From Thraustochytrium sp. TN22 (lineage: Eukaryota > Sar > Bigyra > Thraustochytrida > Thraustochytriidae): a stretch of 64,000 bases of DNA. The stretch is taken from contig JABLUY010000203.1 of NCBI GenBank assembly GCA_013306675.1, positions 1 through 64,000 on the forward strand, read 5' to 3'. Both the position numbers and the translations under genes were made by a program. Under the pieces are notes generated by a model, which had not been told where the DNA came from, made no database searches, and saw only the letters and a program-made list of their open reading frames with translations. Each line of letters begins with the position of its first letter. Positions within the stretch are counted from its first letter, which is position 1. Shown piece after piece: positions 1 through 64,000 of the stretch.

Positions 1-123
1 TCGGGGCGCGGGCGCGGCGGGCGCCCCGCCGGCCGTCGCCGCGCCGCCGGCCGCGTCGCCCGCCGCCGCCGCGGGCTCGCCGTTGCCGGTGGGCGCGGCC
101 GCGTTCGCCTCGGCGGCCGTCAT
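1..123 (-). CDS. 5' end of an unknown gene running off the left edge
   Basis: An ATG on the minus strand at 123 opens a frame that stays open to the window edge (41 codons). The visible peptide is almost entirely Ala, Gly, Pro and Thr, which says nothing about function; it could be a disordered N terminus. In its favour, the sequence just upstream is a GAGCGAGC-type run like the one in front of the CBS gene at 18053 and the Sel1 gene at 15047. Against it, long open frames occur by chance in DNA this GC-rich. Treat it as a possible partial gene. Confidence 0.3.
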   Translation of the reverse strand, partial: MTAAEANAAAPTGNGEPAAAAGDAAGGAATAGGAPAAPAPR

Positions 124-2414
124 GCTCGCGCTCGCTCGCTCGCTCGCCCGCCCGCCGCTCGCTCGCGCGCTCGCGCGCCGGCGCCGCCTCTGGAGGCGCG
201 CGCGGGCGCGGCCGCCGCTCGCTCGCTCGCGCTCGGCCGCCGCCGCCGCTCGCGCGCGCTCGCCGCCTCGCGCGCGGGCCGCCGGATGGTTGGGTTGATT
301 GGCGGCGGCGAGCGGGCGCTGCCGCGAGGCTTGGCGAGGCGAGGCGACGCCAGGCCAGGCGCCGCTGCGCCGCTGCGCCGCTGCGCCGCCGCGCCGCCGC
401 TGCGCGCGCTGCGCCTCGGGCGGGCCGCCGCGAGAAGGAGGTCTGGTCTGGTCTCGTCGCTGCGAGCGCGCAGCTGGACTGGGCGTACGAGTCTGCTGGC
501 GACAGGCGGCGCCTGCACGAGCGGAACGGCTCGGGCGCGCTCGGCCCCGCGGAGCTGGCCTCGGCGTACGAGCGCGCGGCGGCGCGGGCAGGCCCGGTAT
601 TCCTGCTCGCGGCCGGCGATGCCGCCGCTCCTCCGCGAGCGGGGCCTGCGCTGCGCGGCGACGGTCACGGGCGGGCTGCTTGCTCTCTGGGCGCTCGCTC
701 GCTGGCGCGCTGCAGCAGCTGCAGCAGCTGCTGCTGCTGCTGCCGTGCCACGGCCTGCGCCGCGCGCTCTCCGAGGCCGCGTCCCTCGCGGCTGCTGCCG
801 GTGCACGCTCGGCCGCGCTGCACGCGCAGTCCGCCGGGCGATTCAACTCTGCGTGGCCTCGGCACTGCCCGCACGCCGGCGCAGGAGGAAGCCGAGCCAC
901 GCGCTCGACGGCTGGCCGCAAGCAGCCTGTGCCTTGCAAGTTTGCCACCAAGTCCTGCCTGGCAGTGCCGGTGCCGGCGCAGGGCACGGCGCGCAGCTGC
1001 AGCACCCCGTGCAGGGAGGCGCGCAGGCACGAGGCGAGGGCCGGGCGGAGGCGCCCTCCATCCTCCAAGGCCCGGCAGCGCGGGTAGGCAGTCCGGCCCT
1101 CGTGCGCGAAGAGAGCCTTGGCGTCAAGCTGGATCCCAGGTCCCATCTCAGGCTCTTGCGCGGCAACTTGCGCGGCAACTTGCGCGGCAACTTGCGCCCG
1201 CGCAGCGACGACGATTCCGGGCCGGCGGCGCGGCGGCGGCCTTGCAGTCCAAGCCTGCATTAGTCTATCTCGGGCGGCGGCGCCTGCATCGCACGGGCGG
1301 CGCAAGTGTCGCCCCGTCGCTTTCGTGTCGAGCACCGAGCGGACTGGGACCTGCCGCGCTGCCTCGCGAGCGATCTCAAGCTCCGTCCCGTCCACGGCGT
1401 CCACGTAGTACTAGTAGAGGAGGAGCTAGGCCTAGCTAGAGTCGTCCTTGTCCTCGTCGACCCCGTGGCACGCTCGCGCCCGAGGTTAGACTCGCCGGGC
1501 GCGGTCACGTCCTCGCCGGCGCCGGGACGTACGCCTTGGCTTCCTCTCCGTCGAGCCCTTCGAGTCCGAGGCCTCGCTCGCTCGGCCGCCCGAGCTGGCC
1601 CGAGCTGCGGACGGCGAGCTTTTGATGCTTTCCGATCATGCGCTCCTGCCGCCACGCGCTCATGCCGTCCCGCGGCGGCGCCCCGCGTTCCCCGCCGCCG
1701 CTGGGCAAATCCGATTCGCCCGCGTCCGCCGGAGCGCGGCGCGTTCGCCGCGCGGCGCGGCGCGGCGGTCCCGGTTGGTCCCGAAGCGCGGGACTAACCG
1801 CGGCTAACCGGCGGCGCCGAAGCAAAGCAGAATCATCAAATCGAGGAACGAATCAAGTTCGAAAAAGGGCGGGCGAGGGCGGCCCGCCTTTGCTCGCGCC
1901 GGCGGCGCCCCCACCCGGAGCGCCGGCGCACGATGCGCGGCGGCGCGCGCGCGCGAAATTGGCCGCGCGCAGCGCAGCGGCCGGCGCAGCGCGCAGGAAG
2001 CCCTCGCGCAGGGAGGCGGTGAAGGACTCGAGGCGAGCACGGGCGCCGGGCCCGTGCCTGCGAACGCCAGCGCGGCCGGAAGCGCGCGAAGCCCTCGAGG
2101 CGAGTCGAGCGGCCGCCGCGCGCGCAGACCCGAGACGAGGCGAGGCGGGGCGCGGCGAGGCGAGGCGGGGCGGGCGAGCGCGAGCGCAGACACGCAAGCC
2201 GCGCGGCCCGAGTAGGCCCGGCCCGCGACGAGGTGCAGCGCGACGAGGACCTGGACGAGGTGCAGGCGCAGGCGCAGGCGCAGGCGCAGGCGCACGGACG
2301 GCGGGCGGCAACGGACGAGAGGCGCGGGACGCGAAGCGAAGGGCGCGGGCGGCGGGACGCGCGCCGCCGCGAGACGCGCGGAGCCGCGAGACGCGCGCCG
2401 CCGGCGAGGAGAGC
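124..2414. other. GC-rich gap with short repeats and no firm gene
   Basis: No convincing gene. It holds GCTC/GCGC-rich low-complexity DNA (124-280), three tandem copies of a 12-base unit TTGCGCGGCAAC around 1154-1195, a CTAG-rich cluster at 1408-1440 and a GCAGGC repeat at about 2258-2295. A plus-strand frame around 441-640 translates to mixed-charge, protein-like sequence (for example LDWAYESAGDRRRLHERNG) but has no start codon and fades into low complexity; it could be a decayed exon. The frame of the F-box gene is open back to 1638, but that extension is Arg/Ala/Pro-rich and looks non-coding. Confidence 0.6.
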
Positions 2415-3698
2415 ATGATGGGGACGGGCGCCGACGCGCGGCAGCGGCAGCCGGGCAGGCGCGGGGAAACCGGGCTGCTGGACGTGCCGGCCGCCGTGCT
2501 GGCGAGGCTGATCGGGTACCTGCTGTGGCACGAGGTGGAGTCGGTGCGCGCGAGCGGGCGGCTGCTGCGCGAGGTGTGCGATGAGAAGGTGAACGAGGTG
2601 CACGCGAGGGGCCCGGCGCCGGGCAAGGTGCTGTGGCGCATCGCGGCGCTGGGCGCGCGCCTGCGCGTGCTGAGCCTGCGCGACTGCAGGCTGGTGTCGG
2701 GCGTGGCGCTGGGCGAGGCGCTGCGCGGGCTCGACATGCTGGACGAGCTGCGCCTGCACAAGACGGTCTTCGACGAGGCCGCGGCGGAGGCGCTCATCGC
2801 CACGAGGCCGCCGCTGCGCACGCTGGAGATCGGCGGCATGATGGTGTGCCGCGAGGCCATGCTCGTGGGCATCATGCGCTGCCTCGGGCATGGCCTGCAC
2901 ACGCTCATCCTGGGCAACTCGCTCGACCTCGGCAGCAAGGCCTGCGAGGCCATCCAGCGCTACTGCTCGCGCCTCGAGCGCCTGGAGCTGTACGAGTGCC
3001 CGCTGCTGGGCTCCTTCGCCATCCCGCGCAGCAGCTCGCTGCGCGTGCTGGGCCTGCGCGCCTGCCGCCTCGAGCGCCTGCGCCTGCCGCGCGTCTTCCC
3101 GCCTGAGATCGGCGACCTGGAGTCGCCCGACGGGAACGTCAGCGCCGGCGCCGACGACCTCGAGCCGGCCTCGAGCCACAGCACGGTGTCCTCCGGCTCC
3201 AGCCTGGTCCTGGCCGACCCCATGGTGGACGTGGAGGCGCTGGACCTGCGCTTCAACTACTGGCTCGAGTACAACGAGGTATCGCACATCACGCAGTACA
3301 TGCCGCGCCTGCGCAAGCTCTGGCTCGCCGGCAGCTGCACGCCCAATGGCCGCGCCACCGAGCTCGACCTCTCGGATCTGCTCGTGCTGCACGAGATCGA
3401 CCTCGAGGCCTGCGCCTCGCTCACCAAGCTCACCATTCACCGCTGCCCGGCGCTCCGCGTGCTTGAGCTCGGGTCCTGCGACCGTCTCACCGAGGTCCAC
3501 CTGAGCCACTTGTACTCGCTCAAGGTGCTCGACCTCAGCCTCCTCGCGCGTCTGCACTCGCTGCGCCTCGAGCACATCCCAAAGCTCTGCCTTGTTAACC
3601 TTTGCGGCTGCTCGGAACTCAACTTCGACAGGGACGTGCACGTCGAGGGCATCCCGTCCGCGTGCCACTTTTTGAGGGCACCGCGCTTCTCCATTTGA
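2415..3698 (+). CDS. F-box-like leucine-rich repeat protein
   Basis: 427 residues from the ATG-ATG pair at 2415. Residues about 17-65 (LLDVPAAVLARLIGYLLW and following) resemble an F-box: a leading hydrophobic-Pro segment followed by helices. The rest is a series of leucine-rich repeats of the cysteine-containing FBXL/AMN1 kind, such as LRVLSLRDCRL, LERLELYECPLL, LRKLWLAGSC, LRVLELGSCDRL and LKVLDLSLLARL. F-box proteins of this layout act as substrate receptors of SCF (SKP1-cullin-F-box) ubiquitin ligases; that role is inferred, because the F-box match is weak by eye. A middle stretch (about residues 235-270) is acidic and Ser-rich and probably a disordered insert. The start was chosen because everything upstream in frame is low complexity. 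The substrate is unknown. Confidence 0.8.
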   Translation: MMGTGADARQRQPGRRGETGLLDVPAAVLARLIGYLLWHEVESVRASGRLLREVCDEKVNEVHARGPAPGKVLWRIAALGARLRVLSLRDCRLVSGVALGEALRGLDMLDELRLHKTVFDEAAAEALIATRPPLRTLEIGGMMVCREAMLVGIMRCLGHGLHTLILGNSLDLGSKACEAIQRYCSRLERLELYECPLLGSFAIPRSSSLRVLGLRACRLERLRLPRVFPPEIGDLESPDGNVSAGADDLEPASSHSTVSSGSSLVLADPMVDVEALDLRFNYWLEYNEVSHITQYMPRLRKLWLAGSCTPNGRATELDLSDLLVLHEIDLEACASLTKLTIHRCPALRVLELGSCDRLTEVHLSHLYSLKVLDLSLLARLHSLRLEHIPKLCLVNLCGCSELNFDRDVHVEGIPSACHFLRAPRFSI

Positions 3699-4146
3699 CT
3701 GTGAGTGAGCATTTGACCGCGCCCCCGGGGCCTGCTTGCGGAAAGTACAGGGGCGCAAACCGATCGTTTTTTTCTTCAAGCAAGCACGCACGGGCACGCC
3801 ATGACACGTGCGGCAGCGCAAGGGCGGCGCAAGGGCGGCGCAATGACACGTACGGGCACGCACGGGCATGCACGGGCATGCACGGACGCGCACGGGCACG
3901 CATGAACACGCACATACGCACAACGTTCGCTTTGCCTGCAGCCAGCCTGCCAGCCTGCCTGCCTTCCTTTCTATGCCAGGCTCACTTCTCTCTCTCGCTA
4001 GTTTGTTGGCCACTAGGGCCATACTCAACGACGCCGCTGTGGAGCGGAGCCGCGGCCTCGACCACCGCAAGATGACACATGTCAATCACTGACGGTAGAC
4101 TACTAGACTACCACACACATCTCAAGAACTTTTGGACCTCGAATGC
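3699..4146. other. Convergent intergenic region with degenerate 10-base repeats
   Basis: It lies between two converging genes. From about 3785 to 3905 there are degenerate repeats of CACGGGCACG/CACGGGCATG and two AAGGGCGGCGC units. No coding or RNA gene was seen. Confidence 0.6.
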
Positions 4147-5670
4147 TCAAATGACCAGAGACAGGGGCGCCCAGCTGCGAATCGCGCGCACAGCTTTGGC
4201 TGGGACCGGGTTGCTCGTGAGCACGAGCGTCTGGACCGTGCTGCGCACGCAAGCGGCGCGCGCCAGGGCCAGCGCGCCGGCGTCCGAGACCTTGTTGGCG
4301 TCCAGGTTGAGCTTGGTGAGGGCCCTGACCGCGTCCGGGGCCAGGAGCAGGTGCGCCAGCGCTTGTGCGCCGCGACAGGCGACCTGGTTGCTGGCCAGGT
4401 CCACGGAGGCTAGCTTGGGCGCCACGTCCGGCTTGCGCAGCGCCTGCAGCAGTGCCTCCGCGCTGCCGTCTCCCAAGCCATTGCCGCGGAGCGAGAGCTC
4501 CACCAGGTACGCGCAGGCCCCGGCGCCCACGGCCGCCGCCAGTGCGGCGCAGCCTGCGAACTCCATCGAGGACCAGCTCAGCCGGAGACGCGAGGCGCGC
4601 GGAAAGGCGCCAGCGCGCAGAGCGCGCGCCAATGCACGCGCGCCCTGGACGCCGAGCTGATTCGCCTTGACCGTGAGCGTGGAAGGCAGGAAAAGGTGCG
4701 GGAACTGGCGTGCCGCGTCCTTGGCGCGCGGGAAGCGCTGCAGGTAGTCGGCGAGCGGGAAGAGGTTGAACTCGAGCAGGACGGCATCCAACGCGTCCAC
4801 CTCGCCGGCGAAGCGCACGCTGATGCTCTCGCGCTCGCGGCGCGGCGCCTTGGCACGCTGCTCGCCCGCGACCGTACCGGAGCTGACCATGATGGCGCGC
4901 ACTTGCGCGGCGAGCTGGTCCTCGGCGCGGCGCGTGGCGGCGCGCTCCTCGGCCTCGGCGGCCTCGCGCGCCGCGCGCTCGGCCTCGGCGCGCGCCTCGG
5001 CGGCCTCGCGCGCGGCGGCCTCGCGCGCAACCCGCGCGGCTTCGGCCTGCGCGTGGCGCTCGTCCTCGAAGCGCTCCAGTCGGGCCACGCGCTCCTTGTC
5101 CACGGCCATGCGCGCCACGGTCTCGGCGTCCAGCGCGTCCGCCTCGCGCACCTTGTCCGCGCGGAAGACGCGCATGCGCTCCTCGTGCGCGTCGCGCCGC
5201 GAGCGCCGCTGCAGCTCCTCGTACGCCGCGGCCTTGGCGGCGCGCGTCTCCTGTCGCTCCCGCTCCGCCACCTCCCGCGCCATGCGCTCCTCGCGCCGCT
5301 CCTGCCACAGAATGCTCGGGAACTCCTCCGCGAACTTGTCCGGGTCCTTGTCGCGCCGCTCCGCGTACTCCTCCAGCGCGATCTCCTGCGGGAACCCGTG
5401 GTCGTCGCACCACGTGCGCCACTTCCAGTGCATGCGCTTGCGGAACGCCTTGAGCTGCAGCTTGTCCTTGACCAGCCGCCCCAGCGCGATATCGTCCGCG
5501 TCCTCATCCTCCTCGCTCACGCGCCGCCGCAGCTCTTGCACGTTCAACACGTTCACGCGCCGCGCCGTCGCCAGAGACGTCAGCCGCGCCGCCAGCTGCC
5601 GCCGCGCAACCGTGCGCCGCTCCGCGCCCGCCGCGCCATGCCGCACCGTCCTTCGCCGTCGCGCTTCCAT
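4147..5670 (-). CDS. Coiled-coil and ribonuclease-inhibitor-type LRR protein
   Basis: 507 residues from the ATG at 5670. Residues 1-60 are Arg-rich. About 75-265 are strongly charged Arg/Glu/Ala sequence with heptad character, predicted to be a long helix or coiled coil. The C-terminal third carries ribonuclease-inhibitor-type LRRs (LVELSLRGNGLGDGSAEAL, LASVDLASNQVACRGA, LTKLNLDANKVSDAGALAL, VQTLVLTSNPV). Such repeats bind proteins and are common in protist scaffold and cytoskeletal proteins. No enzyme domain is visible and the function is unknown. The frame stays open upstream to 6204, but that stretch is encoded by a minisatellite and is best read as 5' leader. A TATA-like element lies about 205 bases upstream. 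Confidence 0.75.
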   Translation of the reverse strand: MEARRRRTVRHGAAGAERRTVARRQLAARLTSLATARRVNVLNVQELRRRVSEEDEDADDIALGRLVKDKLQLKAFRKRMHWKWRTWCDDHGFPQEIALEEYAERRDKDPDKFAEEFPSILWQERREERMAREVAERERQETRAAKAAAYEELQRRSRRDAHEERMRVFRADKVREADALDAETVARMAVDKERVARLERFEDERHAQAEAARVAREAAAREAAEARAEAERAAREAAEAEERAATRRAEDQLAAQVRAIMVSSGTVAGEQRAKAPRRERESISVRFAGEVDALDAVLLEFNLFPLADYLQRFPRAKDAARQFPHLFLPSTLTVKANQLGVQGARALARALRAGAFPRASRLRLSWSSMEFAGCAALAAAVGAGACAYLVELSLRGNGLGDGSAEALLQALRKPDVAPKLASVDLASNQVACRGAQALAHLLLAPDAVRALTKLNLDANKVSDAGALALARAACVRSTVQTLVLTSNPVPAKAVRAIRSWAPLSLVI

Positions 5671-5850
5671 TGCACTGCGTCCTGCGTCCTGCGCGCTGCG
5701 TGCTGCGTACTGCTGCGTGCGGCGTACTGCGGCGTGCGGCGTACTGCGGCGTGCGGCGTACTGCTGCGTGTGGCGTACTGCTGCGTGCTGCGTACTGCTG
5801 CGTGCGGCGCACTGCTGCGTGCGGCGTGCTGCGGCGTGCTGCGTGAGTGA
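5671..5850 (-). repeat. GCGTACTGCTGCGTGC minisatellite directly upstream of an LRR gene
   Basis: About ten degenerate units built from GCGTACTGC(T/G)GCGTGCG fill the 180 bases before the start codon of the LRR gene at 5670. If the TATA-like element at 5874-5881 is used, the array is transcribed in the 5' leader. Confidence 0.75.
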
Positions 5851-5873
5851 TGGAGGTGCGCGCGGTGGTTCGC

Positions 5874-5881
5874 TTTTTATA
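5874..5881 (-). promoter_or_regulatory. TATA-box-like element for the coiled-coil LRR gene
   Basis: The minus strand reads TATAAAAA here, an AT island in very GC-rich DNA, about 205 bases upstream of the ATG at 5670 and just beyond the minisatellite. Position and sequence fit a TATA box, but this is unproven. Confidence 0.4.
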
Positions 5882-8221
5882 GGTGGTTCCCGAAGTACAC
5901 ACCTGCGACACGTGCCAGCTGACAAGCGCTGCCAGCCAGGCGCTGCCAGAGACAGGTTGAAGGGCGTGGTCGCGGCACGGCACGCGCGGCAAGCTCGGGC
6001 AAGCTCGGGCAAGAAGCATTGCAAGAAGCTCGGGCAAGACGCTCGGGCAGGCTCGGGCAAGCTCGGACGCGCTGCCGCCAATGCGGCCAACTGGCGGCCA
6101 GCTGACTCTGAGCTGAGGGTCCGAGTCAGCCGGGCTCTTGCAGCTCGCAGAAGCTGCGCGCTCTGGCGCGCTCTGCGGAGTTCGATGCCAGGCCGTAAGT
6201 TCAATCGCGTTCTTGCTGGCAGCTAGCTAGCTAGCTCTCTGCAGCGGTCCTCTGGGCCTAAGGCTAGTGCCAGTGCCAGGCATCCTGTCGGTCGCCGGTC
6301 TGACCGGCCACGGCGGCCAGCGGGCCCAGCGGGCCGCGACGCCCGCGACCCCTCGTTTCGACGTGCGCGGCGCGGCGCGGCGCCCACGGGCCACGGGCGC
6401 TCGAACGCACCCACAAGGCCTCCAACCACTGGCACGGCTGCCATGGCACCGCGACCGTCTGATCACGGCGCGGCGAGCGCTCTGCAACTTGCAAGTGCGC
6501 GCGGTGCCACGCGTGCCGCGGCGCCACGCAGTGCACGCACTGCCATCACCAGTGCCTGGTGCCAGTGCAGGGCGCAGGGCCACAGAAGCGGCCAGCCACC
6601 CCAGGGCCAACAGCCCGCGCGCGATTCTGCGCGAACTTCGACTTGCAGTGAACCAGCGGCGCACCGGCAGTGACTGCAGCCGCCGCGCCGCCCGCCTCGC
6701 TCTGCTCTGCTCTGCTCTGCGCTGTGCGGCTGAGACTCCTCAGCCTAGCGCTCCGAGCAGCGGGTTGCGCCGGCCGGTCCGCGCGCGCTAACTAGCCTAG
6801 TTATCACTGGCAGAGTGAAGAAGCCTCTGTCAGTGGCACAGTGCCACTGCAAGGCACTGCAAGTCCGCGAGCCTCGTTTCGCAGCGCAGCGCAGCGCTCC
6901 GGTCCGCAGCGGCGCGCCTGGCAGCGCAGCGTGAGCGAGCGCGAGCGTCGAGCGGCCTCGGCAGCGCGCGGGAGCGGCGTAATCGCAGGAGCGAATCGCA
7001 GCCTGGCCTGGCCTGCCGCCTGCCTGCCTGTCGCAGTGTCGCGGGCGCTTGCGCCGCTCCCGCGCGCCGCCGCCGCCCGGGCCAGGCCAGGCCAGGCCAG
7101 GCCTGCCGCCTGGGCCAGGCACCGCTCGACGGCCAGGCCCTGCCTGCGCCGCCGGCCCCGCGCCGCCGGCGCCGCCGCGGCAGCCAGCGCCGCGCGACGC
7201 CCGGGCGGCGGCTCGCGGGCGGCGCGGCGGCGGCGCCAGCCGCGCAGCCCACTGCGCCTGGAAAGAAGAGCAGCGGGTCGGCTGCTCTGCTTGCTTCAAG
7301 TTCAACTTGCAGGCAGGCTCGCGGCGGCAGCCCCGCCCCGCCGCGCGTCTCTTGCGCTCGCTCGCGGCCGGGCGGCGCGAGGCGCCTCGACCCGCCTCGA
7401 GGCCGGCGAGAGTGCCCGCGGGGCGCCGGCGGCGCTCGACGTTGAACGCGAGCTCGGACTTGCCTTGGCCGCGCTCGCAGCGAGTCGCTCGCTAGTAGCT
7501 AGCTAACTTAGTAGCTAGCTGCCAATGATTGTGAACGGCGTCACACCCCGCGAGCAGCGAGCAGCTCGTCACTGCGGCGCTTCCAGCGCGGAGCGCGAGC
7601 CCGGCGCCGCCGCGCGCGGCGCGGAGGCCGCCCGGCGCGGAGGCCGCCTGCGCCGCGGCCGCGCGGCGCGCCGCAGCGGCGAGGAGCGAGCGAGCGCAAG
7701 GGAGGTGGGCTTGGAGGAGCGCGGAGAAGGCTCTGACATGACAATGACAGGATGCGCGTGCCGAGAGGGGAGGCGCCCGGCGGGTGCCCGCGCTGCGGGC
7801 CGCCGCGAGAGGCGCCGCGGCGCGGCGGGGGGCGGCGGCGCCCGCAGCGCGCGCGGCGGGGCGGCTGCGGGGCGCCCGCGCGAGCAGGGAACGGCGAGGC
7901 CGAGCTAGCAAACTGCAATCAATCAGCGCGGCGCAGCGCACGCGCGGCGGCGAGCGGCGCGGCGCGGCGCGCGCGGGCGGCGGCGGCGCGGCCGGCGGAG
8001 GCCAGGCCGGCGCGGCGGCGAGGGCGAGCGGAAGCGGCGGCGGCGGCGGCGGCGGCCGCGCGACGTCATCCGCTTCGCGGCGGGAGGCTCCCGGAAGGCG
8101 CGCGGCGCGAGGCAGCTGCAGCAGCTGCAGCTGCAGCAGCAGCTGCAGCACAAGGAGGAGGAGGAGGAGCGCGAGGGCGCCGCGCAGCAGCGCAGCAGCG
8201 CAGCAGCGCAGCCGCGCAGAG
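5882..8221. other. Divergent intergenic region without a recognised gene
   Basis: It separates the leftward LRR gene from the rightward phosphatase gene. It contains GCTCGGGCAA-type repeats (about 5990-6068), CTAG-rich clusters at 6221-6236, 6785-6800 and 7491-7520, GCCAGGCCAG runs near 7081-7105, and CAGCTG/GCAGCGCAGCA repeats at 8110-8218 just before the phosphatase start. Open frames here are Arg/Ala-rich and unconvincing. Confidence 0.55.
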
Positions 8222-8818
8222 ATGGGCAACGCGGCCGGCGCGCAGGGCAAGGCGAGGAGGATGAACTCCATGGGCGCAGGGCCCGCGCAGGTGGTGAGCG
8301 GGCACCTGTTCGTGGGCAACCGGCTGGACGGGATGGCGGCCAAGATGGCCAACCCGCACCGGTTCACGCACGTGCTCTGCTTGGAGCAGAGCTCCAAGTA
8401 CCCGGACCCGGACAGCAAGCTGGAGTTCATGATGGAGCCGCTCGACGACGATGGCTCGTCGGATCTCGAGGCCTTCTTCGAGCGCGTCGGCGACTTCATT
8501 GAGGACGGCGTCAAGAACGGCCGCCTGCTCGTGCACTGCACCTCGGGCGTCAACCGCGGGCCCCTCGTCGCCGTCTGGTACCTCATGAAGTACTGGAAGA
8601 AGGACTACGAGGACGCGCTTGTCACCGTCCGCCGCCAGCGCGACGGCGTCAACATTCACCCCAGCTACGTCGAGCAGCTCCAGGCCATCTCCGAAAGGCT
8701 CGAGGCCGAGCGTGAGCAGGACCTGGATGGCACCGAGGACGAGGGCGACGAGGGCGAGCATCACCACACGCGCTCCAAGGTGCAACGCATCGACTCGCAC
8801 AACCCGCTCGTGGCCTGA
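8222..8818 (+). CDS. Dual-specificity protein phosphatase, small, N-myristoylation signal
   Basis: 198 residues. The signature VHCTSGVNRGP (catalytic Cys106, Arg112) is the HCxxGxxR P-loop of cysteine phosphatases. The acidic LDDDGSSDL stretch (about 73-82) is at the usual place of the general-acid Asp in DUSPs, and the domain spans about 24-165, the size of an atypical DUSP. It should remove phosphate from Tyr and Ser/Thr of proteins, though some relatives act on RNA or lipids. The ATG at 8222 was chosen because it gives MGNAAGA, a match to the N-myristoylation consensus (Gly2, small residue at position 6), suggesting membrane attachment. The C-terminal 35 residues are acidic and His-rich and probably disordered. 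The longer upstream frame is Arg/Ala low complexity. Confidence 0.88.
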   Translation: MGNAAGAQGKARRMNSMGAGPAQVVSGHLFVGNRLDGMAAKMANPHRFTHVLCLEQSSKYPDPDSKLEFMMEPLDDDGSSDLEAFFERVGDFIEDGVKNGRLLVHCTSGVNRGPLVAVWYLMKYWKKDYEDALVTVRRQRDGVNIHPSYVEQLQAISERLEAEREQDLDGTEDEGDEGEHHHTRSKVQRIDSHNPLVA

Positions 8819-8932
8819 GCCCGTTGGAGCCCAAGAGCTGGGGACGATGTCTCTTTGCCAAGCCAACCTTGGTACCCAACGACCAGCACTTACGTCACGT
8901 TGACGTCACTTTTGAAACGTCATGTCACGGCA

Positions 8933-9031
8933 CGACTCGACTCGACTCGTTTTGTTTTGAGCTCGACTCGTTTTGACTCGACTCGACTCGACTCAACTCG
9001 ACTCGACTCGACTCGACTCGACTCGACTCGA
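8933..9031 (+). repeat. (CGACT)n pentanucleotide microsatellite
   Basis: About 20 copies of CGACT/GACTC, with two GTTTTG-type interruptions. The same unit recurs at 29916-29952. Confidence 0.95.
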
Positions 9032-9433
9032 TCAGAGCCCAGCTCAGGCGTTGGGTGCCACAACGTGGGCGAAAGTGATTCACTGCCAGTCAGTGCAAGC
9101 CAAATTTGGCCTGCCGGGCTGAGCGCGTGAGCAAAAACATAGAGGACGCGAATTCGGTCTTTCTTCACCCCGCCGGCCCGCACCACGCTCGTCGCATGCG
9201 TCGCGCGCTCCCATTTGTGCCGGTCCTTTGACGCGCTGGGCCATTTCTTTCTTGCAATCCCGTCAAAAGAGAGAGCCCTGTTTCCTATTCCGTGCGCGTG
9301 TCTCCCCTCGAGCACGTGACGTAGATCAATACACCGCAATGACCACGAGAACATACTCTTTTTTCTTCCTTCCTTCTTCCGAGTCCTTTCCTTTCTCTCC
9401 GCTGCTTGGAGGTCCTCTTGTTTCGTTTTGTCT

Positions 9434-9509
9434 CTTGCCTCGTGAACACCTTCAAGTTGTGTGCCGTCTCTCCCTTGCCTCGTGAACACCTTGTGTGCCG
9501 TCTCTCCCT
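9434..9509 (+). repeat. Tandem duplication of about 41 bases
   Basis: Two copies of a unit starting CTTGCCTCGTGAACACCTT and ending GTGTGCCGTCTCTCCC. The second lacks about six central bases. Confidence 0.85.
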
Positions 9510-9796
9510 GTCTTTCTCACTGAGCTTCACTGATCAGAGAACAAGGATGCAATGTGTATTTGAATCTACGTTTGTCTTCTCGTTCAATGGGATTCGTGCC
9601 TGGGATTGGCGGCAAGACCAAGCCAGCACGACTAACGGATGTTGGGTGACGAATGGCTGTGGCTGCTACAGCAGGCGCGCAGGGACCGTGCACAACAAAA
9701 CGACGCTGGCAGAGAGAGGCAAGCGCCTCGCGTGTATCGTGGCGTCTCCTGTATCGTGGCGTCTCCTCGAGTCGCCGGACACCGGCTCACTCGCAG

Positions 9797-12700
9797 TCAG
9801 GCACGGAGCTTGGCACGCTTGGTGCCGGGCGTGGCAGCGCCCTCAGCCTCCGCAGCTGCCTTCTGTTTGGTGCCGCCGTTGGCGGAGGTGCCAGCGGTCT
9901 GCGCAAGCGCGTCCTCGAGTTGCTGGACGCGCTGCTGGAGCTGCAGGCGTGCTGCGCGTTCAAGGCCCAGCATGGTCGCGAGCTGCTCGTTCTTGGCCTT
10001 GAGGTTGCGGTTGACCAGGCGGTACTCGGCCGCAAGCCGCATCTCGCCGAGCGTGGGGACGGCGCCGGTGCCGTCGGCGACCTCGAAGCCGTCCAGCGTG
10101 CGCGCCACGGCGTCGCGCAGCATGGCGGTGCTGCGCAGCGCCGAGCGCAGCACCATGCTCTGGTTCTCGAGCATCTCGTCGAGGGACTGCCGCGAGGGCG
10201 GCAGGTGCGCGTTGAAGCCGCCGGCAGACTGCGCGGCCGCCAGCAGCGCCGCGGCGATGCCGTGCGCTTCCTCGCGCACCGGGCGCGCGCCCGGGTCCGC
10301 CACATGCTTGGCCGCCGCAAAGGAGGAGTTCTCCAAGAAGCGCTCCCACTCCTCGATGGAGCGGCGCTTCGGCACGGGCCGCGGCGCGTCCGGCTGCTTG
10401 CCGCTCACCACGACACTGGGAAAGAGCGCGCCGGCGGCCCACGGGTTGGCCTCGGCCTCGGCCGCGGACGGCGCACCGGCGCCATCGCCGCTCCCGCTCC
10501 CGCTCCCGCTCCCGCTCCCGCTCCCAAAGAGATCCGCGACGCGCTGCTCGGCGTCAGCAAGGGGCCGGGAGAGCGTGGCGTGCGCGTGCGTGAGCAGCAG
10601 AGGTAGCGTGGCGGCGGCCTCCTTGATGAGCGCGCTGCAGCCGCCAAAGATGGCGCCCACCAGGCCGGCCACCGCGTTCACGTCGCTCGCAAAGCTGGCC
10701 CAGGTGCGGTACTCGAGGCGCCACACCTTGTCGCGCACGTCGAGCAGGTTGCGCGGGCCGCCGCGGCCACGCGCCGCCTCCAGCGCGGACCGCCCCGACA
10801 GCGGCACGTGCGAGGTGTCGAGGTCCTCCACAAATATCCTGCACAGGCGATCGTGCACGTTCACGACGCGCGACCACACGCGGTGCAGGAGCACGGCGAG
10901 CTGCACCAGCGGCGACGGCTCCTGCCCCGCGCCGTCCAGCGAGCCGCCCACGCAGTGTACGCACTTGAAGTAGCCGCGGCGCGTGGGCCGCACAATGGCT
11001 TGTGGCGTCTGGTGCGCGTGCCCGTCAAAGACCGGCCGCGCGGCGCGCGAGTGCCGCGTGCACAGGCTCGTCGGGCACGTGGCGCACCGCGTGAACCCGT
11101 CCACCGGGTCGGACCCGGTGCGCTCCAGGCGCGCCGGCGGCGTGGCCGGCGTCGCCTGCCCGCCGTCCAACGCCACGGGTCCCTTGATCGACGCCAGCGA
11201 CGGCGGCAGGGGCGGCAGCGCTGTCAGCCGCTTGCGCCCCAGGTTCTGCGTGCCCGGCCCGTGCGCGGCCGGCTCCTCGCCGCCCGCGCCCGCGCCCGCG
11301 CCCGCGCCGGCCGCCGCGTTGCCGCGGGACCCGGACGAGAGCCACGAAACCAGCGAAGAGGTCGACGACGACCCCGCCGAGGCCGTCCCGTTTGCCGTCC
11401 CATGCCTGCCTGGCCTGCCAGACGCCGACGACTTGGTCGACGCCGGCGGCGCCGGCCGGTCGCCCTCGCCCAGGCCGCACACGCCGCACGTGTGCCACGG
11501 GCAAAACCACGTCTTGTCCTCCTCCTCAGCGCCGTCTTCCTCGTCGTCACCCGCGCTCAAGCCCTCCAGCCCGCGCAGGCAGTACTTGTGGTACGCCTTC
11601 GGACAGCTAGGGAAATCACACATGAGCAGCGTGCCGCCGTCCTTGCACACAAAGCACAAGTCCTCATGCTCGTCCGTCGAGTCCACGCCGCCAGAGCCCG
11701 CTGCAGCGCCCGAGGCGGCCGCCGACCCCGAGGCACCGGCGGCGGCGCCGGCCGCCGCCGTCGCCGCCGCGGCTGCAGCCGCCGTCCCGCCGGCGGCCGC
11801 CAGCGAGGATGACCGCCGCGCGCTCGGCACGGGCGTCGAAGCCGAGGCCGCGCCGCTTGAGGTCGCGGCCGCGCCGCCCAGGCTCAGCGTGAGCTGGCCC
11901 TTGGCGTCGGCGCCGTTGCGCCGGTCGGCCAGCGGCGGCTTCTTGCGCGCCGAGTCGCGCTGCGTCGCGGCCTTGATGGCGCGCTTCAGCGCGCGCGCCT
12001 CCTGGTCGCGCCGCCACTTGACTGTGTTGGGCGCCTGCTTGACGCACGAGGCGCAAAACCACACGGGCTCCAGCTCGTTGCCGATCGCGTTCGCCATTGT
12101 CCCGGCCTTTTCCGTGCACCGCGCGTGCACTGCGCCCAGGCACCGGACGCACGTGAGGCCCTGGTCAGAGCCCGGCTCCACCGCCTGCCGGACCGGCGCC
12201 AGCTCCACAGCCTTGGAACACACACTGCAGTCCAGGACGGGCCGCAGCGCCGCGCGCTGCTGCAGCACCACCTCATCGGCCATTTCCAGCCCCATGAAGA
12301 ACTGCGTGCCGTTCTTCTTGCGCGAGTACTTGTCGAAGTTCTCCGAGTACGGCTGCATCTCAGCGTCCTTGACCAGGCCCTTGGTGTTGCTCCCCAAAAA
12401 GACCACGGCCGTCACCGGCCCGTTCTTGCCCGCCTTCTCAAAGTCCACGCCGTCCTTGTCCTTCATCACCTGCACCTCCTCCTCCGTGCACTTGACCGAC
12501 GGCCAGTACGGGTGGTTGAAGCACTTGGTCCAGAAGATCACGCCCTCGTACGGGTCCTTCTCTTCCGTCGACGACATGCGTGGCAGCGGCGCGCCCGGCA
12601 CGCCCGCCTCGTTTTCCTGCCGGTAGTCAATGAAGTTCTGCGGCCGCGACCGGTTGCGCTTCGGCCGCGCCGCGCCCTCCGCGCCCTCTGCGCCGCCCGG

Positions 12701-12859
12701 CGTCGCCGGCGAGGCGGCCTCCGCGCCCGCGCTCGTAGCTGCTGCGCCCGACGACGACATCCCGGAGTCCGACCGGTTCATCAGCCCCGGCCCGCGGTAC
12801 AGAAGCGGGTACCGCTTCCCGTCCGCGCCCACGCGGTACGCCTTGGACTCGCCGCCCAT
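9797..12859 (-). CDS. PWWP-PHD-C5HCH chromatin reader, NSD-like module without SET
   Basis: 1020 residues from the ATG at 12859. About 105-200 is a PWWP domain (VIFWTKCFNHPYWPSVK, then VVFLGSNTKGLVKDAEMQPY). About 213-270 holds a Cys/His cluster (CSVC, CVRC, HARC, CASC) resembling a PHD or related zinc finger. About 405-460 is a PHD finger (CFVCKDGG, MCDFPSCPKAYHKYC, WFCPWHTCGVCG) of the type found in NSD methyltransferases. CATCPTSLCTRH near 598 looks like the second half of the C5HCH finger that follows that PHD in NSD proteins, here separated by a long Gly/Ser/Ala insert. About 650-740 weakly resembles a bromodomain, and a coiled coil lies near 950-995. No SET domain is visible, so it is read as a nuclear histone-methyl reader and scaffold. 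The frame continues upstream to 13330 through a CAG repeat, which is probably leader. Confidence 0.82.
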   Translation of the reverse strand: MGGESKAYRVGADGKRYPLLYRGPGLMNRSDSGMSSSGAAATSAGAEAASPATPGGAEGAEGAARPKRNRSRPQNFIDYRQENEAGVPGAPLPRMSSTEEKDPYEGVIFWTKCFNHPYWPSVKCTEEEVQVMKDKDGVDFEKAGKNGPVTAVVFLGSNTKGLVKDAEMQPYSENFDKYSRKKNGTQFFMGLEMADEVVLQQRAALRPVLDCSVCSKAVELAPVRQAVEPGSDQGLTCVRCLGAVHARCTEKAGTMANAIGNELEPVWFCASCVKQAPNTVKWRRDQEARALKRAIKAATQRDSARKKPPLADRRNGADAKGQLTLSLGGAAATSSGAASASTPVPSARRSSSLAAAGGTAAAAAAATAAAGAAAGASGSAAASGAAAGSGGVDSTDEHEDLCFVCKDGGTLLMCDFPSCPKAYHKYCLRGLEGLSAGDDEEDGAEEEDKTWFCPWHTCGVCGLGEGDRPAPPASTKSSASGRPGRHGTANGTASAGSSSTSSLVSWLSSGSRGNAAAGAGAGAGAGGEEPAAHGPGTQNLGRKRLTALPPLPPSLASIKGPVALDGGQATPATPPARLERTGSDPVDGFTRCATCPTSLCTRHSRAARPVFDGHAHQTPQAIVRPTRRGYFKCVHCVGGSLDGAGQEPSPLVQLAVLLHRVWSRVVNVHDRLCRIFVEDLDTSHVPLSGRSALEAARGRGGPRNLLDVRDKVWRLEYRTWASFASDVNAVAGLVGAIFGGCSALIKEAAATLPLLLTHAHATLSRPLADAEQRVADLFGSGSGSGSGSGSGDGAGAPSAAEAEANPWAAGALFPSVVVSGKQPDAPRPVPKRRSIEEWERFLENSSFAAAKHVADPGARPVREEAHGIAAALLAAAQSAGGFNAHLPPSRQSLDEMLENQSMVLRSALRSTAMLRDAVARTLDGFEVADGTGAVPTLGEMRLAAEYRLVNRNLKAKNEQLATMLGLERAARLQLQQRVQQLEDALAQTAGTSANGGTKQKAAAEAEGAATPGTKRAKLRA

Positions 12860-13001
12860 GTTTGCGACGCTTTGCAGAGGCCCGCTAGGCCTGCACCCGG
12901 CGCCTGCAGCGACCACCCAGAAAATTTCACGGCCTGCACGAGCTCCTCTGCGTCCTCCTCGCGGCCTTCCGCTCCGCCGCTCGCCGCTGTGCCCGCGTCC
13001 T

Positions 13002-13003
<2 letters not shown>

Positions 13004-13064
<61 letters not shown>

Positions 13065-13072
13065 TGCTGCAG
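13004..13072 (-). repeat. CTG/CAG trinucleotide repeat upstream of the PWWP gene
   Basis: Nineteen uninterrupted CTG units, then TTG and two more CTG, on the plus strand (CAG on the coding strand). It begins about 145 bases upstream of the start codon at 12859 and would lie in the 5' leader or promoter. Confidence 0.95.
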
Positions 13073-14988
13073 CCGTGGCCGCCGCGAGCGGCCGCCGCTG
13101 CAGCCGCCGCTGTCGCTGTCGCCGCCGCGCCGCGCGCCGGTCCGTAGCCGCCGCGACGCTGCCTGCAACCGCCCGCTCGCCGCCGCCGCCCGCCGCCGCC
13201 GCCGCCGCCGCTCCCGCCCGCGCGCGCGCAGCCGCCAGTTGGGTTTGCCGGCGGCGGCGGCGGCGAGCGGCGCCGCCGCCGTCGCCTTCAACCACCGCCG
13301 CCAAAGCCGCCGCGTGGGGCGCGGGCCCACGGCGGCGGTGGGCCCGCACGGCGGCGGCCGGCGCGAATTGGCCTCGGCGCGCTCCTCGTCTCAACGCCGC
13401 TTTTGCCGCGCTTTTCCGAGCCCGAGCCCCACTCGTACCTGGCGACCTCCTCGCCGGCCGAGTACGCGCGCGCCAGCGCCGTCCAGGGCGACCTCAGCGA
13501 GGTGCTCGGCGAGGGGGACAAGACGGGCACGAGCGGGAGGAGGACGACGCGGCCGACGTCCAGGAGCTCCTTTTGCGGCGTCGAGGCCGGATGCAGCAAC
13601 GCGCGGACTCGGAGGTCGTCGTGGCGGGGAAGATGGTCGTCCGGGTCGTGCTGGTGGACCTTGTGTGCTCGTGGGTACGAACGCGGAGGGCGTGACGTGC
13701 GTGGGGCGCTGGATGATGAGGAGGGATCCGTGTGGCTGCGGTCTCTGCGAGGAGGTCTCTGCGAGGAGGGCTGCAGGGACTCCAGCGGACGCGCTAGCAT
13801 GGCTGATCTCCACGCCACTGGCTGCGGATACGGATTTCGACGCACGCAGTCAAGTATCATCATCTGCGACCGCCGCCAAGCGCTGATCATGACAAAAAGG
13901 ACGACGCGCGCTAGCTGCATGGAGGCGCGTGGACCATGTGCTGCATCGCGTCTGTCTGTCCATGCGCGCTGCTGGTCCTTTCGCTTTGCTGAGAGAAGTC
14001 TCATGCGCCTATTTTGATGTCGAGGAAACCCGGCTGGAGGAGTCTGATGGCAGTAGGGTGGCAGTTGGATCGCAATCAAAGCACGTCACAGCGCGCGCGT
14101 TCGCCAGAGGCACTAATTCTCGGGCAGATATCGAAGAGAAGAAGTTGGGCAAACACATGAAAACAGAGGTGCCGGTAGACAGAGGTAGACGGAGCGACAC
14201 ACAGACTGAGACAGATTTGACACAGATGTTCATCTCGCGGACACAAAGTGAAACAGCGCTCACTCCGCAAATCGCCTGCAACAAAGAGCCCTCGTCCCAG
14301 GGAAACGCCAACCTCACCTCGCATCTCAACGCATGCGAAATGGAAAGCATGTTCCAGGTTTTGTGAAGTCCGCTTCGGTCCAGCGCTTTCAAGAAAAGCA
14401 GAACCAAAGGAAAGGAGGTGCCACCACTTGCAGTCTCAAGAGAGCCGCGTAAAAAAGGCCGTAGGCCAAGTCAGCGCACGACTCAGCCTCATTCACCTGT
14501 TGAGCTTGAGTTGCAGTTTGACAAACTCACTAACTTGTTTAGCTTGAGTCGCCGTCTAACACAGACGGAGGTGCCAGGTACACGAGCCTGCTTCGCTCAA
14601 GCTTCGATCGTTTCGCAGGCAAGCATTCCTGACGTGAGCTTCCGCACTGTCCAAATGCGCCCACCGTCGACTCTGCGCCAATCAACCTTCTCGGTGGCGA
14701 TCTTCTCCTTCCTCTCATTCCCTCTCCTCCTCCTCCGCCTCCTCCTCCTTTGGAGAGCCTCCTGGTCGTGCTCGCCGTGGACGAGCTCGCCGTGGAGCGT
14801 GACCCCCAGCTCTGGTCATGCTCTTCAAATTAAGAAGCTCTGGCGGGACGCCAGGTTCCTGCTTCTCGATCCTGCTTCTCGAAGAGCCGCCCAACAAGCC
14901 CAGGAGCCTGTGAACCTGAGGCCGGGGTCGTGGTGGTCGTCGTGGAGGTCGTCGTGGTCGCCGAGGTGGTCGTCGTGCACGCTCCAGC

Positions 14989-15001
14989 CTAGCTAGCTAG
15001 C
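14989..15001. promoter_or_regulatory. CTAGCTAG cluster just before the Sel1 gene
   Basis: CCTAGCTAGCTAG followed by GCGAGCGAGCGAG, 46-58 bases upstream of the ATG at 15047. It is one of many similar clusters in the gaps of this window. A role in transcription start is inferred only from its position. Confidence 0.35.
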
Positions 15002-15046
15002 GAGCGAGCGAGCAAACCTGAAAGCGGCGGGCCGGGGCCAGAGAGA

Positions 15047-16444
15047 ATGCTGCGCGCGGCGGCGGCGGCGGTGGGCGGCGGCGCGCGGCGGCTGCGGGCG
15101 GCGGGCGTCGCGCGCGGGCTGGCGTCGAACACGAGCGCGCCGGGCGGCGGGCATGAGGGCATGACGGCCGCGGAGCGCGCCGTGGAGGAGGCCGTGGACC
15201 TGCTGCAGCGCGGGCGGCGGCGCAACCTGGCGATGCAGAAGCTGCGCGGCGCGGCCAACGAGGGCCTGGTCGCGGCGCAGCGCGTGCTGGGCCAGACGCT
15301 GCTGCAGGAGAGCCTGGACGAGGAGGCGAGGCTGCGGCGCGAGGCGACAGAGTCCGGCGGCAGCTTGCGCGGCGTGCTGGAGGAGCTCGTGCCGGCGCTG
15401 GACCACCGGGGCGTGCCGACGGGCGGCTCGCGCAGCGCGGAGGAGACCAAGCTGGAGATTCTGCGCATCCGGAACCGCAACCGGACGGCGAGCGCTGGCG
15501 CGCCCAAGAGCCCGGCCGATACGCGGCGCGAGGGCCTCGAGTGGCTGCTAACGGCGGCGGCACGCGGCAACACGGACGCCATGGTGATTCTGGGCAACGC
15601 GTGGTTCCACGAGGAGGAGCACCGGACGGCGATGGAGCGCGGCATGGGCATCTCGGCGACGGACGCGCTCGCGTTCTACCGCGAGGCCTGCGACGCTGAT
15701 CCGCCGCACCCGGACGCGCTGTACAACCTCGGCACGCTGTACTACGACGGTGTGCCGGGAGTGCTGGAGGCGGACGGCCGCGAGACGGTCCGACTGATTC
15801 GCAAGGCGGCCGAGGTGTGCCACGACGCGAGCGCGCAGTACTGGCTCGGGCAGTTCCTCATGGGCGGCGACCCGCGCGTCGACCCTGACTTCGAGGGCGA
15901 TCCGGAGGAGGGCCTTGGCTTCATCTTGGACGCCTGCGACCAGGGCCACCCCAAGGCGCAGCTGTATGCGGCGCAGTACTTTGCGGACGACCCGGACACG
16001 GTGCAGGCGGCCAAGAAGTTCCTCGAGGCGTCTGAGGCGCAGGAGGACTCGGACGCGCTCTTCTTCTGCGGCACACTTTGCATGCAGAGCGAGGGCAGCG
16101 AGCTGCTCGGGACGCACGGCGTGGACCACCCGCGCGCGTTGCGGTACTTTGAGCGTGCTGCCGTGGCCGGCAACGCCGATGCGGCGCTCTCGGCCGGCGC
16201 CATGCACTACAACGGGCTTGGGACGCCCGCGAACCCGTTTGAGGCGTACCGCGCTTACGAGCTGGCCGCCAGCCTCGGGTCGCTCGACGCCTACCGCAAC
16301 ATCGCCAGCATGTATCTCCGGGGGGAGGGCCCCTTGGAGCAAGACCCAGACGCGGCGCGCGAGATTCTCGAAGCGGTTGCACGCATCGAGCAGGAGCGCG
16401 CAGCGGACGGCGATGCGGACGGCAACGGGGGCACCAGCGCATGA
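15047..16444 (+). CDS. Sel1-like repeat protein, probable mitochondrial leader
   Basis: 465 residues. The N terminus (MLRAAAAAVGGGARRLRAAG) is rich in Ala and Arg without acidic residues for about 35 positions, like a mitochondrial presequence. From about 45 onward there are Sel1-like repeats, short TPR-related helical pairs: EGLEWLLTAAARGNTDAMVI, DALYNLGTLYYDG, ASAQYWLGQFLMGG, ALRYFERAAVAGNADAAL and SLDAYRNIASMYLRGEG. Sel1 repeats are protein-protein adaptors; the partner and pathway cannot be read from the sequence. An AATAAA signal lies 12 bases after the stop. The start is the first ATG of the frame, 46 bases after a CTAG-rich cluster. Confidence 0.85.
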   Translation: MLRAAAAAVGGGARRLRAAGVARGLASNTSAPGGGHEGMTAAERAVEEAVDLLQRGRRRNLAMQKLRGAANEGLVAAQRVLGQTLLQESLDEEARLRREATESGGSLRGVLEELVPALDHRGVPTGGSRSAEETKLEILRIRNRNRTASAGAPKSPADTRREGLEWLLTAAARGNTDAMVILGNAWFHEEEHRTAMERGMGISATDALAFYREACDADPPHPDALYNLGTLYYDGVPGVLEADGRETVRLIRKAAEVCHDASAQYWLGQFLMGGDPRVDPDFEGDPEEGLGFILDACDQGHPKAQLYAAQYFADDPDTVQAAKKFLEASEAQEDSDALFFCGTLCMQSEGSELLGTHGVDHPRALRYFERAAVAGNADAALSAGAMHYNGLGTPANPFEAYRAYELAASLGSLDAYRNIASMYLRGEGPLEQDPDAAREILEAVARIEQERAADGDADGNGGTSA

Positions 16445-16455
16445 TTCAGGTACTA

Positions 16456-16461
16456 AATAAA
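16456..16461 (+). terminator. AATAAA polyadenylation signal of the Sel1 gene
   Basis: AATAAA occurs 12 bases after the stop codon at 16444, in an AT-rich patch. It matches the general eukaryotic poly(A) signal. Confidence 0.5.
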
Positions 16462-16738
16462 AATGCCAAGGCTGTTCGTGCGGCGCGAGCTCGAATGAGG
16501 TCTTTTCTTCACCGAGTCCTGCACAGGTAAAGTGGCGCGCCTCTTTGTTGCAGAGACTCCCTCTTGCACGCGCTTCGTTCTCGCTTCTTCTTTGGATGCG
16601 ACTTGTTGCGCATCGCGCTGGCGCGAACACGAAAGAGATGATTTCTTCTAAAGTAGAGCACAGGTGAGCAGCTAGCTGTCAAGAAGCGCGCTTCCTACGC
16701 CTCTTGCGCTTCTTGTTGTTGCTGTTCGAGATACCGCG

Positions 16739-17743
16739 TCAGCGTTTCTTCTTCAGACGCGCCTTGTACGCCTCTAGCTTGTTGCGCAGCGCGCTGGAAC
16801 CGGCGGGAGGCTGTCCAGCGGCCGACTCGGCGTCGCTTCCTTCTTCGTCGCCCTCGTGAGCGTTGCCTTTGGCACCGCCCTCAATGCGCTTGGTGTTGAC
16901 GTGGACGTCGGGGAAGTTGTAAAAGACGCACGTGTAGCGGTCACCGGTAAAGGGCGCCGTGTAGTGCGTCTGCTCGGCGCCGTAAAAGGCGAGCCAGCGG
17001 CGGCGCAGGGAGTGCGTCTTGAAGTTGCGGCCGGCGCGCGCCTCGGCGACCGTGTCGGGCGGTGGCTTGGCGGTGCGCGGGCCGACGACGAGCTCGCCGC
17101 CCTCGTAGTCGCCGAAGCCAATGATGTAGGACATGCCGCTGTTGCCGCGGTCGCGGTGCGCCTTGCACCGCAGGTTCTTGTTGATGGTGATGTTGGTGAA
17201 CTTGTGGTCGGGGTCAAACTTGGCCATGAGCTCGCACAGCAGGCGGTAGAGCTCGGGGTTCTGCTCGGTCCAGAAGCTGGGGCGGCGCTCCGGGTCCTTC
17301 ATGTTGGGCCCGAGGATGAACGACATGCAGAAGGGCTTGCCGCGCGCGCTCTTGGGCGCGTCCTCGGGCAGCACGTTGAGGCGCGACGTGTTGACGACCC
17401 TGGCCCAGTCCACGGCCCGCAGGGCGGCCAGCACGGCGTCGTGCTCCGCGCGGCTCACCTCCGTGCCCGCCGCCGCGCCGCGCCGCGCGCGCGCCGCGGG
17501 CCGCGCGCCCGCCGCCCCGCGCGCGCGGCCGTCCCTGGCCGCCGCCGCCGCCACCGCCCTCGGGCTGGCCGCCGCCGCGGTCGGCGCGCGCGCTTGGCGC
17601 CCGCGCCCGGGGGCGGGCGCGCCGCCGCGCGCGCGCGCGCTTGCGCCCGGCCTGCGCGCGCGCTGCAGGGCGGCCGGCCGGGCCGGGCCGGCGGGGCGGA
17701 GGAGTCCTTCCGATATGGGCATGAGCAGGACGCTGATGATCAT
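16739..17743 (-). CDS. Fe(II)/2-oxoglutarate dioxygenase, TET/JBP-like
   Basis: 334 residues from the ATG at 17743 (a second ATG at 17722 gives 327). Residues 10-95 are Ala/Arg/Pro-rich. The catalytic core (about 100-282) carries the double-stranded beta-helix motifs: iron ligands His196 and Asp198 in CKAHRDRGNSG, then MSYIIGFGDYEGGELVVG, the distal His260 in AEQTHYTAPFTGDRY, and Arg269, the likely 2-oxoglutarate anchor. The spacing and the NSGMSYIIGFGDYEGGEL block resemble the TET/JBP group, which oxidises methylated pyrimidines in DNA or RNA; other 2OG oxygenases cannot be excluded. The C terminus ends in KARLKKKR, a possible nuclear signal. The gene is divergent from the CBS gene across 309 bases, so the two may share a promoter. 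Confidence 0.8.
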   Translation of the reverse strand: MIISVLLMPISEGLLRPAGPARPAALQRARRPGASARARGGAPAPGRGRQARAPTAAAASPRAVAAAAARDGRARGAAGARPAARARRGAAAGTEVSRAEHDAVLAALRAVDWARVVNTSRLNVLPEDAPKSARGKPFCMSFILGPNMKDPERRPSFWTEQNPELYRLLCELMAKFDPDHKFTNITINKNLRCKAHRDRGNSGMSYIIGFGDYEGGELVVGPRTAKPPPDTVAEARAGRNFKTHSLRRRWLAFYGAEQTHYTAPFTGDRYTCVFYNFPDVHVNTKRIEGGAKGNAHEGDEEGSDAESAAGQPPAGSSALRNKLEAYKARLKKKR

Positions 17744-17806
17744 CACCGGCAGCTCATGAGGGCAGACCGCGAAGCGCGGCTCCCAGGCAGGTCTCCTCGC
17801 GCGCGC

Positions 17807-17841
<35 letters not shown>

Positions 17842-18052
17842 TCGCGCGAGGCCCGGTCGGCCGCGCCCCCGCGCGGGCGCTGCGCCGCGGCGGCGAGGCG
17901 AGGCGAGGCGAGGCGAGGCGAGGCGAGGCGGGCGCGGGCCGCAAGGGCGGCGCGTCCCGGCCGCGCCGTTGCGAGGGAGGCGGAAAGGCGCGCGCGTACG
18001 AGCGAGCGAGCGAGCGAGCGAGAGGGCGAGAGGGCGAGGCCGCGGCGCGAGG
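17744..18052. promoter_or_regulatory. Putative bidirectional promoter between dioxygenase and CBS genes
   Basis: 309 bases between two divergent start codons. It contains a GCGGCG run, a (GAGGC)n array at 17893-17931 and GCGAGCGAGCGAG at about 18000-18022. No TATA box was seen. Confidence 0.45.
17893..17931 (+). repeat. (GAGGC)n pentanucleotide microsatellite
   Basis: Seven or more copies of GCGAG/GAGGC. Similar GGCGA-type runs occur at 29258-29287 and 30314-30339. Confidence 0.9.
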
Positions 18053-19159
18053 ATGGATCTGTTCTCGACCAAGACCGTGAAGGACTTCCCGTTCGACTCG
18101 CGCGCGATCGTGGAGGTGAGCAAGACGGACACGGTGGACGCCGCGTTTCGGCAGCTGGTCAAGCACAAGATCCTGTCGGCGCCCGTGTACGATGAGGAGG
18201 AGGGCAAGTACCTGGGGTTCTTTGATATCACGGACGCGCTGGCGCTCATCTACAGCGTGGATCTGCTGATCTCGGCCATCCCCGACTCGATGCTGCAAAA
18301 GTCGACGGCACTGCGGCTGGCCACCTCCGGCACCGCCTCGCCGGACTGCAGCGAGCTGCTCGTGGGCAGCATCTTCGAGAACGGCGAGGAGGACCAGGAC
18401 CGCGTGGACGCCGGCGCCGCCTGGCACCCGGTCACCGAGGACGCGCCCATGAGCGAGGTGATGAGCCTGCTGGCCACCTCGACGCGGCGTGTCCCGGTGG
18501 TGGGCGAGGACGGCCGCATCAAGAAGATCATCTCGCAGTCGCACGTTACGCACGTGCTCAACGAGCTGCTCAAGGCGATGGAGGCCAAGGGCGAGCCGCT
18601 GCCCGAGGTCTTCTCCAAGACGCCGTCCAACTCGGGCGGCTTCGGCTTGCGTGAGGTCTTCACCGTCGAGTCGGAGACGCAGCAGGCCAAGGAGGCCTTC
18701 CGCATCATCATCGAGAACGGCGTCAGTGCCGTCGGCGTGCTTGATGAGGAGGGCGGTCTGCTCAGCTCCATCACCACCAAGGACATCCGCCTCTTTGGCA
18801 GCATGGAGGACGCCGCGCTCCAGCGCCTCTCCGCGGAGCAGACCAAGCGCACCGAGGGCGAGCAGCAGGTCAGCATCCAGGACGAGGCCGCCAAGGTGCG
18901 CGCCGGCGGCCGCGAGTCCCTCGCGCTCATGGATCTCAACTGCGGCGACTTCGTCTCCATGGTCGAGCTCACTGCCAGCAACAAAGAGGGCATCACGCGC
19001 GCGCCGGCCGTCGTCGTGCAGGTCAACACGCCCATCCGCAAGATGATCTCCAAGCTCGCGCTCACCAAGAAGCACCGCGTCTTCCTTTGCGACGACAAGC
19101 GCCGCCCGGTCGGCATCGTCTCCGTCTCGGACATTGCCAAGCTCCTCGTCACCGCCTGA
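18053..19159 (+). CDS. Four-CBS-domain protein, AMPK-gamma/SNF4-like architecture
   Basis: 368 residues, starting MDLFSTKTVKDFPF. Four CBS motifs form two Bateman pairs: about 20-70 (VDAAFRQLVKHKILSAPVYD, GKYLGFFDITDAL), 130-180 (MSEVMSLLATSTRRVPVVG, IKKIISQSHVTHVL), 200-255 (AKEAFRIIIENGVSAVGVLD, LLSSITTKDIRLF) and 320-366 (ISKLALTKKHRVFLCDD, VGIVSVSDIAKLL). CBS pairs bind adenine nucleotides and sense cell energy, as in the gamma subunit of AMPK/SNF1, which has this four-repeat layout. Whether this is that subunit or a plant-type CBSX protein cannot be settled by eye; no kinase or channel domain is attached. The start directly follows a GAGCGAGC run, and the upstream frame is low complexity. 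Confidence 0.85.
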   Translation: MDLFSTKTVKDFPFDSRAIVEVSKTDTVDAAFRQLVKHKILSAPVYDEEEGKYLGFFDITDALALIYSVDLLISAIPDSMLQKSTALRLATSGTASPDCSELLVGSIFENGEEDQDRVDAGAAWHPVTEDAPMSEVMSLLATSTRRVPVVGEDGRIKKIISQSHVTHVLNELLKAMEAKGEPLPEVFSKTPSNSGGFGLREVFTVESETQQAKEAFRIIIENGVSAVGVLDEEGGLLSSITTKDIRLFGSMEDAALQRLSAEQTKRTEGEQQVSIQDEAAKVRAGGRESLALMDLNCGDFVSMVELTASNKEGITRAPAVVVQVNTPIRKMISKLALTKKHRVFLCDDKRRPVGIVSVSDIAKLLVTA

Positions 19160-19678
19160 CGCGCAGCAAAAAGAAGACGCACCCCCGCGGCACCGTCTCG
19201 CCAGCGGCCCGTGACCATCTCCCCCGCTCCAGCTCTAGGCCTAGCTCGCTCGCTAGCTAGCTAGTCGTAGCTGGACAAGGAAGAAAACAAGCGCTCGTGA
19301 TCTTGTCTTGCCCTGCCTTGACCCCCGCGCCTGTGCGACTCAACGTGCGTGCTGCAGCACCTGCTCGCCGGCCACCTGCAGCACCAAAACCAGCCGCAAA
19401 GCTGCGCCTGGGGCCTCGAAAAGGGCCCAGGCCCCTCGGCGATGGCGGCGAAGCGCCGCAGGAGCGAGCCCGCGCCCCGCGCGCGCGCCCGGCCGCCCGC
19501 GCCTTCGCCTGCGCTTGCGCCTGCTCGTGCTCCTGCTCCCGGCCCTGGGTCGCGTCCCGCTCCTGCTCCGCGGCCGAGGCCTCCGCTCCGCCCCGCGCGC
19601 GCGGCAGACCGGCAACGCGGGCGCGGGCGCGGCGGGCGCGGCGGGCGCGGCGGGCGCGGCGGACGCGGCGGCGGCGCG
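19160..19678. other. Gap before ALG3 with CTAG cluster and 9-base repeats
   Basis: Holds a long CTAG-rich cluster (19234-19268, CTAGGCCTAG and GCTAGCTAGCTAG) and a GGGCGCGGC repeat (about 19618-19672). The ALG3 frame is open throughout much of it, with an alternative ATG at 19442. Confidence 0.55.
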
Positions 19679-21016
19679 ATGGAGGCGGCGCGGCGCGGCG
19701 CGCGCGCGCTGGATGAGGCGAGCACGCGGTGGTGGTGGTGGGCGCTGGCGGCGGGCGCCGACCTGGCGCTCGGGCTGGCCGTGGCGCGCCTCGTGCCGTA
19801 CACGGAGATCGACTTCCGGGCGTACATGCAGGAGGTGGAGGGCCCGCTGCTGCACGGCGAGTGGGACTACACCAAGCTGCGCGGGGACACCGGCCCGCTC
19901 GTGTACCCGGCAGGCTTCGTGTACGTGTACATGGCCATCCGCTGGCTCACGAGCGGCGGGTCCGACCTGGTTACCGGCCAGGTGCTCTTCGCCGCGTTGC
20001 ACGCCGCGCTAGTGTTTCTTGTGCTGGGCTCCATCTACTACCAGCCGGACCGCGCACGGGACTCGCGCCGCGTGCCGTTCTGGGTCGGCCCGCTCGTCGT
20101 GCTCTCGCGCCGCGTCCACAGTATCTTCGTGCTGCGCCTCTTCAACGACGGCGTTGCCATGCTCTTCATGTACGCCGCCGTCTTTTGCTTCGTGCGCCGG
20201 CGCTGGACGCCCGCCACGCTGCTCTTCAGCGCCGCGCTCAGCGTCAAGATGAACATTCTGCTCTTCGCGCCAGGCATGGCCGTGCTCCTGCTCGAGTCCA
20301 CCGGCCTGCTCAAGAGCGTCGCTCTCGCGGCGCTCTGCCTCGCCTCCCAGGCGGTCCTTGCCCTGCCCTTTTTGCGCGCCAACGCTGCGGGCTACCTGGA
20401 GCGCGCCTTCGAGCTCGGCCGCGTCTTCACGTACAAATGGACCGTCAACTTCAAGTTCCTCTCGCCAGAGGTCTTCGTGCGCAAAGAGCTGGCGCTAGGC
20501 CTGCTTTCCGCCACGCTCATCGCCTGGCTCGCTTTTGGTCAGCGCCACTTCGCAGCCTCGCACCGGGGCGGCCTCCTCGGCCTCGCGCGCGCCGCGCTGG
20601 CGCGCCCGACCCAGGCCCCGCTCGCGGACGCGCCCGCCACCGTCCCAGCTCACGACTGGAAGATGCATGTGCTGCGCCTGCTCTTCATCAGCAACCTCAT
20701 TGGCGTCGCCTTTGCGCGCAGCATCCACTACCAGTTTTACGCATGGTACTTTCACACCGTCGCCTTCCTCGTTTTTGCCAGCGGAGGCAACCTCGCGGTC
20801 GCGCTTCTGCTCTGTGGCTCCCTGGAATGCTGCTACAATGTCTATCCGGCCACACCCACCACAAGCGCCCTGCTGCAGGCCACGCACCTCGTCCTGCTCC
20901 TGCGCCTATGGCAGGCCCCACCCGCGCCGCTCACTTCGGCTGGCGAGCTAGCCGCCAACCAGGCCGCCAAGAAGGCCGCCAAGCAGGACGCCAAGCAGGA
21001 CGCCAAGCAGGACTAA
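19679..21016 (+). CDS. ALG3: Dol-P-Man:Man5GlcNAc2-PP-dolichol alpha-1,3-mannosyltransferase
   Basis: 445 residues of a polytopic ER membrane enzyme that adds the first lumenal mannose to the lipid-linked N-glycan precursor, using dolichol-phosphate-mannose. ALG3 hallmarks are plain: VPYTEIDFRAYMQEVEG (with the catalytic acidic residue of GT-C enzymes in the first lumenal loop), DYTKLRGDTGPLVYPAGF, RLFNDGVAM, LSVKMNILLFAP and ARSIHYQFYAWYF. About ten hydrophobic segments are visible, and the length is normal for the family. The C terminus is a short Lys/Gln/Asp repeat (AKQDAKQDAKQD). I chose the ATG at 19679; an in-frame ATG at 19442 would add 79 Arg/Pro/Gly-rich residues that look like leader. 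It fits the window's other secretory genes (SEC11, R-SNARE) only by function. Confidence 0.93.
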   Translation: MEAARRGARALDEASTRWWWWALAAGADLALGLAVARLVPYTEIDFRAYMQEVEGPLLHGEWDYTKLRGDTGPLVYPAGFVYVYMAIRWLTSGGSDLVTGQVLFAALHAALVFLVLGSIYYQPDRARDSRRVPFWVGPLVVLSRRVHSIFVLRLFNDGVAMLFMYAAVFCFVRRRWTPATLLFSAALSVKMNILLFAPGMAVLLLESTGLLKSVALAALCLASQAVLALPFLRANAAGYLERAFELGRVFTYKWTVNFKFLSPEVFVRKELALGLLSATLIAWLAFGQRHFAASHRGGLLGLARAALARPTQAPLADAPATVPAHDWKMHVLRLLFISNLIGVAFARSIHYQFYAWYFHTVAFLVFASGGNLAVALLLCGSLECCYNVYPATPTTSALLQATHLVLLLRLWQAPPAPLTSAGELAANQAAKKAAKQDAKQDAKQD

Positions 21017-21907
21017 GGCTCTTTGCCTGTCTGCCGAGACCAACTTTTGCACGTACGAACGCCTCCGCACGTACGAACTTACTGTTTGGCAGAATCACTG
21101 CTTCTCCGCCAGGGTGGCGAAGGAGTTGTGCGCGTCCGCCAAGGCGGTCTGAGTTCTCGGAGTCTTGCATGCAGCACCTGTCGTGCGGCCAGCTTGAGAC
21201 GCTTCCCCTTCTCTCGGCTTTCTGCTCTTGAAGCAAGCGCGACGTCGGAGCGACATGCAAAAAGTGATGCCGCAGCGCCTCAAAGCTGCAGTGCGCGGCC
21301 GTGAGCTAGCCGACCGTTCTGCTCGCCACCCGCGGCGTTGCTGCCCCGCTGGCTGGTGGTGACAGGGTTTGCCCACTGCTCGAACTAGGTAGCCTAGCTA
21401 GGCCTTCATTCATTTTAGCGTTCCAGCCCTGCATCAGCGAAGGCGAGCCTGGCTGTGAAGGGCCTTGTGCATGCAGCGTGCCCGCGGCCAGTGCTTGCTT
21501 CGGCGATTACGGGCGACCACGGTCTCAGCCAAAGTACATTCTGCACTTTCTGTAGCAGCCTGTAGCATGCTGCTACAGCGTACTCATCCTGGTGATACGT
21601 ACGCGTACGTACTGGTAAGGTTTGGTGCTGGCACGTGCTCGCACACGTGCTCTGGCGTGCTCTAGCCTACAGCGCCCTGGCGCGCCCTGCAGCGCCGGGA
21701 CGTTCCCATCGATTCTCCGGTGCTCTCCCGTGTCACACTGCAGCCTGGGCACCGTGAGTTACTGGCACTGGCAGTACGTCTCAACTGACTTGGCGAGTGC
21801 AGCGCGCCGCGGCGGCCAAGTCGGAGAACTGTCTGGCTGGCAGCGCCGCTGCGGCAATCACGAAATCAGAGCATGCAAGCGCGCGCACAAGGCTCGGACG
21901 GGCCATC
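21017..21907. other. Intergenic region of lower GC
   Basis: No gene seen. It contains a repeated GCACGTACGAAC motif at about 21048-21077, a CTAG cluster (21384-21402) and an inverted repeat TGTAGCA...TGCTACA at about 21551-21578 that could form a hairpin. Confidence 0.55.
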
Positions 21908-22609
21908 ATGGGCGAAACGCACGATGCGGGTGGCGATGCTGTGGTGGTCGCGGTGGCACGCCCGGCCAGCGCTTTGCACGGCGAGACCCTGGCGCTGTTC
22001 AGGTCGCTCACGAGAGACTTGGAGGTTGTAGAAACCTTCGTCAGCAACGCCGAGGAGACCGCGTCGATCGCACGCGAGAAGGAGGAGGAAGAGGCCTTGG
22101 AGACCTATCAGTCGCGTGGTCGGAGAAACATCGTCATGATGATCATCCTGACGCTGCCGATCCTTATTGCTGCGGCGGCCACCAGTAATGGCGTCGTCAT
22201 TGGCATCTGCGTCGTGGTCTGCTTGCTACAGGCCGTTGCACTCCGACATATGCTCGTCAGCTACTGGTCCAGCATGCGCTCGACTGCTCATGCGCACGCG
22301 ACCGCTGTCAGGGAGGAGTACATTATCCTCACAAAAGACGCACTGATCGTGGCAGCTCGCGACGCGAGGCGCGAAGTTAACATGAGCACCATTCCCTTCG
22401 ACCTAATCTCACGCGTGTATCCGGTGAACACACACCACGGGCACGTGCAGAAGGTCACCGTGGAGTGGTTTGGTGAACGCGGCGTGCGCCAAAGCATCAA
22501 AATTTCGCCTGTCGATAGGGCTTACTTCGTGCACATCCTTCACGAGAAGCAAGAGCACATCAATGTTGATCAACGCGAGCTCGCCGTGCCTGTCAAGACA
22601 GCCGAGTAA
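21908..22609 (+). CDS. Small two-pass membrane protein with PH-like C-terminal domain, paralog A
   Basis: 233 residues; the first ATG of the frame is at 21908. After an acidic N-terminal helix (about 30-70), two adjoining hydrophobic segments (IVMMIILTLPILIAAAA and VVIGICVVVCLLQAVAL, about 78-118) form a hairpin in the membrane. The C-terminal part is beta-rich (EEYIILTKDALIVAARD, IPFDLISRVYPV, VQKVTVEWFGERGVRQSIKI) and resembles a bacterial-type PH domain facing the cytosol. The next gene has the same layout and alignable motifs, so the two are tandem duplicates. No family name was recognised. GC content is visibly lower than in neighbouring genes, with AT-ending codons present. Confidence 0.75.
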   Translation: MGETHDAGGDAVVVAVARPASALHGETLALFRSLTRDLEVVETFVSNAEETASIAREKEEEEALETYQSRGRRNIVMMIILTLPILIAAAATSNGVVIGICVVVCLLQAVALRHMLVSYWSSMRSTAHAHATAVREEYIILTKDALIVAARDARREVNMSTIPFDLISRVYPVNTHHGHVQKVTVEWFGERGVRQSIKISPVDRAYFVHILHEKQEHINVDQRELAVPVKTAE

Positions 22610-23192
22610 ATCTGGTCTATGTGCATCACGATGGATGAGGGGTTTCCGCGAACTTGAGCGTTCCAGCAAGAATGAGAAGTCGCTGTTGCTGCTGTTCTGC
22701 TGCGGCGTCTGGCAAACTTACCGCTTTGTAGAAGGCCTAGGCCTAGGCGATCCTCCACGAGGCTCTCGCCGCCGAGGCTGTCACCGCCCCCGCCGCCTGA
22801 GACCAAAATCCGCCCGCCGGTCGGGCCGACTGCTCAGCCCTCGCGGAAGTTTTGCGTGCCAGATTAGCTCCCCCACGCAAGGCACCCTAGACATTGAACA
22901 CAAGAACTGCTGCCGACCGAAACTCCCTTGCGTCTTGTGCTGGTCGTACTCCAACATGCCTTGCACTCTCCCCCCTCACTGACTCCGGACCAGAGCTGGT
23001 GTTCCCCGCCTGGCTGGCTTTTCACCCGTTCTCCGACCTGGCCACGCAGGCCGGCTCCTATCATTGTGGCACGCAGAACCGGCGGTCCGGGTCGCGAGAA
23101 GAGCGGTAGCCGAGCAAAACCTCAACATCCATCTCGAGCGACCGCAGACGATAGTAGGCACTAGAGGGAGGCCTGAAGTGAGGCAACGAGAG
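22610..23192. other. Spacer between tandem paralogs
   Basis: Holds CCTAGGCCTAGG-type sequence at 22734-22748 and otherwise no recognised feature. It is of moderate GC. Confidence 0.5.
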
Positions 23193-23903
23193 ATGGACGA
23201 AGAAACAGAGAACGCAGTGCCTGCTGCTGAAGCTGAAGTGTTGGCCAGCTCCGATGTGGAGGCCCTCGCGCTCTTCAACGCACTAGAAGGCGTCCAGCTG
23301 AGTTCCCTCATGTTCTCTGAGAGCCAAGCCGAGCGATACGCCTTCGATACAGGCGTCTTTGCCGATGAAGCTGGCTGGAAGAAGTTCACGAGCGGGCTCA
23401 AATTCCTCGGGACGGTTGTGTTCTACACCTCGTTGCCCGTAGGACTCGTCATGGGCTTCACCGGTAACAGGTATACCATCATGGCCTTCACGTTGCTCGT
23501 CGTTTTTCAGGCCTCCTTCGCTTACTACCTGTGCCGGGCCCGTGAGTCCAGGACAATTATGGGTTTCGAGGAGTACATGGCTGTTGTCAAGGTTGAGTAC
23601 CTTGCTTTTGCACAGGACGATCTGCTGGTGGCCCAGCGCGTGTTGTACAGTCGACCGCTCGACCTGGTGGTCATTCCGTTTAGCTCCATCGCGAGTATCA
23701 CGCCTACGCGCGAGCGCAAGGGCTTCACCCAGAGGGTCAGTATCGAATGGTTCACCACCGGTGTCACGCGCAAAACGATCGAAGTCTGCCCAGTGGACAT
23801 CAACGGCTTCACGCAAGCCCTGCAAACGAGGCGGGAGAATTCCTTCGGACTTCCTCAAGCAATTCCTCAAGAAAGTCCGCAGGCCCCGATTGACGTCGTG
23901 TAA
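23193..23903 (+). CDS. Small two-pass membrane protein with PH-like C-terminal domain, paralog B
   Basis: 236 residues from the first ATG of the frame. Same plan as the preceding gene: acidic N-terminal helix, two hydrophobic segments (FLGTVVFYTSLPVGLVMGF and YTIMAFTLLVVFQASFAYYL, about 70-115), then a beta-rich domain. Matching blocks are VKVEYLAFAQDDLLVA with EEYIILTKDALIVA, VIPFSSIASITP with TIPFDLISRVYP, QRVSIEWFTTGVTRKTIEV with the VEWFGERGVRQSIKI block, and CPVDINGF with SPVDRAYF. Identity is low overall, so the duplication is old. The function is unknown; membrane proteins with a PH-like domain may bind lipid or a partner at the membrane. Confidence 0.75.
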   Translation: MDEETENAVPAAEAEVLASSDVEALALFNALEGVQLSSLMFSESQAERYAFDTGVFADEAGWKKFTSGLKFLGTVVFYTSLPVGLVMGFTGNRYTIMAFTLLVVFQASFAYYLCRARESRTIMGFEEYMAVVKVEYLAFAQDDLLVAQRVLYSRPLDLVVIPFSSIASITPTRERKGFTQRVSIEWFTTGVTRKTIEVCPVDINGFTQALQTRRENSFGLPQAIPQESPQAPIDVV

Positions 23904-24246
23904 GATTGATGCTGCAGTCCACTTGCGGCTGGGACTGGGTGGTAGGGTGGGTGCTACCCACCCTTGCCAGGGAGGTTGGTCTCCAAGTGCCACAGACGTG
24001 CCACACCCGGCGATTCCCCTGATCCCTAAGTGTAAAGTACCAGTAGGTAACTCACGCACAAATCAATCCCTGGAGGCATCCCATGACTGTTGTTCTTGAC
24101 GCCTGCTCGAGAAGAGCCTGAGGCCTGGTGTTGTTCGTCGCGCAAAGCAAGAGCTGGGGCATGTAAGCATCGTATTGTGTCGTGAGAGTGGCAAAGCAAA
24201 TGCCATACTTGTTGCTGTGAGTTTCGGATACATAGTTTCAATGAGT
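23904..24246. other. Convergent spacer
   Basis: 343 bases between converging stop codons. It includes an imperfect duplication GGGTGGTAGGGTGGGTGCTA near 23938-23957 and no gene. Confidence 0.5.
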
Positions 24247-27200
24247 TCAAGGCTGGCCAGCCTGAGTCTGATGGCCTGGCGCCTCAATGGGGGCGCCAGC
24301 GGTGTTGCGAAAGTAGTCGGTGATGCTCTTCTGCTTGAGCTTGTGGTCAGCGGGCTGAGGAGGCTCGCGCTCGGGGCTGAGGAAGCCCCACTTGATGCCC
24401 GTGGCGTGGAGCTCGTGCGCGAGGCCAAGGAGGAAGCCAGCGTCGAACTGGCGGCCGGCGATGACGGGAGGCATCTTTCCGGCGGCAGCCGTGGCCGGGA
24501 GGTCGTGCATGCGAGTCTCGAGCAGGTAAAGCAGGCAGGTGCTGCGGAGCAGCGGCGCGTGCACCAGCTCGAGCTCCTGAAGAAGCACAAAAACGGTGTT
24601 GAAGTCGATGAAGCCGATGAGCAGGCTCTCGCAGAGCAGCTGGAGGCCGTCGAGGTTGTACTCGTTGGCGACGACAAGGACCTCAAGCGCGATGGAGGGG
24701 TCGTCAGAGAGCGCGGCAGTGATCTCCGGGTCGGTTCCGCAGTACAGGTAGCGCAGGAAGATCTTGAGGGCCTGCTGCGAGGCGCTGAAACGCACATCGC
24801 TGGCACCGGCGTCCCGCCAGCGCGCGCTGACGCCGAACTGCGCCTTGAAGTAGGCGCACCGCGAGGCCAGGATGACCTTGTGCGCGGCGAAGCGGCGGTG
24901 CGGCGAGCCGAGGCCTGCGGGCTGGTGCGAGTTGCGATCCGTCTTGATGCGCTTGGGCGAGGCCTGCTCGTGGTGCGCGGGCAGGAGGTGCGTCATGTGC
25001 ATGTGTAGGTGGATGGAGGTGGTCTGGTGCTGGTGCTGGTGCTCCAGCTGCTGAGCGGACTGGATCTGGACCTCCTGGACGGCGGCCTGGGCGGCGGCCT
25101 GGTGCGCGTCAGCCGGGCCAAAGGGGCCCGGGAGCGTGCCCTTGAGGACGGCGGCCGCGGCGGCGCGCGGGCTGCGCGCCGTTGGGCTGCGAACCTCGTA
25201 GGCTGGATCGACGCAGAGGTCAATGTCGGAAAAGTCCGGCAGCGGGCCGAGCGGCGGCATGCCTCCCTTGCGGCGGCGCTGGCCGTCGCCGAGCGGGCAG
25301 TCGGCCAGCAGCTTGCCGAGGTCGCGCGCCCAGGTGGACTCGCGCACCTTGTCGCTGGTGCACTCTTGGTAGGCCGGGTTGCGCGAGGCAAGCGCCGGGT
25401 TGAGCTCGAGGCAGAAGCAGCAGAGGCGCGGCAGGCCGACGCGGATGGAGAGGTCCGCGAGGCACTGCGCAACGTTGGTGTCGCAGCGCAGCACCTGCGC
25501 CCGCTTGCGGACCGAGTCTGTGTACAGGTACTCGAGGAAGGCGAGCCAGACGTCGCGCGGGCAGGCAAGGTACTCGGGGAGCACGATGCGAATCTGCACC
25601 GGGGCGTCTTCCTCGAGCTCCTCGAGAGCGTCGTCCTCGTCGTCATCATCGCCATCCGTCATGGCATCGTCCGCCTTATGGCGCTTCTGCGTCGCGTTGC
25701 GGCCGGCCTCCGTGACCTGCTGGTCCACGAGCGCGGCGATGAGGTCGCAACGCGCGCAGAGAATGGCGGCATGGCCAGAGAAGTCCAGATACGGGACCGA
25801 GGCGGTGGCAACGGAGCCGGCCGCAGCGGCATCGGCAGGGCGGCCGCTGGCGTTGCGGCGGCGCGCGGGGCCGGCGCGGTTCTTGCGGCGGCTCGCGGAG
25901 CGGCGGAGGGCCTTGGCGGCGGCTCGGTCGGCGGCGTACTTCTCCTCGAGCTCCTCTCCCGCGTCAGCGTCCTCGTGGTCGGCGTGCACGCCAATGGCCA
26001 TGGCAAACTCGCTGGCCGAGGCAAGGGCCACGGCATCCTCGTCGTCGTTGCCGAGGTCGGTCTCCATGTGCATCTCGCTCTGGTCCTCGGCGAGCGCGGT
26101 CTCGACGGCAGCCACGGCGCGGTCCCGGATGGGCAGCGAGATGATGAGGTCGTGCGCGAGCGAGTGCTTCTTGGCGGAACGCGGCACGGCGGCGCCAGAG
26201 TGCAGATCGGCAAGCAGGTTGTCGCATGAGCGCTTGCGGCCGCGGTTGTTCTCGCGCGCATCGGGCGCGACGCTGGCCGCGGCGCCGCCCGCGCGCGCCG
26301 ACTCGCGCAGGCGCGAGAGCGGCATGGCGTAGGTGGTGCGCGGCGCGTTGGCGAAGAGAACGGTCTCGAAGAGCGCGCGCATCTCGTGGCGCACGCGCTG
26401 CTGCTCGCCGGCGATGCCGGCGTACGGCGTGAGCACCATCTGGCCGCGGCGGTTGCACTGTGGGGTGAGGTTGAAGACGGCGCGGGCGGCCTGGCGGCGC
26501 ACTTCGAGCGAGTGGTGCGTGAGCACGATCCCGACGAGGATGCGGAGCGCGCCGCCTTGGACGACGCGCGCCGGGTGGCGGTTGGCCATGTTGGCGATGG
26601 CGCCGGCGGCGTGCTTTTGCACCTCATCGTTCTTGGAGAGGAGGAGGTCGATGAGCGGCTCGAGGCCGCCGGCGCGCAGGATGGAGGCCTGGTTGCCTGC
26701 GTTGCCGGCGAGCGCGAAGATGGCGCGCGCAGACTGGCGCTGCACAGAGACGGTGGGCGACCGCAGCAGGCCGATGAGGGGCTCCAAGCCCCCGAGCTCG
26801 ACAATGCGGTCCTTGTTCTCGCTGCCAATGGCCATATTGGCGAGCGCGCCGGCGGCATCGCGCTGGATGTCTTCATTGCGCGAGGCCGTGAGGCGAATGA
26901 GCGCCGGCAGGCCGTCGTGGCTGGCCAGCATGCGCTTGGAGAATTCCTTGGCGGTCAGCGTGAAGATGGCGCGCGCCGCCTGGCGCTGCACGCGGGTGTC
27001 CGGCATGGCGGCCAGCTCGATCAGGCGCACGAGGGCGCCCGAGTTGACGACCGGGCGCTTGAACTCGTCCGTCATGGCGATGTTGCCGATGGCGCCAGCC
27101 GCGTTGACCTGGACGTCAAAGTTGTTGGAGCGCAGCAGGTGCACGAGCGCCGTGAGGCAGCGCTCGTCGAGGATGGCGCGGCGGTTCTCGACATGGGCGG

Positions 27201-28590
27201 CGAGCGCAAAGAGGCAGCGCGCGACCTGGCGCTGGATCTTGCAGTTGCCCGAGTAGGCGAGGTTGCGCAGGTGGCCAAGCGCGCCGCGCTCGACGAGCTT
27301 GAGCTTGTTCACCGGATGGATGGCGAGGTTGGCCAGCGCGCCGGCCGCGTTCATGCGCACCGCGTCGCAGACCGAGTTCATGCAGTCCAGGAGCAGCGGC
27401 AAGCCGCCCTCGCGTGTGATGGCCAGCTTGTTCTCGTCGTTGGCGGCGATGGCAAAGAGCGCGCGACAGGCGTGCGTGAGGATGGAGGTGTCGTTGGAGC
27501 GCAGCAGGCGCAGCAGCGGCTTGAGGCCGTCATAGTTGCGCACGATGGCGCGCTTGATGTCCACCTCGGTGGCCAGGTTGGCCAGCGTGCCGACCGCGGC
27601 GCACTGGCCGTCTGACGGCACCTGCGAGGCGGCGATAAGGTGCGGCAGCGCGCCGCAGTCCACAATGGCCTGGCGGATGTGCACGTTGACCACGGACAGG
27701 TTAAAGGTGGCGCGCAGCGCGCTGCACCGCACGTCCTCGTCGAAGGACTGGATGAGACGCACGAGCTTGCTCACCGTGTCGTGCTGAACGAGCTCGTCGC
27801 GGCCGAATTCGATCAGCGAGAGCCCGCGGATAATCTGCAGACATAGCCTCTGGTGCTCCACCATGGACCAGCGGTCCAGCACGACAAGGATGACCGGCAC
27901 GAGCCCCTGCTCCACGACGCGGTACCTGCCGTTGATGGTGTCGCACATGTCGCGCAGGCACGTGAGCGCGTTCATGCGCACCTCGGCGTCCTGCGAGAGC
28001 AGCAGGCTCTCGAAGCGCGCCATGTGCGGATCCTCCAGCAGCGCGTGCCGGCCCACCTCCGAGGCGGCGAGCTCCACCATGCCGCGCGAAAGCAGGCGCT
28101 CGTGAAAGTGCGAGAGCCCCGACTCGGTGCCCTCGCCGCCGTCGCCGCCCTCGGCCAGCCGCCGCGCGGCGTCCTGCACGGCGCGAGCCACCGCCTCGGA
28201 CGCGGCGCGCTGCTGCTGTTCCATCAGCTGCATCGCGCCCTGCGCGCGCAGGTCGTCCATGTGCGTGTCGTCGTCCTCGTGGATGTGGGCATCGCCGCCG
28301 ACGGCCGCCGCAGCGCCCCGGGCCGCGGCCGCTGCCGCGGCCTCCAGCACGGCCACGGCGGCAGCAGCCGCCGCGGTCGCGGCGGCCTCTGTTGTAGATG
28401 GGGCGGCATCGCCCTGCGTCTGCGTGTGCGTTTGTTGTTGCTGCGTTTGTTGCTGCTGCGTGTGCTGCGTGTGCTGCGTTTGCTGCTGCTCTTGTGCGTC
28501 AAGGTGGTCGTCCGCAGCCGCCTGCATGGCGGCAGCTGCGGCGCCCGCGGACTCGGCGCTGCGCGCGCGCGTCTGTCTGCCGGTGGCCAT
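24247..28590 (-). CDS. ARM-repeat protein with two BTB domains and C-terminal PIP box
   Basis: 1447 residues from the ATG at 28590. The N terminus is Gln/Thr/His-rich. About 185-705 is a superhelix of some twelve armadillo repeats (for example VRMNAAGALANLAIHPVNKL, VQRQSARAIFALAGNAGNQ). An acidic, basic-patch linker with possible nuclear signals follows. A first, degenerate BTB lies at about 930-1050 with an acidic insert, and a second at about 1230-1365 (HRRFAAHKVILASRCAYFKA, LKIFLRYLYCG). The C terminus contains QKSITDYF at residue 1420, a perfect PCNA-interacting-peptide motif. ARM plus BTB is the layout of plant ARIA and ABAP1, BTB proteins likely to bind CUL3; ABAP1 is reported to act with ORC1 and CDT1 in replication licensing. 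By inference this is a nuclear CUL3 adaptor tied to replication. Confidence 0.88.
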   Translation of the reverse strand: MATGRQTRARSAESAGAAAAAMQAAADDHLDAQEQQQTQHTQHTQQQQTQQQQTHTQTQGDAAPSTTEAAATAAAAAAVAVLEAAAAAAARGAAAAVGGDAHIHEDDDTHMDDLRAQGAMQLMEQQQRAASEAVARAVQDAARRLAEGGDGGEGTESGLSHFHERLLSRGMVELAASEVGRHALLEDPHMARFESLLLSQDAEVRMNALTCLRDMCDTINGRYRVVEQGLVPVILVVLDRWSMVEHQRLCLQIIRGLSLIEFGRDELVQHDTVSKLVRLIQSFDEDVRCSALRATFNLSVVNVHIRQAIVDCGALPHLIAASQVPSDGQCAAVGTLANLATEVDIKRAIVRNYDGLKPLLRLLRSNDTSILTHACRALFAIAANDENKLAITREGGLPLLLDCMNSVCDAVRMNAAGALANLAIHPVNKLKLVERGALGHLRNLAYSGNCKIQRQVARCLFALAAHVENRRAILDERCLTALVHLLRSNNFDVQVNAAGAIGNIAMTDEFKRPVVNSGALVRLIELAAMPDTRVQRQAARAIFTLTAKEFSKRMLASHDGLPALIRLTASRNEDIQRDAAGALANMAIGSENKDRIVELGGLEPLIGLLRSPTVSVQRQSARAIFALAGNAGNQASILRAGGLEPLIDLLLSKNDEVQKHAAGAIANMANRHPARVVQGGALRILVGIVLTHHSLEVRRQAARAVFNLTPQCNRRGQMVLTPYAGIAGEQQRVRHEMRALFETVLFANAPRTTYAMPLSRLRESARAGGAAASVAPDARENNRGRKRSCDNLLADLHSGAAVPRSAKKHSLAHDLIISLPIRDRAVAAVETALAEDQSEMHMETDLGNDDEDAVALASASEFAMAIGVHADHEDADAGEELEEKYAADRAAAKALRRSASRRKNRAGPARRRNASGRPADAAAAGSVATASVPYLDFSGHAAILCARCDLIAALVDQQVTEAGRNATQKRHKADDAMTDGDDDDEDDALEELEEDAPVQIRIVLPEYLACPRDVWLAFLEYLYTDSVRKRAQVLRCDTNVAQCLADLSIRVGLPRLCCFCLELNPALASRNPAYQECTSDKVRESTWARDLGKLLADCPLGDGQRRRKGGMPPLGPLPDFSDIDLCVDPAYEVRSPTARSPRAAAAAVLKGTLPGPFGPADAHQAAAQAAVQEVQIQSAQQLEHQHQHQTTSIHLHMHMTHLLPAHHEQASPKRIKTDRNSHQPAGLGSPHRRFAAHKVILASRCAYFKAQFGVSARWRDAGASDVRFSASQQALKIFLRYLYCGTDPEITAALSDDPSIALEVLVVANEYNLDGLQLLCESLLIGFIDFNTVFVLLQELELVHAPLLRSTCLLYLLETRMHDLPATAAAGKMPPVIAGRQFDAGFLLGLAHELHATGIKWGFLSPEREPPQPADHKLKQKSITDYFRNTAGAPIEAPGHQTQAGQP

Positions 28591-28680
28591 GGCGGCGCGC
28601 AGGCCTGCCACCAGGTTTGCGCGGCTCCTGCGCGCGGACCTGCCGAGGAAGGACTCCGTCCTGGGCCTTGAGCCCCGCCA

Positions 28681-28694
28681 GCTAGCCAGCTAGC
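28681..28694. promoter_or_regulatory. CTAG cluster upstream of the ARM-BTB gene
   Basis: GCTAGCCAGCTAGC, about 90-105 bases upstream of the start codon at 28590. Same motif family as at 14989-15001 and 37063-37120. Confidence 0.35.
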
Positions 28695-29915
28695 TCGCGC
28701 CGAGCCAGCCAGCTAACCAGCGTCCGCGGCCGTGCGCCTCTGCGCGACGCCTCGCGACGCGGCCTCGGCTGCGCTGCGCTGCGCTGCGGCTCGCGGGCGG
28801 GTCGCCGCTGGGGTTCGCCCGCGGGTCGCCGCTGCTCGCCCGCGCGCGCGCGCGCGACTCGAGCCGGCCGAGCCGAGCCGAGCCGAGCCGAGCCGAGGCG
28901 GAGGGATCGAGGCGAGGATGCGCTCACGAGCCGAGCCGAGCTGCGCTCGCTCGCTCGCTTGGGCGCAGCTGGCGGTCGCGGCGGCGGCTGCGCGGCTGCG
29001 CGCGCTCGCGCGCTCCCGCGCTCCCGCGCTCGCCGCGCGGACGGAGGCGAGCTGGCCGGCGCGCGCGCGGATCCGGGTTTGAAATGAAAACCTTTTCGAA
29101 AAGGGCGCGCCCTGGCGTGCGTGTCGCCAAGTTTTTTCGAAAAGGCAGCCTGACCGGGGCAGGCAAGGCAGGAGGAACGCGCGAAGCGAAGCGCCCGCTG
29201 GCGGCGGCGGCGGCGGCGGCGGCGGCGCGCTGCGCAGAAGAACTACTGCCGCCGTGTCGCCTCGCCTCGCCTCGCCTCGCCTCGCCTGGCCGCCGGGGCG
29301 TCAGCCAGCCAGCCCGCCCGCGGAGGGAGGGCCGGTGCTAGGGAGGTGCTTTGCTTTTGCCAGCCGGGGCCCGCGCTCTCTGCCCGCTTCCTGCTTTGCC
29401 TGCCTCCCGGCGACTCGAGGCGAGGCGCGGCGAGGCGAGGCGAGCCTCCCGCTGCCTGCCCGCTCCGCTCCGCCCGCGCCAATGCGCGACGGCACTCCGC
29501 CTCGCCCGCGCCGATGCGCGACCCCGGTGGGCGCTTCGCCGCGACCCCGGCACGTCACCTCACCTCACGTCTCGGCGCGCGAGAGAGGCCCGGACGAGGC
29601 GAGACGCAGGGAGGGCGTCGAGGCGGAGAAGGACTGCCTGCTCGAGCGAGGGCGCGGGCGCGAGGGCGAGCGAGCGAGCGAGCGAGCGTGCGAGTAGCTC
29701 CCGCGCCGCGAGCCCGGCCCCAGCGGCCCGCACGCGCGCTGGGCTCCTTGCGGCGAGGCGCCGCGAGCCCAGCCCACGGACGAAGTTGATCGACGCCTGT
29801 GCTCGGCCCCACGGGCAACGGCGGCGCCGAGCACGGCGCGCTGCAGGCCGTCAATCAAGATCGCGCGCGTGCTCTTCTCGGCGGGCGGTTTGCCGCGGCG
29901 GCAGCGCCCACTGCG

Positions 29916-29952
29916 CGACTCGACTCGACTCGACTCGACTCGACTCGACTCG
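29916..29952 (+). repeat. (CGACT)n pentanucleotide microsatellite, second array
   Basis: Seven copies of the same unit as the array at 8933-9031. Confidence 0.95.
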
Positions 29953-32349
29953 GCGCGTACGCGGCGGCCGACTCCGAGTGGCCGGGCGCGACCGCGAGCT
30001 CGTACGTGCGGCGCGTGGGCGATGATGGAGAGGCGGACCTCAGGCGTGACACGATACGATGCGACCGCAGGCGCAGTGATGGGAGATTGAATGCACGGAG
30101 CACGCACGGGCCAGCCGCCCGGGACTTGCGCACTCGGCCGACCTTCCGAGGTCGGCCAGGCGGGTGGGAGCGCAGCACGACGCGCGCGTGGTCGTTTCGT
30201 CGCCCTCAAGAGGCACGGCCCCAGGCTGGGCGGCGAACACGGCTGTCTGTCTGTCTGTCGCGCAGCGCGCGCTGACAGGGGGAACCTGGCCGCGACCACA
30301 AGCGACCACGAGCGAGGAGAGGCGAGGCGAGGCGAGGCGGAGCGGCTGCGCGCGCTACGAGTCGCACGCAGAATGGCACCCGTCACGGAGCCCCGTGTAG
30401 GCTAGTGCGGTGCCGTGCGAGCGAGCGCCGCACGAGCGCACGGGCGCACGGGCGCACGGGCACACGAGCGCACGAGCTCACGAGCCGACGAGCGCACGAG
30501 CACGCACGAGCGTCGCGAGCGGGTCAACCGACCGCCCATGTGCGTTTCCGCCATGCTTGGGGCTCGCCAAGTTGCCCCCGCGTGGGACTCGCAGCAGCGC
30601 GCCCGACCGTTCCAGGGAGGCAGCATCGTGGCGTCAAGGAGCAAGCAGCCGTAGCCGCTGGGCAACGCGCAGCGCAGCTCCAAAAGGAACAGCAAAGCAA
30701 AGCAAAGCAAAGCAAACGGTGGAGCAACAAAGCGGTGAGAGCAGCCACAGCCACGCCCTGCCGGCTATTGCCAGACACTGCATGCGATTGTCCACGGTAG
30801 TCCGCGGCCTGGCGGTCCGCGCGCGGGAGATGGGCCGGCCAGCCCAGCGACTGCGGTCGCAGTGCGGGTGCGGTGCGCCAGCCCGCCAGCCTCAGTAGCG
30901 TAGCCGCCACCAGCCACCGTAAACGTTGTTGAAGCTGGAGGGCGTGTGGAGCAAACAGCCATGCGTGTGGGCCGGAGCACCGCCGCGCCACGCAGGACAT
31001 CACCGGAAGCCAGCAAGCAACCACAAGCGAGCTGGCAAGCAGGCTCGAAGCAGCGAGCTGACTGACCCAGCCCGGAGCGGCTCTCCGACGCGCGGAGCCA
31101 GCTGCCAGAGGCACAGGCGAAGAGAGGAAGGAGAGCGTCCGCGTCCGCGTCCGCGTCCGTGGCGAGGCGCGCGGCGCCGCGGCAGCAACGGCGGCTGGCA
31201 GGCAGGGCCGCCATCATGATTGGCAGCCGGCTCGGCGCGGCGCACAGACAAGGCAAGGCAAGGCAAGGCAAAGGCAATGTGAGGCGACGAGGCGAGGCAT
31301 GCAAGGCGAGGCCGTTGGGCGGTGCGGAGTTGGAGAGAAGGGGGGGCGCCACGTCGCGGAGCGCGCGCGCGCGCGCGCGTGCTGTTGGCTGGTGCTGGAG
31401 GAACCTGAGAGGGGGGCCAACACCGAGGCGCCCGAACGAGTCTAGGAGCCCCGCCGGTGCCCGCTCGGCAACGGCTGGGAGGTGAGGCACGAGCGTTGGT
31501 GCCTCTCCACGCCTGTCTCCTACTTCGTTCGTTGGGCTGCCGCCAGCCAGCCAGGCAGACCTTTCCCCCCCAACGGGCCCTGGGAGTCGACACCTGTGCA
31601 GCTGTGGTTCGACGACGCGAGAGGTTGCATGATGATTGGACCCTCCATAAAACCCGGTCACTCCATCACGCCCGGCTGGGTGGCGAGCCTGGTCCTCTTC
31701 TTCTCCAGCCCTAGTAGCTACTAAGCGCCAGCTAGCTACTAGCTAGCAAGGGCCTGCCGATGAAGGCTAGTCATCAACCATGAGAAACAGCCGGCCGGGG
31801 CACAGCGGCGATTGGCCCTCCTCGGACTGGGTCTGGGACCAAGCACGAGCCTGGAGCTTCTTGGACAGAACTCGGCCAGGCCGGCCCGGGCCAGGCGGCC
31901 ATTTAAGACATCTGCCCGCAAGCATAGCTCCGGCAGGCCTCGGACCCAAAGAGAAACTTCTTCCCCCGCTGCCGGCCGATGCCTTCCCGGCTGCTGCCTT
32001 GAACGACTGCACCGGCCGGTCTTGGCTCACATCAGTTGGCTGGTGGCGGGTCCGGGCAACCGACGATGCTGACTCCACCAACCGCAAAAGTGAGTTGGTA
32101 GGTCGCACTTGGAGGCTCGCCCACAACGTCAAAGGCGGGAAATTGTGCACTGCACTGCAATGCATTGTTAGCCAGTCACACTGGCAGTGGGCGGCTATGG
32201 CTGGTGTCTGCCGCCGTTGGTTTCGAGGAACCAGTCACTGCCGAAGTTGGCGAACTCGGACATCACACAGAGGCCATCACGTGATCAAGGAGCCGTAACC
32301 CATAGCTTCCAGGCTCCCAACGTTGCACAAGTGCGTCCCTTCCGTGCAT

Positions 32350-32514
32350 CCGTGCCGCCCTTGTCGTGCGTTGCGAGCTTGTCCGTGCCGCCCTTGTCGT
32401 GCGTTGCGAGCTTGTCCGTGCCGCCCTTGTCGTGCGTTGCGAGCTTATCCGTGCCGCCCTTGTCGTGCGTTGCGAGCTTGTCCGTGTCGCCCTGGTCGTG
32501 CGTTGCGAGCTGAG
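32350..32514 (+). repeat. 33-base minisatellite, five tandem copies
   Basis: Five head-to-tail 33-base units starting CCGTGCCGCCCTTGTCGTGC and ending GTTGCGAGCTTGT. The first four are nearly identical and the fifth is diverged. Because 33 is divisible by three, every frame gives an 11-residue repeat, but no start, context or composition supports a gene. Confidence 0.93.
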
Positions 32515-33186
32515 CCTGAGCGCGCGCACAGCGTGCGTTGCGAGCCTACTGTGAGCGTGGAGCTGGCATTGCGAGCTAAAAATGCGCAGGTACGAGCACC
32601 TCGAAGACCAACCGCCGTTGGTGGTTGCTCTTTTCCATTTCAAGCCCATGCCTCGGTGCCTTGCGCGTTGCCTGCCGCTTGCAGCCATAGACGCCTTCGG
32701 ACAGCTGATTCTCGTGATGTTTGGAGCGTGCGCTTGCTTGTCTGTGTCACGTCATTGCGCATGAGGCTTCGTCGATTCTGCAGTTTGGCAGGCATCACGC
32801 CACTGGCCGTGTTTGTTGTTCTGTGCGCACACGTTGGCCATCGTAATTGGTCTTGTGCATCGTCACATGGCTTGCCATGCCATCAAAACTCAGTGGTACC
32901 TAAACATCACACATGGCAAGGTCAGCATCGCTTCACATTTCTTGGCATCAAGGGTCGAGACAACGTTACTCGTAGCTTAGCTCTCTTTTTCTTCTCTCCA
33001 TTGGCACCTTCGCGCCAGGTCACACTTGTGGTGTGTCGCTTCGGCAAATTGTCTGCATTGCTGTTCAACTCACTCATCGCTCAGTCCTACTCACTTGTAC
33101 AGCGCGGGAAAGGGTGACAAGGGGGGGCAGCGCACGGGGGGGAGAAATGTGACAGAGGTCGTGCTCCGAGCCCGGCCTGGGTTCGC

Positions 33187-34662
33187 TCATTCGTCGTCGT
33201 CGGAGTCGAGGATTTCAATGGGCCCGTCATCGTCGACGACGAGCGCAGGAGAGGCAGGAGGCCCTGGCCGCCTGTCAGAAAAGAGCGGGGAGGCGGCGCG
33301 CTTGATGGCAGGCGTTGTGTTGGGCGGCCGCTCCGGGGCTTCTTCGACAGGCTTCCAGGTTGCGTCGCGAAAGTACTCGACCCGGTCGACGTCGGGCTGC
33401 GTGCTGGTGCCATTGAGGACCTCAAGGAACCAGGAGTCGAGGCGCAGGCTGCTGGGCAGGGTGGGGCTCTTCTTACAAACGGGACAGCGGAATTGCGCGT
33501 TGCGCGCGGAGCGCTGGAAGTCCAGAAAACCGCGGCCGTCAAAGCACTGCAAGTGCGTGCAGTTCTCGCCACGCACCGGCCACTCAATGCGCGCGAAGGT
33601 GACGAGGTCTCGCAAGTTGACGGTAACCTTGTCGACCTCGATCTCATCGTCACCAAAGGACGCGGCAATGAGTGAGTCCGTCTTGGCACGCGTTTCGTGC
33701 GGAATCGCGCGCAGAAGTGCGTCCGTGGTCCGGTTCGAAGCAAGCACCACGGAGTAGACAAAGCGCGCACCGTCGTCGTGCCTTTCGCAGTTGGGTGCAT
33801 GCAGGCGGAGGAAGTTGACGCTGCCCGGCGTGACGTAGCGCGTGATGTCGGCAGGGCGCTCGCGCACGGCCTTGACGCGCAGGCGTCCGTCCGGCGCTTG
33901 CTGAACGAGGCGCACCTCGTGCTGGTTCGCGTACAGGCGGGCGCCGGGGGGCCAGCGCACGCAAGCTTCGTCCGATGGCACGGGCTTGCCCTCGCGCCGA
34001 GCCTTCTTCTCGTCAAAGAGCTCGTTGCGCCCCTTTGCAACTTGTACACAGTACACGAGGATTTGCGCGCCTTCTTTCAACAGGTCTTCCCTGGTGAGCG
34101 TCGCCAGGTTTATGTGTACATCTGTCGACCCGGCATGCATCTGGCTGGCCTCGTTCAGGATGCAGCCTTCGTACAGACTGCGCACGTACTCGCTGAAGGG
34201 GTCGGCCTTCGCCACCTCCTCGGCCTTGCCACGGCCCTTTGCAGCCAGGGCCACCTCGCTCAGGAACGCGGGCGCAGACACGGTCGGGCGCGCCGCCGCG
34301 GCGGCTGCTGCCGAAGCCGAAGCCGAGCTCGACGACGACGACGCCGCGGGCTGGCGCATCCCGAACGCCATGTCGAAGGTGTCCTCTGCCGCGTAGTCGT
34401 GAGGCGCCGTCATGCCTGCCGGGTGCCTCAGCGTCGCCGACGTGTACGCATTGTGACTGAAGTATCCTCTGTTCCGGATCTCAGAACCCTTTTTGATCAT
34501 TTCCTCGTGCGAGTCCGTCCGGTTCGCATACTCCAACAGCCGATCCAGCAGTTCGGGCTTGTTGCCCTTTTTGCGCAGCCGGAAGGCGCCCAGGAGGTCC
34601 TTGAGCTGCGGCACACGCAACGATTTGAGCGCGAGCTCCAGCCGGGCTTGGTCTGCCGCCAT
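33187..34662 (-). CDS. PIAS/SIZ-type SUMO E3 ligase
   Basis: 491 residues from the ATG at 34662. A SAP DNA-binding motif is at about 10-45 (LKSLRVPQLKDLLGAFRLRK). A PINIT-like region (about 165-335) is followed by an SP-RING with ligands Cys368, His370, Cys373, Cys393 and Cys396 (CTHLQCFDGRGFLDF, FRCPVCKK). The C terminus is a SUMO-interacting motif, hydrophobic then acidic (PIEILDSDDDE), with a second candidate in ALVVDDD. This is the full PIAS/Siz order. The protein transfers SUMO from UBC9 to nuclear and chromatin targets. It is somewhat shorter than animal PIAS or yeast Siz1. A Ser/Ala run (about 108-125) is low complexity. It is the only SUMO-pathway gene in the window. Confidence 0.92.
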   Translation of the reverse strand: MAADQARLELALKSLRVPQLKDLLGAFRLRKKGNKPELLDRLLEYANRTDSHEEMIKKGSEIRNRGYFSHNAYTSATLRHPAGMTAPHDYAAEDTFDMAFGMRQPAASSSSSSASASAAAAAAARPTVSAPAFLSEVALAAKGRGKAEEVAKADPFSEYVRSLYEGCILNEASQMHAGSTDVHINLATLTREDLLKEGAQILVYCVQVAKGRNELFDEKKARREGKPVPSDEACVRWPPGARLYANQHEVRLVQQAPDGRLRVKAVRERPADITRYVTPGSVNFLRLHAPNCERHDDGARFVYSVVLASNRTTDALLRAIPHETRAKTDSLIAASFGDDEIEVDKVTVNLRDLVTFARIEWPVRGENCTHLQCFDGRGFLDFQRSARNAQFRCPVCKKSPTLPSSLRLDSWFLEVLNGTSTQPDVDRVEYFRDATWKPVEEAPERPPNTTPAIKRAASPLFSDRRPGPPASPALVVDDDGPIEILDSDDDE

Positions 34663-35213
34663 CGTCAGCAGCCTTCCCAAGGGGAAAGGGGAGGAGGCTA
34701 AGGACACGGAAGCCGCCGCCGGTCACCGCCAAAGACGAAGAGGTTGACGACGAGGTTAGCGACGACGACGACGACGACGACGAAGAAGAAGAAGAAGAAG
34801 AAGAAGAAGAAGAAGAAGAAGACGGAGAAAAAGGAGAAAAAGAAGACGTAGCCCGTGAAGCGGACGCCAACGACCACGTGAAAGAGGACTGGCTGGAGTC
34901 CGTGTGCACCGCGCAGACGCTGCACGCGCGCGGGGTCGCCGCGCGGGCGCTCACGCCGACCAAGGGCGGTGGCGAGACACCGCCCCCCGTCGCCGCCACG
35001 CGCGTGTGATCAGGCGGGTGGGCGGGCGAGCACGCGAGCGGGCAAGCAGGTGAGTGAGCGAGCGAGCAGGGGAGAGCGGCCGGCCGCGCGCGAAGAGCGC
35101 GACCTCGTGCGCCGTGCGGATGCCGTCCTCTCGACGCCGCCGCGCGCCGCCGCCGCCGGGGCTGCCGCCGCCGCCGCTGCTCGCGCTGCCGCCGCCGCCG
35201 CCGCCGCCGCTGC

Positions 35214-35245
<32 letters not shown>

Positions 35246-35779
35246 GAGGCTAGGTCTCTGCCGGCCGGGGGAGCGCGGAAGGAAGCGAGAAAGAGAGAGA
35301 GAGAGGGAGAGAGAGACCAGGAAAAGGAGAGGGGCGCTCAACCACCGGCTGCCTCCGTCGCTCTCGGCGCCGGCGCCTCCAGGCCGGCCAGCTGAGCCGG
35401 CTGCTCGCGCGGCCTGCGCGCGGCCGGGCCGGCCGATGATTTCGTCCGTGTCCGCTGCCGTGGTCGTGGGGTCGTTTCCTCGCTCGGTTTGCTGGTTCAC
35501 GAGCTGGCGACCAAGGCCGGCCGGCCGGTGCGAGACGTTCTCGTAGTGCGCGTCCTCCGCCGAGACGATGCTGGTGTCCGAAAGAGGCAGCAAGGACGCT
35601 GGAAGCGGATGCAAGATGGAGCGAGCCAAATGAGCAAGGCAAGGGGAATGTTTGTGTGTGCGTGGTGCAGTTGGTGCAGAATAAAGCGCGATCAGGCTTA
35701 TACGAGGCGAACAGACTCGCGCAAAGCGTCCGGAGACGAACCCTGCTATACGACTGCGAAAGGAGCTTAGATGGGGGAT
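34663..35779. other. Intergenic region with acidic open frame and GAC/GAA repeat
   Basis: It includes a plus-strand frame, open but without an ATG, that reads KDEEVDDEVSDDD, a Glu run, then HVKEDWLESVCTAQTLHARG and stops at 35009. It could be a terminal exon of an unseen gene or a chance frame created by the (GAC)n(GAA)n repeat at 34761-34823. GCC-rich low complexity (about 35130-35245) and a GA-rich run (35280-35330) follow. Confidence 0.5.
34761..34823 (+). repeat. (GAC)n(GAA)n trinucleotide repeat
   Basis: Seven GAC units run directly into about thirteen GAA units and end in GACGG. It lies about 100 bases upstream of the SUMO ligase start codon. Confidence 0.93.
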
Positions 35780-36661
35780 TTACTTCTTGCCCTTCTTGCG
35801 GTCCATCATGCGCTTGTAGAAGCGCAGCTCCTCGCCCTCCAGGATGTAGCCATCGGCGCGGCCGCTCTGGCCCGGGCGCGACGAGATGCAGGCGTAGAGG
35901 CGGCCGGAGTTGAACTGCTCCTCGACAGCCGAGTCGAGCACGCGGTCCTTCTGGCGCTCGGCGAGCTTGGCCAGGGTCTTCTCAGACTTGGGGCGCTCCT
36001 CCTCGGTCTCGGCCTCGTCCTTCTTCTTGGAGGGGCGCTTGGTGCCGACCTCGACGCCGTAGTGCTTCTCGTACGCCTGGCGGAAGGCCGAGGCGTCGAT
36101 CTGCACAATGCAGTTCTTCACAAGCGTCTTGGTGCGCAGGAGCTCGTTGTTGGTGCAGTTGTACCTGTAAGCGAATTGCGGCCAGTCAGTCCTTGTCCCT
36201 TTGCGCGCGTGGCTGCCCACTTCGTCCAGCAAGACAGACCAAGTTTTCCTCGAGCCCCATTTGCACGAGCAGCAAGACGAGATCGCCACCGGAAGCAGCA
36301 GCAGCAGCAGCAGCAGCAAGCCGATCGGCACCGTCTCATCTCGTCTCATCTCGTCCAGGTCTCGTGGCTCGCCTGGCCTTGGCCTGGCCAGCCCCACCAG
36401 CTCGTCTGCTACTTACGTGACGTCGAGGATACGCGCCTTGCGGGTGATGTTCTCGGTCGCCCAGGAGAAGTTGCCCGTCTCGAGGCGGAGCGCGCGGCGC
36501 TTGATGGCGCCGCCGCGGCAGCGCACCAGGTGGATGCGCTTGGCGCCCAGCTTGGTCATGGCCGCCGGCCGCGAGTTGAGGTACTTCCTCTTCTTGTTGC
36601 CCGGCGTGCGCTTGGCGCCGGTCAGGCTCCGCTTGTGCGTGGTGTCGCGGGAGAGGCCCAT
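35780..36661 (-). CDS. RPS8: Ribosomal protein eS8, two exons
   Basis: A 40S subunit protein, 209 residues when spliced. Exon 1 is 36661-36417 and exon 2 is 36164-35780; the 252-base intron 36416-36165 begins GTAAGT and ends CTTACAG on the coding strand. Splicing gives ...[19 protein letters not shown]..., which follows the conserved eS8 sequence. Other hallmarks are [66 protein letters not shown] and the C-terminal [20 protein letters not shown]. Length is typical. The intron contains a CAG run (about 36293-36322). A telomere-like CCCTAACCCT lies 158 bases upstream of the start codon, a position that recalls the telo-box of plant ribosomal protein promoters. Confidence 0.96.
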
Positions 36662-36818
36662 CTTGCCCGCCGCGCTGCGCTACTCCACGCCGCTGCTGCC
36701 CGACTCCAAGCGTTCTGCCCGAGCCGCGCGCGCCTGCGCTCCGCCGCCAGCGAAGCCGCGCCCCGCGTTACCGCTAGCCGCGCCTAGCCACCGCTTACGC
36801 GCGCCCCGCGTTACCCAG

Positions 36819-36828
36819 CCCTAACCCT
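36819..36828. promoter_or_regulatory. Telomere-repeat-like motif (telo-box candidate) upstream of eS8
   Basis: CCCTAACCCT, that is AGGGTTAGGG on the eS8 coding strand, one and two-thirds units of TTAGGG, 158 bases before the ATG. Telo-boxes (AAACCCTAA) are known promoter elements of plant ribosomal protein genes; use here is inferred. Confidence 0.35.
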
Positions 36829-37062
36829 GGCCCGCGTGTGCACGATCGTGGCGACGATGCCGCCGCCGCGCCCGCGAAAAGGGTTGCGCACGCGTTGCGC
36901 AGACCGCGCCGCGCCCACCGACTCGGACGGGGCGGGGCCGCTAGTGGGCCTACTGGTTGTTGAAGAAGAGGGGGAAGCAAGGTGGTGGCCGCGCCAGCCG
37001 AGGCCGGCAGCGGGACTGGCGTGCCTTCGTTGCAAGGAGACGGCCGGGGCGACCTCGAGCGA

Positions 37063-37120
37063 GCTAGCTTAGCTAGCTAGAGCGCGCGTACGCGTGGGCG
37101 CTAGCTAGCTCTAGCTAGCT
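37063..37120. promoter_or_regulatory. Double CTAGCTAG cluster
   Basis: GCTAGCTTAGCTAGCTAG at 37063-37080 and CTAGCTAGCTCTAGCTAGCT at 37101-37120 lie between two divergent genes. Densest example of the motif in the window. Confidence 0.35.
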
Positions 37121-37992
37121 CTTGTGCTGTGCTGTCAGTCTTTGTTGCCACCACGTCGCAGAGCCATCTGACGTGGTTTGGGCTCGAGTTTCCATCGTTG
37201 CTCCGAGGCGCTGCGGCCTCCAAGGCGTCTGCCCTCGGCGTCGGCTTGGACTCCTGGCACTGCATAGCTGCAGGCAGTGCAGTCCCAGTGGCAGCCTGAC
37301 TCAGACTTGAAGGCAAGGCGAACCGTGAACCGTGGCCTTCAACTTGCCCTCACGGCTGTCCAGGCTCTGCCAGGCCCAACTCCACTGCAACTTGAACATA
37401 AAGTTGAAGTTGTCGGTGGCTCACTGTGATCATGACTCACATCAGCTCAGCGGCCAACGTGGTCAAGGCGGACTCGTGCGCCGCGCGCGCGCACCCCCTG
37501 TCCGGCGCCGAGGCGGCAGAGTCTCGGTGCGGCCGCTCGCGGGCACGAGCAAACGACTTTGGCGAGGCCGCCGGGCCGCGCGCTGCGCCAGCAGGGCGGG
37601 CGGCGGGCGGCGGGGAGCCGCGCGGCGGGCGGGCGGCGTGGCGAGCGGCGGCTCGCAGGCGCTCGGACGCGGCGGCGGCACAGACGCGGCGTGCAACGGC
37701 AGTTACGGACCCTGGTCCTGGACCTTGGAGTCTTTCTCTGCCGCCTGGACGACTGCGCGCGAGTCGTCGTACGCGGACGTCTTCAGCGTGGGTCCTTGGG
37801 CTCCGCCGTCGTGCGTCAGTCGCGGTCCTCGCTGTGTCGAGTGAAAGCACCATTCTGCTGCACTGTCTCCCAAAAGGTGAATCGCCCTCTGCCGACTGCT
37901 GACTGAGGTGAAACCTCGTCCTCCACCGCCTTTGGTTCGTGGAGCTGTTGTCGTGAGCGGGTCGTCCCTCTCGGCCGTGTCTCGTCGCTGCG

Positions 37993-40983
37993 ATGGAGCA
38001 GCAGCAGCACCACCATAGCGGCGTGGCCGCGCAGCGCGGCGAGCTGGAGAAGCTGAGCAAGGAGAACTTCAACTTGAAGCTGCGCATCTTCTACCTGGAG
38101 GAGCGGCTGGCCAAGCTGCGCAATGGCGGCGAGATTGACGAGTCGTTGGAGCAAGAGGTGGTGGAGCAAAAGGTGCTGCTGGATGAAAAGCAGCAGGAGC
38201 TGGACGAGCGCAATCTGCTGCTGGTCAAGGCGCGCAACGCCATCGAGGGCCTGCAGACGGACCTGGCGCTCTGCCGCGCGGAACTCGAGGAGGCGCGGAG
38301 CGTGGAAGTGCCCATGGAGGCGCTGCGCGAGAAGGAGGCCGAGGTGGACGCGCTGCGGCACCGGTTGCACGAGTCGGAAGAGCGCGACCGCAAGCGGCTC
38401 GAGGACGTGCTGACGCTCAACGAGCAGGTGCGCGAGCTGGAAGGCGCCGCGAAGCGCGCGGCCGTGCTGGAGGACGATTTGCGACGCGCGCGGCAGGAGG
38501 CGAGCGAGGCCCGCGAGGCGCTCGAGAAGCGCGAGGCGGCCATCGAGGAGGCGCGGGCAGAGGCCACCCGCCAGGCGCAGGACCTCGAGAAGGCGCGCGC
38601 CCAGCTCGTGGACAGCGCGCGGTCGCTGGGCGACCAGCGCAGCCGGGAGGCGGACCTTATGAACCGGCTGCAGGAGGCGACGCGCACCGAGGAGGGCCGC
38701 GTGGCGCGCCTCACGCAGCTGCTGCGGCAATGCGAGCAGGAGCGCGACCAGGCCGAGCGCGGCGCGGCGCTGGCGGAGCGCCGCGCCGAGGACGCCGCGC
38801 GCGAGCTCGAGGGCGCGCGCGCCGAGCGCGCCGACCTCGACGCGGCCGTGCGCCGTCTCGAGCGCGACAACCAGCGCCTGCGCGACGCGTACTCGACCAA
38901 GGAGATCAACCTGCGTCAGCAGGGCGAGCTCAAGCAGCAGGAGCTGCGTCGCGAGCAGACCGAGCGGGAGCTCGCGCTCAAAGCGGAGCTCGCCGAGCTG
39001 CGCGGCAAGTTCACGGCGCTCGAGTTCGCGCGCGACCAGGCCTACGAGCGCGCCGAGGCCGACCGCCAGCGCCTCCAGGTGGCGGAGGCAGCCTTGCGCG
39101 AGCGCGGCGCCGTCTCCAGCGCCGACCTCGACGCCCTGCACGCGCGCCTGGCCGCCGAGGTGCAGGCGCGCAAGGACAAGGAGGTCCAGCTGCGCGAGGC
39201 GCTCGCCGACAGCGTCGAGCGCGAGAAGGAGCTGCGCCGCCACGTGCGCTCCTGGGAGGCCCAGCTCACGGGCAAGCTCGACGAAGTGCTCGCGCCCGCA
39301 CCGCACGCGCCGGCGCACCTGTTGCAGCAGTCGCAGGGCAACCAGCAGCGCGGCGCTGGCCGCTACCAGCAGTACGCGCACCACGAGCTGGCGTCCTCCT
39401 CCGCGGCTTCGCGCGCTTCCAGCGACTCGTCCTCGCCCACGGCCGTCTCGCTGCGCGCTGGTGACCTGGTCGTGGACGAGCTGGCCTTGGATGCAGACGC
39501 GGGCCACTCCAACCACGCGAATGCGAACGGCCGGCCGCGGCCGCGGCCCTGGCTCGACGAGAGCCTCGGCTCAGCGGCACGACGCAGCAACGGCGGCTCG
39601 GACCGCCGCGGGCGCCCGCAGCACCAGCAGCAGGGCCCGTCGCACGAGCTGCTTCTGCGCCTCGAGGACCTCCAAGACCTCAAGAGCGCCTTCGCCAAGA
39701 GCGGCATCGAGATGGAGCGCAAATGGCACGCCAAGCTCAAGCAGATCGTCGGTCAGCTAGAGCGCACCGAGGCGCAGCTTGCGCACGCCGAGGGCAAGCT
39801 CGCCATTTTCATGCAGAGCATGCACACCATCGCGAACTCGAGCAGCTCGCAGCTCAAGGGCCAGGCGCGGTCTCTGGAGCAGCGCATCAGCGAGCTCCGC
39901 CTCGAGCGGCAGCACGCCGAGGACCGCGCACGCGTGCTGGAGCAGCGCGCGCAGCGCGCGCTCGCCGACAAAGACGCGCTGCACGAGCAGCTCGCCACCG
40001 CGCGCGAGCGCGCCGCGCATCTCGAGGGCGAGGTGCGCCAGGTGCGCGCGGAGCTGGAGGCGGCGCGCCAGGAGAAGGGCCGTGTGGACCAGCGCCTCGA
40101 GGACCTCTGTGGGTCCCAGGGCACGCTTGAGGAGAGCAATCGCGTGCTCTCGCTGGAGCTCGACGACCGCAGCCGCCGCATCCAGGTCCTCTCTGACGCG
40201 CAGGACACGCTCAAGCAGGACCTGCGCGACGCCCAGGACGCGCTGCGCGCCAAGTCGGACGCTGTCGCCGCGCTCAAGGCCAAGCTCGACCAGGCCGCGC
40301 GCCGCCTCGAGGAGCGCGACGCCAAGCTGCGCGACTCGCGCGTGCGCCTGGACCGCGCCATGCTCGATGCGGACCGTGCGTCCGCTGCCGGTGGCGACGA
40401 CTTCGAGCGCACCATCATGCGTCAGGTCCAGGAGACCGAGCGCGCCATGCGCTCCTCGGGCTCCGGTCTGGCCGCCTCCTCGCAGTTGCGCGCGCACGGC
40501 CTCGCGCCCGACGCCGCCGAGACGCTGCGCGAGGACTACCAGGCGCTGCGCCGCAGCGAGGACGCCTTTTCGCGCCTCATGGAGGCTGCCGCCGCCCTCG
40601 TCGACAAGTGTCAGCTCCTGCTAGCGCGCCACGGCACCGCGTCGTATGAGGTCCGCGACCTCCTGAACGCCACGCAGCGTCTGGCGCACGACCTGCAGCG
40701 CGTCGCGGACGACATCTACGCCGTGCGCCGCCGCCTCATGGACGCCACCGTCCCTGGCGCGCAGTTCGGGACCGCCACCAGGCCTCCGCCCACGCCAACG
40801 ACCACCTCGCACGCCCGCACCTGGCGTCGTGATCCGGGCCCACCCTCATCTCGTGGCGGAGGCCGTCCTTCTTCCTCGGCCGCCGACGAAGTCATGACCA
40901 GGCTCGACCGCCTCGGCTCTGCCTTCGAGCAGCAGACGTCGCGTATCTACGCTGACCTCGATGACTTTCCCTCACGGCGTTGA
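37993..40983 (+). CDS. CM1-domain coiled-coil centrosomal/MTOC protein
   Basis: 996 residues. Residues 17-42 (LEKLSKENFNLKLRIFYLEE) match the centrosomin motif 1 (CM1, Cnn_1N) of Drosophila centrosomin, human CDK5RAP2 and fungal Mto1/Pcp1, which binds and activates the gamma-tubulin ring complex. The rest is almost continuous Glu/Arg/Leu coiled coil (about 45-430 and 550-830), split by a Ser/His/Asn-rich linker (about 435-545) and ending in a Pro/Thr/Ser-rich tail. CM1 proteins recruit gamma-tubulin to centrosomes, basal bodies or other microtubule-organising centres. The start codon lies immediately before a Gln/His stretch and only 16 residues before CM1, as is usual for the family. Protein-level conservation outside CM1 is low, so a more exact name is not justified. 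Confidence 0.87.
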   Translation: MEQQQHHHSGVAAQRGELEKLSKENFNLKLRIFYLEERLAKLRNGGEIDESLEQEVVEQKVLLDEKQQELDERNLLLVKARNAIEGLQTDLALCRAELEEARSVEVPMEALREKEAEVDALRHRLHESEERDRKRLEDVLTLNEQVRELEGAAKRAAVLEDDLRRARQEASEAREALEKREAAIEEARAEATRQAQDLEKARAQLVDSARSLGDQRSREADLMNRLQEATRTEEGRVARLTQLLRQCEQERDQAERGAALAERRAEDAARELEGARAERADLDAAVRRLERDNQRLRDAYSTKEINLRQQGELKQQELRREQTERELALKAELAELRGKFTALEFARDQAYERAEADRQRLQVAEAALRERGAVSSADLDALHARLAAEVQARKDKEVQLREALADSVEREKELRRHVRSWEAQLTGKLDEVLAPAPHAPAHLLQQSQGNQQRGAGRYQQYAHHELASSSAASRASSDSSSPTAVSLRAGDLVVDELALDADAGHSNHANANGRPRPRPWLDESLGSAARRSNGGSDRRGRPQHQQQGPSHELLLRLEDLQDLKSAFAKSGIEMERKWHAKLKQIVGQLERTEAQLAHAEGKLAIFMQSMHTIANSSSSQLKGQARSLEQRISELRLERQHAEDRARVLEQRAQRALADKDALHEQLATARERAAHLEGEVRQVRAELEAARQEKGRVDQRLEDLCGSQGTLEESNRVLSLELDDRSRRIQVLSDAQDTLKQDLRDAQDALRAKSDAVAALKAKLDQAARRLEERDAKLRDSRVRLDRAMLDADRASAAGGDDFERTIMRQVQETERAMRSSGSGLAASSQLRAHGLAPDAAETLREDYQALRRSEDAFSRLMEAAAALVDKCQLLLARHGTASYEVRDLLNATQRLAHDLQRVADDIYAVRRRLMDATVPGAQFGTATRPPPTPTTTSHARTWRRDPGPPSSRGGGRPSSSAADEVMTRLDRLGSAFEQQTSRIYADLDDFPSRR

Positions 40984-41104
40984 ATTCGCCGCGCGCTGCG
41001 CAAGGATGGGTCTGCGCGCAGTTCTGAGGACCTGAGCAGCATGTAGGCAGTTTTCAGGACCTGAGCAGCATGTAGGCGAGACGGACATCGCCATCATACC
41101 TAAA

Positions 41105-41198
41105 GCAAACCAACGTGTACCTTTTCTTTTGCAAATTGGCAAGCGTCAACCGCAAACCAACGTGTACCTTTTCTTTTGCAATTTGGCAAGCATCAATA
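41105..41198 (+). repeat. 47-base tandem duplication
   Basis: Two adjacent copies of a unit starting GCAAACCAACGTGTACCTTT and ending in a GGCAAGC(G/A)TCAA motif, differing at only a few positions. AT-rich compared with its surroundings. Confidence 0.9.
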
Positions 41199-41436
41199 GA
41201 AGACGCGACTTCGCTCAGGCCGCCTTGTCGAGACACACACACACACATACACGCAGGCCTCGCGCAAAGCGGACGACGACGAAGGCCGGCGCCAGCGAGA
41301 TCGCACGTCCAGCCGACGACAAGATCCCATTGCGTACGTTGCCTTGCGAGAGATCGCCCGGCCGGGAGGCCGCAAAGCAAACGAATGGACGCCGAGACGT
41401 GGCCCAAAGGACCAAGGCCCCTCACTGGCGCCTGTC

Positions 41437-41476
41437 GCTCTCCTCCTCCTCCTCCTCCTCCTCCTCCTCCTCCTCC
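41437..41476 (+). repeat. (CTC)n trinucleotide repeat
   Basis: About twelve TCC/CTC units, about 290 bases upstream of the XRN2 start codon. Confidence 0.9.
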
Positions 41477-41766
41477 ATGATGATCTCCAGGTCCTGATCC
41501 TCGGACCTGGCCGGTGTCAAGTCGCGGGTCGAGCCGCTGGACGCGGCGGGCAGCGCGCCGGCAGACAACGATCGCGGCGGCGCGGGCGACGGCGCGCGCG
41601 CGCGGCGGCGGCGGCGGGCGGCGGCGGCGGCGGCGCGCGGCGCGCGGCGCGTGGGCCCGCTCCTGCTCGCGGCGGCTGCAGCGGGCGGCAGAGAGTGGAG
41701 GAGGACGACGAGGAGGACGGCGAGCGCAGCTGCAGCGGCAGCGGCAGCGGCAGCGGCAGCAGCACC

Positions 41767-44700
41767 ATGGGCGTGCCGGCGTTCTTCCGGTGGATCTCGG
41801 AGAAGTACCCGAAGATCATGACGCGGTGCGTGGAGGAGCGGCGGCGCGCGGACCAGACGCCCGTGGACGCGTCGCAGCCGAACCCGAATGGGTACGAGTT
41901 CGATAACCTGTATCTGGACATGAACGGGCTGATCCACCCGTGCACGCACCCGGAGGGCGAGCCGGCGCCGGAGACGGAGCAGGAGATGTACCTGGTGATC
42001 TTCAGGTACCTGGACCGGCTGCTCAACATGGTGCGGCCGCGCAAGGTGATCTACATGGCCATTGACGGCGTGGCGCCGCGCGCCAAGATGAACCAGCAGC
42101 GGTCGCGCCGTTTCCGCGCTGCGCAGGAGGCGCAGGAGGCGGAGGAGGACGCAGACCGTATCCGCCGCGAGATGATCAGCCAGGGTCTGCGGCCGCCGCC
42201 CAAGAAGAAGCCGGCGTGGGACTCGAATGTGATCACGCCTGGCACGGAGTTCATGGCGACACTCTCGGACTACCTTCGCTACTACATCGCGGAGCGTCTG
42301 AACAAGAACCCGGCGTTCAAGAACGTGCGGGTGGTGCTCTCGGACGCGCAGTCGCCGGGCGAGGGTGAGCACAAGATCATGCAGTTCATTCGCCGGGAGC
42401 GCGCCGAGCCGGGCTACGACCCGAACACGACGCACATCATGTACGGTCTGGATGCAGACCTCATCATGCTCGGGCTGGCGAGTCACGAGATCCACTTTAC
42501 GATCCTGCGCGAAGAGGTACTCTTCGGGAAGCAGAAGCGCAAGCAGGGCTTCCAGCGGGACGCGGTGCTCTTCAACAAGAAGGCCGCCGGGGAAGGCAGC
42601 CCGACGGACGGGGATGGGAGCCCGGGGAGCGATGACCCGGCGCTGGAGATCGACGCGGACGCCGGGCGAGTGGGCATGATGCACAAGCCCTTCGACCTGG
42701 TGCGCCTCTGGATCTTGCGCGAGTACCTCGCGCACGAGTTTAGGCCAGAGGCGTTTTACCAGCCGCTGCCGTTCGCGTACGACTTCGAGTCGTGTATTGA
42801 TGACTTTGTATTCATCTGTTTCTTCGTAGGCAATGATTTTCTCCCGCACCTCCCGTCGCTCTCCATCCGCGAGGGCGGTCTGGAGCTCCTCCTCGACCTG
42901 TACAAGCGCATCCTCCCCACCGTCGGCGGCTACCTCACCAAGGATGGCCAAGTCAACCTGGACCGCGTTGACGTCTACATGAGTGTGCTGGGCACCGTCG
43001 AGGACGAGATCTTCAAGCGGCGCCGCGAGGCCGAGCTGCGCGATCAGCAGCGCCGCGACGACAACCGCCGGACGCGCAAGGAGGGCGGCAAGACGCGCGC
43101 TGAGGGCGCCATGGCGCTCGCTGCGGCCTACGGCGGCGGCCCGCAGGTGCAGGGCAAGACCAAGCGCGGCAAGTTCGACGTTCAGGACTTTTCCGGCGGT
43201 GTTGGCAACCTCGTCCCACTCGGCCGCCCGCGCGGCAAGGGGGACGCCGCCCCGGCGCCCGCGCCGCCCGGCGGGGCCATGATCCCGCTCGGCCGCGGCG
43301 CCTCTGCGGGCAGCGCGGCCTCCGCCGGCTCCGCCTCCAGAAACAAGAAGAAGGAGGAGGCGCCCGCGCCGCCCCCGGGCAAGGACGCCAACAAGTCGGC
43401 GGCCGCAGAGCTGCGCGACAAGCTCAAGCGCGGCACCAAGCGGACCGCGGACCAGCGGGAGACTTCCTCGTCTTCGTCCTCGTCCGCGACGCCTGCCGAG
43501 CCTGCCGAGCCCATCGCCACGCGCGACATCCGCCGCGCCCAGGAGCGCGCCGCGGACGCCGTCGACAAGATCAAGCTCGAGGGCTACGAGGCCGACACCT
43601 CGAAAGCCGCGCTGGAGGCCTTTCAGCGCCGCATCAAGGAGAAGGAGGACGCACGCAACATCGTGGACGACGTGCGCGATGAGGTGCGCTTCGGCGAGGC
43701 CGGCTGGAAGAACCGCTACTACGCCTCCAAGTTCGGCCCTGAGTACGCTGACCCGGACTCCACCGAGCGCCGTGACGTCGTCCGCTCCTACGTCACGGGC
43801 CTCTGCTGGGTCCTGGAGTACTACTACCATGGCTGCCAGTCCTGGACCTGGTTCTACGAGTATCACTATGCGCCTTTCGCCTCGGACCTCGTCAACATCG
43901 ACACCATCAAAATCGACTTTCCGCCCTCCATGCCCTTCAAGCCCTTTGAGCAGCTCATGGGCGTCTTCCCGCCGGCCAGCGCGCACGCGCTCCCGGAGCC
44001 CTGCCGCTGGTACATGTGCGACGAGGAGTCGCCCATTGCCGACTTTTACCCCGTCAAGTTCGACTATGACGCCAACGGCAAGGGCGCGCGCTGGCTCTGG
44101 GTCGCGCTTCTGCCCTTTATCGACGAGAAACGCCTGCTCAAGGTCACGCGCGACCTCGAGGCCAAGTTCACGGCCGACGAGATCGAACGGAATGAGCACA
44201 ACCCGGACCTGGTCTTCGCGCGTGTGGACGCCGTCGGCACCGACAAGATGCTTGAGGCCGCGCACGAGGCAGAGCGCATTGCCGCGGCCAAGCTCGCTGC
44301 CTCAGGCGGCTCGGCTCCTGCCGCAAGCTCCAAAGCCGTCGCCAAGCTCGAGGCCACGCCTACCACGGCCGGCGACGTGCGCGCGACTTCCAAGCCGCAC
44401 GCGCGCCTCCTGCTCGCCTCTGCCACCAACGGCCTCGGCGGCTACTTCACCATCCCGCCCGAGAAGTTCATCTTCCAGGATGGCGCCACCATCCCGCCAC
44501 CCAATCGCAGACTCGACCCCATTGCAAACAACAAGGTCGCAGTCTTCGAGTTCCGCCTGCCCAAGATGCGGCCCCACCTCTCCATGCTCTTGCCTGGCGT
44601 GCGCGTGCCGCCGCGGGTGCTTTCCGCCGGCGACCTTGCCATCAAGATCCCCAAGCTCGGCCGCGGCGCCAACGTCGCGCACCTTCTTCAGGAGCAGCAG

Positions 44701-45333
44701 CAACAGCAGGCGCACTTCCAGCAGCACCAGCTCCATGGCCACGCCTTTGGCGGCCCTCCGCCCGGCATGATGGGCGGCGGCTTTGGCCTTCTCCAGCGTC
44801 AAGCCGACCACCAGCAGCGCAGCTACGGCACCTTTGAGCCACGCCACGCCGCCAAGCGGCCCCGCGGCCCGCCAGGTGGCGGCCGTGGCGGCTACGGCGG
44901 CCCACCTGGCGGCGGCCGCGGCTACGGTGGCCCACCCGGTGGCGGTGGCGGCTATGGCGGCCCACCCGGTGGCGGTGGTGGCTATGGTGGCCCACCCGGT
45001 GGTGGTGGCGGCGGCGGCGGCTACGGCGGCGGCGGCTACGGCGGCGGCGGCGGCGGCTACGGCGGCGGCTACGGCGGTCCACCGCAGCACCACCAGCAGT
45101 ACCCGCCGCAGCCTCATCACCAGCAGCAGCAGCAGCAGTACTACAACCAGCAGCACCAACAGCCCTACCGTGCGCCCGGTAACCCGTTTATGCCGGGTCA
45201 GCCGCCCCCGGCCGGCAACTCGCGCCCCGGGAACTCCAGGAGCGCCCTCATGGACCGTCTCTCCAACGCGCTTTCTGCTCACCCGGCTCCGCCGCACTAC
45301 GGGCAGCACCAGCAACAGTGGCCGCGGCGCTAA
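41767..45333 (+). CDS. XRN2: 5'-3' exoribonuclease of the XRN2/Rat1 type
   Basis: 1188 residues from an ATG in good context (CACCATGG). The N-terminal nuclease domain is highly conserved: MGVPAFFRWISEKYP, NLYLDMNGLIHPC, IDGVAPRAKMNQQRSRRF, SPGEGEHKIMQFIRRE, YGLDADLIMLGL and FFVGNDFLPHLPSL, which include the acidic metal-binding residues. The second conserved region (about 620-900) includes WVLEYYYHGCQSWTWFYEYH. The enzyme degrades 5'-monophosphate RNA in the nucleus for transcription termination and rRNA processing. Two oddities: the CCHC zinc knuckle that XRN2/Rat1 proteins usually have after the LDADLIMLGL region is replaced by a Lys-rich and acidic stretch, and there are long Ala/Pro/Gly inserts (about 440-600) and a GGYGGPPGGG- and Gln-rich tail from about 1030. 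Confidence 0.95.
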   Translation: MGVPAFFRWISEKYPKIMTRCVEERRRADQTPVDASQPNPNGYEFDNLYLDMNGLIHPCTHPEGEPAPETEQEMYLVIFRYLDRLLNMVRPRKVIYMAIDGVAPRAKMNQQRSRRFRAAQEAQEAEEDADRIRREMISQGLRPPPKKKPAWDSNVITPGTEFMATLSDYLRYYIAERLNKNPAFKNVRVVLSDAQSPGEGEHKIMQFIRRERAEPGYDPNTTHIMYGLDADLIMLGLASHEIHFTILREEVLFGKQKRKQGFQRDAVLFNKKAAGEGSPTDGDGSPGSDDPALEIDADAGRVGMMHKPFDLVRLWILREYLAHEFRPEAFYQPLPFAYDFESCIDDFVFICFFVGNDFLPHLPSLSIREGGLELLLDLYKRILPTVGGYLTKDGQVNLDRVDVYMSVLGTVEDEIFKRRREAELRDQQRRDDNRRTRKEGGKTRAEGAMALAAAYGGGPQVQGKTKRGKFDVQDFSGGVGNLVPLGRPRGKGDAAPAPAPPGGAMIPLGRGASAGSAASAGSASRNKKKEEAPAPPPGKDANKSAAAELRDKLKRGTKRTADQRETSSSSSSSATPAEPAEPIATRDIRRAQERAADAVDKIKLEGYEADTSKAALEAFQRRIKEKEDARNIVDDVRDEVRFGEAGWKNRYYASKFGPEYADPDSTERRDVVRSYVTGLCWVLEYYYHGCQSWTWFYEYHYAPFASDLVNIDTIKIDFPPSMPFKPFEQLMGVFPPASAHALPEPCRWYMCDEESPIADFYPVKFDYDANGKGARWLWVALLPFIDEKRLLKVTRDLEAKFTADEIERNEHNPDLVFARVDAVGTDKMLEAAHEAERIAAAKLAASGGSAPAASSKAVAKLEATPTTAGDVRATSKPHARLLLASATNGLGGYFTIPPEKFIFQDGATIPPPNRRLDPIANNKVAVFEFRLPKMRPHLSMLLPGVRVPPRVLSAGDLAIKIPKLGRGANVAHLLQEQQQQQAHFQQHQLHGHAFGGPPPGMMGGGFGLLQRQADHQQRSYGTFEPRHAAKRPRGPPGGGRGGYGGPPGGGRGYGGPPGGGGGYGGPPGGGGGYGGPPGGGGGGGGYGGGGYGGGGGGYGGGYGGPPQHHQQYPPQPHHQQQQQQYYNQQHQQPYRAPGNPFMPGQPPPAGNSRPGNSRSALMDRLSNALSAHPAPPHYGQHQQQWPRR

Positions 45334-45906
45334 ACAAACGGTTGTTCCTAACTAACAAGTGGCTACCACCGTAAAGGATTCAAAGAAGGCTTGGAACGCT
45401 CTACGGATTGCGCTTGGAGACGTCTTGAAGTAGGCCAAGGCTCTCACATGGGAGCGAAATGTGCAAAGTACGGGCTCGCCATGCTTACTTGAGAAGAAAT
45501 AGCCAGGACTGCACATCGCCATCATCAGTGCCACATTTTGCGTCTTGCGTACAACAGCTTCATCGAAGACAAGAGTCATGGCGCCACGTGTCTGTTCCCG
45601 TCGCGTCGGCGAATTGCCTTGACCTGATTTTCCCCCGATGCCAACACGGATGTTTGCATTGGACAAGCGTAGAGGCGCGGGTCTATGACATCACCCGGCA
45701 GCCATCTTCGCGAGCCCAAGCGAAACTGATGCCCAAGCGACGTCAAAACTCGTCCGCGCTTTGCTTTTCATCTGAGCTGCACCCGTTCTGAAGACAGCGA
45801 CAAATCAAATCGAACAAAAGCAAACAAACAAATGATCTTACCGAAACCCTTTGGACCTCAGCACGGGCTTCGGCGAATGAATCTGGAGCCGTCAAGGAGC
45901 CGTCAA
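45334..45906. other. Convergent intergenic region
   Basis: 573 bases between the stop codons of XRN2 and the kinase-like gene. Lower GC, with an AACAAACAAACAAA-like run near 45815-45831. No gene seen. Confidence 0.55.
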
Positions 45907-48363
45907 TCAAGCTAGGCTGCTGTCGCCACCGCCCGAGGAGGTCGACGCCGACGCGGAGGTGGAGGTGGAGGTGGAGGTGGACGAGGGATTGCTGCTGTTG
46001 CCGGCAATGCCAGGCGGTGCCGCTGCTGGCGGTGGCGACACGCTGTTAGGCATGCTCTCAGGCGAGTTGCTGCAGCTGGGCGGCGGCGGCGTCTCCGGGG
46101 CTGCTGGCAGCAGCGGTGGCGACGACGGCGGGGTTGATCGACTCAAAAAGTCCTCGAGCGCGCGCATCTCTTCCTCAAGGAGCGCGGGCGCGGCTTCGAG
46201 CGTGGCATCGCCAAAGTCAAGAAGGTAGACGCGGCCCGTGGCGTCGTCGATGGTGAAGTTGGCCGTGTCGAGGTCGCCGTGCAGGACGCCGCGGCTGTGC
46301 ACGGCCGCCACGCACGCCTTCATGCCGGCGGCGACGTCGGCCGGGATCTGCGTGGTGGGGAACTTGTCCGCGATGGAGGTGCCGGTGTAGTTGGTGGCGA
46401 GGATGATGTCGTTCATGGCGTGCCTGCAGCTGTACAGGAGGAAGGGCACGTAGGTGCCCCAGAGCTCGGAGAGGTGCATGTAGATGACCTGCTCGTTGGC
46501 GAAGGCGGCCTCGGCGGGGTCGACGAGGTCGGGGTCGTCGAGCAACTCATCCTCACTGACCGTCGGCGTCATGATCTTGATCACGTGGTCCGACAAGCCG
46601 TCCGCCGGAGCTGGGTCCATCCGCGCGCGGTAGGTGAAGCCAAACTGGCCCTTGCCGTAGTCCTCGACCATGTCACCCCCGATGCGGGCGCGGTAGGGAA
46701 AGTCCGCAGGGTCTTCGATCGGGAGAAGGTCGGCGAGGTGGTCAGCGGCGGCACCGCCGTTCTCGCCGTCGTTGACCTCCGGCACGAACTTCTTCCCAGA
46801 GCTCTCAGAAGTCGAGGTTGTCAGGTTAGGGTCACACCTCTGAATCTTCTTGACAACTTTCTTCCACCTGCTGCTCATGTTGCTGCCGATCTCGTTGAGC
46901 TGGGTGAGGAAATCTGGGTTGGGCAGGAGTATGGGGTTCCCCACGGCCTTGAGGATGACGCATAAGTAGGCCCACTTGACGTTGCGAGGATCCGGGCCAG
47001 CGCCGTCGCACTCAAAGGGCCGGGTGATGTGGAGCGTGTTCTCCTCATCCAGGCGCATGAACCAGGTGTTGTCGCCGGTCGAGAGCACGGCCAGGCTCGT
47101 GAGAGTGCGCAGCATGTAGTTGTAGACTTGGAGGATGGGATAGCGAAGGGCTTCCGGATCGCGGAAGCCAAACTTTCCCTCATCTACCCCATTCCAGAGT
47201 TTGACCAGGTCCGTCTCCTGCTGCGCCTTGCGAAGTTGGATGAAACCGGAATTCAGCGCGCCAAAACCCTCGCGCGGGTCCTCCTTGAACCCGCTCAAGG
47301 CATCGGAGACGTCGTTCTTGTAGGGAAACCTGCCGGGGCTCTTGAGCTCCTCCGCGAGCACGGCAACACCTCTCCTGAAGGTGAGCACACCGAGGCGCCT
47401 CATGGTCCTGAGCACTTCAGATTCTTCACTATAGTCCACGGTGAGCATCCCGTCAACGCGAGCACCCGGCATGTCAGCCTCCCGAATCTTGTGAACGAAC
47501 CTGGCGGGTGTCTGGGCGCCGAACAAGTTGATTGGCGTCACCATGGGATCGGGCGAGACCTCCGTGGCGATGTAGCTCATGAGGGGGTGATGGAACCCCA
47601 TATCAAGCACGCGTTTGACGCTGTCCTCCGTGAGGATGGTGGCCCTGGAGGACCGAAAGTGGTGGGCGTAGACCCTGTGTCTACCGAGTTCGGCGGAATC
47701 CCACTTCTCCTGGAGTTCCACGTAGCTGGAGAAGTCTTCATCGCTCCATTTGACGACCTTCTTGGGCTTGATATCGAGGTGGTACTTCTTCGAGTCCTTG
47801 TGGGGGAAGATCTGGAAGGATGTCTTTTTGGCGTGCATGTCTTCGTGCAACAGGGGTGACGACATGATCTTGGCGGTCATACATTCGGCCAAGGGGGCGT
47901 AATTCTTCTCCAACTTCGCCAACTGCAGCCTAAGCTCGTGACACCTCGCGTCTTCTTCCAGACGCGCCGCCTCGGCTTTCAGACGCCCCGCCTCGGCCTC
48001 TAGACGTGCCGCCCGCTCCTCCTCCAGACCCCGCTCCTCCTCCAGACGTGCCGCCCGCACCCGCTCCAGCTCCGAGTGCTTTTGCGAGAGCTCTTGCGAG
48101 AGTCTTTGTTGCTTCCTTTTTTCGTCGCGGAGCCACTGCCTGGACTTTCGCTTCCTCTCCTTGGACTTTTGTTCCCTGACCTCGTCAAGCTCGGCGAGCC
48201 TCGCGCAGTACTCGTCCAGGTCGATCTCCTTGCTCATCATCCGCGCAAGTAGCTCCTTCCTTTCGCGTCTTTCCTCGCCGCTGCTGTCGCTGCTGTCGCT
48301 GCTGGCGTCGTCGTATTCCTCTTCCTCTTCTTCCTCCGCGTCCATCTCCGCCGGTGACGGCAT
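45907..48363 (-). CDS. Coiled-coil protein with possible PD-(D/E)xK region and C-terminal kinase-like domain
   Basis: 818 residues from the ATG at 48363. The frame is open to an ATG at 48891, but the added part is Arg/Ser low complexity. An acidic N terminus leads into a charged coiled coil (about 30-160). The middle (about 170-500) contains ARVDGMLTVDY and GVAVLAEELKSPG, which could be the D...ExK core of a restriction-endonuclease-like fold. The kinase-like domain has a Gly-rich loop GKGQFGFTYRARM (about 571), VIKIM lysine (about 596), catalytic loop HGDLDTANF (Asp697, Asn702) and DFG (Asp716), ending only some 25 residues later, as in small APH/Kdo-like kinases rather than full protein kinases. 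The tail is Pro/Ser/Thr low complexity. Nuclease plus kinase modules recall the Crinkler-RHS class; that link is inference. Third-position GC is lower than in housekeeping neighbours. Confidence 0.75.
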   Translation of the reverse strand: MPSPAEMDAEEEEEEEYDDASSDSSDSSGEERRERKELLARMMSKEIDLDEYCARLAELDEVREQKSKERKRKSRQWLRDEKRKQQRLSQELSQKHSELERVRAARLEEERGLEEERAARLEAEAGRLKAEAARLEEDARCHELRLQLAKLEKNYAPLAECMTAKIMSSPLLHEDMHAKKTSFQIFPHKDSKKYHLDIKPKKVVKWSDEDFSSYVELQEKWDSAELGRHRVYAHHFRSSRATILTEDSVKRVLDMGFHHPLMSYIATEVSPDPMVTPINLFGAQTPARFVHKIREADMPGARVDGMLTVDYSEESEVLRTMRRLGVLTFRRGVAVLAEELKSPGRFPYKNDVSDALSGFKEDPREGFGALNSGFIQLRKAQQETDLVKLWNGVDEGKFGFRDPEALRYPILQVYNYMLRTLTSLAVLSTGDNTWFMRLDEENTLHITRPFECDGAGPDPRNVKWAYLCVILKAVGNPILLPNPDFLTQLNEIGSNMSSRWKKVVKKIQRCDPNLTTSTSESSGKKFVPEVNDGENGGAAADHLADLLPIEDPADFPYRARIGGDMVEDYGKGQFGFTYRARMDPAPADGLSDHVIKIMTPTVSEDELLDDPDLVDPAEAAFANEQVIYMHLSELWGTYVPFLLYSCRHAMNDIILATNYTGTSIADKFPTTQIPADVAAGMKACVAAVHSRGVLHGDLDTANFTIDDATGRVYLLDFGDATLEAAPALLEEEMRALEDFLSRSTPPSSPPLLPAAPETPPPPSCSNSPESMPNSVSPPPAAAPPGIAGNSSNPSSTSTSTSTSASASTSSGGGDSSLA

Positions 48364-48727
48364 GTTCTGCCGCTGGATCCGACGCGCCAAGGCGGCCGCC
48401 TCCTTGGCCGCTTCCTCGCCCACCGCCTGCGCCGACTTGGCCTCCTGCTTGCGGTTTCCTCGGCCCACGACGCCCGCGGGCACCGTGACCGCCGCCACCC
48501 GCGCGCGCCGTAGAACCCGCGCCGCCGGTGCGCGCCGCAGAGGGGGGGATGGGGTTCTGCCGCCCGCGATGGGTGGGATTGCGGGCGCGCGCGATTGTCG
48601 CTGGCAGCTGCCGGATGCGCAACCACCTCGTGATCTTGTCGCCGGGGTTCTGCAGGCGCGATCTTGTCGCCGGGGTTCTGCTGGCGCGTGCTGATGCCGC
48701 CTGAGACCTCCTGAAGAGCGTGTCAAG
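48364..48727. promoter_or_regulatory. Spacer between two divergent kinase-type genes
   Basis: Contains three copies of a GATCTTGTCGCCGGGGTTCT unit (about 48631-48680). The divergent layout suggests a shared promoter, although the 5' limits of both genes are uncertain. Confidence 0.4.
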
Positions 48728-50932
48728 GTGGATGAGGAGGAAGAAGAGGACCTTGCGGCGCTCGACCGGCGCCGCGAGGAACGTGAGGCAAGCAGACGGG
48801 CGCAGGACGCCGCAGACCGCGAACAGCAGCGCCGCCGCTTCTCGTCTGCGCTGCGGCGTGGCGCATCTTCGGCCGTCACAGCGCGGCACATCTTCGGCCG
48901 TCACAGCGCCCCGAGAGGCGCCCCCCCCCTTCTGCTCTGGCGACCGTCCACGAAGAGGAGCACTTTGCCGTGGCTGTGCCGGACGCTTCGCTCGAGCTCC
49001 CCGAGTACGTGCTCGTTGTCCACGACAAGGTCCTAAGGGCCAACCCAGACATCGGCCAGAGGATTCTGCCGTTCCTCCCTCACGGCGTTCAGATTGAGGT
49101 GTACTCTCTGTCTTCCACGCGCACGGACGCCTTCGTCATCCGCTTCCCAGGCCCGGGAAACGGCCGCACCTTTTCCTTCCTCACAGGCGAGCTTTTCCGC
49201 CGCCACCTCGCTGTCTGACGCGATCCGCTTCCTTGCTTTGATCCAGCAAGAGTGTGTCATCAACGACGAGATGGAGGGTGAGGCGCTCTACATGTTCGGG
49301 GACCTGGGCGCGAAGATGGTCCAGATCACAACAACCTCCGATAGCCACATCAGCCGCGAGACCGGCCGTTACTTCACCCTGACTGCGCCCGACGCCATCC
49401 TTGTGGAGGACGGCGTCGTCGTCGCCGTCGGGACAATAACTGCAGGGCGTAGTCGAACGAACGAAGCCTCGAGGCACAGCACAGAGGCCACCACCTTCAC
49501 CTTTACGCCCCCGAGGAACCACTCGCAAGTCCGGCCGGCTCGTTGGTACTACTTCAACGCTATGCAGTATCCGCAGTTCAGAGAGCTCGTGCCCAAGCTC
49601 CAGGAGGGCCGGGGCGGGAAGAAGATCTCGCTGGCTTTCGCGAGCACGGAGGAGCGCAAGTCGCTCTCCGAGCTGCAAGGTATCGTCGTCGAGGTGGTCG
49701 GGGTCGGCGCGGTGGAGAAGCACACCACCCTGCAGGAGTTCAAGTACGCGTTTTGCGTCGAGTTCTATAACGACGACGCCTTCCGCCAGGCACGCAACTG
49801 GGACCTTCCGCCCAGCAGTCGCGCCGTGGAGGGGGCGCGCTGGTCGCTGTCCAGCCTCGCTTCGCAGCGCACGCAACACTGGCCCAAGCGCCTCTCCTTT
49901 CGCGAGGACCTGCGCATGCACGGCCAGGGCGTCGTGCCGATCAAGGAGTGGCTCATGAACTACGAGGACATCAACACCATCCCCCAGCTGCTCCGTGCGC
50001 AGCAACTCTCGAACCTGCTGTACGTGCCACTGGTGCTCTACGGGCGCAGGGGCCTCGACAACACGTCGGTGCTGTTCACGTGGCAGTTCGCCGTGACCAA
50101 GTCCGTTCAGACCCTACACACGGAGGAGACCTGGCGGCAGTGGGATCGCATGGTCGGCAACGACGGGTCGCGCGGCCAGCGGCGCTGGGGATACGAGACC
50201 TTCATGCAGAACGTCCGCTTCGACCCACGCGATGGCGGCGTATCGAACTTTGACGAGGGCGACCGTGGCGCGGAAGATGTTGAGTCATTCGAGCTCATGA
50301 GCGACAAGGACGTGGTCAAGCTGCTCATGTGCGACACGCCGGACGCGGCGTCCGTCGATCGCGATGTTCGAGGCCTCAAGCACCCGTTCGGCTTGCGCAT
50401 CCTGGTCATCAATGGCCACCTGGTCAACGCACTGCGCAAGGAGCGCGAGGTACGCGGCGCTGGCGATCCCGGTGAGCTGACCGATGCTGAGCTGGATGAT
50501 TTGGAGCAAACGTGGGGGCAGGTGGGACTTCTTGTCGGACCTGAACGCCCTGCTGCGCCGGATGGCGTGCCGATCCAGATTGGGCTCGACCGCTACCCGC
50601 CCATCGCGTGCGTTCTCCTCTTCGACTTTGAGCCGGAGCCCGCGCCCGAGGATGAACGTGACGCGAGTGCCGCGATGGTGTCGTCTGCGCTCGGAATCAC
50701 CAAAGTGTGGCCACTCGTCGCACTACCGGCTCCGTCCTCGCGCGCCGAAGCGCTGGCGCTCACTCATACGCTCAGCAGCGATCGGGGAGCTTTCGAGCAG
50801 CGTGTTGGGGCGCTCGAGGAGGTGGCCACGGCTGCCGTTGACGTGCTCAACAAGCTTTTCCGCTTCATCCAGAAGGTGGAGTTTATGCTCCGTATTCAGG
50901 CCGAAGAAGCCGAGGCGCTGAACGCGCCGTGA
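48728..50932 (+). CDS. Unrecognised large protein, reading frame disrupted near its 5' end
   Basis: From the ATG at 48728 a charged helix (MDEEEEEDLAALDRRREERE) is encoded. Protein-like sequence then continues in a second frame (VPDASLELPEYVLVVHDKVL, TDAFVIRFPGPGNGRTFSF) up to 49218 and in a third from about 49215 to 50932 (first ATG there at 49271, 553 residues). The first change is at a run of nine or ten C (about 48920-48930), the second near 49190-49220, where CCTTCCTCACAG could be a splice acceptor. The body includes LRILVINGHLVNAL and ends in a helical segment. No family was recognised. The divergent neighbour also starts acidic and coiled and carries a kinase-like domain; a kinase-like remnant lies just downstream here, so the two loci may be related. 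It is either a decaying gene, a gene with an intron, or affected by sequencing error in the C run. Confidence 0.5.
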
Positions 50933-51060
50933 TCAATCTGTCTTCGTTTCCGAAGAGCTGAAGGTAAAACGGCACAATGGACCATCATCCACCAAAAGTT
51001 GATAGTCCAAGTGAAAAAACAACACAATTTGCGAGAAAGATGAAGCGTGCTTTGTAGCAG

Positions 51061-51655
51061 CAGCAGGAGGAGGAGGAGGCCGACGCGGATGGCCGGCGCG
51101 CGCCCAAGCACACGCGCCGCGACCGCGACCGCGTCTCCTTCCCGCAGCTCAATGCAATCTCCCGAGAGGTTGCTGCCAAGTACTTCGGGGATGACGAGGG
51201 GTTCGATGTCAGCCTAGGCCTCTCGTTTGTGGATGACTTCATCGCAAGCACCTTGCGACCGCTTAGCACACAAGGCAACGTCAGCGAGGTTTACACAATG
51301 ACGATACACCTTTCCAGGGCGTCGCGGCGCAACTAGCCCTGTCCCTGATTGGAGTCACTCACGATGTCCACTGTGTCTTTGACTCGCCCTTCGAAGCGTG
51401 CTCCATCCAAGAGCAAGTGCTCGGGGCCACAACTCTGAACTCCTGCATGTCTGACCTGGAGGACGACTACGACAGCGACCAAGCGCAGTTCCGGGCACTG
51501 TCACTGTGGACCAAGAAGCTAACTGGCCTTGCACTGGAAGCACTCGGCATTCGGCACCACGACCTCCACAGGGGCAACTACCTGGTCACGGAGGCCGACC
51601 AGCTGGCGAGTCTGGATGATCGACTACGACAATGCCGGGATCGATCGTAGTAAAT
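51061..51655 (+). pseudogene. Decayed kinase-like fragment
   Basis: Protein-like stretches in different frames: VSFPQLNAISREVAAKYFGD and FDVSLGLSFVDDFIAS (51130-51340), then VTHDVHCVFDSPFEACSIQE and LEALGIRHHDLHRGNYLV (to about 51600), then MIDYDNAGIDR. HHDLHRGN is a kinase-type catalytic loop (HxDLHxxN), and IDYDNAG stands where DFG would be. At least two frame changes and no start codon mark it as non-functional, probably the 3' part of the preceding locus. It resembles a small kinase of the same general kind as the gene at 45907-48363. Confidence 0.6.
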
Positions 51656-52183
51656 GTCGCTTCGCCGGTATCCGTTCGCCGTCCCTCCTCCCGCAATTCG
51701 CTCATGGCACCCGCCGCGCTGCTCGAACGTGGCACCGAGCATGTCGGAGGCCCCGTCACCGAACCTCGGAACCCTCCCCGCGGCGCAGCTCCGCGAGGCG
51801 GCGTCCTTGCGACGCGAGGCAGCTGAGATTCGTCCGCCAAGCCGAGACCGGGCGCCACGACGTGTCTCGCAAGCGAGCCTGAGCCTGGGCCTGCCGCCTC
51901 AGGCTGGGCCGCCTGGGCCTGACAGTCCTGACTCGGACTGCGATCATGTGCAAAGAACCCCCGCGTCCGAAACGTTTGGTACGGCGTCCGAAAGCGCGAG
52001 GCCCAGAGGCGGGTAGAGCAGAGCTTGATCCACAGCGGCCGCCGCGCGCCGAGCCCGCGCCGACCGCCGCGAGCCCCGCGCCAGGAGCGCCCGAGCGCCG
52101 GGAGCCGGCCGCGGAGGAGGTCGGGGGCGTGCAGTCGAGCCGGCAGCAGGGCGCCGCGGCGTACGAGCAGGCAGGCAGGCAGG
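51656..52183. other. Region upstream of the R-SNARE gene
   Basis: An ATG-started frame of 120 codons (51654-52016) with Pro/Ser/Arg-rich sequence is present. It is unlike any known family and probably not a gene. A GCAGGCAGGCAGG run lies directly before the SNARE start. Confidence 0.45.
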
Positions 52184-52879
52184 ATGTCGATCGCCGATGG
52201 CGGGAACAACATCATGTTCGTGGCGGTGGCCCGCGCCTCGGACAAGGTGGTGGTGGCCTCGTACGTGGCACGCGACGGCGACTACAACAAGCCGCAGTAC
52301 TTTAGCACGGTGAACGAGGTGCTGTCGGCGCCGGACTTCGAGAGCAAGGTCGCGCCCGGCTCGCGCTACCGGCTCGTGGGCGACGTGAACGCCTTCAACT
52401 TCACCACGGACCAGCAGCAGCGCGTCTACGTGGCCATCACCACCTCCGACTACCCGGAGCGCCTGGTCTTTCCCATGCTGAACGAGGTCATCAAGCGCTT
52501 CCAGCAGGAGCTGGGCGACCGCGTCGCCACGGCGGCCGAGGGAGGCCTCAACAAGAAGGCCAAGTCCATCTTCAGCGCCGTGGTCCGCGACTACGACGAC
52601 CCCAGCAAGAAGGACAAGCTCTCCGCGGTGCAGTCCAAGGTCAACGACGTCAAGGTCACCATGCAGAGCAACATTGACGGCATGCTGCGCAACATCGACA
52701 AGGCCGGCCGCATCGAGACCGACACGCAGGCGCTCCAGGACCAAGCGCGCCTCTTTGACACCCAGGCCACGCGCCTGCACCGCAGCGAGCGCTGGAAGTC
52801 CATCAAGCTCTCGCTCATCATTGGCTCCATCGTCCTCATCGTCCTCATCATCCTCATCGTCTCGCTTGCCAGGGACTAA
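52184..52879 (+). CDS. Longin-type R-SNARE (VAMP7-like)
   Basis: 231 residues. An N-terminal longin domain (about 8-125: IMFVAVARASDKVVVASYV, YRLVGDVNAFNFTTD, VYVAITTSDYPERLVFPML) is followed by a SNARE helix (about 145-203: KLSAVQSKVNDVKVTMQSNI, LQDQARLFDTQATRLHR) and a C-terminal membrane anchor (about 208-229, Ile/Leu/Val-rich) with only two or three residues behind it. This is the standard architecture of VAMP7/VAMP71 proteins, which drive fusion of endosomal, vacuolar or secretory vesicles. One oddity: in the alignment anchored on NI and LQDQA, the ionic zero-layer position holds Asn170, with an Arg at 169, rather than the usual Arg. The start is the first ATG giving a longin N terminus. 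Confidence 0.9.
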   Translation: MSIADGGNNIMFVAVARASDKVVVASYVARDGDYNKPQYFSTVNEVLSAPDFESKVAPGSRYRLVGDVNAFNFTTDQQQRVYVAITTSDYPERLVFPMLNEVIKRFQQELGDRVATAAEGGLNKKAKSIFSAVVRDYDDPSKKDKLSAVQSKVNDVKVTMQSNIDGMLRNIDKAGRIETDTQALQDQARLFDTQATRLHRSERWKSIKLSLIIGSIVLIVLIILIVSLARD

Positions 52880-53654
52880 GAGAGAGCCAAAGAGCTTCAC
52901 ATAAACGAAGAAAGAAAAAAGATTGCCACCTTACGACCAACACACACAAGTTTCACTCAAGGTGCGCTTCGGCGCGACTTCGGCGCGGGCGCTTGCTTCC
53001 CCGCCGAGCAAGGATCGCGCGTGGTTGAGCCTGGTCACGGTTGCGGGTGCGACAAGCACATGAACATGTCCGCGCATCGCATCTTATGTGAAGATACACG
53101 CGCGTGCAAAGATCCACGCATGGGAAATGCTTGCCGAGGTTCTCTCGCCGTCCCGGTGTCTGCCACGCTCTCCTTCCCCCCCTCTTCAAAGAAAGCTGGG
53201 AGGACCGCGAGGAGGACGAGCGCCGCAGACACGACATGGGCTCCAGCCGTAGCCGAGAGCAGAGGGTAGAGAGCAGAGAGCACAAGCCCGGGCTGGCGCC
53301 GCCCACGGCCACGCGCACGGCGGTTGCACAGGGTCTGGGTGGGTCCCGCGCCGGCCGGGCTAGGGTTTCCCGTAGCCGCGGCCCTAGCAGCAGCCCGTTG
53401 CGGCGGCCGAGCGCAGCGCAGCGAGACAGACCCCATCGCCGCCGCTCGACCTCTGGCTCGCGCGGCGCGGCGGCACCGCGCGGCGGCCGGAGAGGCGAGC
53501 CCGCGCGACCCGCTGCCCCGGCAGCGCGACCCACGACGCCTGTGCCGGTCTCGAGACGGAGACGCGACGCGACGCGACGCGGCCATCGTCGTCGCTCGAG
53601 CGAGAAAGGACCTGAGCGCGAGAAGGGGACCAGCAAGGACGGCAACAGAGCACC
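52880..53654. other. Intergenic region before the TOG gene
   Basis: No gene supported. A telo-box-like TAGGGTTT (53361-53368) lies about 290 bases upstream of the TOG start codon. Confidence 0.5.
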
Positions 53655-56600
53655 ATGTCGGGCGGCCCGTGCACGAGGTCGGCCTCGTGCAGGTGCGATG
53701 ACTGCGTCGCGGCCATGAGCATGTTCTCGGCCAAGGACCTCATGGCCGTGTCGTCGTCCAAGGTCGACTTTGGCGACGGCGACGAGGCCGGCGCAGCGCC
53801 CGAGCCGAGCACGCCTCCCAGCGCGCCCGCCGAGGCGCCGCGGCAGCCCAGCCCACCGCTTGAAAAGGCGGCGCCGCCGCCCAAGCCAGCACCCGAGCCG
53901 GAGCCCGCCGCCAGTGCGCCGGCGACCGTGGAGGCGCCCACGAAACCCGCCGAGACGCCCGCGATGCCGCCGCAGGCGCCGCCGCAGGCACCGCCGCAGG
54001 CCGTGCAGGTGGTGGACGGGCCCGAAGAAGACTTCTCGGCCTTGTCGGTCGCGGACCTGGTGGACCATGACAACTGGAAGGCGCGCAAGGTGGGCTTCGA
54101 GAAGCTGGCCGAGCCCGCCCACAAAGCCGACTTGTCTGAGGCGCGCTTCAACAAGTGCGTCACCGAAACGTCCATGGGTGCCCTGGACCCGGGGCTGGAC
54201 GCGGCGCGCGCCTTTGTGCAGCACGTGTACAAGGGCAAGGACGAGGGCGCGCTCATTGCCTCGACCGTGCCCAAGCTCTTCAAGAAGGCGCTCGTGGGCC
54301 GGCCCGGCACCAAGCAGCGCGCCTTCGACCTGTGTCTGGACTTCATGGAGGTGGACGCCGCCAGCATGGAGGCCTGCGTGCAGGCGCTGGTGCTCGGCCT
54401 CAAGGAGCGCAACCCCAAGGTGGGCGCCGCCTGCCTCGAGTGTGTGCGCGAGGCCATTAAGGCCTTTGGCGGCCGGCGCCTGCCCATCCAGGCGGTGCAG
54501 CAGGCCATCGTGCAGGGTAGCGATGTGAAAAACCCGGCAATTCGCACCATGGCCACGGGCCTCGCCGTCGACATGGACCTGTGGTACATGGGCGCTTTCA
54601 AGGATCTCGTTGTGGCCGTCATCGACAACGCGGCCACGCAAAAGTCCATCTGCAAGGCACTCGAGGATGCTGCCGCGAAGCGAGGCGACGGCGAGCCTCT
54701 GCCGGCGCCCACGCGCGTCTTCCGCGGCGAGGGCAAGCCCGGCGAGGAGGGCACGGGCGCGGCTGCAGGGGCGGCTGGCGCCGGCGCCGGCGCCGGCGCC
54801 GCGGCTGCGGCGCCCGACCTCTTCGACGTGCTGCCCGAGAAGGCCATCCTCGACAAGGCCGCCGAGATGAACTTTGAGAAGAAGCTCAAGGAGCCCAAGT
54901 GGCAGGACCGCCGCAAGGCCATCCTGGATATCCTCGAGCTCTGCGGGCCGACGCCCAAGCTCGCGCGCGGTGAGTACACGGACATGGTGCGCGCGCTGCG
55001 CGGCGTCGTGCAGAGCGACTCCAACCAGGCCGTCGTCGTGGACGCCATCAAGCTGCTGGGCGCGCTCAGCGCCGGCCTGCGCGCCGACTTCCACGCGCAC
55101 GCGCGCGCTTGCTGCGGCCAGCTGCTCGACCGCTACCGCGACAAGAAGGCGGCCTGCATCAGCGCCGTGGACGCGACGCTGGACAACTTCGCGCTGCACA
55201 GCTTCAACCTCACCGAGGACCGCGTCGTGAGCACCATCGACGAGCACATCTCGCAGGACGGCGCGTCCGGCCGCCAAAAGAGCACGCCGCTGCAGCGCAA
55301 GAACATGCTCGCCTGGATCGGTCGCGCGCTCCAGAGCGGCTCGTGCTGGAATCCGGCGCGCAAGCAGCTCAGCGCCCTGGACGAGGCCGGCTTCGCCTCC
55401 ATCATCGGCCACCTCGCCGCCGGCTGCGCGGATGCCGACCCGGACGTGCGCGAGGTATCCGCGGCCGCGCTCGCGCAGCTGCGCCAGCCCGACGCGCTTC
55501 CGGTCCCGCCGCCCGCCGCCTGCGCGGCCGTCGTCAACACCACCATCGAGCAGCTCGTCGCGTCCAACCCCAAGCTCGCCAAGAAGCTCGAGGGCGCTGC
55601 AGCGGCTGCGAGCGCGGCCCCAGCCGCCTCTGCGGCACCCGTTGTCTCGGCCCCCAGCAGCAAGCCGGCGGCCGAGCCGCGCCGTCGGCCAACGGCGGCG
55701 GCGGCCAAGGAGCCGCCCAGTTCCAACGCCAGCACCGCCTCCAGCGACGCTGGTGCGCCCCGCGGCCCCGGCGGCCCGCCGCTAGCCCGCCGCAGGAAAC
55801 CGGCGGCCCCCAGCGCAAACGGCGCCGCCAAGCCGGCCAAGCCGGCCGCGAGCGGCGTCGGCGCCGTCGCGGCGCCTCAGGACGATGGCGAAATGGCCGA
55901 CTCGGGCGAGCCCGTCATGGGCTCGGAGGAGGCGGTTGAGAAGGTGCAGGCCATGGGCATTGCCGGGCTGACCGAGGCAGAGACTGCCTTCGATGAGGCG
56001 GCCAAGTGGCAGGACAAACTCGCGCTCTTCGACTGCCTCAACAAGCACGTCGAGGCGAGCGGCTCCCTGGATCAGGCCAGCGCGCATGCCTTGATCGCGT
56101 ATATTGGGTCGCGTACCAAGAGCTTCAAGGAGTCCAACTTCAATATCATGAACGCCGCGTGGGAGGCGCTCGAGAAGGTCGTCGCGGCCTGCGAGAGCCC
56201 GGCCATCTCCCGGTCCTACGCTAGCGCCATGCTCGAGCCGGCCGCCGCCAAGATCGGCGACCGCAAGCAAGACGCACCCGTCAAGGCACTCACGCTCACG
56301 CTCTGCGAGGCGTGCGGCCCCAAGTTCGTCTCGTGGAAGCTGCTCAAGATGCTGGACAAGGTGAGCTCGCCCAAGACGCTCGAGGAATCCTTTGTGCTCC
56401 TGAGCTCCATCGCCGAGGAATTCGGCGCGCGCGGGCTCAACGTGCAGGCGGTCATTGCCTTCGCGGCCAGCGCCAAGGGCCTGGGCGCGCGCCAGGCGCC
56501 CTGCAAGGCTAAGGCGACCGCCTTCCTCGCCGAGCTCTACCGGCAGCTCGGTGAGCCCGTGCGCCAGCTCTTGGGCGACGACGCCAACGGCGCAGTCAGC

Positions 56601-59600
56601 GAGGCCTTCGACAAGGTCGGCTTCCAGGGCGCGGCCGCCGCGGCGCCCAAGCGCAAGGTCAAGGGCGCCGAGGAGGGCGCCGCGGCCGGCGGAGGCGCCG
56701 CGGACCTGGGCGATCTCGTTCCGCGCGCTGACATTTCGGGCCAGCTCACGGACGCGCTCTTCAACCGCATGAGTGACGAGGCGTCCAAGGCGGCCTGGAA
56801 GGAGCGCGCCAAGGCGATCGAGGACGTTGACGAGATTCTCAAGGGCGCCCGGGGCCGCATCCAGCTCACGCGCGAGGTGCGCCAGCTGACGGGCGAGCTG
56901 CGCAAGCGCCTGGCCGACTCGAACCGCAACCTGGCCGTGCGCGCGGCCAACACCATGGCCGCCGTCGGTTCGGCCGTCGGCGGGGACGGCGCCGCTACCC
57001 TGGCCAAGAGCTCGGGCGCCGCGCTCTTCTCCTACCTGAGCGACGCCAAGAAGATGGTCGTCTCCGCAGTGAGCGAGGCCATCGAACAGTGGACCGTGCA
57101 CGACGGGCAGACGCATCCGGGCGCCTTCTGGGCCATGGTGCAGCAGGCGCCGACGCCGCTCATGGATGCCAAGAACGACCGCAGTGTCATGCTCGGGTGG
57201 TTCCTCAAGCATGCCGCGGCGCAGGGCGTGCTGACCGCCTCCAGCGAGGGCGTCGATGAGGCACTCACTGCACTGGCCAAGCCGCTCTTGTCCTGTCTGC
57301 AGAGCCGCGATCCCAAGGTGCGCAAGCTCGCAGGTCAGGCTATCTCCCTCAGCGTGCGCCAGCTCGGTCGGGAGGAGGGCGAGGCCGTCTTCAATGACGG
57401 CTGCCGCGACCTCAAGCCGGCCATCGTGCGCAGCCTCACCCCGCTGCTCAAGGCGGCCTACGAGGAGGCCGGCGCCAGCGCCCGCGCGCCCGTGGGCAAT
57501 GGCGGCACGGCAAGCGCCAGTGCAAGCGTCGCCGAGGCCGAGGCCGACGCCGACGCCGAGGCGGGCCACGACGAGCCCATGTCGGCCAACACGGACTGCG
57601 GCAGTATTGCGTCGGGCCCGTCCAGCAGGGGCAGCAGCAGGCCGCGGGCGGCGCCCGGCGGCACCGGCGGCAGTAAGCCGGCGGTCGCTTCACGCCTTCC
57701 GCCGGGTGCCCGCGCCTCGAGTGCGGCGGCCGCGGCGGCAGGTCCAGGCCCGCGCAAGCGGCCCACGGGCATCCCGCGTCCGCGTCGAGGCCCCGCGGGG
57801 GCGGGGGCTGCTCCTGCGCCCGCCTCGGCGGCTGCAGCCGCGGCCGAGGCGCCCTCGGAGGCGCCGTTCAAGGCGCCGAATCCGTCGCTGCGTCAGAAGC
57901 GCGAGGAGCGCGGCCGCCGGCACCGGTGGCCGGCCATCTTTGACGAGAAGGACAAGCACCGCATGAACGAGCTGCGGCAGGGGCTGCGCGACGACCTGGA
58001 CAAGGTGCTGAGTGCGGACCTCGTGCAAAAGATGTTCATCGACGCAGATGGCGGGCGCGCGGCGCGCGGGTCGGCACTGGACCCGGCCTTCAACACGCTG
58101 CTGGAAGAGCTGCCCAACTACGGGACGGAGGCGCGCGAGTGCTTCGACCTGCTGCTCAAGTGGAGCACGCTTCAGCTGCACAACAACAACAGCACCGTCA
58201 CGCTTAACGTGCTGCAGCTGCTGGAGCACATGTTCGAGCTGGCCAGCGGCGCCGAGTATGTGCTCTCCGACTACGAGGCGGCTGCCTTTCTCCCGCACCT
58301 GCTGCAGAAGCTGGGTGAGAAGCAGAAGCGCTTCCGCGACACCGTGCGGCACATCATGGAGTTGCTGTGCAACTGCTACCCGGTATCCAAGTACGCGCCT
58401 TATGTACACAACGAAATTGGCCCGAGCCAGCGTAGCGCCTATGTACTGACCGAGTGCCTCAGCGAGCTGGCGCGCCTGGCGCGCGTCAACGGGCTGACGC
58501 TGCTCAAGGTCAAGGTGGGCGTCGGGAGCAACTTGCTGCGCACCGTGGCTGAGATGATCAACGACTCGCGCAAGGAGGTGCGCTCTGCGGCGCTCGAGTT
58601 CATGGAGGCCATCTGGGAGCACGAAGGGCGCGACGAGGAGGCCTTCATGGCACGCATCGCGCAGTTCAAGGCGCCACTCAGCGACAAGGCCGAGACGCTT
58701 GTGATGAACCACTTCAAGGAGGCGCGCATGCACGCGCCGGCCGCAGAGCTCGGCATCACGGCGACTGGCGCGCAGCAGCAGCAGCAGCAGCAGCAGCACG
58801 AGGAGGCGCAGCCGGGTAGCCCGGTACAGCGGTCCTCGCAGGGCGCCGTGCCGGCGCGCAAGCTGACCCTGCAACGCCCCGGGACCGGCGGGACAGCAGG
58901 CGAGGCCGAGGCGGCAGCGGTACCATCGCACCCGATGTCGCCGCCCTCGTCGCAGTCCGTGGATGAGGCCGGCGTATCGCGGCGCGCGGCGCTCCTGCGC
59001 GAGACTCCGCTCCAGGTGGATGTACGCGCGCAGCTGCAGGAACGCGCCCAGCAGAGCCCGCGCACGCCAGAGGCGCACGCCGTGCGCAAGTCGGCGGAGC
59101 TCCGCTTCCAGTTCGACCTCCCGGAGACGCCCCCGTCGCCGCAGAGCCGCAAGCGGATGAGCATGGCCAACACGCCCGGCATGGCGACGCCGCACGTGTC
59201 AGAGAAGGAGAACGACCCCTCTTATGAGGGCGGCCTGGGTCGCTTCCGAAGTGGCCTGGGTGGCGGCAGCAGCGTGGCCATTGGGACGCCTGGCCACCCC
59301 AAGGCGGGCCGCGTTTTGGCAACGCTGGCCGAGAAGGTCGCGGTCATCCCGGCGCAGGCCAAGGCGTACCTGGCGCTTGTGCGGGACCCGACGTCGCTAG
59401 ACTCAGAGGCAAGCGCACGCAACGCGCGAGAGGCCGGGATTCAGGCGCTCGCACTCATCGGTGCGAGCGACCCGCCGGCGGGCTGGGTCGAGGCCGGCTG
59501 CGGTGGGCAAAAGGAGTGGATCGCCCTGCTCAAGGACGACTTGGACGTCCCGGAGGTTATTGACGTGCTGCTCGACCTTCTGGACGAGGTTGTAAGTCGC

Positions 59601-61142
59601 GCCCCGCCTGTACTGCCCCTGCGTGACGAGGACAGTCAGGATGTGCGCGACGTGCAAGCCGAGAACCGCCTGCTCAAGCTCGTGGTCCCGGCGCTGCTGA
59701 CCCTGGCCTGGTGGCCCGAGCTGCGAAGCCGCGCAGCAGGCCCCGCGGAGGGCGGCGAAGTCGGGCCGAGTCCGCTCGGCGAGCGCTGGACCCGTGCGCT
59801 CTGCAACCTGCTCGCGCGCCTCATGGAGCGGCGCCGCCTGCAGAAGCAGCTGGCGGCGGGCCCCGGCGGCTTTGCGGGCGGCTCCGAGACCATCCACGAT
59901 GTCTTCATGGAGCAGGACCGTTTGCTCAAGGCTGTGCAAACCATCTTCGCCAAGCTCAGCGATTCGCCGTCCTGGCTTAGCACCGTCCTGAACCGCTTCC
60001 GCCGCTGCAACGAGGTGCTTCGCGCGCAGGTCTCTGAGCCTGCCGCCGACCAGGAGCTCTACCTGAAGCGCGTGCTGCGTCGCGCCGTGACAGAGTACGT
60101 GGCGCTTCAGGAGAGCTACGTGGACATGTTTCACTACGTGCACATGGCGGGCGCCGTGGCGGCGCTGGCTGCGCTCGTGGCCCAGCCGGTCGAGAATGCG
60201 TCTGATGCCGCTGCGGACCGCGACATGCTTGAGACGCTCGTGCGCTCGCTGCTGCGCACCGGCAACGAGTTCACGCAGTACATTGAGGCGCAGGGTCCGA
60301 CGCACGACCTGCACTTGCTCGTCTCGCAGATCCTCGTGGAGCAGGCAGGCCACGCTGCGCGCAGCTCTTCCGCGGCGCTCACGCCGCCGGGTAAGCCGTC
60401 GTCGTCGTTGTCGTCGTCTTCAGCGGCGGCGGCCGTCTCCCCAGCGGTGGGCGCGAGCGCGTCGGGTTCGGCGCCCTTGAGCAGCGAGGACTCGGAGCGC
60501 CTGCAGCAGATCTTCGGGCGCTTCTCGCAGGCGATCGAGGGCATGTCGCAGACCGCCAAGCACGATGCCTTTCGCGAGCTGAACGTATTCTTCAGGGAGC
60601 ACCCTGGCTTTGAGGACAGCGTCTATCTCAAGGAGATGTCCGGCCCGTTCCACAAGCACATTCGCGAGGGCGTGCGCAAGGTGCGGGAGGAGGAAGCGGC
60701 GCAGGAGGCGCGCAACAGCGAGGCTGCCCGGGCCGCCTCCTCGCGCGTGGCGGCCGTCTCGGACGTTAGCGAGCGCATCCGCCGACTGCGCAGCCTGGCC
60801 AAGGGCGCCGAGTCTGCCTCGTCCGAGGCGCCACCACAGCACGCTGCCTCGATGGGCAGCACGACGGTCTCGATGGGCGCAGAAGAGAACGGCAGCGGCG
60901 GTACCACCAACATTAGCAGCAGCAGCAGCAGCAGCAGCAGCACAGCCAGCGGTATCGCCAACACCGACATGAGCGCCTCGAGCACTGCAGGCGGCAACGC
61001 TCTGGAGCAGATCCAGCAAGCTACCGCACAGGCGAACCAGGCCGCGCAGAGCGCGACGCTGCGCAGCATTCGCGAGCGCATGGCCGCTCGCAAGCAAAAG
61101 ATGCGCGAGGCCGCGGCAGCGGACCCGACCAGTCTGAGCTGA
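53655..61142 (+). CDS. XMAP215/MOR1/ch-TOG-family microtubule polymerase
   Basis: 2495 residues, longer than ch-TOG or MOR1 (about 2000). At least five TOG domains of HEAT repeats are visible: about 125-345 (DNWKARKVGFEKLAEPAHKA), 388-635 (PKWQDRRKAILDILELCGPT), 755-995 (AKWQDKLALFDCLNKHVEAS), 1020-1270 (AAWKERAKAIEDVDEILKGA) and 1415-1680 (FDEKDKHRMNELRQGLRDDL). Each starts with the W/F-x-x-R/K-type loop that touches tubulin. Linkers are Ala/Pro/Ser-rich, the one at about 1275-1410 being basic and probably lattice-binding. A helical C-terminal region (about 1900-2250) is followed by a Ser-rich, charged tail. These proteins add tubulin at plus ends and work with the gamma-tubulin ring complex in nucleation. 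The ATG at 53655 opens a Cys-containing segment (GPCTRSASCRCDDC) that is not typical; the Met at 53715 is an alternative. Confidence 0.92.
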   Translation: MSGGPCTRSASCRCDDCVAAMSMFSAKDLMAVSSSKVDFGDGDEAGAAPEPSTPPSAPAEAPRQPSPPLEKAAPPPKPAPEPEPAASAPATVEAPTKPAETPAMPPQAPPQAPPQAVQVVDGPEEDFSALSVADLVDHDNWKARKVGFEKLAEPAHKADLSEARFNKCVTETSMGALDPGLDAARAFVQHVYKGKDEGALIASTVPKLFKKALVGRPGTKQRAFDLCLDFMEVDAASMEACVQALVLGLKERNPKVGAACLECVREAIKAFGGRRLPIQAVQQAIVQGSDVKNPAIRTMATGLAVDMDLWYMGAFKDLVVAVIDNAATQKSICKALEDAAAKRGDGEPLPAPTRVFRGEGKPGEEGTGAAAGAAGAGAGAGAAAAAPDLFDVLPEKAILDKAAEMNFEKKLKEPKWQDRRKAILDILELCGPTPKLARGEYTDMVRALRGVVQSDSNQAVVVDAIKLLGALSAGLRADFHAHARACCGQLLDRYRDKKAACISAVDATLDNFALHSFNLTEDRVVSTIDEHISQDGASGRQKSTPLQRKNMLAWIGRALQSGSCWNPARKQLSALDEAGFASIIGHLAAGCADADPDVREVSAAALAQLRQPDALPVPPPAACAAVVNTTIEQLVASNPKLAKKLEGAAAAASAAPAASAAPVVSAPSSKPAAEPRRRPTAAAAKEPPSSNASTASSDAGAPRGPGGPPLARRRKPAAPSANGAAKPAKPAASGVGAVAAPQDDGEMADSGEPVMGSEEAVEKVQAMGIAGLTEAETAFDEAAKWQDKLALFDCLNKHVEASGSLDQASAHALIAYIGSRTKSFKESNFNIMNAAWEALEKVVAACESPAISRSYASAMLEPAAAKIGDRKQDAPVKALTLTLCEACGPKFVSWKLLKMLDKVSSPKTLEESFVLLSSIAEEFGARGLNVQAVIAFAASAKGLGARQAPCKAKATAFLAELYRQLGEPVRQLLGDDANGAVSEAFDKVGFQGAAAAAPKRKVKGAEEGAAAGGGAADLGDLVPRADISGQLTDALFNRMSDEASKAAWKERAKAIEDVDEILKGARGRIQLTREVRQLTGELRKRLADSNRNLAVRAANTMAAVGSAVGGDGAATLAKSSGAALFSYLSDAKKMVVSAVSEAIEQWTVHDGQTHPGAFWAMVQQAPTPLMDAKNDRSVMLGWFLKHAAAQGVLTASSEGVDEALTALAKPLLSCLQSRDPKVRKLAGQAISLSVRQLGREEGEAVFNDGCRDLKPAIVRSLTPLLKAAYEEAGASARAPVGNGGTASASASVAEAEADADAEAGHDEPMSANTDCGSIASGPSSRGSSRPRAAPGGTGGSKPAVASRLPPGARASSAAAAAAGPGPRKRPTGIPRPRRGPAGAGAAPAPASAAAAAAEAPSEAPFKAPNPSLRQKREERGRRHRWPAIFDEKDKHRMNELRQGLRDDLDKVLSADLVQKMFIDADGGRAARGSALDPAFNTLLEELPNYGTEARECFDLLLKWSTLQLHNNNSTVTLNVLQLLEHMFELASGAEYVLSDYEAAAFLPHLLQKLGEKQKRFRDTVRHIMELLCNCYPVSKYAPYVHNEIGPSQRSAYVLTECLSELARLARVNGLTLLKVKVGVGSNLLRTVAEMINDSRKEVRSAALEFMEAIWEHEGRDEEAFMARIAQFKAPLSDKAETLVMNHFKEARMHAPAAELGITATGAQQQQQQQQHEEAQPGSPVQRSSQGAVPARKLTLQRPGTGGTAGEAEAAAVPSHPMSPPSSQSVDEAGVSRRAALLRETPLQVDVRAQLQERAQQSPRTPEAHAVRKSAELRFQFDLPETPPSPQSRKRMSMANTPGMATPHVSEKENDPSYEGGLGRFRSGLGGGSSVAIGTPGHPKAGRVLATLAEKVAVIPAQAKAYLALVRDPTSLDSEASARNAREAGIQALALIGASDPPAGWVEAGCGGQKEWIALLKDDLDVPEVIDVLLDLLDEVVSRAPPVLPLRDEDSQDVRDVQAENRLLKLVVPALLTLAWWPELRSRAAGPAEGGEVGPSPLGERWTRALCNLLARLMERRRLQKQLAAGPGGFAGGSETIHDVFMEQDRLLKAVQTIFAKLSDSPSWLSTVLNRFRRCNEVLRAQVSEPAADQELYLKRVLRRAVTEYVALQESYVDMFHYVHMAGAVAALAALVAQPVENASDAAADRDMLETLVRSLLRTGNEFTQYIEAQGPTHDLHLLVSQILVEQAGHAARSSSAALTPPGKPSSSLSSSSAAAAVSPAVGASASGSAPLSSEDSERLQQIFGRFSQAIEGMSQTAKHDAFRELNVFFREHPGFEDSVYLKEMSGPFHKHIREGVRKVREEEAAQEARNSEAARAASSRVAAVSDVSERIRRLRSLAKGAESASSEAPPQHAASMGSTTVSMGAEENGSGGTTNISSSSSSSSSTASGIANTDMSASSTAGGNALEQIQQATAQANQAAQSATLRSIRERMAARKQKMREAAAADPTSLS

Positions 61143-61259
61143 ACTGAAATGAGCAGGGCAAAGCAAAGAAGGCCAGCGCAAAAGTTCAGAGCAGAGCAAG
61201 GGCCGAGCCATGGAACTGATGATCGTAAAAGGGTGGGGGTTCCAGCTAGCTAACCTATG

Positions 61260-62102
61260 TTAGTCACACGCGCTACCGACACTTTTGCGCTTGAACGTCT
61301 CGCCGTTGTCCGCAATGGACTCGAGCAGGTTGACGTAGTCCGCGGGCAGCCGAGCGCGGCGCGCGCCTTTAACGATGCAGTTGCGATACTGAATGCTCGG
61401 CCGCACTTGCTTGACGCCGCTGCGCGAGCCGCCGGCGCGCTCGCGCTTGGAGCCAAGAACGATGTACGTGAATGCGTGGTACTTGGTGCCATCCTGGCCG
61501 ACCACCGTCACGTGCACCTTGTGGTACTTGGGATCCTCGTTGTCGATCCCCTTTTGCTTGTCGAGCTTCGGCACATCCCGATTGGGGAACTCGTACAAGA
61601 GTCCCCAGGCAGCGTCGCCTGAGCCCGGCGCCTCGACGAGGTCCGCGACGCCGCCTCGCCACACCTTGGAGTAGATGGAGTACTCAAAGACATAGTCGTC
61701 CAGGCGCGCAGGCCCAACGGCCAGCGCTCCCTTGGACGAGCCCTTGCGCACGCGATCCTCCATCAGGTCGCTCGCGTAGCCAAAGTAGAAAGCGTAGTCC
61801 CCGCTGCGCGGCTCCGCGAAACCAGGCTGGCCGCCGCCGTCGCCTCCGTTGTTTCCCTTGAGCCGCGGCGTTGGCGAGGCCTCCTGCATGGAGGCCGCCG
61901 TTGCGCCGCGACTCTGCGCCCAAAGGAGCAGCAGCAACAGCAGAACCGCAGCGGCAGCCGCCTCCTTCCAGCGCGCACCCAGGCCACGGCTCGCCTCCGC
62001 GTCCACGTCGGCGCCGCGCTTGCCGGCGCCGCCGCGCGAGGAGGCCCTGCCAGAGGTCTTCTTGCGCTTCTTGGTGCCGCTGGCCACGTCCACGAGCGCC
62101 AT
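61260..62102 (-). CDS. Membrane-anchored gamma-glutamylcyclotransferase-like protein, catalytic Glu replaced
   Basis: 280 residues. A basic N terminus (KKRKK) and one hydrophobic segment (about 47-62, Ala then an unbroken Leu run) make it a likely type II membrane protein. The domain at about 102-230 has the GGCT/AIG2 fold pattern: [16 protein letters not shown] at the place of the YFAYGSNL loop, then [31 protein letters not shown] and KLDKQKGID. In human GGCT the last block reads LDEQEGV with catalytic Glu98; here the aligned residue is Lys184, and the Gly-Ser-Asn of the substrate loop is also altered. It is therefore probably not an active cyclotransferase and may be a binding protein. The start codon lies 12 bases after the stop of a small upstream frame in the same register. 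Confidence 0.8.
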
Positions 62103-62114
62103 GGCGGCTCGCGT

Positions 62115-62131
62115 TTAGTTCTCCCGGGGCA

Positions 62132-62163
<32 letters not shown>

Positions 62164-62318
62164 GCTGCCGCCTGGCCGAACTGCGCGGGCTGCTGCGCGG
62201 CCGCCCAGCGCTTGAGCGGCTCGTCGAAGATGTAAATCCCGCTCACCACGCCCACGAAGACCGCCACCAGCGCCTCGCCGCGGGGCAGCCGGCGAGGCCG
62301 CGTCGTAGGGCGCTTCAT
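62115..62318 (-). CDS. 67-residue single-pass membrane microprotein with poly-Gln
   Basis: Starts [21 protein letters not shown] basic head is followed by one hydrophobic helix (about 16-30, [16 protein letters not shown]), a short amphipathic piece ([12 protein letters not shown]) and a tract of ten Gln, ending VPREN. The pattern resembles small inner-membrane or ER single-pass proteins, but no family name is justified. The stop TAA is 12 bases before the start codon of the GGCT-like gene and in the same frame (TAA ACG CGA GCC GCC ATG), so both must lie on one transcript unless an independent start exists within this frame. The charged, helix-like sequence argues against a chance frame. Confidence 0.6.
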
Positions 62319-62321
62319 CCA

Positions 62322-62355
<34 letters not shown>

Positions 62356-62705
62356 GCCCCGCCGCCCGCCGCCGCGCTCGCGCTCTGCCGCGCGAGCTGC
62401 CTCCGCCAGGACTCCGCCAGGGAAGTTTAGCCCCGCGTCCGCCGGAGAGGGGCGCCGCCGGGGCGAAGGCGGCGCGCCGCAGCAGAGCAGACCAGCGCGG
62501 CGCAGGCTCGGCGCGCGAGCCCGGTCGCGCGCGGCGGCGGCGGCGGCGGCGGCGACGGGCGCGGGCGGCGAGCCCCCAGCGACCCCTCGCTCACCCTCCC
62601 TTCCTGTGGCCGCGCTGCGCGGTCCGGGCGCGGGCCGGACGCCGCGCCGAGAAGGACGCGGCGAAGGGCAACGGCCTGGGCAAGAGACACCCGCACGAGG
62701 CCGGG
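62319..62705. promoter_or_regulatory. Putative bidirectional promoter between the microprotein/GGCT pair and SEC11
   Basis: 387 bases between divergent start codons, with a GCC run (about 62324-62370) and a GGC run (62530-62555). No TATA box seen. Confidence 0.45.
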
Positions 62706-63478
62706 ATGATGGACGTGGCCGGCGTGGTGGACGAGCAGGTGCAGCAGCTGAAGGCGCTATGGAGGAACAAGCGCGCGCTGGCGTTCCAGGCGCTCAACCT
62801 GGCCATGATCGTCCTGTCGGCGCTCATGATCTGGAAGGCGCTCATGGTGTACACGAACAGCGAGAGCCCCGTCGTCGTGGTGCTCACGGGATCCATGGAG
62901 CCCGGGATTCTAAGAGGGGACATCCTCTTCCTGGACAACACCTATGAGGAGCCCATTCGCGTCGGGGAGGTCGTTGTCTTCAAGATTGATGAGCGCGAGA
63001 TCCCCATCGTGCACCGCGTGCTCGAGGTTCACGTGGACACGGCGGGCCACCAGATGATGCTCACCAAGGGCGACAACAACAACATCGATGACAGGAGAGG
63101 TGGTATTTACGCTCGCGGTCAGCGTTGGCTGCACCGCGACTCCATTATGGGCCGGGCCAGGGTCTTCGTGCCCAAGATTGGCATGGGTACGTTCTTTGTT
63201 TGCGCAGTGGGAGTGCGGTTGAGTGCAAAGCAACGCAAAACGATGCAATGGCAATGCAACCATGCAAAGTAATGCAATGCGATGCAATGCGGTGCGATGC
63301 GGTGTACAATGCAGTGCGATGCACACCACACCACACAACGCAACACAACGCAACGCGCAAGACTAACCTCTTGATTTCGCTCTCTCGGACAGTCACCATT
63401 TTACTCAACGACTACCCAGCGGCGAAGTACATCGTTCTCGGTGTCATGGGTCTCTTCGTCTTGACAAGCAAGGAATAG
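62706..63478 (+). CDS. SEC11: Signal peptidase complex catalytic subunit SEC11, two exons
   Basis: 188 residues when spliced. Exon 1 is 62706-63186 and exon 2 is 63393-63478. The 206-base intron (63187-63392) starts GTACGT and ends GGACAG, and splicing yields [20 protein letters not shown], matching the family. One N-terminal membrane helix (about 28-48) precedes the catalytic domain: Ser63 in [14 protein letters not shown], His103 in [10 protein letters not shown], and the acidic residue in [13 protein letters not shown]-terminal hydrophobic stretch ends in VLTSKE. The enzyme cleaves signal peptides in the ER membrane and has the Ser-His-Asp arrangement of eukaryotic SEC11 rather than the Ser-Lys of bacterial LepB. 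The intron is filled with a GCAAT/GCGAT-type repeat. Confidence 0.95.
63230..63360 (+). repeat. Degenerate GCAATGCGAT and CAACG repeats inside the SEC11 intron
   Basis: A run of AATGCAATGC/GATGCGGTGC variants followed by CACAACGCAACACAACGC. It makes up most of the intron between the splice sites at 63187 and 63392. Confidence 0.8.
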
Positions 63479-63707
63479 CCCAGTCACATGACGACTCCTA
63501 TCGACCGCGCATGTAGTAAACTTTTCCAAGTGTAAGTGCTGTCAATCTTCCGTCCAACCTTGTCACCGCTGCAACTTTCGGCACGAGCAACGCGAGCTTC
63601 CCCGCACGTTGGCACGGCACAACCCCGGCGCGTTGGCACGGCCTGCGCACGTGCCACGGCGGCTTTTTCCGCGCTCCGTTCGTCTCTTCCTCACCTGCTC
63701 GCGGACA

Positions 63708-64000
63708 ATGCAGCGCGCCTCGTGGCCTCAGAGCACGCCGTGCCACGCCTGCAGCGCGATGGCGACGTGCGCCGCAACACCATTCTCGAGCCGCCCCACC
63801 TGGCCGCGTCGGACTGCCGGTCCGCGCCCTGTCGTGTCAAGCAGTCCTGCCGCGCGCCATCCCGCCCAGGCCAGGAGCAAACCCGACCGCGCGGCCGCAG
63901 TGCAGCTCGCCGCGAGGCGACGCCGGTGCGCGGCGCGCCAGCCCGGCGCCGCCCTCGGCGCGCTCGAAGCGGCGCGCGTGCTGGCGGTGGCGCAGGAGCG
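63708..64000 (+). CDS. Possible 5' part of a gene running off the right edge
   Basis: An ATG at 63708 opens a frame to the window end (MQRASWPQSTPCHACSAM, then Arg/Ala-rich, ending LGALEAARVLAVAQE). The last 30 residues look coding, and the basic, acid-free start could be an organelle presequence. A second plus frame across 63663-63860 also looks protein-like (LLADNAARLVASEHAVPRLQ), so the true frame is undecided. No family recognised. Confidence 0.25.
   Translation, partial: MQRASWPQSTPCHACSAMATCAATPFSSRPTWPRRTAGPRPVVSSSPAARHPAQARSKPDRAAAVQLAARRRRCAARQPGAALGALEAARVLAVAQE

Follow-up and report, generated by a model that had tools for sequence, protein, structure and literature searches.

The protein encoded by a long frame in a 64,000-nucleotide stretch of DNA from Thraustochytrium sp. 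TN22 (hereinafter, the window) combines armadillo (ARM) repeats with BTB domains and ends in a tail that spells QKSITDYF, a string that reads as a PCNA-binding PIP box. The question raised by this locus is whether the tail binds PCNA and, if so, what a protein of this kind would do at the clamp. The parts of the protein are ordinary, and their combination is unusual. The reading that appears to account best for the sequence data, to which we assign a probability of about one half, is that the protein is a nuclear substrate adaptor of the CUL3 type which is docked on PCNA through a true TD-class PIP box (with Thr-Asp at positions 5 and 6) in its C-terminal tail (Table 1).

Table 1. Features of the predicted ARM-BTB-BTB-PIP protein, with positions in the window
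Feature	Position	Strand	Residues	Basis and remarks
Predicted protein, CDS	24247..28590	-		First in-frame ATG to stop; continuous open frame, GC3 0.90
Armadillo-repeat region	26467..28020	-	~198-715	Limits from the Pfam KAP stretch and solved ARM chains
BTB1, probable first, divergent BTB with acidic insert	25408..25806	-	~936-1068	HHalign
BTB2, second BTB	24616..24900	-	1238-1332	Pfam BTB, 36.7 bits, cut-off 20.5
C-terminal tail	24247..24390 (including stop)	-	1408-1454	Pro/Gln/Ala-rich composition
Probable PIP box QKSITDYF	24310..24333	-	1427-1434	TD at positions 5-6, R at +1, A at +4

The frame as delimited mechanically (P0001, minus strand) comprises 1454 amino acids between a GTG at 28611 and a stop codon at 24247-24249; the earliest ATG in this frame codes for residue 8 and lies at 28590, the GTG being a mechanical start. 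The peptide LKQKSITDYFRN is encoded in this frame on the minus strand, with the letters and the coordinates that the sequence-only reading had given. That reading had, however, ended the protein at ...YFRN, which is wrong: 18 further residues precede the stop codon, so that 20 residues lie beyond the motif. The GC content at third codon positions is 0.84 for residues 1410-1434 and 0.65 for residues 1435-1454, compared with 0.90 for the whole frame, whereas the GC content of the 200 bases downstream is 0.495; therefore, the tail looks coded.

Elsewhere in the window, a PIAS/Siz-like SUMO ligase, with a SAP domain and a MIZ/SP-RING finger, is encoded at 33187-34707 (minus strand), and two centrosome- or microtubule-type proteins share the window, namely a protein with a Centrosomin N-terminal motif (37993-40983, plus strand) and a very long TOG-domain protein (53655-61142, plus strand). 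The adjoining small frames at 21797-22609 and 23064-23903 (plus strand), neither of which had a Pfam match, have similar C-terminal halves and hydrophobic segments and, by eye, form a tandem pair.

The ARM region is recognized by the Pfam Arm model with 270.6 bits over 11 stretches. The model of the ARM repeats of ARMC5 (ARM_ARMC5, PF24768) scores 109.4 bits on residues 390-635, above its cut-off of 79.9, compared with 63.2 and 63.7 bits for two control ARM proteins of the same genome, an importin-alpha that has an IBB domain and another ARM protein resembling importin-alpha; both controls fall below the cut-off, but there are only two of them, and ARM repeats are easily confused. The two BTB domains that had been proposed from the sequence alone differ in how they were recovered. 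BTB2 was identified with Pfam and again in a BTB family search of the same genome. BTB1, for which the Pfam BTB model gave no match in the respective piece, was found only with HHalign: residues 925-1085, compared with an alignment of six BTB domains (BTB2 together with five domains from four further proteins of the genome), matched over residues 936-1068 with a probability of 93.9% and an E-value of 1.6e-7 (for a single comparison). The description as a double BTB protein is thus probably correct. The tail (residues 1408-1454) is probably disordered; in a single-sequence AlphaFold2 model of residues 930-1454, the mean pLDDT was 43.8 and the tail was at ~33-37, but this model is poor throughout. 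Given basic stretches seen by eye, we infer a nuclear location of the protein.

Within its own genome, the combination of domains stands alone among the matches listed. The BTB family search yielded 15 matches, and the ARM family search at least 69 at an E-value of 0.001 or better (150 of the 205 candidates scored). ARM and BTB matches fell on the same contig only for C115 and C19, among the matches listed, those on C19 being in separate frames ~60 kb apart, and the window's frame is the only one among them that contains both. Given that frames on contigs C444, C46 and C286 also have two BTB matches each, two BTB domains in a protein are not unusual in this genome. When BTB2 and the tail were used as the query, four matches were obtained besides the protein itself, namely a Kelch-BTB protein, two RCC1-BTB proteins and a BTB protein with ankyrin-like sequence (by eye); none of the four contains a PIP-like motif by a loose pattern.

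The sequence-only reading held that QKSITDYF fits the PIP consensus exactly, and this is the case: the string matches Q-x-x-[ILM]-x-x-[FY]-[FY], with T-D at positions 5-6, Arg at +1 and no basic residue at +4, the downstream residues being R-N-T-A. The motif is located beyond the last domain, in the Pro/Gln/Ala-rich tail, and its flanks are only mildly positive. By the composition of the protein, 0.017 strict PIP matches and 4.6e-5 matches of the TD form are expected; shuffles of the whole protein yielded a strict PIP in 330 of 20,000 cases and a TD PIP in none of the 20,000, and shuffles of the last 47 residues (with Val additionally permitted at position 4) yielded a PIP in 215 and a TD PIP in one of 200,000, all these odds being uncorrected for the variety of other motifs that could equally have caught the eye. 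QKSITDYF is the sole strict PIP match in the six frames of the window, compared with a mean of 0.23 in 60 first-order Markov sequences; a looser pattern matches at five additional places. For a notional proteome made up of 20,000 proteins, each 450 residues long, composition predicts ~104 strict PIP matches and 0.28 matches of the TD form. Taken on its own, the strict pattern seems to mean little, and the TD form in a tail would mean more. We consider it quite probable, with good confidence, that QKSITDYF is a genuine PIP box, and binding of PCNA by the tail appears likely.

PIP patterns were also searched in the entire genome (37.9 Mb in 453 contigs) as unspliced DNA patterns, which miss motifs that are split by introns or have Asn at position 1. 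The pattern Qxx[ILMF]TD[FY][FY] was found at two places, with one for the backwards control, and the place other than QKSITDYF is a frame of 27 residues. When position 1 could be either Lys or Gln and position 4 also Val, the TD pattern was found at three places, again with one in the control; the third place, with Lys at position 1, lies in a frame of 562 residues, and its flanks resemble membrane helices. Thus, by unspliced patterns, no credible gene of this genome other than that of QKSITDYF appears to encode a TD-type PIP, and the pattern Q-x-x-[VILMF]-T-D-[FY]-[FY], in unspliced codons, reveals nothing further of the TD degron class in the lineage. Looser PIP patterns occur near the control level (542 places and 473 backwards). 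The pattern QxxIxx[FY]F occurs at 81 places, compared with 22 backwards, but the backwards controls are rough, given that a reversed pattern meets codons differently where third positions are GC-rich, and therefore the surplus of 59 should not be taken for a number of true PIP boxes. Among the 30 of these 81 places that were inspected, 18 lie in frames of at least 300 residues, several of them cut by the end of the locus, and five are set, by eye, in a charged or low-complexity tail (L049, L053, L067, L070 and L003, the last being the window's own).

Some of these other places are worth recording in their own right. A protein with an HMG-box and a histone fold (L070, C111:340808-340831, plus strand) ends in QHSIRAFFGKK, where only three residues follow the PIP-like motif. 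Another frame (L053, C22:14509-14532, minus strand), at least 539 residues long and rich in Lys at its tail, carries QAPISKFFTKR (KKDGQAPISKFFTKR) 31 residues from its end; it has no Pfam match and is reminiscent, as a guess on our part, of WAPL. An identical run of 24 bases, encoding QGDIDWFF, occurs three times on contigs C4 and C407 (L014, L015 and C407:80951); the two copies that were inspected lie in short frames that resemble each other, and the sequence is perhaps a repeated element.

The partners that the preferred reading calls for are encoded in the same genome. The PCNA_N search produced one place (on contig C134), where a single frame contains both PCNA domains, and the best stretch pairs residues 31-289 with residues 1-259 of 1axc_A, which we take to be human PCNA and whose numbering is used here. 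This PCNA holds M40, H44, V45, L47, L126, I128, P234, Y250, A252, P253 and K254, positions that presumably line the PIP pocket as in human PCNA; it has A at 127 and R at 231, where we take it to differ from the human protein, and neither of these was counted as a pocket position. A frame with the Pfam domain Exo_endo_phos, labelled as APE2-like by eye, carries KKQSQITSFF, and APE2 proteins are PCNA clients. The proposal of a PCNA-binding tail is favoured by the exact consensus, the location of the motif past the last domain, the pocket residues of PCNA, the motif of the APE2-like protein and the scarcity of the TD form. The cullin family is represented at four places, three of them near full length and one partial (APC2-like by eye). 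CUL3 is present, with a wide margin (E-value of 1.4e-189 to Cullin-3, compared with 1.2e-142 to Cullin-4B), as is a CUL4-like cullin (2.2e-112 to Cullin-4A and 7.3e-98 to Cullin-3); comparison gave no clear placement for the third near-full-length cullin.

BTB domains contact CUL3 through the phi-x-E motif. At the respective place, BTB1 reads V-T-E, which fits but comes from a weak alignment, and BTB2 reads W-R-D, which does not; five other BTB domains of the same genome have F-R-E, M-R-E, M-K-E and L-R-E, with one lacking a clear motif. The earlier suggestion of a CUL3 adaptor is therefore favoured by the presence of CUL3 and by BTB1, and disfavoured by BTB2, and binding of CUL3 by the protein remains plausible.

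POLDIP1/KCTD13, which to our knowledge has no ARM repeats, is a precedent for a BTB-CUL3 adaptor with a PCNA motif, although its motif is far from the consensus whereas QKSITDYF is exact. This BTB adaptor of CUL3 was reported to carry the PCNA-binding motif QTKV-EFP and to be present with PCNA at replication foci in S phase, the motif being placed in one passage at the C terminus and in another at the N terminus (PMC9679015). Cdt2/DTL is a ubiquitin-ligase receptor in which a C-terminal PIP box recruits CRL4 to PCNA (PMC6312923), and in this layout it resembles the proposed adaptor. It differs in having N-terminal WD40 repeats and a CUL4 ligase, as opposed to ARM repeats and BTB domains, and the human Cdt2 peptide SSMRKICTYFHRKS, unlike QKSITDYF, has neither Gln at position 1 nor TD.

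ARMC5, which has one BTB domain, shares with the window's protein the combination of ARM repeats and BTB, and the ARM region of the latter exceeds the curated ARM_ARMC5 score; the two BTB domains and the PIP tail set the window's protein apart, and the two BTB domains argue against simple identity. In ARMC5, the BTB domain is required for CUL3, but not for bulk binding of RNA polymerase II, the known target (PMC11758996), and SREBF is bound through the Armadillo part (PMC9462479). The plant ARM-BTB protein ABAP1 has been tied to replication licensing (PMC8121025) and described as plant exclusive (PMC7903899). ABAP1, for which ORC1, CDT1 and TCP24 are the characteristic partners, and ARIA were compared by description; they share ARM and BTB with the window's protein, and unlike in the latter, a PIP box goes unmentioned for ABAP1 in the available portion of the paper, as does CUL3 (PMC8121025). 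The proposed licensing role rests on ABAP1, the protein described as plant exclusive, and the ARM region scores above the ARM_ARMC5 cut-off; by this Pfam score and its two controls, we lean towards ARMC5 as the nearest described relative. None of the matches listed in the literature combines ARMC5, PCNA and a PIP box, and the text of one ARMC5 paper (PMC7617427) lacks the words PCNA, replication and BTB. Likewise, no ARM-BTB protein with a PIP box was found among the matches listed in the literature searched, a body of work that excludes most subscription journals and preprints.

The Thr-Asp pair also raises the possibility, suggested by the sequence-only reading, of a PIP degron, in which case CRL4-Cdt2 would degrade the protein itself on PCNA during S phase; such degrons occur in CDT1, p21 and SET8. 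The published rule, Q/N-x-x-psi-T-D-theta-theta-x-x-x-R/K, assigns strong PCNA binding to TD and completion of the degron to the basic residue at +4 (PMC3973308); QKSITDYF shares the Q-x-x-psi-T-D-aromatic-aromatic part and fails at +4, where it has Ala, and the degron reading was set aside for this reason. The R+4A mutant of Cdt1 still binds PCNA and escapes degradation (PMC3973308). Since TD is present and the basic residue is absent, the protein should bind PCNA and should not itself be a CRL4-Cdt2 substrate. PIP boxes with TD were described as uncommon and apparently peculiar to the substrates of CRL4-Cdt2 (PMC3973308), which favours a degron, as does the CUL4-like cullin of this genome; given, in addition to Ala at +4, that no second credible gene with a Q-TD PIP emerged from the unspliced patterns, which miss Asn at position 1, we regard this scenario as highly improbable.

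If QKSITDYF were a chance match, the tail would spell a PIP box without binding PCNA in the cell. The ~104 strict matches expected in the notional proteome and the looser patterns near the control level are compatible with this scenario, which is nevertheless unlikely considering that only 0.28 matches of the TD form are expected in the same notional proteome, that the string lies beyond the last domain, within the tail, and that no other credible gene has a TD PIP by the patterns searched. Alternatively, the PIP box could bind PCNA in a protein that is no ligase adaptor, but rather a scaffold that moves ARM-bound partners, such as licensing or chromatin factors, to or off the clamp, in the way that ABAP1 acts in plants. 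The evidence from the motif, namely the shuffles and the rarity of TD, is identical for the scaffold and the adaptor. BTB domains can act in dimerisation alone, and W-R-D in BTB2 at the place of phi-x-E is what a scaffold would allow; the ABAP1 paper without CUL3, in its available portion (PMC8121025), points in the same direction. Against these stand the CUL3 gene, V-T-E in BTB1, and an ARM region that scores above the cut-off of ARM_ARMC5, given that ARMC5 is a CUL3 adaptor (PMC11758996). We hold the scaffold to be a tentative possibility that deserves some weight. The adaptor docked on PCNA faces difficulties of its own. No relative was found in viral_contigs or genome_contigs (which are not collections of eukaryotes; 1 and 4 peptide-pattern matches), and the motif may be confined to this genome. 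Matches to looser PIP patterns abound, and BTB2, the clear BTB of the two, departs from the phi-x-E present in four of the five other BTB domains. A TD box that is not a degron would contradict the apparent specificity of TD to CRL4-Cdt2 substrates (PMC3973308). Affinity is not assured either: PIP peptides range from 80 nM (p21) to 45 micromolar (FEN1), positive flanks matter (PMC6881253), those of QKSITDYF are only mildly positive, and affinity therefore cannot be read from the motif. In the same source, 64% of the curated PIP motifs lie in an accessible, disordered stretch (PMC6881253).

Under the preferred reading, an adaptor of the CUL3 type docked on PCNA, the tail would insert QKSITDYF into the interdomain pocket of PCNA, the BTB domains would bind CUL3-RBX1 or dimerise, and the ARM superhelix would hold the client, with DNA-loaded PCNA as the platform where CRL3 meets its substrate, as is the case for CRL4-Cdt2; the protein would bind PCNA without its own destruction, given that TD is kept and the basic residue at +4 is absent. 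A more specific version, which we consider a rather long shot as a whole, is that a CRL3 receptor independently gained a C-terminal PIP box, similarly to Cdt2, in the form of a TD motif minus its degron half, and that its ARMC5-like ARM region removes a client only at loaded PCNA; the client could then be a licensing factor, or RNA polymerase II standing ahead of a fork. Should the tail bind PCNA, the CUL3 system, like CRL4-Cdt2, would have evolved a means of docking its ligase on the clamp. The motif employed would belong to the TD class, described as infrequent and, it seems, particular to the substrates of CRL4-Cdt2 (PMC3973308). ARM-BTB proteins, which have so far been linked in animals to the turnover of RNA polymerase II and in plants to licensing, would thereby gain a direct link to the replication fork.
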